Shown: piece by piece, positions 1-64,000 of the stretch
Layout: the number at the start of each line of letters is the position of its first letter
How positions within the stretch are numbered: the first letter of the stretch is position 1
Source: Sphaerolaimus hirsutus
Taxonomy: Eukaryota; Nematoda; Chromadorea; Monhysterida; Sphaerolaimidae
NCBI GenBank assembly: GCA_964036195.1
Contig: OZ038457.1
Coordinates: forward strand, 3,568,635 to 3,632,634
DNA: 64,000 nt
Direction: 5' to 3'
Program-made: the position numbers and the translations under genes
The notes under the pieces: generated by a model
Seen by the model: only the letters and a program-made list of their open reading frames with translations
The model's database searches: none
Told to the model about the DNA's origin: nothing

Positions 1-154
1 AATTCAAATGTTTAATACAGATTTAACTGCTTTTGAAATTTCAGCCGTCAAATAGTGTGCGTAGCACCTAAAAACAACTACCTAAAAACAGCATCGAAAA
101 GTCACACCATCGGAACCTGTGTTGACATCTCAAAAAAAAAAATTAATCACAAAC

Positions 155-3100
155 CAATGCGTGGGCACCCCCGAAGTAGACGCAGTTGTTTGAACTGCAA
201 CAGAAGCACATTTTGGCTCAGTGCCAACTTGACAAGCATGTTCCCGCTGCTCGACAAAATGTTGCATATCGGCATCTTTAAAAACGACGCTCGCTTGCGC
301 ACTACAATCCACCATGGATACTGTTGCTTGTGCCTGAATTTCGTGAAAAGCAATGTCTTTGATTGGTGGAATATAGTGATGACACTTGATTTTCTTCCAA
401 TGATTTTTTTTCAAATCACAGGATGCAAACTGTCTTTCATGCTTTCATCTTTCAAAATTTCATGCCTCATAACATTAATCAAACTGAAAATGCCTATTGC
501 AATTGCCTAAAAGCAATACAGTAGCAATAGCAGCATTGCAGTAGCAAGATTTTTTAATAAAAATGGGCTATCTTGAAAACATCTGATTTTATTTAAAAAT
601 CAATTTTAAAAATTTTTATGACCGTGGTAGTATAGGTATGGCTAGGGTACCTGACTTTTCTATGCGATATCGATATTATTTTATCAATCATACATGTTTT
701 CTCAAATTTTTATAACCAAAACACACCAAAAAGCACTCACCTCGGCGAAATGAGAAGAAACGGTGCATTGAGATTCAGAGTTTGCGTGAACAAGGGTGTC
801 AGTTTGAACTGCAAAATCGGCAAAAACTTTGCTATCAGGCACATCGCCATTCGTGAGACTTGGCGCGTTGCCAACCTGAAATAGAATAGTCTCAGTAGTT
901 AACTGGGATCGGGTTCGTACCGCGCAAAGTGCCTTGACAAGTGACAAATATCAGAAAGAGTTAACAATTTTAATCTCACCTGGCACATGACAGGGGGACA
1001 ATATTGTATCAGCTCACTGGGTTTTTCAATTTAAAGGGCTCACGAGAATTTCAAATCTGCCTCTTGAGAGGGCACTTTAAAGGGAGTGGGAATGGTTTTT
1101 GAGGACTAGATTTTTGGAATCTTGTTTATTGAACTGATCGTTTGCCATCGTAAAGGATGTTCGTATAAGAGGTTATAGGATATTTGATTTATAGTTGGAG
1201 TTTACCAAAGTACAAGAAGGTAACTTTTTCCTTCCCTACCGTCCACCGTCCAACACACAAAGCACCTTTACCCAAACAATGTTTTTTTTCTGAAGACAGA
1301 AAAAAAAATTTTAAACCCACCAATTTCACTTTATATTTCTCTCCCCTGGACTTGACCCTCTTAGCACCATCCAACGAACTTAAATCGCTATGGAAGCGTT
1401 TCTTTCTTTTGCGCGGCAGGACAGAGTCGCCGGATGGCCGAACCAAACTCAGTTTCATGCGGAGAGCCCTGGACGTGTCGCCCGAATTTTCGGGCAACGA
1501 TGTTTGCGCGCTTGGCGCGGTGCTAGTTTGCGCTGCGTGGGTTCGAATTTCGTGATTTTGGGTGAATTCTTGAGGATGGGAAAATGTGAAAGTTGGGCGC
1601 CAACACAAAGGCATAGGGCTCGAACTCGACTCAACTCGCGACTCGAGGGTAAAACAGGGTACCGACTCGACTCGTCTGACTCGACCGGAAAAATATGGCC
1701 CAAACTCGAGACTCGAAATTTTTGCCTGACTCAACTCGAGATTTTGGCAAATTTCGAGTCAGGGTTTCCATTGAATAATGTCCTAAAAAATCAATGTTGA
1801 TATGAACTTTTTAACATATTTTTCAAAAATTTTGCGCGCAAGCACACATTTCCATACCACATGCGTGATATATTGTCGATTGGCTTGGCATATGTATTGA
1901 ATGGTGTTAAAGCTCAAATTTCTTGTTACCATACAATTCTACATAATGAAATACACACACCATCCATATGATATACACACCACCTCAAATGCATTGCACA
2001 ATGTTGGCATTGATCCAAAAAAATGCTGTAAAAGATGTTAATTATCCATCCATAGGCTGATATTATTTTTTCAACTTTATTTGTAGCTACATGAGTGATA
2101 AAAAGTTCTATTGTTGCTTTATCTTGATATTTGAATGAACTGTTGGCATTTAGACTTCATTAAGTGTGTGTGTGAAAACATTGGAAGAGAAACCAGTATC
2201 AAAAATTTCTGCAAGGGTCATACCAAAAAGTAATGCATCCGACTCGACTTGAGACTCGAGATTTTTGCCAGACTCGACTCGACTTTTCACTGGCTTGCCT
2301 GACTCGACTCGCTGACTCGACCGGAAAAAATATGGGGTTGCGACTCGAACTCGAGTTTGAAAAAAATCGAGTTTCGAGTCCTACAAAGGCATCTTGTCCC
2401 TGGCAGCAAGGAAAAATAGGCGTCAGGCGCTATTTTACCATTAGTTTTGAAGCGTGAGGATGCAAAATCTTTATGATCGAAAACTTGACGCTTTTGTATT
2501 TGTTCGCTTCCTTGATCACAACAAACACCAAACACACCTATACACGTTTCCATTTTCACAGAATTAGCCTCCACATTTTCAGGAACCGGTACCTCAATCT
2601 CGTCGCTCAATCCCGAACACGCGGAACCGCCAATTTCGGGGGACCGACTTGAATCTTCCCGTTCTTGTTGTTGACGCAAAAAATCCAATGGGCGTTTTTG
2701 AATTCGATTGGATGATTGCAGCCGGCTGCGAGATCAAAAAAATTAATGTTAAAATTGCATTTTGAACAATTGAGCACAGAGGGATTTCCCCCGGACATAC
2801 TCGAGAACTTTTCATTGGATGATTGGTAGTAGTACACTCAATAATTATATGATAAAAAGATTGAGGTGCTTATGGTAACAGCAGCAACGTATGTACCTGC
2901 AAACACTGGAAAATAAACACGACATTTACTATGACAATCGGACAAGTAAACACAACAAAAAACGCCAAAAACAACCAAACCTGAACAAATTCGTCACAGA
3001 TCGCTTCGCAGCAACAATCAGGGCACCCCTTCCTTTTGATGGGCAATTTCCCTGGCCCTCAACCCTCTCCGTAGGTTCACTGGTCGCTTTTGGCTCGGTG

Positions 3101-3288
3101 CCAACACAAGCTGAGGCTACACTCGTTCCCGTTTCCGGCTCCAATTCCAAATGGCGCGCCTTGGCGGCGCGTTCCGCTCGCTGCAAAGTGTCGCCGCCGT
3201 TGGCCGGCCGCGGCCGCAAGTGTCGCTCGTCGCCGCTGCCCGAGCGCGGCCGTTCTATGGCGCTGGCGGGCTCGCACGCGGCCGCCAT
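155..3288 (-). CDS. Unrecognised multi-exon gene (5 exons seen, 3' end probably off the left edge)
   Basis: Function not recognised. Five exons join in compatible phases: 2981-3288 (ATG at 3288), 2538-2725, 1330-1568, 741-875 and about 155-333. The last donor is uncertain and the gene probably continues left. The predicted protein is hydrophilic with no membrane segment. It begins MAAACEPAS, has a basic cluster PRKRKKRFHSD in exon 3 that could be a nuclear localisation signal, and carries scattered [A/S]-x-QT motifs (HAAQTST, SAQTSL, AVQTDT, AVQTTAS). A VGTEPK motif occurs near both ends (ACVGTEPKATS in exon 1, ACQVGTEPKCAS in exon 5), hinting at an old internal repeat. QT-rich motifs resemble dynein light chain LC8 ligands, but this is inference only. 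Intron 2 holds a CTCGA-word hAT-like insertion (1614-2383). The consistent phases over four introns are the main support for a real gene. Confidence 0.5.
1614..2383. mobile_element. hAT-like MITE, CTCGA-word family
   Basis: The element begins TAGGGCTCGAACTCGACTC and ends TTTCGAGTCCTA. It is flanked by the 8-bp direct repeat CAAAGGCA at 1606-1613 and 2384-2391. Both ends are arrays of GACTCGA/CTCGAGT words over the outer 150-200 bp, with AT-rich unique DNA between. It lies in intron 2 of the 155-3288 gene. The 8-bp duplication and TAGGG terminus fit hAT elements. No transposase is encoded. Confidence 0.8.
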
Positions 3289-3891
3289 GTTTCTTTCCGC
3301 TTTTTTTATTTTTATTTTTGTTTGCGTGACTTGTTAGCGTTAGCGTGTATTTTTCTGTTGGTTTACTAGCAGTTTGAGGTCTTCGGACGGGCGGTGAATG
3401 TTCGTTGACAGGAGAATTTTTAAGTGCATGCAACAGCACTTCTAGATTTTTTTCATTGTCATGATGGCATCATATTCGTCTTCCAGTCTATTAATTTGAT
3501 CAAATCACTGTAGCCTAAATAGAAGAAATAAAGTACTGAATTTTGAGGTATAATATTTTAAGGATGACTTAAATAAACAATAAAATAGCAGAAATAGTAA
3601 AAAATAGTCAATCAATCTTCTCGAATGGATGAAAAAGTCTGATGGATGAAGTAATTTTCAACAACAACAGCATCTAGTGGGAATGTACACAGGTTTAAGC
3701 AACAGAAACTCGACAGATAGCTCCCAAACTGAAATGAAAAATTATCATGATTCAAAAGACTATTCTGGTAGTATGCAATATTGCTGCAGTATGCTAATGA
3801 CTATGGGCTACATCTATGTTTATGTATGATATCATTCAGATACTAGTCCATCATCAAATAAACTTCTCAATTTTCTTGAGAATTGCACTTA
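3289..3891. other. Intergenic spacer between two minus-strand genes
   Basis: The GC-rich first exon at 2981-3288 is followed upstream by AT-rich DNA with no recognisable gene. This stretch should hold the promoter and 5' leader of the 155-3288 gene and the 3' untranslated region of the MOSC gene that ends at 3892. I see no repeat or RNA gene in it. Confidence 0.5.
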
Positions 3892-6367
3892 TCACTTTTT
3901 ACCTATTGGTCCATATCGAGCATACACAACATCACCAACATGTACAGTCCCCTGGTTGTCACGTACAGCACAGTTCACACCAAATATTGGAGGGTGGTGC
4001 TTTTTGTAGGGCTCCTTTGGCCGATAACTGAAAATAAAGGTGTTAATTGCTGACATTTCATATGTTTAAACACTTAGGGGCCAATACTGCACCCAGTAAA
4101 AGGTTGTGTAAAATGTCACATACATTTATGATCAAGTGCACAGAAATATCATTTTGTATCCTACCAACCACTTTTTTGACATTTTACAGATTTTATTTTG
4201 TGTTTTGCATTTTACATGGCATTTACACAGTGCATGACTGGCCCCAGCTTCCATACCGTGTCATCATATTCAGTGGTTCTCCTTTAGGGTGGCGCTCACC
4301 AGTTACAGGATCATATGTTGTGTTCAGGCATCTGTGTACACACAATGCACTTGATTGATTGAAAATTCAGAGTGTAAATAAGTTTTTACCTTCCACACCA
4401 TGCCACACATGCAAGCCTGACTGGGTTTCCCTCTGGTTGACCTACACGAATTTCACACCAATTGTCCTGTGATAAAAAGAAATAAACATTGTAAGGTCTA
4501 AATACCATATTTTCTTGATTTGGATATGAAAAGCACTTTGGCAAGAAAACACAATACAATGTAACACAATAAATAGATCAAATGGTATAAATAAGCCAGG
4601 CATTCTCTGTTCCATTGTCACAACAAAAAGTAAATAATTACCTCATCATATGGTGGAATATTGGCATCTGTCTTTACCACAAGATTTGGTCGAATTCGCT
4701 TGGCCATTTCATTGACTGGCTCATTAACATCATTGAGGCGTTTCTCCAAGTCATTCAAGCTGGCTGATGTGGTCATCATGTATGGCATGTTGTTTGCAAA
4801 CATTGGCTGTGTTAATGTGAATGCAGATATTGAAAGTTAAAAAAGGGAAAAAAACTATGTACTATGTTTTTGAATTTCTAGATTTTAAACATTTTCTAGG
4901 AAAAAAATTTAGACTTTTAAGTTTTAATTTAATGGTCAAAAAATTCAAAAACTCCAAAAATTATCGGAAACATTTTTTTAATTTTCGAGATCTTGCTTGC
5001 CATCAATAGCTGGTGTGAACTAGGTTGCATCAGTTTTTGCCATTTTTGGTCACATTTTGCTTATGTTATAAATAGTGATGAGATTTCATTCTTTTCACTA
5101 CTGCATTCATTTGTTTAACAGAGACAAACTTATCACAAACCTTGTGATTGACATATGTCCTCAACAATGGGTAGATAGACAGAATATCAGGAAGTTTATT
5201 TATGTCTCTTTTGTTGAACATTCCAGGGTTGTGCCAGACCAATCTCCATCCACCTGTCTCTTTTTCATCCATTCTCAATGCTTTTCTGACCCAGTCAATT
5301 GCAGCATCTCCAAGATCATAGGCTGATAGCACATGTTCTTCAGTCCAAACCCTTTAACAATTTTTTTTGTAGTCAAGTTGCCATAAAAGTTTAATGTTTA
5401 TCTTGTTGACTAACCTAACGTTTGTCTCCTGTCCTTTGACCTTTTCTAAATCAATTTCCAGTGGTTGTGGCATATCATTTGAATTATCCAAAACAGAGAG
5501 CTTCAGAATTATTCGACCATCTGTTTAAAGGTGCAGCATCAATAAAACCATGTTTTGAAAAAGTATACAAACTAAATTTTTATGCACCTGATTTCCTGTA
5601 ATGATCCAGGTGAAGTAGGAGCATCCTACCAGAACCTCTAACATTAATGTATCTATTGTTTTGATTTGTGTCAATGATAGACATGTGCCTGTCTCTGGCA
5701 CCACCCTCCGTTTGCAAGCCATAAATGGTGCACTTTGCATTCTGAAAGTGTTGCAGGACCATTAATATCAATGAAGAAAATGCTCTGGATCAAGTTAACT
5801 CACACCCTTTAGAAAAAATCAGGTGTAGTCCTAGAATAGAATATTATAGGGAAGATAATATTCTGGATTCAAATTTTGAACAAATGACATAATTGTATAT
5901 TTGCAATAATTTAAAACATTAGGGACAGACTCACACCCTGCAAAATGTCAACAAACTTGTCAAGTACAATGTATTTACAATGTAGGCTGTCTGATAATTT
6001 TTATGCTGGGTTATTTTACAGTTAACATAAAATCTAGTAGTTTTTTTACATTAAACATTACATTTTACCATGACTAGGACATAAAAAGTATATAAAGAAG
6101 TAAAAAAAACAATAAAAACTACAGTTAAAAAGCTAATGACCCAGCTCAAACTTCTTCACTGACCTTCACCTCCAATGGTGCACCAGATTTCAATGGAAAC
6201 ACCATTATATCCCTCAATGTCCCAACTTTCACCCATGGCCTATTTATGTCATTCCACCATTGGCGGAAAAATGAACCAGGGTAGAAAATTTGATAGGTAG
6301 CAAATGCACCAACACCCACTGCTGCAGCGAGTGATGCTTTTTTGTTGAAATTATCCGGGATTTCCAT
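3892..6367 (-). CDS. MOSC domain protein, mitochondrial amidoxime-reducing component (mARC) type
   Basis: Eight exons join in phase: 6164-6367, 5588-5741, 5415-5520, 5102-5351, 4642-4806, 4390-4466, 4227-4331 and 3892-4027. They give about 398 residues, somewhat longer than vertebrate mARC proteins (about 335). mARC enzymes bind sulfurated molybdenum cofactor and reduce N-hydroxylated compounds with cytochrome b5 and its reductase at the mitochondrial outer membrane. Visible family features are an N-terminal hydrophobic stretch (SLAAAVGVGAFATYQIFY), the MOSC N-terminal beta-barrel segment VGTLRDIMVFPLKSG, the strand LRDRxxx equivalent ARDRHMSIID, the SPYMMTTSASLNDLEKRL-like segment, RIRPNLVV, and the cysteine loop CVAWCGRCLNTTYDPVTG that aligns with the Moco-binding Cys region of mARC1. 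It ends VHVGDVVYARY..GKK-stop. The exon 4 donor could be 5102 or 3 bp further. The start is the first in-frame ATG. Confidence 0.88.
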
Positions 6368-8531
6368 TATTTATCTGTAAAAAATAAAGTGTCATAAAAA
6401 GGAAACGTAAATACATAAAATAAAAATATTGCGCACAAAATGCAGCTGTTATTTTGTTGCCAAGAGTAAAAAGTAGGTAAACAAAAGACAAGTAAAAATG
6501 CACTGTGGTTTGTTAGTAGTTATGGAAATTGGAAACTATTTGCACAAACTAGCAGAACCCAGATTTTTTTACTTATGTCACGTTGCAACTTCTACCTAAT
6601 TCATAAGACCTGTAAAAAATTAAGCCAATCATACAAAAATTTGCAAGTGATTTTTTTAACTCACCAAGCGACGCCAACATCACAAGCTACACAGTATGTT
6701 ACCATAATTCCATGAATGAAAAGACTGTGTTGCTTAAAAATCACACAGGAAAACGAATATACCATAGTCAAACTTACTAAAACTCTGTTTTTAGTTATTA
6801 TTCAGATGTGTTATGGTAGATTTCCATGCAAACTGTTCTCGGCAGGATTTCAGTGGAGTTATCGTCAGTACTCTATTGACTAGCAGTGCGCGTGACACGA
6901 TAAATACATGCACAACAGATGCATTTTGCGTGAAAAACATTATTCTTCACATGCACATTATGAATACTGTATTTCATCTAATAGAACGGCATACCACCAA
7001 TAGAACACGGCACCTCCAATAGAACGCCACCTCCAATAGAACGGCAGGTTTTGGCAGATTTTTTGCGATCACGAAAACAATAGAATGGCAGCCTCCAATT
7101 GAACGTCACTTCCAATAGAACGGCAGGTAGAAATGACGTTGGAAAAGTGCCAGAACACAAGAAATACGAAAAATGGTTGGCGAGAACGTTCAAAGCACAC
7201 AAACAGATATGAAACTTTCAAATTGATGCACTGATGTCAAAATATTGCTTAAGTTGATAAAAAATAATATTATGTTCAAATAAATATGTGTGAAAAAATT
7301 GGTGAAAAAATAGAACGGCATCCTCAATAGAACGGCAGGTAAAAAGTTGGTGAACACAGAACGGCGCTCTTCTATTAGAAGAAATACGGTATATGAAATC
7401 AGAATGTTTGGAATGGACAATGCCTACCTACACTTTCTAGTTTTGCGATGCAGCTAATTACTGTGTCATAAACTGCGCTAGACATTTGGCTGGAGTATAC
7501 CGCTGTCCAGTGTCTGTGGCGTTATTGGCGACCCCACGTGATGTTGAGTTCACTGAGTGGACTACATTTACAGGGGATGTTACCGTATTTTGATGAATAA
7601 AGCCACGTAAATTAGAAAATATGTGAGTAACGGACCCAATGGATTGCTATAAAAATGTAACTTGACGTAAAAATGGTCGTTTTCCAAATCGGTTATTGCA
7701 TGTTTGTAGTGGTATTTTTCTGTGAATACAGTTGTTCAATAAGTTTTGAAAAGACCTAAATACATGAGTACATTCAGATGATTACTGTAGCTCCATTCTT
7801 TGTTTGCGTTGTTATGTCGAACATTTTTATTTTTAGTTTGAGCACGGGTGCCTCCGTTTTTATATTGTCAAAGTGTTCACAAAGTTTTTCAACATCGAGA
7901 TACTTGGAAGTTTTGCAGAAAGCAGATTCGAGATGTTCCGAACACATCCCAATTTTCGCTGCAAAACGCAGGACAACTGCCTTTGTGTATCCAATTTATA
8001 TGTATCCAATTATTTTATAAAATGAAAGGTTATGGAGACACTCGTTTCGTAGACTGCAATGACTGACGCAACTTGTGCAGTCTTTGACGTGACTGGGCAA
8101 TATCAAGCTAAATTAAATGCGCCCGACATGTTGTTTAGGCAACCCGATTTATTTTATCGGCAAATTTTACGCTGCCGGATCAAAGGTTGTTGTCATCGGA
8201 AGCATGCTGGCGTGTACTGAGGAACAAATTGAATTAGTAATTGTCAAAAAACGTCATAAATCAAATGAGTGATGTGTCGAATCGATCAAACATCAGCACT
8301 AACAGCGACTCATAGCGATGAATTGTGGTTGTTATCTCACGCATTGAGGAGTTCCACCGCAAAAGAATACATTTGGCACTATTTAATTCCACCAGCTTAA
8401 TGTAGACTCCTGACATTCGGAACGAGTGCCACCATCTAAATTTATTATTTCAAAATCCACCCAAGAAAACGGGTGTGTCGAGAAAATGGCCGTTTCACCT
8501 TCTGAGGTGCTCAAATTCTGGCAAGAATCCA
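6368..8531. promoter_or_regulatory. Divergent intergenic region between the MOSC gene (-) and MARS (+)
   Basis: The two genes point away from each other, so this 2.1-kb stretch should contain both promoters. Its middle is occupied by a repeat built of AATAGAACGGCA words (about 6968-7391). The remainder is AT-rich with no recognisable coding sequence. I could not identify a convincing TATA box or initiator. Confidence 0.4.
6968..7391. repeat. MITE of the AATAGAACGGCA-word family
   Basis: Ends are inverted: CTGTATTTCATCTAATAGAA on the left and TTAGAAGAAATACGG on the right, each next to TA. The interior repeats AATAGAACGGCA with GCCTCCAAT spacers. Shorter members occur at 37011-37070, 45715-45778 and 53757-53876. 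The TACCGTATTT-type terminus is shared with the poly-G MITE family elsewhere in the window. Confidence 0.65.
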
Positions 8532-11500
8532 ATGCGAAGCAAAAACAGTGCGTTTGACATTTCAACATTGAAAATTTGCGCTCAACTTCGTGCCCAAGTT
8601 CACTGGGACAAGTTTCAACTAGAACAATGGAACTTGATCTCACAACTCCATGCGTTTACTGCCCATTTCATTGACAGGAGCTCGAAATCGCCGGTGGCGG
8701 GCGAGAGGAACGTGTTGGTGACTTCCGCCTTGCCGTACGTGAACAACCTGCCGCACTTGGGCACGATTATTGGCTGCGTTTTGAGTGCCGACGTTTTTGC
8801 CAGGTTTGGTTTTTTGTTTAGACTTTCTGGGTGATCCTTTCGTTTGTTCGAGTGTTGCTAAGTTATGGAAAATTGTGGGACCTTGTGATTTGGGTGTTGT
8901 CTCCTTGGCAGTCTCTTTTTGTTGTTTCTGGCTAAATTGTTTGCTGCGAACTTTGCACTTTCAGTTTTAGTGTGTAATATTACTGTAAAAATTCATCAAA
9001 TCCTGGCAGAATCTCTGCGGCTGTAGTCATACTTCGAAAGATGCTTTCCTTCAAAGCCAGAAATGGCAGCCGTAAAAATCTATCACACATTCAAATCATA
9101 CGATAAATATAATCCCCTTAAACAGGTATTGTCGTTTGCGCGGCTACAATACTCTGTACATTTGTGGAACAGACGAATATGGCACTGCGACGGAAACTAA
9201 AGCTATTGAGGAAAAATGCACGCCAAAAGAATTGTCAGACAAGTATTTTGAGTTGCATAGAAAGGTTTATGAGTGGTTTGATATTGGATTTGATCATTTT
9301 GGACGAACTACTACTGAACAGCAAAAGGAGTTTGTTTTTGTACCTAATTTTGGTTCATGTGAACTATGGTGGTCTATTTTTTGATGTTTTTTTTATATTT
9401 CAGGGTAGCACAGGATATTTTCATGAAATTGCATGAAAATGGTCTTACGAAAAGAGAAACTGTCGATCAACTGTACTGCAGCAATTGTTCCATGTGAGTT
9501 TTTCTTAATAGTCCATGTGAAAGTGCCTCTGAATTTAGCTCGTTTTAAAATTTTGTAGGAAAATGTAACTAGGGAAATATAACTTATTTGCGTTTTTTTC
9601 TTTATTGACAAAATGTAATTTTTATCACCCTATCATTCAGTTTTCCCTGTATAAACGCCTAAAAACAAAAGACTCCACTAAAAATCGACTACTTTTGAAT
9701 TGGAAACAAGCCTATTTCCGCTCCAAATACCCACACATTTCAAAAAGTTCCAAGATGTGACCCCTATCGAATTTCAGTTTTCTGGCCGATCGGTATGTGG
9801 AGGGTACATGTCCATTTTGTTCCTACGAAGACGCCAGAGGGGACCAGTGTGATAAATGTGCAAAATTGATTGTAAATGCGACTGATTTGAAAGAGCCCCG
9901 ATGCAAGGTTGTTTTTAAATGATTCGATAGGCGCATTCCGTAGGGTTTGGCAGATTACCGTGGCGCACCGGTAATTACCGGTAAATATGAATGTTTACTG
10001 TTGCCCATTTTTCCCATTTAAAAATTTTGCCCATTTTTCGCTCGAAATCACTACTTATCATACATTTTTGACCATTTTCACCTCCAAAATCACTCGTTCA
10101 CGTGGTTTATTGCCTTCAGCATTTTTGCTAAATGTGTATGTCCATAGACGCGATACAAATATTTATACGCCCGTTTTCTACCTTCTACATCTCGAAAAAG
10201 CCTTCAAAAATCGATCCCCACCCCCGCAGCTGTGTCAATCCGCCCCTCAAGTGCGCACTTCAGAGCACTTATTTCTCGACTTACCGGCACTTGAAGGAAC
10301 ACTTGCTACCTACTTGGAGTCACAATGGTCCAGGGAAGATTGCAAATGGAGTACTAGTGCATTGGCTATAACGAAAAGTTGGCTCAAAGAAGGGCTTAGG
10401 GCGAGGTGTATTACTAGGGATTTGAAGTGGGGCACCCCTGTGCCTGTGGACGGGTTTAGGGATAAGGTTTGTTGTTGTTTATTGGTTGGAATCTATGGAG
10501 TTGGAGTTTTTCTTGTACCTTTCATTTTTCGTTGCGACACCGGAATAACCTCGTTTCAATTCCAATTTTTGGCACGGGTGTTTTTTGTTTGGCAGTGTTG
10601 GGATGGAAACAAGAGCCAGGCTCATTACGCACAGAAACCCGCTACGCACACGCGCCCGTTACGCACAGAATCACAACCCGCCACGCACAGACGCCCGTTA
10701 CGCACACAACTGGGCCCTGTCGGACAAGTCGGCCATCTAAGTTCAGGATTTTCATGTGTGTTGAAGTAGTTGACACCTGAATTACAGCTGTTTTCTACAT
10801 ATTTTACATTCGCAATCGCGAAAGTCAAATATGTAGAAAACAGATGTAACGGTTGGCAAAATTTCGGGTGTCAACTACTGCTATACATAGGGAATAGAAT
10901 AGAAGAGAATGTGAAAAATCACATAAACTTTGTAGGCACAGAAACTCGGCACGCACATGGCATCAGCTATGTGCGTGCCGAGTTTCTGTGCGCAGCGAGT
11001 TAACTTCTGTGCGTAACGGGCTTCTGTGCGTGCCGAGTTTCTGTGCGTACAGCTACAGGCTCTGGAAAAAATGTTGTTTTTTCAAAAACCCTGTTTTAAG
11101 AAAAAAACCTTTGAAAACGTTCGGACATCCGTAGTGTGGTGGATCGTATGCTTTCGGGGGGATTCATAGCATTTACGCTGGTTAGTTAACAAAAATAATT
11201 TACGATCGCAAATACAATTTGGGGATTACACTCTGTAAGATAAGGGAATTTAAGCCATTTTTAAATATTTTAAAGCTGTCTTCCAATGCGAAACACGTCT
11301 CACTTTTTTTAATTCCTAGCCGTTTTTACAATTTTTTAACTGATACTTTTTCGTTTCACAGGTGTTTTACGTTTGGTTCGACGCTCCGATTGGATACTTG
11401 TCCATAACAAAATGTCTGCTAGGTGATAATTGGAAAAAGTGGTGGATGAATAGAGAGCAGGTATTTTACATTAGCACTTTTGTTCTTAGAAGCATTTTTT

Positions 11501-14500
11501 TAAATAAATTTCCGTTTCTGTATATTCTGTATCGTGTAGCGAATCTATGAAAATTTGTTTTCAATTTGTAAATATGAAAGTTTGTTAAATTGTCAAGTGT
11601 CATGCAAAATTCCGGGTAAAAGTTGTTTTACGTTTTACTTTTCAAATTTAGTTGCGGTTTTGAATATCTGTTTTATTTACAACGTTTTCATACCCCAATC
11701 TCTCCGAAAATCCCCCTTCTTCCCAGGTGGAATTGTACCAATTTCTAGCAAAAGACAATGTACCTTTCCACGGTGTAATTTTTCCGGCCACATGTTTGGG
11801 CACAAAAGATCCCTACACCTTGGTTAATCATTTGTGCGCGACCGAATATTTGAATTATGAGGATGCAAAATTCTCCAAAAGTAGAGGCGTGGGCGTTTTT
11901 GGAGATGATTGTGAAAAATCGGGCATTGAAGCTGATTATTGGCGATTTTATTTGCTCTATGTGAGACCCGAGGGACAGGTTTGTATGGGTACGGGTTTTT
12001 TGGTCTGGGAGCAGTCCCAGACCCTGTAAAATGTCAAATGTCATGCAAAATGTCAAGAGTAGTGTAAAATTCCCTGTAAAATGGCAAACGTACATCAGCC
12101 ATTTTCCAGGGCATTTACTTGACTTTTTACCTTTCGCATGACATTTGGCATTATACAGGGTCTGGGATTGGCACCCGGTAGGGTGGCAGACGGTACGGCA
12201 TTGCGGTAATCCGTACGGTACGGTAAATTTTCCATTTTGCGGTAAACGGTACGGTACGGTAAATCTTCAATTTTGCGGTAAACGGTACGGTACGGTAAAT
12301 CTGAAAAGTGCGGTACGCGGTACGGTACGGTACGGTAAATTTCCGATTGTCAAAAATGTATCAATGCCGGACTTCAGACAACTTTTACTTCATAAATTGA
12401 CGCCGAATTCAATGCCACAATTTGATAAATGGACTTAAGAACACAATAACAGTATGATGACATAAAATTCCATTACCCACAATGTAGGGGCTCAATATGT
12501 AGGTTTATTCAAGGTGTAGAAGGAAGAAAAGGAAAAAATATTGCTAAAAGTGGTGAAAAATTGCTCAAAGTATGTGAAATTTACACTTTAAGAGCGTGTT
12601 GAAGCACATGGCTTGATTTTAAAAACACATTATACTAATGTAAATCATGACTTATATCAATGAAATGAATGGGTTTCAAATCAGAAAAACAGTGTTGTGA
12701 AATTTGCGCGCTTGCGCGCAAAAAAAATCAAAACACCACATTAATTGTCATCAATAAATTGGCATATTTAAGGTCAATCTGAGTCAAATTTACCGCATTT
12801 TCTGCGGTAAATCAGTGCGGTACGCGGTACGGTACGGTAAATTTTGGAAAATGCGGTACGCGGTACGGTACGGTAAATTTCTAAAAGTGCGGTAAACGGT
12901 ACGGTACGGTACAGTAAATTTCCCAAAAATGCGGTACGGTACGGTACGGTAAATTCTGCCACCCTAGCACCCGGTGGTTTTTTTCGGGTGAGTCGATTCC
13001 GTTGTGACAATGTAACTTCTCGTAAATATTATTTGACGGTGTAACCTAGAATTCTGGATTTTATATGCGAGATAGCTTTGGCTCCATCTAGGATCTCAAA
13101 AAAATGCAAAATTGCTATTAAACCACCGCTCAGGACACGTCGTTCAGCTGGAGTGACTTCATGTTGAAAGTGAATAGCGAACTCCTCAGCAATGTGGGCA
13201 ATTTTGTGAATCGCGCTCTGAAATTTGTCGAGGCGCATTTTGCTGGCAAAGTGCCAGATATTCATTTGAGAGAGGAGCATGAAATTCCGCTTTTGGTGAG
13301 TAATTGTCTATTAAAATACCTAAATGGTTCACTTGTGGGTATTGTTTGTTTCCCTGTGGGGATATTAGTTCTGTTTTTAGTTGACCGTACCACACCTTGT
13401 CTACATTGAAATTTTCAGATATTAGCTTACCGCACACATCGCGAAATTGAAGGTTTACCGTACCGGTCAATCCTAATTCCAACATCCCCATTCCGATTTT
13501 GACAAAAAAAAATAAATAAAAATAACATGGCAGTAGGGTTCAAACGGGATTGACTTTTCGGGATCGGGATTGGTTTTTTGAGATTTCGGGATTGGCCGGG
13601 ATTGGGGTCACGGGATCGGGATTGGCATTTTTTCGGGATCGGGATTGGGGTCTTGGGATAGCGATTTTGGCCAATGTTTTGGCATCCACAGTTGTTCATA
13701 AAGGTCTAAAAACACTGTTGGATGCCAGAAACGTGGCATAAAATGAACGCTGGGGGTTTTCGTTCACATTTTTGCATGCAAAAACGTCGTTTTTTCACGT
13801 TTGATAATTACCACTAATTTTTCCGGGATCGGGATCCCGGACTTTGGAGTTTCTTGGGATCGGGATCGGGATTTGGAAAGTTTCGGGATCGGGATCGGGA
13901 CTGCTAAATCCCGGAATTTCACGGGATCCGGGATCGGGATCCCTTTTGAACCCTACATGGCAGTCCCGATACCGAAAATCACCAGCAAATCACGGAAAAT
14001 ATTCATAAATACGCGCAGGCAGAAATCAACAAGGAATTGCAAGCCTATTGCGAGCAATTAGAAAACGTCAAACTTCGGGATGGCATAAAATCTATCATGA
14101 ATATTAGCAGACTTGGCAACCAGTATGTGCAGAGCCAACAGCCATGGGTTCTGGTGAAAAGCGACTCACAGGACGAAAGGTGATTTTTTGTGGTTTTTGG
14201 AAATTTGCCAGGTTTTTTATATTTTCATATTTGGAAAGGGTGGGTTATGAAAATCGTGACGCAATAAAAGTAGTGGAAAAGGGATGTAAATGAAGATGAT
14301 ATTTTTGTATGAATTTTAAATTATTGAAACGTTATTGAACAGAAAAATAGATGAGAAATATTGGAAAATTGCAATGCTAAAATGTCCAAGAATAGCAAAT
14401 TTTGAATGTCACTTTTTTTAAAAAGGTCGGTTTTTAAATAAATACACGTTCAAAAAGATCAACCCCACCCAGATGCATAGCGGCTACAGTGGTCGGTCTT

Positions 14501-17500
14501 AGGGTTGGCCGATGTTTTTTTTTAAACGTTTTTTATTAAAAAAAAACGTTTTTTTTAAAAAAAAACATGACGTCCGAAATGTTTTTTTTTAAAAAAAAAC
14601 ATCGACCGAAATTTTTAGTACTAAGCACTAGGTATTTTGCAAAATTTTTGCGCGCAAGCGCGCAATTTCACACACAAATTGACATTGGTGGTTGTTTTAA
14701 TTGGTTTTGTGGCATTTTTAGTATCAAAGTATCCATTTCTATGTGCTACCTTGGGTTAATAAGCCGTCATATGTTGCTGTAGTATATAATATTGAGGTAA
14801 TGTGCTTCCATGTACCTCCACAGTGTGTAACTTCACTCCCAAAGCAACAACCTCGTTTTATAACCTTGTTTGATCACTATTCCGTGCCAAACTTTACCTG
14901 AAGTCACGAACATTCAACTATAAGGCGATATACGAACAATATGTCGACGAAAAATGGATATTTTTGACACAAATCACCACTTATAATGCTATCCCATGGC
15001 TCCACAGACATTATGTGGTCATATATAACATCACAGAGTATTGCCACTGTCTGATATACCTATATATGTTGACACAAGGTCATATCTGGGAGCTTTTAAA
15101 AAAAAACGTTTTTTATTAAAAAAAAACGTTTTTTTTAAAAAAAAAACGTTTTTTTTTAAAAAAAAACATCGAGTTAAAAAAAAACGTTTTTTTTCCAACC
15201 CTAGTCGGTCTGTCGACAAACATCGCATGTCTACTGGCTGTGTTGTTGCGGCCCTACATGCCGCACACGTCGAATGTGATGGCCGAGCAGATGCGCGCGC
15301 CCTCTAGCGTGTTTGTGATCGACGGAAGATTTCATAGATTGTTGGAATCTGGACATCAGATTGGGAGTGTGAGTTTGTTGTTTCTTCTTTTTTGTGGGTG
15401 GAATGATTTCGGACATCGATGACGTTTGTTGATATCGCACCCGAACCGAAGCGCGGTTCCAATGTATTCTGGAACCGAGAACTGGAACCGAAGTTCATAT
15501 CCGAACCGGAACCGAGAACCTCTATCCGAACTGAAATCTTTTGGAACCGATAACCGGAACCAAAAAGTTTGAAATTCCCAATCCTGGTTGAAGCGTCGAA
15601 TGTTGAGTTGTGCTATTTGAGATATATTTAACGCATTTAAAAAATTATCAATTCTTGAAAAAACTCACACCTCAATTTTCAGCCCGCACCCCTGTTCCGC
15701 AAATTGGAGGCGGCTGAAGTTGAAAATTTGAAGAAGCTTTATTCCAGAAAATCCCAGTCGCCCGCAGCACCGCCAACAAATGCCGGCGCCAAAAACAAGG
15801 AGAAAAAGGGTGCGTCTCAAACTTTCTATGGGTGTCCGATGGGGGAGGGGGTTCCCAAGAGCAGCAGTTAAAGTGTGGCGATGTTTGATTTGTAAATATA
15901 TCCGAAACGTATACCCCCACTTACAAACGTCCCAATAACATCAAAATTTTGCCCCCCCCCCCCAGAGGCAGTCCCGCATACGTCACGCTTCTTGTAAATA
16001 TTCACAACGTTCAGTTTTCCGGTAACATATTTTGATTTTTAGCTACCATTTTACAACATTTATGGCCAATTTTACACTTTAATAAGTGCGGGGCTGGCCC
16101 CCGACTTTTTGTTTTCTCTTTACCACGCAACGGGCCCACACACACTAGTTGACATCGCAAATTCGCGTCAACTCAGTGTCAATTGAATAAAACAAGAAGT
16201 TTGTAAAAAGCATCACACTTACAGGAACAATGAAAATGAAGTGTCATGATGTAAAATGAACTATGCTCTATCAGATAGATAAGTTGAAACCACAGTATCA
16301 CTTAAATTCAGTTGACATTTAGTTGACACGAATTCAGTTGACGTCCAGTGTGTGGGGGCCCAACAGCTCTATTCATCAACTCAATCTGCACAGGTAAATC
16401 GATCGTGCAAAATGGACCTACCAAGTGCGTGCCGAACGAAATCGCTTCATTTTCTGCGAAAGCGACAGATAAGCGGTTTGAACCGGCCGCTGCCAAATAT
16501 AATCAACTGGTGAATGAATATGGGGCCTTGAAGGCTCAGTATGAGAGTGTAGGTTGGTAATGTTAATTTGGATTTATCGGCCTTTGGCGTGGTTCTGTTA
16601 AATATCGTTTTGAGCACCGAGGGGGTTTAGTTTTTTGGGACTTGCTTTTCTTCTACAGTATTTATGGTTCCATTAACACTATTTAGTTTATGTCCGAAAT
16701 TTCCGAAACATTTGAGTTCACCGGAGCGAGAAGTCTAGTAATGATTCATTCTGGTAAACTCAAATATTCCCAACAAACGGTTTAAAAAACTATTTTGACC
16801 CTGATTAAAAACAGTTTCCATTTTGCTCTACACTTGTTTTTTTTACCTAAATTACAAAATTAAATTAAAAACTCAAATCAGTTATGAAAGCAGTTAAGTT
16901 TACCGGAATGATGTAAACCTTACCGAAGACAGTAACCTTACCGAAGACATCGCATTCAGGTATATTCAAATGGGTTCAAAGCGTATGAGTATGAGTTTCC
17001 AAACTTTTTGACATTTCAAATGTGTAGGCACTTTCATAAAGTACCAACTTCTTCAAATCAACTGCCATTTCTTAATCCACACCTACAGTGTCGGGGGAGC
17101 TTTCCGATCGGAAGGCGGAGCTTACCAGCGAGAACGCCATGCTGCGATTGGCTGTTGAGCGACTCAAGGCCACATTGGTGCAACTTGAATCGGCCCATGG
17201 GGGTGAGTGTTAAAGGTTTTTGGCTTTTTTTGATTGCCCCCCCATCTCCACATCGGGTGGTTTGGATAAAATAAGAATTTTTGATAAAAGTAGATTTTGC
17301 TGATTCGTATTTATGGCTATGAGCAGGAGTTGGGGTTTTGGTGAGGGGGGGGGGTAAGGCTTAAATCATTTAACTATCTATCTATGTGGAGCGATTTTGT
17401 AGAAATTTCACCCAAATTTTTGCTCAAAATCGCTAATTTTCATATATTTTTTTTGTAAATTTTCACCGTCTGTCTGCTCTGAGTATATTTTTCTAAACTG

Positions 17501-20500
17501 CACTTTGCTAGCTAAACACTCCTGCGCATCACAAACATCCCCATCCCTCTTCAGTGCCCCAGTTCGCTGTACCCGCCGTCGAACAGCTCGCTGCCGAGCA
17601 AACCGAAAAGTCACTAGATGCACAAGTCGGACGCAGCGAACAAAAGGCGCCCGCTGAAAAAATTCAGCAACATAAAGAACCCAAAGATAAGGGCAAAGTT
17701 AAAGAGAAAAAGGCTGGTAATAAAGAGAAACAGGCTCCAGCTGTTGACGCGCCAATTGACATTGGAAGGATCGATTTGCGTGTTGGCAGAATTTTGAAGG
17801 TGTGCTACCACGGATACCGTTTGAAATGTTCTTTCTCCGGGAATTGAAATACCGAAATATTTCCACGAAATACCCCCCTCGTTTAACCCCCCTCAAAACT
17901 CTCACTACGAAACAATCACCCCCGGGGGGTATTTCGAGGAAATAAGGTATCTTTGAATTGGAGACAATTTTAGTAGGCACTGTTCATTTCGCCTTGAAAT
18001 GTTTACCTCACATTTTTATAATATTCTAGCTATTGTGTCTCCTAGGGTTGGGAATTTCGAAATTTTCGGGTTCGGGTATCGGGTCCTAAAAATGTCGGGT
18101 CGGGTATCGGTTCTAAAAGTTTTGCGGGGTTCGGGTTCGGGTATTGAGGTCGGGTATCGGGTCGGGTTTTCAAGTCAAAATGTCAGCTATCGGGTAATAA
18201 AATTGTCGTGTATCGGGTAATAGAATTGTTGCGTATCAGGTAATAACATCATCTGGTATTGGATTGAACAAGCAAAAATACATCATGGTGTAGTGTATCT
18301 ATCACAAGGTGTATAACTACGTGCAAATACACATGGAGATGCAGCAGTTTAACCCAAAAAATCATCTTGCTCAAGAAAAAAAGCATGACCATTGAATTGT
18401 GATATATATCATAGCTCCAGTTGTTGTGGGATACCATCACACCATGGTGGCTGAGTACCCAGAAATAGTGAAACATATTTTTGGTGGATTCAGATTGGCA
18501 CACACCCGGCCAACCCTAGTCATGCCATGGCTGCTGAGGCCGCAAGAGCGATGTAACATATTTTTGTAGGTTTCATTTTGGCCCACAGTTTTTTTTGGGC
18601 AAAAACCAGTGGCAGACTAGAATATCTATATATAAATAAATACTAAACCCACCAAAAAATTCAACAGTGCTTGAAACATCTTAGTTAATGGTGGCAGTAT
18701 TGTAGTGGCCTTCAGAGGATGCCAATAAAGTGCAACTGTTGGCACACTCAGGATATGAATTCTCATTGCCTGATTACAATACAGTTGTAAACTCAACTGT
18801 GTGAACCTTCTGCAGTTGAGCAAATAACACTCTAAGTTGCTCTGCTTCCATGCCTAGCAGTGCACCCAGTCAGACTGTCTACCTCACTGTACCAGTGCAA
18901 CTGAACACACTAGCTTTCTGAAAACTGGAATCAAGTGCACCCAAATATCTGGCAGCCATTTTGGCTGATGAAAATGCAACTGTCTGAATTGTCTTCTATT
19001 GAATCAAATTTTTCTAAATGTGAATGAAGACATGTAGTACATAATAAAATCAGATCTGAACTTATTGAAACAAGCCAATTACATGGTCGGGCTGAAAAGT
19101 CCCCGGGCAGTGCTCGCCATTCGCGCTAGGGGTAAGCTACGGTTATAAAATTTTAACACGTTAATATATCAGGTGTTTTGAGTTTTCACCCAAAATTTCG
19201 CCCCTCTAGCTCCACCCACTGCGGAACTGTGGGGGTTACAATTTCAGTCATTTTGTACTGATGTACAAATGGTGCTCTAGCGCAACGTTGCTTTAAGTTG
19301 TGATCGTGAAACTTTGGCTAGTGTAAGCCACCAGTGTTGTCAATGTGCCAGCACTAACCAAAATTAGCTATGATATCATCAGCCTAGTTCATATTGCCAT
19401 TACTGTCACTACTCTCACTACCAAATTCATCATTCTGCCTCTACGGTTGGTCAATACAGGTTAAGACAGGAGGCGTTTTCAGATGCACACTGCTGTCGAA
19501 CACAGGTAATGTGTCCACTACAGATTAGTAATGAAACACAAATGAAATATAATTGACATAATAATTTACTGCACATTTCAAAACAACATTAAAATCACTG
19601 CAATACAACAAGATCTCAGATGATCACCAAAAACATCCATCACAGTTCCCATGTTTCTTGCACATCACCCTGATCTGCATATTAATTTTATTTTAATAGC
19701 AATGACGTTGATGAAAGTGTTGAATACTATCAGCACATTGCCAACACTGGTGGCTTACACTAGCTAAAGTTTCATGATCACAACTTAAATCAGCGTTGAG
19801 CTAGAGCACCATTTGTACATCAGTACAAAATGACCGTAATTGTAACCCCCACAGTTTTGCAGTGGGTGGAGCTAGAGGGGTGAAATTTTGGGTGAAAACT
19901 CAAAACACCTGATATATTAACGTGTTAAAATTTTATAACCGTAGCTTACCCCTAGCGTACATGGCGAGCACTGCCCGGGGACTTTTCAGCCCGACCATGT
20001 AGAAGTGTCTAAATCACAACTGCGCCAAACAACTGAAAGTTATATTCACAATGCTCCCAAACTACCTGAAAGATTGACCTGTGGGAAATTTTTCGGGTAT
20101 TGAGTGCGGGTGCGGGTATTGAGGTCGGGTATCGGGTTAGGGTATTGAGGTCGGTTATCGAGTTCGGGTAGTAGAGTCGGGTTGGGGTATCGGGTTCGGG
20201 TCGGGTCGGGTCGGGTTCCCAACCGTAGTGTCCCCACATAAATTTTTTTCACTACTTAATTTTTACAAATACACCCGAGCTATTTGATGTATTCACCCAG
20301 CCACAAATGCCTCAAACCCTATGGAACTTTTAACCTCCGCAAGTGAATTATCTGGTCAAACGCTCTAAATTTCACGGCTCTGTGTTATATATTTTCGCAT
20401 TCACAAAATCTGCGTTCAAAAACTGCTTCGAGTATCTCGTTTGATTTTTTGGGGGAGATTTCACTGCAACTACGATAAAACAATGATTTTGCAATTTCCA

Positions 20501-22256
20501 AATAGCAAAATGTTCCAAAAACCAGACATAATCACCAAATCCAAAATTTCTATTTTCAGGCGGAGCGACATCCGGACGCCGATGCTCTATACGTTGAGCA
20601 AATTGATGTTGGTGAAGAGAAAGCCCGCACCGTGGTGTCTGGTTTAGTGAAGCACGTGCCACTTGAACAGGTTGGTGCATCACTCGTTTCCGGGGGTCTT
20701 GTGGATTTGGACCCCCAAGGGGGTTCAGATATTTACATGATTTATCGCTCCTCTGGGGGATAGATATTTGGTAGCTGGAAAATTTTCTGGGGGTCCAATA
20801 TTATAGGCCTTTACACATTGTGGAAGGCAGAAAGGGATAAAAATGGCCATAGTGCAATTTGTTTCTTCTTTTGATTTTTGACGAATTTATCTTTCGATTT
20901 TTGACTACTTTATTTTTTGACTTCTAACGTCGATCGCATGGTATACATTCACTCCCAGATGCAAAACGTCCCAGTAGTGGTCATGTGCAACCTGAAACCA
21001 GTCAAAATGAGGGGCATCGAATCCCAGGGAATGGTCATGTGCGCCAGCACCCCCGAAAAAGTTGAGATGCTTGTACCGCCGCAGGGGACTAAACCTGGTG
21101 ATAGGATCGTGTGTGAGGAGTATTTGGGTATGTTTGGGGTATTTTGGGTATGTGGGTATTCAGGGGTGTCCAAGGAGGGTTGTTAAAGGGGAGGTTTCCC
21201 CCAATCGGCCAGCTATCTACATATTTTGGTGGCAATCCCGCAACCTTTAAAGTGTGAAGTAAAGTGTCAAATATTATATTTACAAATTTGTCAAATCTCG
21301 TGCAAACTGTCATAATAAACAGTTCAGCAATATGGTTTTTTTATTTTGATTGACATTGCACACTTTAGTAAATATTTGACAGACTGCCCCTTGTACGCCG
21401 CTCCCGAACCAAAATTTTTACATACCATCACCTGAACCTCATCCCAAAATAGCTCAGCTGTGTATCTGGTGCTATTGACCCTGAAAAATCTTGAAAAACA
21501 TCTACTCCACACTAGGGTTCAAACGGGATTGACTTTTCGGGATCGGGATCGGGATTCACTTTTTGAGATTTCGGGATCGGGATCGGGATCGGGATTGGGG
21601 TTTCGGGATCGGGATCGGGATTGGTTTTTTGAGATTTCGGGATCGGGATCGGAATTGGGGTCACGGGATCGGGATCGGGATTGGGATAGGCATTTTTCCG
21701 GGATCGGGATTGGGTTCTAGGGATAGAGATTTTGGCCATTTTTCTGGCATTCACAGTTGTTCATAAAGGTCTCAAAATACTGTTGGAAGCCAGAAAAGTG
21801 CATAAAATTGACGCTGGGGGTTTGCATCCACTTTTTTGCATGCAAAAACCTCATTATTTCACTTTTTATAATTTCCACTAATTTTTCCGGGATCGGGATC
21901 CCGGACTTGGGAGTTTCTCGGGATCGGGATTTGAAAATTTTCGGGATCGGGATCGGGATTGGTCTTTTTGAGATTTCGGGATCGGGATCGGGACTGGTAA
22001 ATCCCGGAATTTCACGGGATCCCGTTTGAACCCTACTCCACACGCCAATTTACGCTATGAAATTTCAATCCCGACTTTTTTCGCAGGCACCCCCGACGCG
22101 GTGATGAATCCAAAAAAGAAAATCTGGGAGACGGTTGCGCCCGACCTGTGCGTGTCCGCCGAGGGCCACGCCGTGTTCAAGGGGTGTCCTTTGAAAGTGG
22201 AAAATGGCGCTGGGTTGATAAATGCGCCAAGTTTGAAGGGTGTGCCCATTAGATGA
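8532..22256 (+). CDS. MARS1: Methionyl-tRNA synthetase with C-terminal AIMP1/EMAP-II-like module (copy A)
   Basis: Charges tRNA-Met with methionine in the cytosol. Seventeen exons: 8532-8803, 9126-9329, 9404-9493, 9778-9907, 10230-10466, 11362-11460, 11727-11978, 13134-13295, 13964-14179, 14473-14499 plus 15212-15368 (split by a transposon), 15683-15809, 16394-16552, 17089-17202, 17555-17799, 20560-20670, 20959-21127, 22087-22256. About 980 codons. Visible motifs: class-I HIGH signature as PHLGTIIG in exon 1, zinc-knuckle cysteines CSNC, CPFC and CDKC in exons 3-4, VWFDA in exon 6, KMSKS as KFSKSRG in exon 7, and the QPW anticodon-domain motif in exon 9. After the core come a heptad-rich helix (exons 12-13), a Lys-rich linker and an EMAP-II tRNA-binding domain ([37 protein letters not shown]). 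No N-terminal GST domain is seen. Oddities: exon 10 is interrupted by an hAT-like element, and exons 8 and 9 are out of phase by one base. ATG 8486 lies upstream in another frame. Confidence 0.88.
10612..11063. mobile_element. hAT-like MITE, TACGCACAG-word family
   Basis: Lies in MARS intron 5. Left end GAGCCAGGCTCATTACGCACAG-like, right end ACGCACAG complement then GTACAGCTACAGGCTCT. Both ends carry repeats of TTACGCACAGA and its complement. Flanks are similar but not identical (TGGAAACA and TGGAAAAA), consistent with a degraded 8-bp duplication. An inner palindrome around TTTTCTACATATTT is also visible. Confidence 0.5.
12010..12170. repeat. Foldback repeat, CCAGACCCTGTAAA family
   Basis: In MARS intron 7. 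The unit starts CAGTCCCAGACCCTGTAAAA and ends with the complement TACAGGGTCTGGGATTGGCA. Between them are repeated GTCAAATGTCATG-type words and a central CGTAC turn. It is the same family that forms TSR intron 2. A CGGTA-word hAT-like element has inserted immediately after it. Confidence 0.75.
12179..12966. mobile_element. hAT-like MITE, CGGTACGGTA-word family
   Basis: Begins TAGGGTGGCAGACGGTACGG and ends AATTCTGCCACCCTA. Flanked by the 8-bp direct repeat GCACCCGG at 12171-12178 and 12967-12974. Each end is an array of ACGGTACGGTAAAT words about 150-170 bp long, inverted with respect to the other end, around an AT-rich core. It lies in MARS intron 7. No coding capacity. Confidence 0.9.
13534..13955. 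mobile_element. hAT-like MITE, CGGGATC-word family, at the MARS exon 9 acceptor
   Basis: Begins TAGGGTTCAAACGGGATTG and ends TCCCTTTTGAACCCTA, with the 8-bp duplication CATGGCAG at 13526-13533 and 13956-13963. The right-hand duplication ends in the AG used as the acceptor of MARS exon 9, so insertion pushed the old acceptor upstream and a duplicate now serves. The interior is arrays of GGGATCGGGATT words. Confidence 0.9.
14500..15203. mobile_element. hAT-like MITE inside MARS exon 10, AAACGTTTTTT-word family
   Basis: Begins TAGGGTTGGCCGATG and ends TTTTCCAACCCTA. The 8-bp duplication GTCGGTCT lies at 14492-14499 and 15204-15211. Both copies are coding sequence for the VVGLSTNI segment of MARS. 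Ends are arrays of AAAAAACGTTTTTT. The second MARS copy at 53070 has a single GTCGGTCT, that is, the empty site. Read straight through, the element puts stops in frame. Confidence 0.92.
15439..15589. mobile_element. Degenerate hAT-like MITE, GGAACCG-word family
   Basis: An array of GGAACCGAAC/GGTTCC words in MARS intron 10, ending AATTCCCAATCCTG. The counterpart in MARS copy B (53301-53461) keeps the better left end TGGGGTTGGGAACCG. Presence in both copies means the insertion predates the duplication. The target duplication is no longer clear (GTTGATAC versus GTTGAAGC). Confidence 0.55.
16132..16361. mobile_element. MITE with GGGCCCACACAC ends and 3-bp duplication
   Basis: In MARS intron 11. 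Left end GGGCCCACACACACTAGTTG, right end CAGTGTGTGGGGGCCC. Flanked by AAC at 16129-16131 and 16362-16364. MARS copy B lacks it and shows a single AAC in GCAACTATAACC. The 3-bp duplication is like PIF/Harbinger elements, but the assignment is tentative. Confidence 0.65.
17847..17950. repeat. TACCGTATTT poly-G/poly-C MITE
   Basis: In MARS intron 14. Inverted ends built of ACCGAAATATTTCC and GGAAATAAGGTA, with CCCCCCTC and GGGGGGTATTTCGAGG inside. MARS copy B reads straight through this position, so the copies differ by presence or absence. Confidence 0.6.
18043..20227. mobile_element. hAT-like MITE, CGGGTATCGGGT-word family, carrying a nested mariner-like MITE
   Basis: Begins TAGGGTTGGGAATTTCG and ends GGGTTCCCAACCGTA. 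Flanked by GTGTCTCC at 18035-18042 and GTGTCCCC at 20228-20235, an 8-bp duplication with one change. Ends are arrays of TCGGGTATCGGG. The core contains non-coding AT-rich DNA and the element at 19082-19999. It lies in MARS intron 14. Copy B has an unrelated element at nearly the same position. Confidence 0.85.
19082..19999. mobile_element. Tc1/mariner-like MITE with long terminal inverted repeats
   Basis: Ends are CATGGTCGGGCTGAAAAGTC and its complement, flanked by TA (19080-19081 and 20000-20001). The inverted repeats are nearly 270 bp each (19082-19350 and 19733-19999). No transposase is present. It is nested in the 18043-20227 element. Confidence 0.8.
21513..22035. mobile_element. hAT-like MITE, CGGGATC-word family (second copy)
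   Basis: Begins TAGGGTTCAAACGGGATTG and ends GATCCCGTTTGAACCCTA, with 8-bp duplication CTCCACAC at 21505-21512 and 22036-22043. In MARS intron 16, just before the last exon. Copy B has one TTCCACAC there, the empty site. Same family as 13534-13955 with a longer GGGATC array. Confidence 0.92.
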
Positions 22257-23226
22257 TGTTAAGGGGTTTTATTCGAGAACAATTTTTATGTGATTTTGTT
22301 TTTGTCCCGAGTTGTGTAGGTACAGATGTAAAGTGCGTGGAAAAATCCTTGTCGAAAAAGTTATTTACTGAAATATTCAGTCAGGTTTTTATGATTATGG
22401 ATCATCGATTAATAAATATCCAACGCTGTACTGAGATCCAATACAGATAAATATTTAAATATGTCGTTGATTTAAATGGTTCATCCTTGTACCTATAGTC
22501 CTTATGGCTTCTTTTCAACGAATCGCTTTTTGATTGTTGGTGGGGTTCAATTTTACGTTTATTTGTTGAGTTTTTAGGTGTTATTCATCCAAAGAATATT
22601 GTTGATCTGTTTCACAGTTAATTGAAAAAATGAATGTTTATCGTCCATATATTTATTTATAGATTATAGAAAGATAGTGTTTATGTCTATAGCACCACAA
22701 GATAAGGTATATGCGTGCATTGCAAATGCTGTAATGCTTCACTGTAGCTTTTCGAAGGGGTGGAAAGATTTTGTGCAAAAATTTCTTCCTTCCGACCCTT
22801 TTTCCGACGGCCCGACTCGTTTCGATGAAGATTATCGCGTTCAATGTGCTTCTGATTCAACTGGTAACGGTTTCCGATACATTGGATCGGGTACCCGAAA
22901 ACAACTCGGGTTGATAAAATTTCATCTCAAGTGTATACTGAGAGTTTTGAATTTCCAAATGCAAAAAGACCCACAAAAACTGATCACAACTTAATCGGAA
23001 AGGCTACAGTGAATGTTTAGTTGACGTATTTGCAGCGAGCATTGATACCCGAGTTGTTGTTGCTTGATGACGGATTTTATCATCGGAAAGCCACAAAAAT
23101 AGGCTCGCATTGTCTTGCTATTACATAAAGCATTGCTCGAAAAATGGCATAAATAGGCACAAAATTGCACTGAACTCAAAAAATACCAAAAAATAAAATA
23201 AATATCCAAAACCGAACCCTACTCAT
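22257..23226. other. Tail-to-tail intergenic region MARS / TSR gene
   Basis: Contains the 3' untranslated regions of both convergent genes. An AATAAA lies at 22411-22416, about 155 bp after the MARS stop. The copy B equivalent is 60909-61868, where this hexamer reads ATTAAA. No other gene was seen. Conservation of this spacer between the copies shows that it belongs to the duplicated block. Confidence 0.6.
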
Positions 23227-23494
23227 CTAAAAAAAGAAAAACATCCTATTAGTACAGGCGAAATCACTACAGGGTTTAGGATCAGCCTCATTTTTCTGCC
23301 CGACGCACCCCAAAAGCACCGCATTTCCACCCGTATCCAAACATTGTCTGCTTCTATCGCGGCTGCCACCCCCGCAGGATTTCGAACAGGGGGTCCAGGG
23401 ACCCCAATCTGTCCATTCGGGACATTGTTGTTCGGAACACGGTAATTGTTGGTACTCTGTTTCGCAGTCGGGACGGATGCACTTCTTGCGCGAT
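23227..23494 (-). CDS. TSR gene, last exon (exon 13), isolated
   Basis: Encodes RSRKKCIRPDC then one full TSR, PEWTDWGPWTPCSKSC..., and ends CSDFACTNRMFFFF-stop. The acceptor is CCCCAG before 23494 and the entering phase needs two carried bases, which matches the end of TSR exon 12 (..KTR plus AG). The remaining exons are not upstream on this strand in the assembly: they lie beyond the N gap at 33919-43033 on the opposite strand. The same exon in its natural context is 61869-62136, identical in length (268 bp), with L versus P among few differences. Confidence 0.85.
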
Positions 23495-25050
23495 CTGGGG
23501 GGTGCGGGCATAGCGGATTTTGGGGTTAGCATTTTGGGGGGGGGGTCAGCCAGCCGGCACGCGTTAATAACTCGGGAACCGCTTGGCGAAAAATGTTGAA
23601 ATTTGGATATGTTATGGTTTCAGGTTGGGGCTTATATCAAGTCCGACGATTTTTTTCTGCGACCCCCCAGACCGGAGATAGGGGGGGTCTATAAAAACAC
23701 TGTAATTTGCGTTTTTTTGGGTGTCATCAAGAACATGCAAACTTTGAACATCAATAGCTCGGTCATTTGTAAACCGATTTTAGTCATTAAAATGTTAAAA
23801 TGATCACAAATGTTCGGAGAGTTCATTTCTGAGGTCAAATCGGAGATACACATTTGTTTATATATCGATTTAGCCCGATTTCGAAATGCTAAATTTCCGC
23901 AAAAGTTTGCTTTTTGAACATGCTATCCTATTCTCCTGATCGAGAGAAACCCAATGAAACAAAAATGAGATCGATATCTCTTTCCGATCAAAAGTTATAG
24001 CATGTTTTATCTGCGCGCAACACACATTCACTACTACCACGCAGTACGCGCTCATTTTCTTCCGCGCAACATGACGTTTCATTCATGACATTCATGACAT
24101 GACATTCATCATTGAAATTTTGAGGACGTATTTCGAGGGGGTGGGTGATTCGAGGGGGGGGGGGGTTATTATTTCGCCAGAAATCTTTTTTAATCCCTGT
24201 ACTCATTCATTGTTTTTAACATACGCAAACGTAGTAAAATGGAACAATAATCGACAAGAATAAGTGTTTATAGACTTAAATAAGTAGGTAGTCATAAGTA
24301 GTAAGTACCTTCTTCTTACATAACACAGTCATTGCTTTAACGTGTGTTCTGCATTGCCTGGAGAACAAATGGCAGCTTTTGTCATGTACGTTCTGTTTAC
24401 ACTCAATTTGGGGGGGGGGGGTATTTCGAGGGGGGGGTTATAAATTCATATTGCCCATTTTGAGGGGGGTATTTCTAGGTGGTATTTCGAGGAAATACGG
24501 TNNNNNNNNNNNNNNNNNNNNNNNNNNNNNNNNNNNNNNNNNNNNNNNNNNNNNNNNNNNNNNNNNNNNNNNNNNNNNNNNNNNNNNNNNNNNNNNNNNN
24601 NNNNNNNNNNNNNNNNNNNNNNNNNNNNNNNNNNNNNNNNNNNNNNNNNNNNNNNNNNNNNNNNNNNNNNNNNNNNNNNNNNNNNNNNNNNNNNNNNNNN
24701 NCCCCCCTTGTTTAACCCCCCCCCTCAAAATTCTCACTCTGAAACAATCACCCCCAGGGGGTATTTCGAGGAAATACGGTATATCAAAAACATAATCAAA
24801 ATCAGACACAAGCACGGAAATATGATCTTTCTAGTGCACCAGAAAGTGTGTGGAACATTTTCCATCATTTTATTTCAATGGGGGAGTTATTCAAGTACAC
24901 AAACATAACCACCACACATTTGCAGGTAAATCAATAGATATAAATCTGTGACAGTATAGCTCATTGGCCAATCGACGAAAAAAATTCCGTAATTTGGGCT
25001 ACTAGAAATTGGCTTGTTTCTAGTGTCCTACACTATAATTTATCAAAATA
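23495..25050. other. Repeat-rich spacer with an assembly gap
   Basis: Holds poly-G MITE material (24120-24180, 24410-24500, 24702-24782) on both sides of a 200-base N run at 24502-24701. The exact 200-base length indicates a scaffold join of unknown distance. No gene was recognised. The sequence directly after 23500 does not match the intron that precedes this exon in the other copy. Confidence 0.6.
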
Positions 25051-26172
25051 ATGAAGACTTTTACCACTGCTACAACGTTTGTGTTGCTGGTGCTGTGCAC
25101 CTTGCAAGTTCTTGAGGTGTGTTTATTATCAGGGGGCAGTCCCTGACCCTGTAAAATGTGATGTGTCATGTAAAAGACACTGTAAAGTATCCAAATCTTA
25201 AATTTTTGTAACTAAATCTTAAGATAACATAACATTTGGATACAAAAACATAAGATTAGGATACTTTACAGAATATTTTCCATGACACAAAACATTTTAC
25301 AGGGTCTTTTACATGACACATGACATTTTACAGGGTATTTTACATTTTACAGGGTCTTTTTCAATTTACAGGGTCTTTTAGAGGGTTTGGGACTGGCACT
25401 AGAGGGCTAGAATGTATTTTTATAGTGTCTTTTTACGAGAACGGTAGTGTATCTGCATATTATGCAAAATATACTATGCAAAAGAATTCTCGCAGACAAA
25501 ATGAATTCGTGTAAACCGAAACCGCAACACGCAGGCGGCGCACAATTGCGGTCCACATCCGGCTGAGAAGATATACGACATGGTTATGGAAAAACGTGAT
25601 TTCAGTTTGCACTTTGTTAGATTCCATTCCATAAGAGAGATTTTTTGGTCGACAAATTTTTCCGGTGTTATCTGTTGGACTGACAGCTAGCGCCATTTCT
25701 GCATGTAGACAAGTCAAGTGATAAGTGACAAGTCAAGTTTGACAACGTAGGTTAATTTAAAAAAAAAATACTTACTTGGCTTGATATTTTAAAAATAAAT
25801 ACCTAATGATCGCAGTAGTTCATTTACAGTTTTTTCTATCCCTATCTGACTTGTCTAATTGCGGAACTGGCAGCTGTAAGTAACCATAAGCGATGCAAAG
25901 GCACCCAGTGCCGGGAACCGGTACCGGTGCTGGTGCGGTGCCCTTCCGGTTCCGGTGCCATTTTTTCCACAACGCCTCAAGTTTTAGTTAATCGAATCTA
26001 ACTCCATTATTTTATTTCAACCCCAGGTCCGGATATGCACGGCGAAGCCTTGGAATCCTACGTAGCTGAACTTTTGGCAAGCGCACCGAAACTTCGCTCG
26101 GTTTACAAGCATCGATTGGCAGAATATCAAAATTGTCGGATCATGGCTGATGGGGGACATTTTGGCAGATAA
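25051..26172 (+). CDS. Candidate small secreted protein (3 exons)
   Basis: Not recognised. Exon 1 (25051-25116) encodes MKTFTTATTFVLLVLCTLQVLE, a typical signal peptide, followed by a GTGTGT donor. Exon 2 (25535-25595) encodes AAHNCGPHPAEKIYDMVMEK. Exon 3 (26027-26172), after a good CAACCCCAG acceptor, encodes PDMHGEALESYVAELL..., NCRIMADGGHFGR-stop. The phases 0 then 1 agree and give 90 residues with two cysteines in the mature part. The C-terminal GR could be an amidation signal, so a peptide precursor is possible. The exon 2 acceptor has a weak pyrimidine tract. Intron 1 holds a foldback repeat (25131-25399) and intron 2 a GGCACCGG-word half element near 25890-25970. Confidence 0.4.
25131..25399. 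repeat. Foldback repeat, CCAGACCCTGTAAA family
   Basis: Starts GGGGGCAGTCCCTGACCCTG and ends TTTGGGACTGGCAC. The two arms are AAAATGTGATGTGTCATG and its complement, with duplicated arm segments. Lies in intron 1 of the candidate secreted-protein gene. Confidence 0.7.
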
Positions 26173-29100
26173 ATTCGGGCTTGAAATGTGATAGATTATG
26201 GAGTGAAAATTTTGTTTGAGCCATTTTTCGCTCGAAAGTTATTTTGTGGTGATTTTTGAACCTTTTCGAGTGGCGAGAAAGTGACAAAAAAACTCTGCGA
26301 TAAATTTTGAAAGTGACAAGTGTATTTATACATGGGAATACTTGTCGCTTATCATGTGATTTGACAAGGTGCAGAATTGGGCTATTTTCGTTACCTGTGG
26401 GAAATCAAGTTCCAGTTCTAATGTAATTATGTTTAGTCGATTGTCGCAAAACTTCAGCTCGCTGATATAGGTCCGTATTACAATTCATAGTGTAGTCAAC
26501 CAAACTGAAATTTGTCAACTCAAACTCAGATGGGCAGCATTTTTTTCAATGTAGGTAGCCTGAAAAAAGTTTTGGAAAAAAGATAAATTTGTTTTACGCA
26601 TGCTCTACTTCAGTTTTGTTTCTCTATCAACACCAGTTGACGGAGGCTTAAACCTCGCATTGTCATTAATAAGGGCACATTGTTTCAAATCAATTTTAGT
26701 TGACCGATGAGTGATCGTCAACTGGTAAATTTATACTGGGCGCCAATCTGTTTACATCGAGTGCAGTGTACCGTAATACCTCGAAATACCCCCAGGGGGT
26801 TTATTATTTCGCCAGCAAAATTTGAGGGGGGGGGGGGTAATTCGAGGGGGGGATAATTCGAGGGGGGGGGGGGGTTTATTCGAGGGGGGGGGGTCTATTA
26901 TTTCGCCAGAAATTTTCGGAAATTCCCCATACGCAGACGTATAAAAATCGAACAATTACGTAGATGTATATGTGTTTATAGGTATATATAACTGTATATA
27001 CACATAAGCCCGTCCCTAACGTCACTTGATCATCACTTTTAACGTATGTTATGCAGTGTACAAATCACAAACTGCGGTATTTGTCATGTACGTTCTCTTT
27101 ACACTCAATTTTAGGGGGGGTATTTCGAGGGGGGGGGTTTATTATTTCCTCAGCCGAATTTTAGGGGGGGTATTTCGAGGGGGGGGTTAATTCAAGGGGG
27201 GGATAATTCGAGGTAATACGGTATTTTACTAAAAATGTGAATAATATCATAAAGGAGGGTTTGCTTTAAAAGTGAGACGCTCATCATCCGAGAACTTTTT
27301 TTAAACCAAATGAAGTGTCGAGACCGTATTTCCTGGAAACACCCCTCTCCCTTGATTACCCCCCATCGAAATACCCCCCCCCCCCCGTCTGGAATAATGT
27401 ACATGGCGTATTGATTGCTGCCAATTCGCGTCTCAGCTACACAAAGATTAGTTTGTGTAGCGATCCACATGTTCAAAAATAGCCTGTTTGGACACATTTG
27501 TTACCTGTTTTGGGTATTTAAAAGCCTATTACTTACTACGATAATTCATTAAAATTTCTGCTGAAAAAATATAACCGCCCCTTGAATTGACCCCCTCAAA
27601 TTTTCCTGGCGGAATAATAAACCGCTGTGGGTATTTCGCGGAAATACGGTGAAATTCATTCCTTGAATACGTTTTTTTAGACGGTTTTCTTTGGCTTCTC
27701 TCATAATTATATCTCACTTTCGTTGTATCATATTTATCTATGAAGATGACACGTGGAGTAGAAAACATCAATAGGTAGATATACTCGGCAGACATAATAC
27801 TCTACAAACAGATATAATTTATGTCTTCGGCTGGCAGACGGCCAACTGAAAACTTATGAATCAACATTTCGCAAAACGAAAAAAAAAGAAAAGAAACGCT
27901 AAACGCCTGAATTGACTAACGTGATGACGTCATGATGGAGTGTTTCCTTCGGAAAAATGTACGGTGTAATGTCATCTGAGTATATAAACAACAACATGCC
28001 TGAGGCAAAATGGCAAAGCGCCAGTACTATAGCCCTATGGATATTTTTGCTTTGGCGTTTTTCTCTGGGACAGCGACAGGTGTTTTGTTCCTGGAGCCAC
28101 GCAAAAATAGCGCCAAGCGCCATGGCGCTTTTCCACTACTATCTACTTCTAACACTAATAGCATTGAGGAAATTGGCTGACTTTCCGAAAATAGGTAGGT
28201 ATTTATAATTAAAAAATTCTCAGAAAATCTTACAAAATGGAAAAACAATAAAATCTCTCGCCTGGTTTAGAAAATTTAATTGAATCTTTGAGAAAATCTA
28301 TTTGGGTTGACAAAATTTTAGAAATATCTCAACTTAAATTAGGCATTACTTAAATTGATATTTCAAAGTGTTGGGACTATTTGTAGTTTGTAATTAGCAT
28401 GTCATTTGTTGTTTCAAACTTTTCATTTGCAATTTAAAAAGCAAACAAAAATAATTACTGTATATCCTCGAATAAGCCCCTCCTCGAATAACTCCCCCTG
28501 TAAGCTGAGTGAGGAAAAAATAACCTCCACCCCTCGAAAAATTCCACCCTCTCTGATGGGAGGGAAACGCATAAAATGTAAAAACAACGTTTTTGTTGTG
28601 GAAAAACGCTTTATGGGACTAATTAAGGCTGATTGATACAATATATTGATCATGTATTTTACCAAATATTTTGACAAAAAAATTTTTTTCCCCTCAAAAG
28701 AATTCTGACGAAAAAATAACTCATCTGGGGACTTATTCGAGGATATAAGGTAGTATACTGACTGGGGTTTGACAAATTGTGTAAATAGGTATTTAATGTG
28801 GAGCCCAGCGAACATAGGGAGTATTTCGAAGGAGGTTACTTGAAAACTTTCATTCCATAAGTGCACAAGTCCACAAATGTTTTATTTTCAAAATCGCATT
28901 TCAAAGTTTGGCACTGGCCCGGCAGCACCACGTTGGAGCGCCAAAGCTTGATCCGCACTGTTAGACACCTGAAACATTTCTCTACATGTTTTTACATCCA
29001 CAACTTTTTAGGTCCATGAAATCTTTCTGGGGTTAAATGATATTTTGAAAACCACCATTTTGTGATTTTGCATGCGCACGTAGGTAAATATATATTTACA

Positions 29101-29605
29101 CATAGAAGACATTTGAACACTGGGTAAACAAGCAATGATAATGTGAACTCAAATCACAGCAACAACATAATGATAAGCTCGATTTTAATGGACCCACGTC
29201 AGTTCAAATGATAAAATTAGGTCGTCCCGGTTTCCCAAAGTCTGGCGAGTGGGTAGATTCATTTGAACAACCCGGCTTTATCGGGCAGCCCGACACATGT
29301 CGCATTATAAAAAATGCAGTTTGCCCGATAACGTCGTGTTCTCCTTACACTGGCACCATGGCTGCCCTGGGGGTAGTCCCAGACCCCGTAAAATGCCCTG
29401 GAAAATGTCAAAAGTCATGCAAAATACCTACTCTGCAAAATAGCAAATGGCAAACGTTACAGGGTCCGGGACTGGCACCGGCCTAGCCAATCAAAATACA
29501 TACCACTGTGAGATTTCAAACTAAGCCAAAATTAGTAATGACGCTTTTCTAAATGACGCACCAGCCTAGCCAATCACTGGCACTGGCGCCACAGGCCCTG
29601 GCGAC
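26173..29605. repeat. Transposon-rich intergenic stretch
   Basis: No gene recognised. Contains poly-G MITEs of the TACCGTATTTC type (about 26769-26925, 27115-27225, 27327-27400, 27570-27650), the related element GTATATCCTCGAATAA at 28460-28752, and a foldback repeat at 29369-29485. From about 28740 rightward the sequence is matched, inverted, by 49740-52945. Confidence 0.6.
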
Positions 29606-31399
29606 TAGTGATGCGAAAAGCGCCATGGCGCTTTTCAAACTTTAGCGCCAAGCGCCAAAGGCGCCAGAGGCGCCAGAGCAAATTGGCGCCAAGCGCCAAA
29701 AGCGCCATGGCGCTTTCCCGAACCTTAGCGCCAAGCGCCAAAGGCGCCAGGAGCCCATGGCGCCAAGCGCCAATGGCGCCAGCGCCAAAATGATTTTACT
29801 TTTAATGGTACAGGTGAGACACACACTACTTATTTTCGTCAATTTCGATACTTGTGTTGCCGTGTGTCTATAACTTGTGCACCAGACCAGGTGACAGTAG
29901 TAGTGATGGAAAAGCGCCAGAAAAAAGGGCGCCAAGCGCCAATGGCGCCATGGCGCCATTCGGAAACTGGGCGCCAAGCGCCAATGGCGCCACAGAAAAA
30001 CGGCGCCAAGCGCCAAGGGCGCCATGGCGCCATACGGAATGTGGGCGCCAGGCGCTAAGGGCGCCACAGAAAGAGGGCGCCAAGCGCCAAGGGCGCCATT
30101 TGAGAAATAGGGCGCCAGGCGCCAAGGGCGCCACGCTAAATAAGTGCGTACAGCACCGTAAGTGTGCTAAAAAATCTTTCTAGCACTCTAGCGCGCACAT
30201 TCACGAATTTATTCACGTATCAACAAAAATTAGACTACTGAGGTAAAAATTTGGCATATACCTAATCATACCCCAATACATTCAATTTGAACACAATGAA
30301 AATTGTTCATTTGAAAAAAAGATTCGTTCAGTTCGTACAGCGCAAATAATGTTTTATAGCTTTCTGATAGCAAATGTTTTCTTGAAGTGAACAAAAACGG
30401 AAATACAGTTTGAATCCATTGATTCATGGGTTTGCAAGTTCGACGGTTCATCGTTCTTTGCTTCTGATCAGTTAGACGCATACGATGAACCGTTGGACGA
30501 AAAAAATTTCATCCACTCACACCGCTTCCTCCATTTTTACGGCTAGTTTCGATTATCCACGGACGGTCACCTTGAAAATATGCTGGCACCATTTTGGCGC
30601 CCGTTTAGGGCAGGGCGCCAGGCGCCAAGGGCGCCACAGAAAAAGGGCGCCAAGCGCCAAGGGCGCCATGGCGCCTTTCAGAAAGTGGGCGCCAGGCGCC
30701 AGGGGCGCCACAGAAAAAGGGCGCCAAGCGCCAATGGCGCCAGCGCCATGGCGCCATTCCATCACTAGACAGTAGCCGAAAAATTCCCCTCAAGATAGAT
30801 GGATAGCTTAGCTGGTCTGGGTTAGATAGCTGGCCGATTGGGGTGGTAATACCAGCTCAGCCCCCCCCCCCTTGGAGACCCTGCACGCTTGCAGTTCCAT
30901 GAGAAAAGTGAGCACACCCTACTGTGATATTCAATATACCACATCAATAACAAAACAGGACAATTTTAAATCTCATCACTTTCTGTGATATGATGCATAA
31001 TTTATCACATCACATTGTTGTAACATTCTTTATACAAAGCAAGCAGTGAAAATACCAACCACTATAAACAATTAGAAGTGGGAATGCAGAATGTAGATTT
31101 TAGAATTTTAAATGTTTTGCAAAATTGCATTTTACACACATCTTTCTGCATCAATTAATGCAGAAAATTGCCAACTATGTGGCGCTTTTTTGGCGCTTTT
31201 AAAAACACTAGCGCCAAGCGCCAATGGCGCCAGGGCACTATAGCGCCAAGCGCCAAAAGCGCAATGGCACTTTTCAAAAGTCCAGCGCCAAGCGCCAATG
31301 GCGCCACAGCAAAATGGCGCCAAGCGCCAAAAGCGCCATGGCGCTTTTTGCTTTGGCGCTAGCGCCAGGCGCCAGCGCCATGGCGCTTTCACATCACTA
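29606..31399. mobile_element. hAT-like MITE, GGCGCCAAGCGCCA-word family, with a nested copy
   Basis: Begins TAGTGATGCGAAAAGCGCC and ends GCGCTTTCACATCACTA. The 8-bp duplication CTGGCGAC lies at 29598-29605 and 31400-31407. Ends are arrays of GGCGCCAAGCGCCAA. A second element of the same family (29901-30767) is nested inside. The inverted copy of the region (51835-51850) has one GTCGCCAG, the empty site. Confidence 0.88.
29901..30767. mobile_element. hAT-like MITE, GGCGCC-word family, nested
   Basis: Begins TAGTGATGGAAAAGCGCC and ends GGCGCCATTCCATCACTA, with 8-bp duplication GACAGTAG at 29893-29900 and 30768-30775. It sits inside the element at 29606-31399, so members of one family moved at two different times. 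Confidence 0.88.
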
Positions 31400-31470
31400 C
31401 TGGCGACTTTTGTTTTAGCGCCAGCGCCACGATTTTCGTTCAGCGCCGGGAAAATTAAGTGTCTGCCTGC

Positions 31471-31743
31471 CAGTGTGGCGAAAGCGTATTTACGCTTACC
31501 CGAAATACCTGGGTAAATGGGTATTTATACTTACGCTTACGCTTTCGTAAAATATCCGTACGCTCTATTACGCTTTCCCGGCGGAAATACCCGGGTACTA
31601 AAAGCGTAAAAAATTTACGCTTACGCTTTTTTACGCTTTCCTAGGTATTTTAAAAATACCTTACGCTTCTAGTATCCATACCCATAATTTGGAAAGTGTA
31701 TTTACTTACGCTTTCCAAAAAAACCGGTATTTTAACAACTCTG
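31471..31743. mobile_element. hAT-like MITE, AAAGCGTAAGCG-word family
   Basis: Ends CAGTGTGGCGAAAGCG and CGGTATTTTAACAACTCTG, duplication CTGCCTGC at 31463-31470 and 31744-31751. The orthologous insertion in the inverted copy is 51492-51773 with GCAGGCAG duplications, so this insertion predates the copy split. Confidence 0.88.
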
Positions 31744-33918
31744 CTGCCTGCACTAGAATGTGTCTGCTGTAGAAAATAGGTGACAGCGATTACCGGAAAA
31801 AATTGAAAACGTCACTCATGTGACAAAAAATTTCTCGCAGATCAATTTATTTTCTTCTTCAAGTACATTTTTTTGACCACGAAATTGCTTCCTCGCAATT
31901 ATTTATGTTCCTGTTTTTTTAGGTAGAATTTATCAAGTTGTTTTGGCATTGATTTGCCCATAAAAGAACCTTCAATTTTTCGATTATTAGAGTAGAGATT
32001 TCGGAACACTTGAAAAATCCGATTGTGTCATTTTATATTTTATCCCCGTCTAAACGTCCAAGCTTAAATAAAATCCAACTAAAAATAGATTAAGTACTGT
32101 CCAGAATAACGTAAAAATATCATATGAATGACGTAAATATGTATATATAAACGGTTAGGTCTAAAAATGCAACAAAAAAAATCCGCACATCTAATTTTCG
32201 TCTGTGTGGCCGATAACATTTGAATGAATCAACAATATTTTTATTAGATCATCGACTTTTGCCCACCACTTGAAAACTTCTATTTGCGCACTTCTAAATG
32301 ATATTTATAGGTGAACATGGTGTAAACAAGTGTGAGATGTGAATAGCCATAGAAAAACATAAAATAGCGCTGGCGCCACTGCCTTGAATAGTTCCGCTGA
32401 TATACTAGGCGGACATGATACTCTGCCCTCGCACTGATTTATGTCTCGTGTTGGAAGCGTGCCAATGATTATTAAATCAGCGATTTCCGTAAAAAAGATG
32501 AAAAAATTAATCCATGTGAATATGTAAATGAATAACATTATAACAACAATCAATTTTATCGTCTTTTTATGAAACTCGCACGCGTTAACCATCGCTGGCA
32601 CACTTCCAGCGGGAACCACGCGTGCAAGGTGTAAAGTAACCGAAGTATAATTCTATTTAAAAGGTCTTTTAAAAGTCTTGAGAACCATTTACCTATTTTA
32701 AAATTTCTATCTTTGTCTTTTTTGCTTCTTTCACCCAATCTGCATTCCTTGCATGAATCTCTTCGCAGTATAAAATTGTGTTATACTCACCTAACCTGTT
32801 CATATAACGTTGTTCACATTACAACGGATAGACAAATTTGGTTAAAGACTTTTTATGTGGATGGTATTATCCCTGTTCTACGGGACCTAACTTAGTCATT
32901 GTTTTTAACATGTGTTCTGGATTGCACGGATCAAAAACACAAACACCAGCTTTTGTCATTTATGTTCTCTTTACACTCAATTTGGGGGTATTTTGAGGGG
33001 GTTATTTATTCATAGTGGCCATTTTGAGGGGGGGGGGGGGTATTTCGAGGAAGTGCGGTAACAGAACACATAATCCCCTTGAATATACCCCCAAATGGTT
33101 CTGCTGAATCTACCGCATTTCCTCGCAATACCCCCCCCCCCCCCCTCAAAATGGCCGCTATGAAACAATAAATTTCGATGAAATACGGCATATACAGTAT
33201 TTGCTTGATTAATCCCTCTGGGGGATTATTATTTCGTCAGACATTTTTGAGGGGGGAACTATTCGAGGGGGGAATTATTCAAGAGGGGAATTATTATTTC
33301 GTCAAACTTTTTGAGCCTGTTTCTATCAACTCATTTCATGAAATATGGTTTATAAACACAATAACGTGCCATTTTTGTGTACAACAAAATTAGGTACAAC
33401 ATATCAAAGGGGGGATTATTCAAGGGGGGGATTATTATTTCCTCACTCGTCTTACAGGGGGGGATTATTTGAGGGGGGAATTATTCAAGGGGGAAACTAT
33501 TCAAGCAGATACGGTAGGTAAAAATAAGTATTTTAAATTTTTTTTGTTTTTCTATCATCAAAAGAATAGCGCCATTCCCACCTCTACTCGTGATTCAGTG
33601 ACGTTTCAAGTCTCAGCCGCCCAAGAATCACGCGCGAAACTGTTTTTTTTCATATCGAAAAATGCCTCCGGGATTTGCATGAGTTGTTTTGATGTGCCGA
33701 AAAAGTTAAAAAGTTGTACAATACGCCCACGTACCGCCCACAGTGGCCCGAGAAATTTTTGGCAATAAATAAGAAACGCCTTCGTATTTCTTCCATCATT
33801 CGAACGAACGAACATTCGAACAGATTTCATAATTTACTAATAAAAAAATTGATAAATAATTTACCGTCATTATTCCGCGACTCCTAGGCTGGTACAAGTA
33901 CAAGTGTGCATCCTAGAG
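31744..33918. other. 5' flank of the TSR gene with MITEs
   Basis: AT-rich spacer leading to TSR exon 1. It contains a TATACTCGGC-family MITE (32401-32649, TA-flanked, absent from the inverted copy), poly-G MITEs around 33000-33190 and 33225-33515, and conserved non-coding sequence shared with 49675-50880. The TSR promoter is expected in the last few hundred bases. A CGAACGAACGAACATTCGAA run sits at about 33800. Confidence 0.45.
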
Positions 33919-36900
33919 ATGTCCAAAATGTCTACTTATCCGCTATTCTCAATATTACTAGCAGCGGTCATTGTGTCGCTGCTTTGCACCGCTTCTAATG
34001 CATCAAATCAACTGAATTCAGTATTGAGGAGATATCCAAGGAGTTCACTTAATCCGGACCCCCCTAATTATTCAAAAAATCAAAATTATGGGGGTGGTAC
34101 CCAATTTGTGTTTGACCCCTGGAGCGAATGGACACCCTGTTCGTGTACATGCGGCCCTGGTTTGTGACGTTTTTTTGTTGTTTTACGTGAATTATTTTGA
34201 TCGAGTTGGAAAATGTGTAAAATATTAGATTTTTCAAAAGGATAGTTATAAAATCGAAAAGGTAGTTACGGTGTTTGGAAAATAAGCAGGTGATAATTAC
34301 TGCTAAGTAAAGTTTAAGTGTTAAGTCAAGTGAAAAGTATTTTCATTTGGAAGTATACTCGTCACTTATTTGCCACCTATAACCGTCTCAATACTCTTCT
34401 GGACACTCGTCCTTCACGGTAAAGGTTTCAGCCTCCTAACAAAACCACCTTGATAACCCCCCCCTAAAAACCCCCCTCAAAAACCCCCACCCCCAAAAAC
34501 AGGCACCAAATTCCGCGAGCGTGCCTGTCGCGTGGGGCTCTGCTCGGGGCCCATAAAAGAGCAAAGCGTGTGCTCCCATGGGCCCTGTCCCAATTGGGGC
34601 AAATGGACTCAATGGACAGGTGCCACTCCAAGACCCTGTAAAGTGCCCTGTAAAATGTCATATGTCAAGCAAAGCGTCAAAAGTCATGTAAAATGCCCTG
34701 GAAAATGGCAAACGTACGTTTGCCATTTTCCAGGGCATTTTACATGACTTTTGACACTTTGCTTGACATTTGACATTTTACAGGGCACTTTACAGGGTCT
34801 GGGAGTGCCCCTCAGATTGTTCCACGACTTGCGGACCGGGCTACAAAACACGGAGACGTTTCTGCTCCACTTATTATGGTTGCGAGGGAGAAGGGAGCGA
34901 AAAAGAGGAGTGCAATTTGGGCTCTTGCGCGATTTGGAGCCCTTGGAGCGTTTGGGGAAAATGCTCCGCTTTTTGTGACAGCGGAGAACAGAAAAGGACT
35001 AGGTGGGTGCGGCAGATGGAAGTTTATTTTTGGATTCACAGTTTTTTGGATAAATTGATCTATAGTATTGTTATACTTGGATTTGAAAATTAGATATACT
35101 CGGCAGACTTGATACTCTGCACCCGCTGTTATTTATGTCTCACGTTGGAAACGTGCCAATGATAATTAAAACATGCGATTTTTGTAAAAACATTTTTTAA
35201 ATTCATCAATGTAAATACACCCCAAAACCCCAACCCCCTTCCCCAAAAACACAGAACCTGCTCCATACCGGGCCAGTGCCCAGGGCAAGCGTCAGAAACA
35301 CAGGAATGCTCCAAAAATCCCTGCTGCTCTCAATGGAGCCCCTGGTCTTCGTGTTCCGTCACGTGCGGAGACAAGGGGGTGGAGACTAGAAATCGGAGAT
35401 GTATGATTGAGTTGCAGACTTATACTGGTGGTTATGCAAGTGAAACCGAGACTGAGGAAAGACCTTGTGGTAGTGAGTGGAGTTTTTTTTTTGGGGGGGG
35501 GGGTACTTTGAATTGGGCGTCTGGAAATTTGAGGGGGTATTTAAGGGTACACGATACATTGATAGGTACCGTCCATTAGAGGAACTACATTTTATTTAGC
35601 TTCAATCAAACCGGCTGCTCAACACAACAAAAAACTGGCAGTTAGAAAAGTCCACCAACTGCACCTTCACAATTGTATTAGTTGCGTGGACTTACTACAA
35701 CAACTACTACACAATGAATATGCTACATGAACACTGAACACTTTACACTGCCATATTTATCCCATTGAAAAAACTGAAAATGAAAAATCAATTTTTTCCT
35801 CATTACATTACATTGCTCATACTTTCTATTTGCGGATTTTCCATGTGACTTTGTACTTTGTATATCACCCAGACCCAATACAAAAAAATGTTCCGAAAAA
35901 GTCACCCCTCCATTCACCCTTAGCCCCAACCCCAGAAAAACCCCAACCCCCCAGGCAAGCCACCCCCCTGTTCCCAATGGTCCGACTGGGGCAAATGGTC
36001 GCCCTGCGACAAAACCTGCGGCGGGGGTGAAAAAACCCGGACGCGCACCTGCAACCCCCCCGGCGCCGTGTGCGACGGGCCCAGCGAGGACATTATCCGC
36101 TGCAATCAAGACCCCTGCCCGGGGTGGAACGTTTGGGGGTCTTGGTCGGCTTGCAGTGTCACCTGCGGGGGTGGCGAGAGAAAGAGACAGAGACAGTGCG
36201 ATGTGGCTGGTTGGTTGAGTTTTTTTTTTTTGGGGGGGGGGGGGTGAGAGCGCTAGAAGGCTGATGCCTACGATGGCAAAAACTCCGGAAAAAAGTAATT
36301 AGGTAAATAAAAATTTTAAATGTTTTTCCAATGTGATATTTGAACAAATTCCCAAAATCAGTTATCGAATTTTCGAATTTCTCTAGATAAAAATCGATTT
36401 TTGATTGTCTTTTTCTAGGGATGAAATATTTGCGGCTTTCCATGGCCCCCCCCCCCCCAAAATGGCGCCATGCGTCAATTCCCCACCACCCCATTCTCAC
36501 ACAACCCCAAATAACCCCCCAGGAAAATGCACCGGCGACAACACCGAAACCGAGTCATGTTCGCCCGACGAGTGTCCCAATTGGTCCACATGGGGTCCCT
36601 GGGGACCCTGCAGCGAGTCCTGCGGAGGGGGGTGGCAAAAAAGAACCAGGGTCTGCTCTGTGACGGGCCTTTGTGACGGGGATGACTTTGAGAAGAGACT
36701 TTGCAATGAACACCTGTGCCCTAATATTGGAGAATGGCAAGCTTGGTCACAGTGTGACGCGCCCTGTGACGGGGGAAGTACGACTAGGACAAGGATTTGC
36801 TTGACTGATAATGTGTTTTGTGCGGCTGGAGGGCAGAATGCTGATGCTGGTTGGTTAGAGTTGAATGTTTTTAGGGTTTTGTGTTATAGGAATATTCTAA

Positions 36901-39900
36901 TTAACACACATTTTGCACTAAAATTTACCGTAGACCACCTGAATAATATAATCAAAATATATTTGAAAATTCATCACAATATTTATACATTTGTTTCGTT
37001 GTGACATACCGTATTTATTCAAATAGAACGGCACACGTTCAAAATAACGACACCTCCAATAGAATGGCAGGTAAAAAATCGATGAAAAATCCAAGCGGCA
37101 GCTTCCAGACAGAGATCCAAATTCTCGCAAACCGTACAACTATCAATAAAAAATGCACACGCCCACAAAAAAAAAACAAAAATAAAAAATAAAAAACCCA
37201 GGCGCGTGTCAATGTTCGGAAACCTTGGACGAGGGCCAACAATGCAATTCGCATTACTGCGCCAAATGGAAAGAATGGGGTGCGTGGACCCCCTGCACGG
37301 AACCCTGCGAAGGGGGTGAAAGGCAGAGAACTAGGAAATGCGACAGCGACCCCTCGTTTTGTGTTGGGGCTAATAAGGATGATGTCAGCTGTGTCTGTGT
37401 GGGAGATGCTAGTGAAAGTGGTCAGTGAATTTTGGAGGTTTTATTGAAGGGGTGTGACATTTTTGAGCTGTTTGGCTAGTGGTGAGTCGAATTGTTGAAA
37501 ATAATAAATAGGTAAATGAAGTTAAGTTGACAGTTGAGCTTGTGAATGACAAGTATTTTCACAAAATTACAAGTTTACATAAAAAATAATTAAGTAAATA
37601 TTAACTAGTATTTAAGTAACCAATATCCAATGCCGCACTTTGTTATGCCGTCGTGTTAAGTAGTGATGTAAAGGCACCGGGGCACCGGTGCCCCGGTGCT
37701 GGGCACCGAAGGGCACCAGCACCGGTGCTGGTGCGGTGCCATTGCAATCTTCACGGGTGCCATGCCGGTGCCGGTGCCATTTTTTTCAGAATAGCACCGG
37801 TGCCGGTGCGGTGTGGTGCCATTTTTTTGCCGGTGCCAAAGGTGCTAGCACCAGGGCAAAGTAAAAGGCACCGGGAAAGGCACCGGCCAAGGCTTCATGT
37901 GCTGTGCAATTTTGTCCATAGTATGTGCTTATTCATATTTCAAAAACCAGCGATATATTTACCCAACCGTTTTTGCCTATTTTGTAAACCTCCCATCAAA
38001 TAAATATAAATCAAACCTACTGTGAAATTCCTTATACCCGATATGTGATCTGATGAGCGAATCGAAAATTTTGTTGAATTTTAAATCATTTTTATATTTT
38101 ATATTTATCTTACTTTTTTGTTCAAAATTTGTTGTCAGTTTATGACAGAGATAGTTCCATACTCTGTACAGCAACGACTCCGATCAGTAGACAATAGTGG
38201 CTATGGACATTGTAGTGAATTAAATATTTTATCTTTCATTTGTAACCATTGTAATTGCTTCATAAAAGTGATTGCCACATCATTCTGATCATTTAAAGTG
38301 CTCGACCATCAAAATCGGTTGAAAATTCATGGAAATATGCACTTCCAAAGGTGAGACCACTGAGAAACTGCCCGATATTTACTTCAGAAATTCCAGCCCG
38401 GTGCGGTGCCTTTCGGTGCTAGCACCGGCAACCCGCCGGTGCCCTTCGGTGCCGGTGCCATTTTTTCCAAAAGGCACCGGTGCCGGTGCGGTGCGGTGCC
38501 ATTTTCTGGCCGGTGCCCCAGGGTGCCAGGTGCCCTTTTTATGCGTTGGCAAAGGTGCCGGTGCGGTGCGGTGCCATTTTTCCCGGTGCCTTTAACATCA
38601 CTAGTGTTAAGTTCCGAATTCTTGGTGTTAAAAATAAATTCTGTCACGGAAATAGAAGTTGTAGTAACTTAGTCAGTGAAAAAGAAATAAAATTTCAAAC
38701 CGACAAAACACAACCAATTTTCAGTTCCAACTCAACCACCACAAAAAGACTCACTTCACTCCAACCCCCCCCCCCCCCCAGAATCCTGCAACACTCATGC
38801 CTGCCCCTCCTGGGCGCCATGGGGCGCTTGGGCGCAATGCTCCGCCTCCTGCGGAGGGGGGTCCAAACAGCGCACGCGCGACTGCACCACGGACACGTCG
38901 CACTGCACGCCCGCAAAAGCCAGACTAGACGCCACCTGCAAATGCGTAGGGCTGGACAAGGGCACGGACATTTGCAACAAACACCTGTGCCCTACTTGGG
39001 CCCCCTGGGGGGCCTGGGGGGCCTGTAGTGCCCCCTGTGCTGGGGGGTCTAAGCAGAGGATTAGGGAGTGTCTGATAGATGCCGATTATTGCACCCCCGA
39101 TAAAATGGGGGATGCGGCCTGTGTTTGTGATGGAGAGGGGAATGAAGATGCCCCGTGTAATGAGCACGCTTGCGCTGGATGGGAGGTGGGTGCCTTTTTG
39201 TAATTTTTGCGACTTGATAAGTGATAAGAAAAGCGTAGTGATGTGAAATGTTGTAAGTGTTAAATCGAGTGACAAGTGACCTTTAAGGGGTCGAAAGAGA
39301 GCCTGTTATTTATGATGCTTGTCACGTTGACTTCACTTGCCACTGACTGGACATATTTATCACGTATACCTTGACTGACTTTTCTTCCCATTTGTCTACT
39401 CGCTGAATCGGTGCTAACGTACATATTTTATCACGTGACAATTTGAATTCATAAAATCACGGTAACATTCATACACAATCTCAAACCCCCCAAACCCCTT
39501 TACCACCCCCAAATACCCCCCCCCCCTCTCAGGCGTGGACTGCCTGGGGCCAATGTTCCGTGCCCTGCGGCGGGGGCACGCAAAACCGCGAGCGCCAGTG
39601 CCAAACCGACCCGAACGTGTGCGCCGGCTCCGACACCAACTCGGAGTCGTGCCAGTGCGACGACGGATTGGGCGGCGAACAGAGGGACTGCAATACGCAC
39701 TTTTGCGCACAGTGGAGCGAGTGGGGTGCCTGGGGAGGCTGTAGTAAGACTTGCGGGGGTGGTGAGTGGGGGGGTTCTTGGCACCACGCCAATCAGTTTG
39801 CGAGCGGAATTTTGGCAACTGGTGAACCCGTCAATTGCTGCTATTGGGAATCAAAATGATTGAATATATTGCAAAATTATGTAATGCTACTAATTATATG

Positions 39901-42900
39901 CAAAATCATATAGCAAGTTATGCAAAATTACAGCAGCGCATCAAAAGCTCGATGTGTACATTTTAAAAGCTCAGGGTGCATGTATATTCAGGGTTCGATT
40001 ATAACTTTTACTCACATAAATTTTGGCAAATCTTAAAGTTGATTTTCCAAAACCTCTCAACTTTGTGCACGAAATAAGAGTCAGAAAATCACAACACATG
40101 CACCTATTTATATCCTCATTGAAACCCCCCACACACCACAACCCCCCCCCAAAAGCCTAAACCCCCCTCACAGGCACGGAACAGCGCACGCGCACGTGCA
40201 ACTACGACACAACCTACTGCGTAGGTTCCAAACTAACCTCAGACCCTACCTGTCAATGCGAAGGCTCAGCAACAGATGAACAACCTTGCTGCACCTACGA
40301 CTGTCCAGCTTATAAATCGTGGGCTTCCTGGGGAACCTGTTCTGTGACCTGTTCCAAGGGTGAACAAGAGAGAAGTAGGGTGTGTCAGGTTGATAGTGCT
40401 CATTGTGTGGGGGCTAATGCTAATAATCCAGAGTGCCAGTGTGATGATGGGAAAGGTGAGGGTTTTTGGGGGGTTGGGGGGTTTAGGGGTGTCTGGATTT
40501 GGGGATAGCATTTCTCGGTCATTGTGAAATTCACTTTAAGTGGCAAATAGAATACCACATACCAGTCAAGGTGTGAAATTGCAGGACAAATTTTGAGGGA
40601 TACATAAATAAATACAACACATTTGTCACCTGATAAGCTACGACTACAGCAAATATAAAATTCGAACATAAAATTCCACTCCAAAATTAACTACCTACAT
40701 GAAAAAATGGATAACACAGATCTCCAATTTCTTACGGTCAGCATTTTACATGGGCAGATTATGAACCCCAAATATTTGATAACATTTCATATTAAACGAA
40801 AGGAACACTGAACCTATAAGTCTTATTCAATGTACTACGGTATTCCACCCCCCCCCCCCCCAGGCACCGAGGTAAAAACCTGCGACGCGGGCCCCTGCTA
40901 CCAATGGGAATCCTGGCAGTCCTGGACAGAATGCTCCGTAGTTTGCGGAGGGGGGTCGCGCAACCGCGCGCGCAAATGTCCCCAGCCAGGGGCCTGTCCC
41001 GGTCTCACTGAAGAGTCCAGCGTGTGCAATCAGACCCCCTGTCCAGATTGGGGCAGTTGGGCACCCTGGTCCAGTTGCAGTGCTACGTGCGGGGGTGGCC
41101 AGAGGGTTAGGACTAGGACGTGTCCCTTGCTTGGGGGGTGCTCGCCTGGTGGGTGGGGTGTAGTGATGGAAAAAGCGCCAGGACTTTGGCGCCAAGCGCC
41201 AAAAGCGCCATGGCGCTTTTCCGAACCCCAGCGCCAAGCGCCAATGGCGCCAGAGGAAAATGGCGCCAAGCGCCAAAAGCGCCATGGCGCTTTTCTAGAC
41301 CACGGCGCCAAGCGCCAATGGCGCCAGAGGATATTGGCGCCAAGCGCCAATAGCGCCAGCGCCAAAAATTTTTTGCTTCTCATATATGCGGCAATGCTGA
41401 TGCACTGCTATTAATTTGTTTTTGGCGCAAGATACATGTCAACTGCAGTCACTTTTGTTCTTGTTGTCTTGATATTTTGCAGCTGGGTGTTTGGGCTAAG
41501 CTAAGTATAGCACACCATCTGTAAAAAGTGCTAAGATTTTTTTGGTGTTTTTTAAAATTACTTCTGGAATTTAGTTGTTTTTCCCCAAAAATAATTGTCG
41601 AATTTTCAAATGAAGTTTTCAATTTTTTTTGGAATACTTTCGATTTTTCTACTAGGATATTGCAGTTTCAAGTTTTGCTAGTCACTTTTGACCACAGGAT
41701 TTTGAGGTTTCAAATTTTGGATTGCCATTGTTGGAATGGCTTCAGAAAGTGATTCCACACCCTGTAAAATCAAGTGTCAAATGTCAAGAAGTAAATGTGA
41801 TGTAAAATGTCAATCAAAATAAAAATGACAAATTTTTGATTCAACTTTTGACATTTCACATGACACTTAATAAAGTTGTATTTATGAAATATTGGATGAT
41901 GTTTATTACTCAACTTTACACTTTACAGGGTCCTTTGACCCTGCTCAAACAAAACTGCAAGGAACGAGCTCAGTATAGTGATTGAGCTAAAACCTATGTG
42001 AAGAGTGTTACCAGTCCGATGAATAGTCACATAAAGCCTTACATAATTCGGATTAGATGAGACAAATGTTGAATACCCATGCACTCACAAGGAAATTGTT
42101 TAAAAAGTAATCAAGAATAGGGTATGTTGATCTGGGAATACACTGACAGTAGCACATATAAATACTTAACAGGTCTTTCTGCATAAAATAATGATGAATT
42201 TTGAGTACTTCTTGGCGCTTTTTTGGCGCTTTTTAAAACACCAGCGCCACGCGCCAATGGCGCCACAGCAAAAAGGCGCCAAGCGCCAAAAGCGCCATGG
42301 CGCTTTTTGCTTTGGCGCTAGCGCCAGGCGCCAGCGCCATGGCGCTTTTCCATCACTAGTGGGGTGCTTTTTTGGGGGTGTTTGAAATAGAAATTTTAGA
42401 ATTTCACTTTAAAATTTTTGAGGATAGTTTTCACTGTTACGAATTATTTACTATTTACTCTTGAGAATTTTCGAACGTTTTAGACCAGTTTGAAAAGTTA
42501 TGAATGCTCTAAGAATGCTTACTGGGTTTTGAATGTGGGCGCTACTTTAATTTGTATTAAACATATTTTTACAACACTAGTTCGGAACAAAATCACAAGC
42601 TAAGAAAGATTGAAAACATCTGAGAATCTAAAAATTCCTGTCTGCCTACGTTAAAATAAATGGATTACCTATTCAATCAATGGATAAAAAAAACACCTAG
42701 GTTTAACCCCACACCACGCCAAATAATATAAAAAAGCCACCCACCCCCCACACAATTACCCCCAACCCCCCCCCCCCCAGGCACCGACCTAGAAGTAGAC
42801 AACTGCGGACCGGACCCCTGCCCAGTGTGGGCCCAATGGTCCACCTGGGGGTCCTGCTCTGCAACGTGTGGAAACGGCATCCAAGTACGCACCAGGGAGT

Positions 42901-43033
42901 GTAATTCCAAGGGGGAATGCAGGGGGGCCCCCGAACAGGAAGAGGAGTGCTTTATTGGGCCCTGTGCCTTGAATATTGAGTGGAGTGGGTGGAGCCCTTG
43001 CACCCAGACTTGTGGGGGTGGGGTGAAGACTAG
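33919..43033 (+). CDS. Secreted protein with 19 thrombospondin type-1 repeats (exons 1-12 of 13)
   Basis: Exons: 33919-34159, 34503-34619, 34816-35002, 35255-35469, 35955-36209, 36523-36849, 37202-37420, 38782-39185, 39533-39761, 40174-40455, 40864-41148, 42781-43033. All twelve join in phase. With exon 13 (268 bp, seen at 23227 and 61869) the protein is 1093 residues. A signal peptide ([20 protein letters not shown]) is followed by a short linker and then TSRs head to tail, with no other domain and no membrane segment. Each has the W-x2-W-x2-C-S-x2-C-G core, for example [12 protein letters not shown] and [14 protein letters not shown]. TSRs 8-14 are a longer subclass with an extra Cys pair (SCVCVGD, SCQCDDG, TCKCVG). 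TSRs bind glycosaminoglycans and matrix partners and are often C-mannosylated. Most introns enter the CGGG loop in phase 1. Exon 13 is lost in the N gap. Start: in-frame ATG at 33919. Confidence 0.9.
34620..34815 (+). repeat. TSR intron 2, consisting entirely of a foldback element (introner-like)
   Basis: The 196-bp intron is almost one perfect hairpin with its centre at CGTACG (about 34715). It starts GTGCCACTCCAAGACCCTG and ends CAGGGTCTGGGAGTGCCCC then TCAG. CAG occurs directly before the donor GT and again as the acceptor. Removing GT..CAG gives TGG ACA GAT TGT TCC, which restores the TSR frame WTQWTDCSTTCG exactly. The inverted copy (48688-48933) has the same hairpin plus about 50 bp of duplicated arm. 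Confidence 0.85.
37661..38603. mobile_element. hAT-like MITE, GGCACCGG-word family
   Basis: In TSR intron 7. Begins TAGTGATGTAAAGGCACCGG and ends GGTGCCTTTAACATCACTA with 8-bp duplication GTGTTAAG at 37653-37660 and 38604-38611. Ends are arrays of GGTGCCGGTGCGGTGCC. The other TSR copy (near 45110) has a single site and no element. Confidence 0.92.
41161..42358. mobile_element. hAT-like MITE, GGCGCC-word family, in TSR intron 11
   Basis: Begins TAGTGATGGAAAAAGCGCC and ends GGCGCTTTTCCATCACTA, with 8-bp duplication GTGGGGTG at 41153-41160 and 42359-42366, starting 12 bp after the exon 11 donor. The copy at 63420-63434 has one such site and no element. A degraded foldback repeat (about 41757-41945) is nested inside. 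Confidence 0.9.
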
Positions 43034-43533
43034 GTGGGTCATTGGGTGGGGTTTTTGGGATGTATTTTTTGTATTTGCTTACTTTCACCCATCAAAGGCA
43101 GTTGGTCTGCATGCAGATTAGTATGTAATGTTTTTAAACAGTTTTTGAAAATTAAAAATAAATCACTTGATATTTATAAATACCTATATACCTACCTACC
43201 TTTGGGACTTTTCACAAGAAGTGCAGCAAAAATTTGAGACTGCCCGAAATGTCATTTCGACAGGGTTCCACAGGCTACACGCGTAGTTTATGGCTGAAAT
43301 GTTGTAAACCAATAAATACGTTTGAAACACATTTAGTGAATGAATCTCCGCCAACAGTACCGTAATTGGACTCGTTAATCCAGTAAACTTAGGTATTTAA
43401 ATACATTCAAAACAGTTTTATCAGTTACCGAAATTTCAGCCGTGAACTGGTGCGTGAGGTCAACTGCAGAAAAACCACTCGAATAAACCCACCCCAAAAT
43501 AATCATCAAAACAACTCATTAAATCACCCCCCC

Positions 43534-43733
43534 NNNNNNNNNNNNNNNNNNNNNNNNNNNNNNNNNNNNNNNNNNNNNNNNNNNNNNNNNNNNNNNNNNN
43601 NNNNNNNNNNNNNNNNNNNNNNNNNNNNNNNNNNNNNNNNNNNNNNNNNNNNNNNNNNNNNNNNNNNNNNNNNNNNNNNNNNNNNNNNNNNNNNNNNNNN
43701 NNNNNNNNNNNNNNNNNNNNNNNNNNNNNNNNN
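43534..43733. other. Assembly gap (200 N)
   Basis: The left side ends in the poly-C tract expected immediately before TSR exon 13 (compare 62137-62150 reversed). The right side resumes in sequence matching the flank of TSR exon 9 (about 39850-39920 reversed). The gap therefore joins two unrelated points of the TSR gene, in opposite orientation. Confidence 0.9.
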
Positions 43734-43965
43734 GACAGTTTTCGAAGCAATGCCATAATTTGGCATCTTTTGCTATACGATTTTGCATATAATTAGTAGC
43801 ATTACACAATTTTGCAATATAATAAATCATTTTCGATCTCCAATAACAGCAGTTTACGGACTCTCCCTAGACTAAACTCAAATGCATTCAAATCTGATTT
43901 ATCAGTTGCCTAAATTCCGGCCGCTAACTGATTGGCATAGTGCCAACAACCCCCCCCCCACTCAC

Positions 43966-46900
43966 CACCCCCGCAAGTCTTACTACAGCCTCCCCAGGCG
44001 CCCCACTCGCTCCACTGGGCGCAAAAGTGCGTATTGCAATCCCTCTGCTCGCCGCCCAATCCGTCGTCGCACTGGCACGACTCCGAGTTGGTGTCGGAGC
44101 CGGCGCACACGTTCGGGTCGGTTTGGCACTGGCGCTCGCGGTTTTGCGTGCCCCCGCCGCAGGGGAGGGAGCATTCGCCCCAGGCGGTCCACGCCTGAGA
44201 GGGGGGGTATTTGGGGGTGATAAAGGGGTTTTGGGGGTTTGAGATTGTGTATGAATGTTACCGTGATTTTATGAATTTAAATTGTCACGTGATAAAATAT
44301 GTACCTTAGCACCGATTCAGCGAGTAGAAAAATAAGTCAGTCAAGGTATACGTGATAAATATGTCCAGTCAGTGGCAAGTGAAGTTCAACGTGACAAGCA
44401 TCATAAATAACAGGCTCTCTTTCGACCCCTTAAAGGTCACTTGTCACTCGATTTAACACTTACAACATTTACATCACTGCGCTTTTCTTATCATTTATCA
44501 AGTCGCAAAAATTACAAAAAGGCACCCACCTCCCATCCAGCGCAAGCGTGCTCATTACACGGGGCATCTTCATTCCCTTCTCCGTCACAAACACAGGCCG
44601 CATCCCCCATTTTATCGGGGGTGCAATAATCGGCATCAATCAGACACTCCCTAATCCTCTGCTTAGACCCCCCAGCACAGGGGGCGCTACAGGCCCCCCA
44701 GGCCCCCCAGGGGGCCCAAGTAGGGCACAAGTGCTTGTTGCAAATGTCCGTGCCCTTGTCCAGCCCTACGCATTTGCAGGTGGCATCTAGTCTGGCTTTT
44801 GCTGGCGTGCAGTGAGATGGGTCCGTGGTGCAGTCGCGCGTTCTCTGTTTGGACCCCCCGCCGCAGGAGGCGGAGCATTGCGCCCAAGCGCCCCATGGCG
44901 CCCAGGACGGGCAGGCATGCGTGTTGCAGGATTCTGGGGGGGGGGGGGTTGGAGTGAGGTGAGTCGTTTTGTGTTGGTTGAGTTGGTACTGAAGGCTGGT
45001 CGAAAAAAAATGGTAGTGTTTTGTCGGTTTGAAATTTTTTTTTTCACTAAGTTACTAAAACTTCTACTATGACAGAATTTATATTTAACACCAAGAATTC
45101 GAAACTTAACAGGACGGCATAACAAAGTGCGGCATTGGCTCTTGGTTACTTAAATACTCGTTAATATTTACTTAATTATTTTTTATGTAAACTTGTAATT
45201 TTGTGAAAATACTTGTCAACTCAACTGTCATATAAGCTCAACTGTCAACATAACTTCATTTACCTATTTATTATTTTCAACAATTCGTCTCATCACTAGC
45301 CAAACAGCTCAAAAATTTCCCCCCAAAAATGTCACACCCATTCAATAAAACCTCCAAAATTCACTCACCACTTTCACTAGCATCCCCCACACAAACACAG
45401 CTGACATCATCCTTATTAGCCCCAACACAAAACGAGGGGTCGCTGTCGCATTTCCTAGTTCTCTGCCTTTCACCCCCTTCGCAGGGTTCCGTGCAGGGGG
45501 TCCACGCACCCCATTCTTTCCATTTGGCGCAGTAATGCGAATTGCATTGTTGGCCCTCGTCCAAGGTTTCCGAACATTGACACGCGCCTGGGTTTTTTAT
45601 TTTTTTTTATTTTTTGGGGCGTGTGTATTTTTTATTGATAGTTGTACGGTTTGCGAGAATTGTCTGGAAGAGTCTGGAAGCTGCCGCTTAGATTTTTCAT
45701 CGACTTTTTACCTGCCATTCTATTGGAGGTGTCGTTTTTTGAACATGTGCCGTTCTATTTAAAAAAGTACGGTATGTGACAACGAAACAAATGTAAATAT
45801 TGTGATGAATTTTTAAATATATTTTGAGTATATTATTCAGGTGGTCTACGGTAAATTTCAGTGCAAAATGTGCGTTAATTAGAATATTCCTAGACCACAA
45901 AACAACCCCAAAACCTTCTACTCTAACCAACCAGCATCAGCATTCTGCCCTCCAGCCGCACAAAACACATTATCAGTCAAGCAAATCCTTGTCCTAGTCG
46001 TACTTCCCCCGTCACAGGGCGCGTCACACTGTGACCAAGCTTGCCATTCGCCAATATTAGGGCACAAGTGTTCATTGCAAAGTCTCTTCTCAAAGTCATC
46101 CCCGTCACAACGGCCCGTCACAGAGCAGACCCTGGTTCTTTTTTGCCACCCCCCTCCGCAGGACTCGCTGCAGGGTCCCCAGGGACCCCATGTGGACCAA
46201 TTGGGACACTCGTCGGGGGAGCATGACTCGGTTTCGGTGTTGTCGCCGGTGCATTTTCCTGGGGGGTTATTTGGGGTTGTGTGAGAATGGGGTGGTGGGG
46301 AATTGCGGCATGGCGCCGGTTTGGGGGCCATGGAAAGCCGCAAATATTTCATACTTTTTTCCGGAGATTTTGCCATCGTAGGCGGCAGCCTTCTAGCGCT
46401 CTCAGCCCCCCCCCCCAAAAAAAAAAATCAGCCAACCAGCCACATCGCACTGTCTCTGTCTCTTTCTCTCGCCACCCCCGCAGGTGACACTACAAGCCGA
46501 CCAAGACCCCCAAACGTTCCACCCTGGACAGGGGTCTTGATTGCAGCGGATAATGTCCTCGCTGGGCCCGTCGCACACGGCGCCGGGGGGGTTGCAGGTG
46601 CGCGTGCGGGTTTTTTCACCCCCGCCGCAGGTTTTGTCGCAGGGCGACCATTTGCCCCAGTCGGACCATTGGGAACAGGGGGGTGGCTTGCCTGGGGGGT
46701 TGGGGGTTTTTCTGTGGTAAGGCTAAGGGTAAGTGGTGGGCTGACTTTTTCGGAACATTTTTTGGATTGGGTTTGGTGCTTTACAATGTTCAAAGTCACA
46801 TGGAAAATTCGCAAATAGTAAAAATTAGCATTGTAATGTACCGTATTTCCTCGAAATACCCCCCCCTCGAAATACCCCCCTCGTTTGACCCCCCCCCCCC

Positions 46901-49673
46901 CAACTCGAGACCACTATGAAAAAATCACCCCCCGTCGAAATACTCCCACCCCCCCCAGATTGAGTGTAAACAGAACGTATAATACATGACAAATACTGCA
47001 GTTTGTGTTCTGCGTAGTGCAGAACACACGTTAAAACAATGTTGGAATCACGTTAGAACAGTGTTTATACCATCTACGTACTAATATAAGTATACAGGAG
47101 TTGATACATGTCAGTTATTGATGCAATTTTCTACCCCAGCGCACATCACAAACCACGATTTTGTACTAGGATTTCAAAAAAATTTCCTGTGAAACAATAA
47201 CCCCCCCTCGAAATACCCCCCTCGTTTAAACCCCCCCCCCCTCTCGGGAGCACTATGAAACAATCACCTCCCGGGGGGTATTTCGAGGAAATACGGTATA
47301 TGTAATGAGAAAAAAATTTTTTTAATGGGATATGGCAGAGTAAAGTGTTCATGCAGCATATTCATTGTGAAGTGTGCAGTCAGTTGACTTTTCACGCTGC
47401 CAGTTTTTTTTGTGTTGAGCAGCCGGTTTGATTGAAGCTAAATAAAATGTAGTTCCTCTAATGGACGGTACCTATCAATGTATCATGTACCGTGAAATAC
47501 CCCCTAAAAAATCCAGACGCCCAATGAAAGGACCCCCCACCCAAAAAAAAAACTCCACTCACTACCACAAGGTCTTTCCTCAGTCTCGGTTTCACTTGCA
47601 TAACCACCCGTATAAGTCTGCAACTCAATCATACATCTCCGATATCTAGTTTCCACCCCCTTGTCTCCGCACGTGACGGAACACGGAGACCAGGTGCTCC
47701 ATTGTGAGCAGCAGGGATTTTTGGAGCATTCCTGTGTTTCTGACGCTTGCCCTGGGCATTGGCCGGGTATGGAGCAGGTTCTGTGTTTTTGGGGAAGGGG
47801 GTTGGGGGTTTTGGGGTGTATTTACGATGATGAATTTAAAAAATGTTTTTACGTTAATCGTTTGCTTTAATTATCATTGGCACCTTTCTAACGTGAGACA
47901 TAAATGTCTGCGAGTGTCTGCGAGTATCAAGTCTGCCGAGTATATAGAAAGAGTGCAAAATTGCACTTGCCTCAGGCGGGAATCGAACCCGCACCTCTCG
48001 TATAGAACACGAGTGCCCTAACCACTAGACCACAGAGGCGGCTGGGCTCTTCACTATTAGGGGCTGACATGCTGCGTCGGCAATGCCCTTAACACCTCGC
48101 GGCGTTGCGGAGATGTCATCCCTGACATCGTGTTGATGTAGGGGTAAGCAGCGGATGGATATCCGTGCTGTTTTAAAGACCGGTGTTCGGACCACACTCG
48201 GCCAGCCATGTGTGATGGTCAGGCGTCGTCGTATGATCCACGGTCGCGGCACCAGAAAGAGTGCAAAATTGCACTTGCCTCAGGCGGGAATCGAACCCGC
48301 ACCTCTCGTATAGAACACGAGTGCCCTAACCACTAGACCACAGAGGCGGCTGGGCTCTTCACTATTAGGGGCTGACATGCTGCGTCGGCAATGCCCTTAA
48401 CAATATCTACCTAATTTTCAAATCCAAGTATAACAATACTATAGATAAATTTATCCAAAAAACTGTGAATCCAAAAATAAACTTCATATCCCGCACCCAC
48501 CTAGTTCTTTTCTGTTCTCCGCTATCACAAAAAGCGGAGCACTTTCCCCAAACGCTCCAAGGGCTCCAAATCGCGCAAGAGCCCAAATTGCACTCCTCTT
48601 TTTCGCTCCCTTCTCCCTCGCAACCATAATAAGTGGAGCAGAAACGTCTCCGCGTTTTGTAGCCCGGGCCGCAAGTCGTGGAACAATCTGGGGGGCACTC
48701 CCAGACCCTGTAAAGTGCCCTGTAAAATGTCAAATGTCAAGCAAAGTGTCAAAAGTCATGGAAAATGCTATGGAAAATGGCAAACGTACGTTTGCCATTT
48801 TCCAGGGCATTTTACATGACTTTTGACACTTTGCTTGACATTTGACATTTTACAGGGCACTTTACATGACTTTTGACACTTTGCTTGACATTTGACATTT
48901 TACAGGGCACTTTACAGGGTCTGGGAGTGGCACCTGTCCATTGAGTCCATTTGCCCCAAGTGGGACAGGGCCCGTGGGAGCACACGCTTTGCTCTTTGAT
49001 GGGCCCCGAGCAGAGCCCCACGCGACAGGCACGCTCGCGGAATTTGGTGCCTGTTTTTGGGGGTGGGTGTTTTTGAGGGGGGTGTTCTTGAGGGGGGTTT
49101 GTAGGGGGGGGGGGGTTATCAAGGTGGTTTTGTTAGGAGGCTGAAACCTTTACCGTGAAGGACTAGTGTCCAGAAGAGTATTGAGACGGTTATAAGTGGA
49201 TTTATAAGTGACAGGTAAATTTATAAGTGACGAGTATACTTCCAAATGAAAATACTTTTCACTTGACTTAACACTTTAACTTTACTTAGCAGTAATTATC
49301 ACCTGCTTATTTTCCAACCACCGTAACTACCTTTTCGATTTTAAAACTATCCTTTTGAAAAATTCAGTATTTTACACATTTTCCAACTCGATCAAAGTAA
49401 TTCACATAAAACAAAAAAAACACATCACAAACCAGGGCCGCATGTACAAGAACAAGGTGTCCATTCGCTCCAGGGGTCAAACACAAATTGGGTACCACCC
49501 CCATAATTTTGATTTTTTGAATAATTAGGGGGGTCCGGATTAAGTGAACTCCTTGGATATCTCCTCAATACTGAATTCAATTGATTTGATGCATTAGAAG
49601 CGGTGCAAAGCAGCGACACAGTGACCACTGCTAGTAATGTGGAGAATAGCTGATAAGTAGACATTTTGGACAT
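43966..49673 (-). CDS. TSR gene, inverted second copy, exons 1-9 only
   Basis: Exons: 49433-49673 (ATG at 49673), 48934-49050, 48501-48687, 47566-47780, 46437-46691, 45932-46258, 45369-45587, 44530-44933, 43966-44194. Each is exactly as long as its counterpart in the + copy, and all phases are kept. The encoded protein begins [20 protein letters not shown] and carries the signal peptide and the first TSRs through CSKTCGGG. Protein changes are few (for example P to Q and I to T in the signal peptide, N to T in exon 2, [10 protein letters not shown] region changes in exon 8), while introns differ by transposon insertions. Exons 10-13 are missing because the contig ends at 43734. It is a divergent duplicate or the other haplotype of the 33919-43033 gene. 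Confidence 0.88.
46841..47297. repeat. TACCGTATTT poly-G/poly-C MITE in TSR intron 4
   Basis: Left end CCGTATTTCCTCGAAATACC, right end GGTATTTCGAGGAAATACGG, each next to TA. The interior is poly-C/poly-G runs with an AT-rich core that includes a further internal copy. It is absent from the corresponding intron of the + copy (35470-35954). Confidence 0.75.
47969..48039 (-). tRNA. tRNA-Arg(UCU)-like gene, copy 1
   Basis: The reverse complement folds as a 71-nt cloverleaf. The acceptor stem is GCCTCTG/CTGAGGC with one T-T mismatch. The A box is TGGTCTAGTGG and the B box GGTTCGATTCC. The anticodon stem CTCGT/ACGAG closes loop GTTCTAT, so the anticodon is TCT (arginine, AGA). A run of T's for termination is not obvious. 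It may be a tRNA-derived repeat rather than a functional gene. Confidence 0.75.
48277..48347 (-). tRNA. tRNA-Arg(UCU)-like gene, copy 2
   Basis: Identical 71-nt cloverleaf sequence, 308 bp from copy 1. The flanks are also duplicated (from AAGAGTGCAAAATTGCACTT through GGCAATGCCCTTAAC), so the pair is a tandem duplication of a roughly 150-bp tRNA-bearing segment with about 160 bp between. The pair is absent from the + TSR copy. Confidence 0.75.
48688..48933 (-). repeat. TSR intron 2 in the inverted copy, foldback element
   Basis: Same hairpin element as 34620-34815, with GTGCCACTCC at the donor and CCAG as the acceptor. It is 246 bp because a segment of the right arm (TTTTGACACTTTGCTTGACA...) is repeated. 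Splicing still restores the same frame. Confidence 0.85.
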
Positions 49674-50175
49674 CTCTGGGATGCACCTTCTACTTGTACC
49701 TGCCTAGGTGTCGTGAAATAATGACGATAAATTATTTATCAATTTTTTAGTCAGTTACCAATAAATTAGTTATGAAATCTGTTCGAATGTTCGTTCGTTC
49801 GAATGATGGAAGAAATTTCAAGGCGTTTCTTATTTATTGCCAAAAATTTCTCGGCCACTGTGGGCGGTACGTGGGCGTATTGTACAACTTTTTAACTTTT
49901 TCGGCACATCAAAACAACTCATGCAAATCCCGGAGGCATTTTTCGATATGAAAAAAACAGTTTCGCGCGTGATTCTTGGGCGGCTGAGACTTGAAACGTC
50001 ACTGAATCACGAGTAGAGGTGGGAATGGCGCTATTCTTTTGATGATAGAAAAACAACATTTTATTGAAATACTTATTTTTACCTGTATGCTGTATTTCAT
50101 CGAAATTTATTGTTTCATAGCGGCCATTTTGAGGGGTGGGGGGGGGGGGTATTGCGAGGAAATGCGGTAGATTCA

Positions 50176-50381
50176 CAGCAAAAAATAGGTGTGTGATGCG
50201 TCGTGAAGTGTCGTGAAGTGTCTTCATGTCGACACTTCCCGGCGCTGCGAAGCGCTGGATGACACTTGAAGGCACTTCACGAACCATGCAAAGTATGCTG
50301 TAATCACAAAGTGTCTTCATAGGGTTCGCTTCTCGCACATCCAGCCCGCTTCCACACACATCACGAACCTATTTTTTGCTG
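50176..50381. mobile_element. Short hAT-like MITE, GAAGTGTC-word family
   Basis: Ends CAGCAAAAAATAGGT and ACCTATTTTTTGCTG, with interior GTGAAGTGTC/GACACTTC words. The + copy (33105-33115) shows the uninterrupted target TAGATTCAGCAG. The flanking duplication is imperfect (AGATTCA and TGATTCA). Confidence 0.65.
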
Positions 50382-51491
50382 TGATTCAGCAGAACCATTT
50401 GGGGGTATATTCAAGGGGATAATGTGTTTTATTACCGCATTTCCTCGAAATACCCCCCCCCCTCAAAATGGCCACTATGAATAAATAACCCCCTCATAAT
50501 ACCCCCAAATTGAGTGTAAAGAGAACATAAATGACAAAAGCTGCTGTTTGTGTTTTTGATCCGTGCAATCCAGAACACATGTTAAAAACAATGACTAAAT
50601 TAGGTACGTTAGAACAGGGTTTATACCATCCACATAAAAAGTCTTTAACCAAATTTGTCTATCCGTTGTAATGTGAACAACGTTATATGAACAGGTTAGG
50701 TGAGTATAACACAATTTTATACTGTGAAGAGATTCATGCAAGGAATGCAGATTGGGTGAAAGAAGCAAAAAAGACAAAGATCTAAATTTTAAAATAGGTA
50801 AATGGTGCTCAAGACTTTTAAAAGACCTTTTAAATAGAATTATCAGCGGAACTATTCAAGGCAGTGGCGCCAACGCTATTTTATGTTTTTCTATGGCTAT
50901 TCACATCTCACACTTGTTTACACCATGTTCACCTATAAATATCATTTCTGTCGCGCAAATAGAAGTTTTCAAGTGGTGGGCAAAAGTCGATGATCTAATA
51001 AAAATATTGTTGATTCATTCAAATGTTATCGGCCACACTGACGAAAATTAGACGTGTGGATTTTTTATTGCATTTTTAGACCTAACCGTTTATATATACA
51101 TATTTACGTCATTCATCTAATATTTTTACGTTATTCTGGACAGTACTTTATCTATTTTTAGTTGGATTTTATTTAAGCTTGGACGTTTTGACGGGGATAA
51201 AATACAAAATGACACAATCGTAATTTTCAAGTGTTCCGAAATCTCTACTCTAATAATCGAAAAATTGAATGTTCTTTTATGGGCAAATCAATGCCAAAAC
51301 AACTTGATAAATTTTACCTAAAAAACAGGAACATAATTGCGAGGAAGCAATTTCGTGGTTAAAAAAATGTATTTGAAGAAGAAAATAAATTGATCTGCGA
51401 GAAATGTTTTGTCACATGAGTGAACGTTTTCAATTTTTCCGGTAATCGCTGTCACCTATTTTCTACAGCAGACACATTCTAGTGCAGGCAG

Positions 51492-51773
51492 CAGAGTTGT
51501 TAAAATACCGGTATTTTTGGAAAGCGTAAGCGTAAATACACTTTCCAAATTATGGGTATGGATACTAAAAGCGTAAGGTATTTTTAAAATACCTAGGAAA
51601 GCGTAAAAAAGCGTAAGCGTAAATTTTTTTACGCTTTTAGTACCCGGGTATTTCCGCCGGGAAAGCGTAATAGAGCGTACGGATATTTTACGAAAGCGTA
51701 AGCGTAAGCGTAAGTATAAATACCCACTTTCCCAGGTATTTCGGGTAAGCGTAAATACGCTTTCGCAACACTG
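51492..51773. mobile_element. hAT-like MITE, AAAGCGTAAGCG-word family (ortholog of 31471-31743)
   Basis: Begins CAGAGTTGTTAAAATACC and ends TTTCGCAACACTG, with 8-bp duplication GCAGGCAG at 51484-51491 and 51774-51781. Shared with the other copy at the same site, hence older than the duplication. Confidence 0.88.
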
Positions 51774-52411
51774 GCAGGCAGACACTTAATTTTCCCGGCG
51801 CTGAACGAAAATCGTGGCGCTGGCGCTAACAAAACAAAAGTCGCCAGGGCCTGTGGCGCCAGTGCCAGTGATTGGCTAGGCTGGTGCGTCATTTAGAAAA
51901 GCGTCATTACTAATTTTGGCTTAGTTTGAAATCTCACAGTGGTATGTATTTTGATTGGCTGGGCCGGTGCCAGTCCCGGACCCTGTAACGTTTGCCATTT
52001 GCTATTTTGCAGAGTAGGTATTTTGCATTACTTTTGACATTTTCCAGGGCATTTTACAGGGTCTGGGACTACCCCCAGGGCAGCCATGGTGCCAGTGTAA
52101 GGAGAACTCGAATTTATCGGGCAAAGTGCATTTTTTATAATGCGACATGTGTCGGGCTGCCCGATAAAGCCGGGTTGTTCAAATGAACCTGCCCACTCGC
52201 CAGACTTTGGGAAACCGGGACGACCTAATTTTATCATTTGAACTGAAGTGGGTCCATTAAAATCGAGCTTATCATTATGTTGTTGCTGTGATTTGAGTTC
52301 ACATTATCATTGCTTGTTTACCCAGTGTTCAAATGTCTTCTATGTATAAATATATACCTACGTGCGAATGCAAAATCACAAAATGGTGGTTTTCAAAATA
52401 TGATATAGGTA

Positions 52412-52511
52412 CCGTATTTCCTCGAAATACCCCCCCCCCCTCTCGTTTGACCCCCCTCTCGGGACCACTATGAAACAATCACCCCCCGGGGGGTATTTCG
52501 AAGAAATACGG
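52412..52511. repeat. TACCGTATTT poly-G/poly-C MITE, polymorphic
   Basis: A 100-bp element CCGTATTTCCTCGAAATACC ... GAAGAAATACGG between TA dinucleotides. The other copy near 29030 reads GGGGTTAAATGA with one TA and no element. This gives a clean TA target duplication for the whole family. Confidence 0.8.
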
Positions 52512-53047
52512 TAACCCCGGAAAGATTTGATGGACCTAAAAAGTTGTGGATGTAAAAAATGTAGAGAAATGTTTCAGGTGTCTAACAGTGCGGATCAAAC
52601 TTTGGCGCTCCAACATGGTGCTGCCGGGCCAGTGCCAAACTTTAAAATGCGATTTTGAAAATAATACAATAATTTGTGGACTTGTGCACTTATGGATGTG
52701 TTTTCAATTAACCTCCTTCGAAATACTCCCTCAATTCGCTGGGCTCCACATTAAATACCTATTTTACTAGTTTACCAACATGAAATGCTCGACCATTTCG
52801 GTAAACTGTTTTGACAAAACAGTACGAAACACTGTACAGAGTTGTACGGTGCTTCGTACTGTTTTGTCAAACTGTTGGTAAACTAGTGTGTGTGGGGCCA
52901 TTCTGTCAAACCCCAGTCAGTATACTACCTTATATCCTCGAATAATTGAAAATTTTGAATGTCACTTTTTAAAAAACGTTGTCGGTTTGTTAATTTTTTT
53001 AAAACAAACTATTACAAAACATGTTTAAAAAAATCAAACCCACCCAG

Positions 53048-56000
53048 ATGCATAGCAGCGACAGTAGTCGGTCTATCGACAAACATCGCATGTCTACTGG
53101 CGGTTTTGTTGCGACCCTACATGCCGCACACGTCGAATATGATGGCCGAGCAGATGCGCGCGCCCTCTACCGTGTTTGTGATCGATGGAAGGTTTCATAG
53201 ATTGTTAGCATCTGGACATCAGATTGGGAGTGTGAGTTTTTTATTTCTTTTTTTTTTGTGTGTGGAGTGATTTCGGAAATCGATGACGTTTGTTGATACT
53301 GGGGTTGGGAACCGAACCGAACCGAACAGCGGTTCCAAGCATATTTTGTAACCGAGAACCGGAACCGAAGCTCATATCCGAACCGGTACCGAGAAATTCT
53401 ATCGGAACTCAAATCTTTTGGAACCGATAACCGGAGCCAAAAATTTTGTAGTTCCTAATCCAAGCGTCGAATGTTGAGTTGTGGTACATTACAGAGTTGT
53501 TAAAATACCGGTATTTTTGGAAAGCGTAAGCGTAAGCGTAAATACACTTTCCAAATTTTCAGTATGGATACTGAAAGCGTAAGGTATTGTTAAAATACCT
53601 GGGAAAGCGTAAATAAAAGCGTAAGCGTAAAATTTTTTTAAGAGAGGTTTTCTCAGTGAATTCTTTCCAAATCAAGCTCTCAGCGACATTTTTCTGATGT
53701 CAACTTAGTAGTCTGCCTCATATGTTGTTTGGCAATTCATCGGCAGCGACACTTACCGTATTTCTTCTAATAGAAGAGCACCGTTCAATTTTTTGGTCAA
53801 CTTTATTTGCCTGCCGTTCTATGGGAGGTGCCGTTCTATTGGAGGCTGCCGTTCTATTAGAAGAAACACGGTAAGTCATCTTTGTATCTTCCAACTTGGA
53901 GTTACTGCTGTCGACGGCGACAACATCGTCGTCGGAATCCATTTTCAGCCCAAAATTTCTTATCTGAAGCCACGATTTTGCTCGACGACACAGTATTAGC
54001 AAGACACAATTTGTAAATGTGCCACTATTTCCAGCACATTACTGCATGCACGCAGTAATTTTTTGGTATGCAGTTTTGTTCTTTTTTGTGGTTTTATGCT
54101 TTTTCAAAAGTGTAAAACTGAACCGTGTGAAAAGCTTTTTTACGCTTTTAGTACCTGGGTATTTTGGCCGGGAAAGCGTAAAAAAGCGTACGGGTATTTT
54201 ATGAAAGCGTAAGCGTAAGCGTAAGTATAAATACCCATTTACCCGGGTATTTCGGGTAAGCGTAAATACGCTTTCGCAACTCTGGTACATTATTGAACAA
54301 TTTCGCTCATTCAGGTTTATCATTATTTATTGCCAATCATTTGACATGAATTTAACGCATTTTCAATTTTTTTTCTTCAATTCTTTAAAAATCGCACCTC
54401 AATTTTCAGCCCGCACCCCTGTTCCGCAAATTGGAGGCGGCTGAAGTTGAAAATTTGAAGAAGCTTTATTCCAGAAAATCCCAGTCGCCCGCAGCACCGC
54501 CAACAAATGCCGGCGTCAAGAACAAGGAGAAAAAGGGTGCGTCTCAAACTTTCCATGGGTGTCCAATGGGAGTTTCCCAAGCGCAGCAGTTTAAGTGTGG
54601 CGATGTTTGATTGACATAGGCCTAGTAGTCACCTATACCCATTGCTCATCTATACCCGTTTATCATCTATACCTGCTGCTCATCTATGCCCCTAATTGGG
54701 TGAGGGGGACGTAAATGAGCAGATGGTAGGGGATTAGCATGTGTACATGAACAGTCCCGCATAAGTCACGCTTCGTGTATTTACAATATAATGTTTTCCG
54801 GTAACATCTTTTGCATTTTACCTGCCACTTTACAAACTTTATCGCCAATTTTACACTTTTCTTGACACTTTACCGAGTGCGTGCGTGGCTGGCCCCCCGA
54901 CATTTTTTCGTTTTCTCTTTACCACGCAACTATAACCATAAAATCAATCTGCACAGGGAAATCGACCGTGCAAAATGGACCTTCCAAGTGCGATAAGAAG
55001 GAAATGCCTGCGTTTTGTGCTAAGGCAGCGGATAAGCGATTCGAACCGGCCGCTGCTAAATACAATCAATTGGTGAATGAATATGGAGCCTTGAAGGCTC
55101 AGTATGAGACAGTAGGTTGGTAATGTGAATTTGGATTTAAAAGGGCAAATAAGGTATTGAACTGTTGATTGAGACAACGCATTCGGGAAAACTCGAATGG
55201 CTTCAAAGCGTATGAGCACGAGTTTTCAAACTTTTCAATTTTCTACCGAAATTTCAAATGTGTAGGCACTTAAACAAAGTACCAACTTCTTCAAATCAAG
55301 TGCCATTTCTAAATCCACACCCACAGTTTCGGGGGAGCTTTCCGATCGGAAGGCGGAGCTTACCAGCGAGAACGCCATGCTGCGATTGGCTGTCGAACGA
55401 CTCAAGGCCACACTGGTGCAGCTTGAATCAGCCCATGGGGGTGGGTGGCCTTTTGGATTTTTATATTGCTCATCATACATACACGGTTCGGATTAGAGAG
55501 AAATTTTTAGAGAGAGTATTATGAAATTTACATATGCATGTCGGACTATTTCGAGGGGGGGGGGGTTAATTCGAGGTAATACTACTAATTTTATCTACCT
55601 ACTCTTGTCTTGAGTATATATTCCACCAGTTTGTTAACCAAATACTTGCGCGTCAGAAACATTTTTACCACCCCTTCCCAGTTCCCCAGTTCGCTGTACC
55701 CGCCGTCGATCAGCTCGCTGCCGAACAAGCCGAAAACGCACCCGATGCACGTATCGGACGCGGCGAACAAAACGCGCCCGCTGAAAAAGTGCAGAAACAG
55801 AAAGAACCCAAAGATAAGGGTAAAGTTAAAGAGAAAAAAGCTGGTAATAAAGAGAAACAAGCTCCAGCTGCAGAAGCGCCTATTGACATTGGAAGGATCG
55901 ATTTGCGTGTTGGCAGGATTTTGAAGGTGCGCTGATATGGATGCCGTTTTTAAATGTTCTTACTCCGGGAATTAAAATATCTTTGAATTGGAGACCGGGG

Positions 56001-59000
56001 TCTCCAAGATTTTGGCCCTCGCGGGGGCTGGATAGATAGCAAATCGCTCCTCCGGAGGGATAGATAATTAGCTGAAAATTTTTCTGGGGGGGGGCTGGCG
56101 GGGGCACAATATATAGGCTTTTTCAAAGATAAGAAGGCAGAAAGGGGAAAAAATCGCTAATAATCAGTTAAAAGTAGCCAAAGGTAGCTTTAAAATGTCT
56201 CAACATAGGTATATAACCATGCATATAGCCGGAAAGCACGATTTTGAAGGTGAAAAACTATAAAAAGGTGCGAAAATTGGGGCAAAATTTCTCAAAAACC
56301 ACTCCGGATAGATAGATAGCTGAGCGATTTGGGGGGGGGGGTCCTTTGGGGTAGTAGCCAAAAATTTTGCCTCGGGATAGATATATAGCTTAGCGGCCTC
56401 CGGGATAGATAGATAGCTGGCCGATTTGGGGGGGGGGCAGCCCCCCCCCTAGTAGACCCCTGATTGGAGACAATTTTGTAGGCACTGATCATTTTGACTG
56501 GCACTTGAAATGTTTACCTCACATTTTTATAATATTCTAGTTATATATATATATTAAGAGTTGTGTCTAGGGTGTCAAATTTCCGTTTCCGTTTTCCGTT
56601 TCCGCCTTTCTGCAGGAAAATTTTTTACCTTTCCGTTTTCCGTTTTCCGGCAGCCGAAAAAATTTTGCCTTTCCGTTTTCCGTTTTCCGGCAGCCAAAAA
56701 AATTTTACCTTTCCGTTTTCCGTTTTCCTGCAGCTGAAAATTTTTTACGTTTCCGTTTTTCCGGCCCATTTTTCCGTTTTCAGCTGAAAAATTTTTACCT
56801 TTCCGTTTCCGTTTTACCAGGCCATTTTTCCATTTTCTGGCTCAATTTTCAGTTTTCTGGCATTTTTCCATTGTTTTTCCAATCTGTATTTATCTTCAAT
56901 TGGCTCATTCCATGTGTTGTTTTTGTCTCTTGGAGCAGCATTGACAACTGGGATTTCAGGGTCAGTGAAACAAGGTGCTGTGAACCCAATTGGGTCATAT
57001 GCTGACACCAATAATTTATTCAAGTTTCATCTGGTTGGTGTTGTGATGCTGTCAATTTGCAATTTTGGTGTTGATATTGCCAGCATGTCCGTTCGGTGAT
57101 TTTATTTCATGCCCATTATTGCGACAATTTTATTCACCTTTGGACTCCTGTCGTTTTCTGCTATTTCATTCATGACTGATCTGGAGTTTGACAGCCATTC
57201 CCTCATGTTCATAGAACATTGGTTAAAAAAAGCTTTGACTTTGTAATATAGTTCTAAAGCTTCAACTTCATTTGTGACACTCATGATGAAGTTATCGACG
57301 TAAATGTTGTTTATTATCATTGCCAACTGGTTTCTTTCCCCTTCATTTTCTTCATATTCATTCATGTTGTTTATTGTCACATTTAAATGGTATTTTATGA
57401 CTGCTCCCAAAATTGCTGGGCTGCAGACAAGTCCAAACAGTACGCGTTTAAAACAAAGTACTATTAAGTTATTTTCAGTTACTGGTTTTGAGGCATCTTT
57501 CAGCCAGAAAAATCGTGTGTAGTCTCTAGCTTGGTCATGCAATCCTATTTGCAAAAATGCCTTTTCAATATTGGCAATTAATGCTAGATTGCCTGCCCTG
57601 AACCTCAGGAGTAGGCCCAGTGCTAATGGTGTTGTAATTGCTCCTCTAAAAAGGCACTCGTTGAAACTGGGCTTACCTGCCGACCCATCGTACACGATTC
57701 TGCATGATGTCGATTTGCCCAGCGTGATTACTGGCTGGTGTGGCAGGTAATGAATCCCCTTGTTGTCTGTTTTGTCATCACAGATCTCAATTATTCCCTT
57801 TTCTTGTTGGTCATCCAAAACTTTCCAGTATTGTTCGAATAAGTTTGGATCTTTGTTGAATCTTCTTATCAGTGATTTAAACCGCACCAAGGCTTCTGCT
57901 TTTCCCATGGGCAGGTCACTGATACTCTCTTTATACGGCCAGTCAATATAGTATTGTTTGTTGTTGTTGAATTTTATGCTATTTATTATCATCTCCTCTG
58001 CAATGTTGTCATCAATTGCATAGGGGTCATCAGTGATTCCCACTGCTTCTAGACTGTGAAATTGTCATTGTGTTTCCTTTCCTATGGCCACTATGGCTAC
58101 TTTTTGATGATTTTTTGTTGGTTCAGTTAAGCTTGAACTACAAGTGAAGTTACAGGCATCATCCATAGTTGCAGAATGTACAGCTACCACAATCAAAGCC
58201 AAACAGGCAAACCTGCATGCAGGTTTTCCTTCTGCAAATTTGTCTATTACCGTGCTGATTTCACTTTATTTTTTTCCGTTTCCGTGCAAATTTTGCTTTC
58301 AGTTTTCCGTTTTCCGGCATTTCATTTTTCCGTTTTCCGTTTTCCGGCCGACAATTTTTTTTTACCTTTCCGTTTTCCATTTTCTGCTGAGTGAAATTTT
58401 TTTACCTTTCCGTTTTCCGTTTTCCGGCAGAAATTTTTTTTTTACCTTTCTGTTTTCCGTTTTCCGTAAAGTGAAAAATTTTTACCTTTCCGTTTTCCGT
58501 AAAAAAAATTTTTTGACACCCTAGTTGTGTCCCCACCCGAGCTATTTGACCACCCATTTTTGATGTATTTACCCAGCCACAAATGCCCCAAAAACTATGG
58601 AATTTTTAACCTCCGCACGCGAATTGCAACGACCCAGTATCACATAAACTTTCACGACTCATTGTTATATATTTTCGCATTCACAAAATCTGCGTTCGAA
58701 AACGGCGTCGAAAATCTCGAATGGCGTCGAGTAGGTATCTTGTTAGATTTTTTGGACACTGCAACTACGATAAAACAATGATTGTGCAACGCGAAAAAAA
58801 TTCCAAAAACCAGACATACCGTATTTCGTCGAAATACCCCCCTTGAATTAAACCTCCCTCGAAATACCCCCGGGTGTTTTTGAGCTGGGGAAAAAATACC
58901 CCCCTCGAAATACCCCCGTCTGGAAATATGTACATGATGTATGCAATGTACATGATGTATATGTTGCTCGCAGTTTGCATCGCAACTACACGTAGTTTGT

Positions 59001-60908
59001 GAAGCAATGTACGTTGATATGTCCAAATATTGTCCTATTTGGACTCATTGATTGCCGGTTTTGGGTATATAGAACATAATCTTTACTATAAATTTCATGA
59101 AAATTTCTGACGAAATAATACCCCCATCGAATAAGCCCCCTCGATATACCTCCCTCAAAATTCCCACTCTGAAGAAATTAGCACCTCGGGGGTATTTCGA
59201 GGAAATACGGTCATCACCAAATCCAAAATTTCCATTCCTAGGCTGAGCGACATCCGGACGCCGATGCTCTATACGTTGAGCAAATTGATGTTGGTGAAGA
59301 GAAAGCCCGCACCGTGGTGTCTGGTTTAGTGAAGCACGTGCCACTTGAACAGGTTGGTGCATCACTCGTTTCCGGGGGTCTTGTGGATTTGGACCCCCAA
59401 GGGGCCGGGATTTTTGAGCGGGGGGGGGGGCTGCTTGTTTACGGGGGCCGGCGAACGGGGGGGGGGGCTCACCCCGGGAAGGGGGGGGGGGCTGCAGCTC
59501 CCCACCCCGCGCCCCCTGGATACGTCTTTGCCAAGGGGATTCATATATTTACATGATTTATCGCTGCTCCGGGGGGTAGATATACTCGGCGGACATGATA
59601 CTCTGCCCTCGCACTGATTTATGTCTCACGTTGGAAGCGTGCCAATCATGATAAAGCATGCGATTTTTGTATAAAATATGAAAATAATCATTGTTGTAAA
59701 TAAGTTAACGTATAGCGTTATAACAGAAATGACTTTTTTCAACTTTCTGTCAAAATCGCATGTGTAAAAAATCGTTGGCACGCTTCCAGCGGGAACCACG
59801 CGTGCAGGGTGTAAAGTAACTGGAGTATAGCTGGAAAATTTTCTGGGGTTTCAATATTATTGGCCTTTATTTTCGAATTATCTTTTCCATATACGAATTT
59901 ACCTTTCGATTTTTGACGAATTTATCTTTTGACTTCTAACGTCGATCGCATGGTATACATTCACTCCCAGATGCAAAACGTCCCAGTAGTGGTCATGTGC
60001 AACCTGAAACCAGTCAAAATGAGGGGCATCGAATCCCAGGGAATGGTCATGTGCGCCAGCACCCCCGAAAAAGTTGAGATGCTCGTGCCGCCACAAGGGA
60101 CTAAGCCTGGTGATAGGATCGTGTGTGAGGAGTATTTGGGTATGTTTGGGGTATTTTGGGTATGTGGGTATTCAGGGGTGTCCAAGGAGGGTTGTTTAAG
60201 GGGAGGATTCCCCCAATCGGCCAGCTATCTACATATTTTGGTGGCTATCCCGCGTATAGTGTGAATGGAGTCTAGTGTGAAATATTATATTTACAAATTT
60301 GTCAAATCTCGTGCAAACTGTCATAATAAACAATTCAGCAATATGGTTTTTATTTTGATTGACATTTGACACTTTAGTAAATATTTTACAGACTGCCCCT
60401 TGTACGCCGCTCCCGAACCAAAATTTTTACATACCATCGCTTGACCCAAAATAGCTCAGCTGTGTATCTGGTATTCTGGTGCTATTGGCCCCACACACGC
60501 TAGTTGACATCGTCACCAAATGTCAACTGGTTCCGTTCCCAATTCAAAGATTGCGTTTGAACGTCGTTCGTCCACTCGTCAGCAGGCTTTGAATCGGGAT
60601 CGGCACCAGTTGACATTTGGTGTTGATGTCAACTAGCGTGTGTGGGCCCATTGGACCTTGAAAAATTAAAACCCAATGACAAATCTATTCCACACGCCAA
60701 TTTACGCTATTAAATTACAATCCCGACTTTTTTCGCAGGGACCCCCGACGCGGTGATGAATCCAAAAAAGAAAATCTGGGAGACGGTTGCGCCCGACCTG
60801 TGCGTGTCCGCCGAGGGCCACGCCGTGTTCAAGGGGTGTCCTTTGAAAGTGGAAAATGGCGCTGGGTTGATAAATGCGCCAAGTTTGAAGGGTGTACCCA
60901 TTAGATGA
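53048..60908 (+). CDS. MARS C-terminal half, second copy (exons 10-17 only)
   Basis: Exons: 53048-53231, 54410-54536, 54957-55115, 55327-55440, 55682-55926, 59242-59352, 59971-60139, 60739-60908. All have the same lengths as copy A exons 10-17, and all frames are open to the stop. Encodes the end of the anticodon-binding domain ([20 protein letters not shown]), the linker, the helical AIMP1-like segment and the complete EMAP-II domain. Exon 10 is intact here, unlike copy A. No HIGH or KMSKS exons precede it: the sequence upstream of 52945 is TSR flank. Changes against copy A cluster in the Lys-rich linker, for example [17 protein letters not shown] versus [17 protein letters not shown], while the EMAP-II domain is conserved. 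It cannot encode a working synthetase alone. It could be the intact allele mis-placed by assembly, a truncated duplicate, or a source of an AIMP1-like protein. Confidence 0.85.
53301..53461. mobile_element. Degenerate hAT-like MITE, GGAACCG-word family (copy B)
   Basis: Begins TGGGGTTGGGAACCGAACCG, with GGAACCG words through the interior. It is the counterpart of 15439-15589 in copy A, at the same place in MARS intron 10. Confidence 0.6.
53492..54284. mobile_element. hAT-like MITE, AAAGCGTAAGCG-word family, with a nested MITE
   Basis: Begins CAGAGTTGTTAAAATACC and ends CGCTTTCGCAACTCTG, with 8-bp duplication GTACATTA at 53484-53491 and 54285-54292. Copy A has no element here. An AATAGAACGGCA-family piece (53757-53876) is nested inside, with inverted ends CCGTATTTCTTCTAATAGAA and its complement. 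Confidence 0.9.
56006..56460. repeat. GATAGATAGCTGGCCGATT poly-G repeat
   Basis: Contains repeated GGATAGATAGCTGGCCGATT and GGGGGGGG segments on both strands, ending CCCCCCCCTAGTAGACCCC. Related pieces occur at 20700-20800, 21195-21245, 30790-30890 and 59570-59580. The family is unknown to me. Confidence 0.5.
56568..58523. mobile_element. hAT-like MITE, GTTTTCCG-word family, carrying a BEL/Pao fragment
   Basis: Begins TAGGGTGTCAAATTTCCG and ends TTTTTTGACACCCTA with 8-bp duplication GTTGTGTC at 56560-56567 and 58524-58531. Ends are arrays of TTTCCGTTTTCCG. The middle (about 56880-58260) is retroelement coding sequence. It lies in copy B MARS intron 14. Confidence 0.9.
56814..58260 (-). pseudogene. 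BEL/Pao-type retrotransposon polymerase fragment
   Basis: A 313-codon open frame (57102-58043) carries reverse-transcriptase features of the BEL/Pao superfamily: YLPHQPVI, the RIVYDGSAG block, [12 protein letters not shown] and the catalytic-site variant [11 protein letters not shown] shorter frame to its left (56814-57023) continues with [12 protein letters not shown], the segment that follows the RT in these elements. There is no gag, integrase or LTR. The fragment is broken by stops or frame changes at both sides and flanked directly by GTTTTCCG arrays of the host element. It is a dead, partial copy. Confidence 0.82.
58818..59211. repeat. TACCGTATTT poly-G/poly-C MITE in MARS intron 14 (copy B)
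   Basis: Left end CCGTATTTCGTCGAAATACC, right end GGTATTTCGAGGAAATACGG, TC-rich and poly-C interior. It ends 31 bp before the acceptor of exon 15. Copy A has no element here (20525-20560 is uninterrupted). Confidence 0.75.
59581..59829. repeat. TATACTCGGC-family MITE
   Basis: Begins TATACTCGGCGGACATGATA and ends AAGTAACTGGAGTATA. Inner arms GTTGGAAGCGTGCCAA and TTGGCACGCTTCCAGC are inverted. The relative at 32401-32649 is inserted at TA and is absent from the inverted copy. Partial members occur at 35094-35160 and 47880-47945. In copy B MARS intron 15. Confidence 0.7.
60487..60649. mobile_element. MITE with GGGCCCACACAC ends and 3-bp duplication (second copy)
   Basis: Begins GGCCCCACACACGCTAGTTG and ends CAACTAGCGTGTGTGGGCCC, flanked by ATT at 60484-60486 and 60650-60652. 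Copy A has the empty site GCTATTGACCC near 21475. A relative in the TSR 5' flank copy lies at about 52764-52903. Confidence 0.7.
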
Positions 60909-61868
60909 TGTTAAGGGGTTCTATTCGAGAACAATTTTTATGTGATTTTGTTTCTGTCCCGAGTTGTGTAGGTACAGATGTAAAGTGCGTGGAAAAGTCC
61001 TTGTCGAAAAAGTTATTTACTGAAATATTCAGTCAGGTTTTTATGATTATGGATAATCGATTATTAAATATCCAACGCTGTACTGAGATCCAATACAGAT
61101 AAATATTTATGTCGTTGATTTAAATGGTTCATCCTTGTATCTATAGTCCTTACGGCTTCTTTTCAACGAATCGCTTTTTGATTGTTGGTGGGGTTCAATT
61201 TTACGTTTATTTGTTGAGTTTTTAGGTGTTATTCATCCAAAGAATATTGTTGATCTGTTTCACAGTTAATTGAAAAAATGAATGTTTATCGTCCATATAT
61301 TTATTTATAGGATAGAAAGATAGTGTTTATGTCTATAGCACCACAAGATAAGGTATATGCGTGCATTGCAAATGCTGTAATGCTTCACTGTAGCTTTTCG
61401 AAGGGGTGGAAAGATTTTGTACAAAAATTTCTTCCTTCCGACCCTTTTTTCCGACAGCCCGACTCGTTTCGATGAAGATTATCGCGTTCAATGTGCTTCT
61501 GATTCAACTGGTAACGGTTTCGATACATTGGATCGGGTACCCGAAAACAACTCGGGTTGATAAAATTTCATCTCAAGTGTATACTGAGAGTTTTGAATTT
61601 CCAAATGCAAAAAGACCCACAAAAACTCTGATCACAACTTAATCGGAAAGGCTACAGTGAATGTTTAGTTGACGTATGTATTTGCAGCGAGCATTGATAC
61701 CCGAGTTGTTGTTGCTTGATGACGGATTTTATCATCGGGAAGCCACAAAAATAGGCTCGCATTGTCTTGCTATTACATAAAGCATTGCTCGAAAAATGGC
61801 ATAAATAGGCACAAAATTGCACTGAACTCAAAAAATAAAATAAATATCCAAAACCGAACCCTACTCAT
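60909..61868. other. Tail-to-tail intergenic region, copy B
   Basis: Counterpart of 22257-23226, nearly collinear with only small indels. No gene seen. It links MARS copy B directly to TSR exon 13 and so shows the native order MARS(+) then TSR(-). Confidence 0.6.
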
Positions 61869-63718
61869 CTAAAAAAAGAAAAACATCCTATTAGTACAGG
61901 CGAAATCACTACATGGTTTAGGATCAGCCTCATTTTTCTGCCCGACGCACCCCAAAGGCACCGCATTTCCACCCGTATCCAAACATTGTCTGCTTCTATC
62001 GCGGCTGCCACCCCCGCAGGATTTCGAACAGGGGGTCCAGGGACCCCAATCTGTCCATTCGGGACATTGTTGTTCGGAACAGGGTAATTGTTGGTACTCT
62101 GTTTCGCAGTCGGGACGGATGCACTTCTTGCGCGATCTGGGGGGGGATTAAATGAGTGGTTTTGAGGATTATTTTGGGGTGGGTTTATTCGAGTGGTCTT
62201 TCTGCAGTTGACCTCACCCACTAGTTCACGGCTGAAATTTCGGTAACTAATAAATCATTTACCTAAGTTTACTGGATTGACGACTACAAACTACTGCTGA
62301 CGGAGATTCATTCACTAACTGTGTTTAAAACATATTTTTTAGTTTACAACTTTTCAGCCATAAACTGTTGCGTAGAACCCTGTCTAAATGACATTTCAGA
62401 CAGTCTTAAATTTTTGCTGCACTGTTTATGAAAAGTCCCAAATCGGTATGTGTAGGTATTTATAAATATCAAGTGATTAATTTTTAAATTTCAAATTTCG
62501 TTTAATAAAATTACATACCTACTAATAATCTGCATGCAGACCAAGTGCCAGTCTCAGACCCTGTAAAATGTTAAATGTCATGCAAAGTGTCAAAAATCAT
62601 GTAAACTGTAAAACGTACGGTTGCTATTTTACCGGGCATTTTACAGGACTTTGACTTTTTGCATGACATTTTCCATTTTCATAGCATTTTACAGGGTCCG
62701 GGACTGCCCCCAACCATCGTTAATCAGTGCACGTAGCAGTAACTAAATAAAAACTACCCCCAAAATCCAAACCCCCACCCACCTAGTCTTCACCCCACCC
62801 CCACAAGTCTGGGTGCAAGGGCTCCACCCACTCCACTCAATATTCAAGGCACAGGGCCCAAAAAAGCACTCCTCTTCCTGTTCGGGGGCCCCCCTGCATT
62901 CCCCCTTGGAATTGCACTCTCTAGTTCGTACTTGGATACCGTTTCCGCACGTTGCCGAGCAGGACCCCCAGGTGGACCATTGGGCCCACACTGGGCAGGG
63001 GTCCGGTCCGCAGTTGTCTACTTCTAGGTCGGTGCCTGGGGGGGGGGGTTGGGGGTTAATTGTGTGGGGCTGGGGGGTGGGTGGCTTTTTGGCAGTTGGT
63101 GGATCAAACTTGTGGATGATATCTACCGTATTTTCTCGAAATACCCCGCCCCCTTAAATGACCCCCTCTAAATACCCTGCAGGTGTTTTCGAGCTGAGGA
63201 AAAAATACTTTTCCCCCCCTTCGAAATACCTCGTCTACTCAAATAGTGAAGTTCAAAAAAAGTGAAAAAAGTTCAGAAGTGAAATTCGAAATTCAAAATG
63301 TGTGTCAAATTAAAAGTTCTTAAAGCTGGGATGTAAAATCCAGTTCTACAATGCTATTCACCACGTAACTCAACTTGATTCCTCTGTCACCCCCCCCCCA
63401 AAAAAAATAAATAAATAAAATCACCCCACCCACCAGGCGAGCACCCCCCAAGCAAGGGACACGTCCTAGTCCTAACCCTCTGGCCACCCCCGCAGGTAGC
63501 ACTGCAACTCGACCAGGGTGCCCAACTGCCCCAATCTGGACAGGGGGTCTGGTTGCACACGCTGGACTCTTCAGTGAGGCCGGGACAGGCCCCCGGCTGG
63601 GGACATTTGCGCGCGCGGTTGCGGGACCCCCCTCCGCAAACTACGGAGCACTCTGTCCAGGATTGCCAGGATTCCCATTGGTAGCAGGGGCCCGCGTCGC
63701 AGGTTTTTACTTCCGTGC
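61869..63718 (-). CDS. TSR gene, exons 11-13 (third partial copy, native order)
   Basis: Exons 63434-63718 (exon 11), 62783-63035 (exon 12) and 61869-62136 (exon 13, stop at 61869-61871). Lengths are 285, 253 and 268 bp, identical to the other copies, with phases kept. Encodes the last five TSRs: [16 protein letters not shown]-type, [34 protein letters not shown] and EWTDWGPWTPCSKSCGGG. One change is C-F-F-G versus C-F-I-G in exon 12. The gene continues rightward beyond the window, where exons 1-10 are expected. Intron 11 lacks the 1198-bp hAT-like insertion of the + copy. Intron 12 has a foldback repeat (62547-62710). Confidence 0.88.
62547..62710. repeat. Foldback repeat, CCAGACCCTGTAAA family
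   Basis: Starts GTGCCAGTCTCAGACCCTG and ends GGTCCGGGACTGCCCC, flanked by CAA on both sides. The 3-bp CAA/CAA flank supports a 3-bp target duplication for this family, matching the CAG/CAG flank of TSR intron 2. It is absent from the + copy intron 12 (43034-43533). Confidence 0.7.
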
Positions 63719-64000
63719 CTGGGGGTGTGGTTTTTGATAGGGTAGGGTTTATTTTTTGATGATTTTAGGCAAATACTAGGTATTTTTGGTAGTATTCTAC
63801 TATAGTTATTATATGATTCATGTTGTGAAATTGCTACCGTACTACATTGAATAAGACTTTCGTTTAATATCAAATGTGTTCTCTAGCAGTGACCGTTTAC
63901 ACTGAGTTGTTCTTTCCCGAATCCAAATGCCAGTTCCGCAAAATGAGAAGTGAAAAGTGAAATGGCAAAGACGAAGTAGAAGTGCAAAGGCGAAATGGCA
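63719..64000. other. TSR intron 10 (start), right edge of window
   Basis: Sequence upstream of TSR exon 11 on the minus strand. Part matches the region before exon 11 in the + copy (40780-40860, GTACTACGGT and TTCAATGTA). The last bases (AAGTGAAATGGCAAAG-type) show a weak purine-rich repeat. No further exon is visible before the window ends. Confidence 0.5.

What the first reader, a model, noticed from the sequence alone, without database searches (positions are those of the whole stretch)
34620..34815. A foldback transposon that is exactly one intron, with seamless splicing (introner candidate)
TSR intron 2 is nothing but a hairpin element of a family dispersed at 12010, 25131, 29369, 51963 and 62547. 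CAG stands on both sides. The donor GT is the element's own first two bases and the acceptor CAG is the second flanking copy, so splicing restores the TSR codons perfectly. This is how introners are expected to create introns: one splice site in the element, one in the target duplication. The same intron in the second gene copy has an arm duplication, so the element is still changing in structure. The long hairpin would also bring the splice sites together in the RNA.
Basis: partly seen in the sequence, partly recalled or inferred. Interest (0 to 1): 0.87.

Follow-up and report, generated by a model that had tools for sequence, protein, structure and literature searches.

The report
Palindromic transposon insertion acting as intron
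A short self-complementary mobile element appears to have landed inside a coding exon of an animal-type gene and become its second intron, a fairly recent birth of an intron by a mechanism already known from other organisms but not yet confirmed here with RNA or with relatives.

Summary
Intron 2 of a multi-TSR gene (34620-34815) is a near-perfect palindrome (92-nt arms, 97% complementary) of a dispersed hairpin family. Removing it restores the TSR motif WTQWT|DCSTTC. The second gene copy (48933-48688) has the same intron with a 50-bp arm duplication. Between copies dN/dS is 0.07 over nine exons of equal length, so the intron must be removed in both. No other TSR core in the gene has an intron there. 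Each copy has three private arm mismatches, so the hairpin was perfect when the copies split: a young insertion.

Best explanation: a non-autonomous palindromic DNA transposon inserted in sense orientation into a coding exon; its first bases supply GT, its C-rich tip a pyrimidine tract, the flanking CAG the AG.

Weak points: the 3-bp target duplication is only suggestive (one extra pyrimidine in the TSR copy; strict P 0.078). Its splice signals are the poorest in the gene. None of eight other counted insertion loci is shown to be a whole intron, so an introner family is not shown. No RNA, relative or genome was available; the organism is unknown.

The parts
34620..34815 (+). TSR intron 2 of gene copy 1 (GT...AG, phase 1), consisting of the hairpin element plus one extra T and CAG
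34624..34715 (+). left arm of the palindrome; carries 3 private substitutions
34716..34807 (+). right arm of the palindrome; holds branch-point-like TTTAC motifs 24 and 36 nt before the 3' splice site
34620..34623 (+). left tip GTGC, supplies the 5' splice site GT
34808..34812 (+). right tip CCCC plus one extra pyrimidine (T here, C in copy 2), a C tract as before several acceptors of this gene
34617..34619 (+). CAG, exon side of the 5' splice site, putative first copy of a 3-bp target duplication
34813..34815 (+). CAG, 3' splice site, putative second copy of the target duplication
48688..48933 (-). same intron in gene copy 2, 246 nt, with a 50-bp duplication in the left arm and 3 private changes in the right arm
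33919..43033 (+). TSR gene copy 1, 12 exons modelled by hand-picked junctions, signal-peptide-like N-terminus (by eye), TSP_1 domains, not complete at its 3' end
43966..49673 (-). TSR gene copy 2, first nine exons
12010..12177 (-). family copy (ends good to a few bases) nested in a longer methionyl-tRNA synthetase intron read by eye as 11979-13133
25131..25407 (-). family copy with expanded arms, not placed relative to a gene
29369..29479 (-). family copy, short; same insertion as 51966-52077 through the segmental duplication; not placed relative to a gene
51966..52077 (+). duplicate of the 29369 insertion
62545..62711 (+). family copy inside the intron after exon 12 in the TSR piece at the right end of the window (placement by eye from the frames), antisense to the gene; the paralogous intron at about 43000-43140 lacks it
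21229..21381 (+). decayed family copy with TTG on both sides; paralogue near 60300; probably in a synthetase intron
41755..41935 (+). decayed family copy inside TSR intron 11 (41149-42780)
4078..4245 (+). decayed family copy, flanks do not match; not placed relative to a gene
5932..6070 (+). decayed family copy, weak match (E 6e-4), tips not recognised; not placed relative to a gene

Best explanation
A non-autonomous, wholly palindromic DNA transposon (a foldback-type MITE with tips GTGCCA...TGCCCC) inserted in sense orientation into a coding exon of a TSR gene, at ACAG^ATTG in the TSR core, and was from then on removed as a GT-AG intron. The element brings the donor GT and a C tract; the flanking CAG, probably the second copy of a 3-bp target duplication, brings the acceptor AG, so the message is unchanged. 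Shown: the palindrome, the family, the exact restoration of the frame, selection on the protein in both copies, the position not shared within the gene, the perfect hairpin at the split of the copies. Inferred: splicing at these sites, the target duplication, direct insertion into an uninterrupted exon, and that the stem, which begins 4 nt after the donor and ends 8 nt before the acceptor, helps to bring weak splice sites together.
For: Whole-intron hairpin with no residual other sequence but one pyrimidine. Of the 19 introns examined in the two copies, the two intron-2 copies have the longest exact inverted repeats, 40 nt and 65 nt; the next is 26 nt in an 874-nt intron. The family occurs elsewhere in the window with the same tips. 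Exons 1-9 differ by 47 synonymous and 13 non-synonymous changes, dN/dS 0.07, with equal exon lengths; retaining the intron gives stops in both copies. The phase-1 position WT|DC is not shared with any of the 16 other TSR cores listed by the script, nor with the first TSR, which the script's pattern missed and I read by eye; the nearest is intron 8, six residues earlier and in phase 0. All three arm mismatches in copy 1 are private to its left arm and all three in copy 2 to its right arm, so the arms were identical at the split. Flanking trimers favour a 3-bp duplication, also without the TSR copy (12/15, P 0.017).
Against: No RNA, no orthologue and no whole genome. Intron 2 has the weakest donor (-0.65 bits; next lowest 1.46) and the weakest acceptor (-7.43, in copy 2 -5.32; next lowest 3.2) of the introns scored, on a matrix of only ten introns. 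An internal acceptor at 34795 (-1.1) and a donor inside exon 2 at 34532 (2.42) score higher, but neither is in frame; 40% of all GT and 39% of all AG in the window score as well as its sites. The survey of introners reports that observed introners are generally spliced more efficiently than other introns (PMC9860276), which sits ill with weak sites. The 3-bp duplication needs one extra base in the TSR copy; strict P is 0.078, and the register was chosen after a scan. CAG|GT...CAG| is also what a good intron looks like without any duplication, although 0 of the 10 other copy-1 introns show CAG on both sides. None of the eight other counted loci is shown to be a whole intron.
Confidence: 0.75

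Rival explanations
1. An older intron stood at this position; the element inserted into it later, and deletions removed all of the old intron sequence, so that the element only took over a pre-existing intron.
For: Other copies of the family do lie inside longer introns (12010, 62545, 41755), so insertion into introns is common here. No orthologue was available to exclude an older intron.
Against: No base of other intron sequence remains on either side except one pyrimidine; both tips agree with family tips. The position is not shared with other TSR cores of the gene. Deletion on both sides exactly to the tips, before the copies split and while the hairpin was still perfect, is a demanding sequence of events.
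Confidence: 0.15
2. A true introner family (an extension of the best explanation, not exclusive of it): the element has made many whole introns in this genome, in sense orientation.
For: GT at the tip and the C-rich other end suit this gene's introns, 5 of 10 others of which end in six or more C straight before AG. Introners with one splice site in the element and one recruited are published (PMC9860276).
Against: Only one of nine counted insertion loci in the window is shown to be a whole intron; the family looks mainly like an ordinary MITE.
Confidence: 0.25
3. The hairpin is not spliced reliably: the gene tolerates it, or uses exon skipping. Introns 1 and 2 are both phase 1, so joining exon 1 to exon 3 keeps the frame.
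For: Poorest splice signals among the introns scored and a 92-bp duplex covering the branch-point region. Exon 2 has 117 nt between two phase-1 introns, so it can be skipped in frame.
Against: Exon 2 itself is conserved between copies (2 synonymous, 1 non-synonymous difference), and exon 3 has 5 and 0.
Confidence: 0.1

Closest known systems
Introners derived from DNA transposons (Gozashti et al. 2022, PMC9860276; parts 1-3 of 7 and found passages read)
   Same: Non-autonomous element, often with inverted repeats, that becomes a whole intron; one splice site in the element and one recruited from the target side is a described arrangement; message length unchanged in most families.
   Different: Those families have five or more copies as introns in one genome; here one insertion event is shown to be a whole intron. 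The whole element is a palindrome of 92-nt arms (the words palindrome and hairpin were not found in that paper's main text). The survey reports introners in only two animal groups and efficient splicing of them.
Amoebophrya introner elements (PMC7789003; found passages read)
   Same: Direct repeats of 3-5 nt at the borders, inverted repeats able to fold and bring exon borders together.
   Different: Their inverted repeats are 8-20 nt and the introners were defined among non-canonical introns; here the stem covers almost the entire intron and the borders are GT-AG.
Newly gained introns of Daphnia pulex (PMC4202315; abstract and outline seen)
   Same: Young introns in an animal; many carry internal direct repeats, which the abstract links to staggered double-strand breaks, as could be the case for the 50-bp duplication of copy 2.
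   Different: The abstract names no repeated palindromic element as their source.
Mechanism of DNA transposons making introns (Huff et al. 2016; not held; recalled, and seen only as a reference)
   Same: As recalled, the general scheme: one splice site from the element, one from the target duplication.
   Different: As recalled, algal families with very many copies; the details could not be read here.

Membership tests
Introner (transposon-derived intron family) | the element makes up the whole intron, to near both splice sites | tested here: met
Introner (transposon-derived intron family) | several non-paralogous introns in the genome are copies of the same element | tested here: inconclusive
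   None of the 8 other counted insertion loci in 64 kb is shown to be a whole intron, 4 of them not placed relative to a gene; no genome held
Introner (transposon-derived intron family) | intron absent at the orthologous site in relatives | not testable with these tools
   the collections on hand are described as viral and prokaryotic, and no protein search for relatives was made; only the comparison among TSR cores of the gene was possible
Introner (transposon-derived intron family) | spliced in RNA | not testable with these tools
   no RNA data; selection on both sides of the intron is indirect support
MITE / non-autonomous DNA transposon | terminal inverted repeats and dispersed copies without coding capacity | tested here: met
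   inverted repeats and dispersed copies of about 110-280 bp; coding capacity judged from the size only
MITE / non-autonomous DNA transposon | target site duplication of fixed length | tested here: inconclusive
   3-bp model 15/18 (P 0.008) with one extra base allowed, 13/18 (P 0.078) without; register chosen after a scan
MITE / non-autonomous DNA transposon | an empty site at a related locus | tested here: inconclusive
   The paralogous intron lacks the 62545 copy and holds CCAA once, but the next bases CTGCC could be a remnant of the tip
Mirtron | a hairpin whose ends coincide with the splice sites | tested here: met
   Stem base 4 nt and 8 nt from the splice sites; the arms are much longer than in mirtrons as I recall them
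Mirtron | small RNAs made from the excised intron | not testable with these tools
   no small RNA data

The most novel reading that the evidence does not exclude
An animal introner family made of whole-length palindromes in which RNA structure stands in for poor splice signals: the stem joins donor and acceptor, and the excised intron is a ready-made 92-bp double-stranded RNA, a mirtron-like source of small RNAs against the very transposon family that made it.
Probability: 0.1. Interest if true: 0.85.

Novelty: new member of a known kind. Interest (0 to 1): 0.55.

Why it matters
The one broad survey read here found introners in two animal groups only (PMC9860276), so a clear, young intron born from a transposon in an animal-type gene is worth having. 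This case offers two diverged gene copies with the same new intron, a hairpin still nearly perfect, and a testable account of which bases come from the element and which from the target. It also poses a question that can be answered directly: can a stem that covers nearly the whole intron make up for weak splice sites?

Tried and rejected
Whole genome of the window: not held. Exact scans for a 20-nt family end motif: 0 places in viral contigs; one in genome contigs, in a Bacteroidales contig, where by eye no second arm follows within the 301 bases read and the stretch looks coding, so taken as chance. These collections are viral and prokaryotic, so their silence says little. Longer target duplications (4, 5 bp) gave no better fit than 3 bp with the first five insertions, and 8 bp did not reach the listing threshold. 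With those five the 3-bp model gave P 0.05 with the extra base skipped and 0.42 without; it became clearer only when the 21229 copy was added. The 4078 copy, whose flanks do not match (TTA/AGC), was kept in a seven-copy test (15/21, P 0.001; strict 13/21, P 0.056); without the TSR copy the values are 12/15 (P 0.017) and, with 4078, 12/18 (P 0.003). None of these P values is corrected for the choice of register and length. Two decayed copies (41755, 5932) were dropped from these tests because their tips are not recognisable, and weaker profile matches (11587, 54811, 918-1094) were not counted as copies, although 11587 (E 8e-4) is about as strong as 5932 (E 6e-4), which was kept because it also matches the end motif. 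The empty-site reading at 43000-43140 was not used as proof, for the reason given in the membership table. Whether the two TSR copies are alleles, haplotigs or paralogues was not resolved: the piece 24702-43533 lies between two 200-N gaps and its copy is in inverted orientation. The introns of the methionyl-tRNA synthetase gene were not modelled one by one, so no count of whole-element introns beyond the TSR gene is offered. No protein search for relatives of the TSR gene was made.

Full report
What is there. At 34620-34815 lies a stretch that begins GTGCC and ends CCCCTCAG. Its core 34624-34807 is a palindrome of two 92-nt arms, 97% complementary, with no spacer. The stretch 34600-34830 folds as RNA at -168 kcal/mol, against a mean of -56.5 for 200 shuffles, none of which folds as well. 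The window is eukaryotic in character (my reading) and no whole genome is held for it.

The gene. Joining 12 exons from 33919 to 43033, with junctions picked by hand to keep the frame, gives one open frame of 1004 residues with a signal-peptide-like start (by eye) and many thrombospondin type 1 repeats. Pfam TSP_1 scores E 6e-124 with 14 stretches, and the repeat that holds the junction is the best stretch of TSP1_ADAMTS. Intron 2 splits WTQWT|DCSTTC in phase 1, and removing exactly 34620-34815 gives the spacing seen in other repeats. The script listed 17 TSR cores; the first repeat of the protein escaped its pattern and was read by eye. No other core has an intron at this place; the nearest is intron 8, six residues earlier and in phase 0.

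Both copies are under selection. The second copy on the minus strand (49673-43966) has nine comparable exons, all equal in length to those of copy 1. The difference is 47 synonymous against 13 non-synonymous changes (dS 0.108, dN 0.0076, ratio 0.07). Exons 2 and 3, on either side of the intron, have 7 synonymous and 1 non-synonymous change. Intron 2 is 196 nt in copy 1 and 246 nt in copy 2, and retention meets stop codons in both. So the intron must be removed in both copies, although this is inferred from selection and not seen in RNA.

The family. Copies with the same tips lie at 12010, 25131, 29369 (duplicated at 51966) and 62545. A profile search adds decayed copies at 4078, 21229 (paralogue near 60300), 41755 and 5932, the last with E 6e-4; weaker matches at 11587, 54811 and 918-1094 were left out. 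The typical element runs GTGCCAGTCCCAGACCC ... GGGTCTGGGACTGCCCC. The 12010 copy sits about 30 nt inside a synthetase intron that I read by eye as 11979-13133. The 62545 copy sits in antisense in another TSR intron (placement by eye), and the 41755 copy in TSR intron 11. The 21229 copy probably lies in a synthetase intron; the remaining four loci were not placed relative to a gene. None of the eight other counted loci is shown to be a whole intron.

Age. Lined up from the centre, the four arms of the two copies agree except for three changes found only in the left arm of copy 1, three found only in the right arm of copy 2, and the 50-bp duplication in the left arm of copy 2; a seventh substitution lies in the right tip. 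Within the arms there is no left-right difference shared by both copies. Hence the hairpin was perfect when the copies diverged. If mutations came at the same pace before and after, with three per copy since the split and none before, the insertion predates the split by less than about one further such interval (Poisson, 95%; my calculation). Exchange between arms would weaken this bound.

Flanks. If the element ends at the fourth C, three bases on each side compare as CGG/CAG, CTA/CTG, CCG/CAG, CAA/CAA, TTG/TTG and, for the TSR copy with one extra pyrimidine skipped, CAG/CAG. This is 15 of 18 matches (mean 10.0 over re-pairings, P 0.008). Adding the 4078 copy gives 15/21 (P 0.001) and 13/21 (P 0.056). 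Leaving the TSR copy out gives 12/15 (P 0.017), or 12/18 (P 0.003) with 4078. A first test with five insertions, over several lengths and registers, gave P 0.05 at best. A 3-bp duplication is therefore likely but not settled.

Splicing. In this gene 5 of the 10 other introns of copy 1 end in six or more C straight before AG, and others have C-rich ends; the element's tip CCCC fits that habit. Yet the donor CAG|GTGCCA and the acceptor are the weakest of the introns scored, on a matrix built from the ten others. About 40% of all GT and AG in the window score as well; an internal acceptor at 34795 and a donor in exon 2 at 34532 score higher but are out of frame. Branch-point-like TTTAC motifs lie 24 and 36 nt before the 3' end, inside the stem. 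The stem begins 4 nt after the donor and ends 8 nt before the acceptor, so pairing may bring weak sites together; this is inference, with a published parallel in Amoebophrya (PMC7789003, passages read). The same duplex could also hide the branch point. Against an easy fit, the survey of introners found them generally spliced more efficiently than other introns (PMC9860276).

Verdict. It goes too far in two points: the CAG duplication is not certain, and the family is not shown to be an introner family. Introners from DNA transposons with one recruited splice site are known (PMC9860276, parts 1-3 of 7 and passages read), so the kind is not new. What is unusual is a full-length palindrome, and a case in an animal-type gene; that survey found introners in two animal groups only. 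The paper searches on introners, hairpin or palindromic elements and mirtrons listed 7 to 24 papers each, several of them cut from longer lists, and I recognised none from title and abstract opening as describing this family; this says little, since the organism is unknown and subscription papers are mostly not held.

Noticed in passing
24502-24701 and 43534-43733; 24702-43533: Two 200-N gaps bracket a piece whose TSR gene is inverted relative to the copy in 43734-64000; the piece may be misoriented or a second haplotype. By eye from the frames, 43734-64000 itself holds a TSR 5' half, a synthetase copy and another TSR 3' part.
   Followed up: partly
about 37661-38603: Insertion in TSR intron 7 of copy 1 with ends TAGTGATG.../...CATCACTA and GTGTTAAG on both sides (8 bp, hAT-like by recall); absent from copy 2, where the site reads ctGTTAAG.
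   Followed up: partly
47968-48039 and 48276-48347 (-): Two tRNA-Arg(TCT) matches in a tandem repeat inside TSR intron 3 of copy 2, absent from copy 1; possibly a tRNA-derived SINE.
   Followed up: partly
TSR introns, e.g. 40840-40863, 42760-42780: Five of the ten other introns of copy 1 end in six or more C straight before AG, rather than in a U-rich tract.
   Followed up: partly
41160-42360: Apparent composite insertion in TSR intron 11 with GCGCCA-rich repeats near both ends and a decayed hairpin-family copy inside; the paralogous stretch 63080-63422 is much shorter.
   Followed up: no
57102-58064 (-): Open frame of 320 aa with a weak reverse transcriptase match (E 1.4e-5, below the curated cut-off); BEL/Pao-like by recall.
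   Followed up: no
about 8.6-23 kb (+): Methionyl-tRNA synthetase gene; one exon matched by Pfam tRNA-synt_1g, the rest and a C-terminal EMAPII-like domain recognised by eye only.
   Followed up: no
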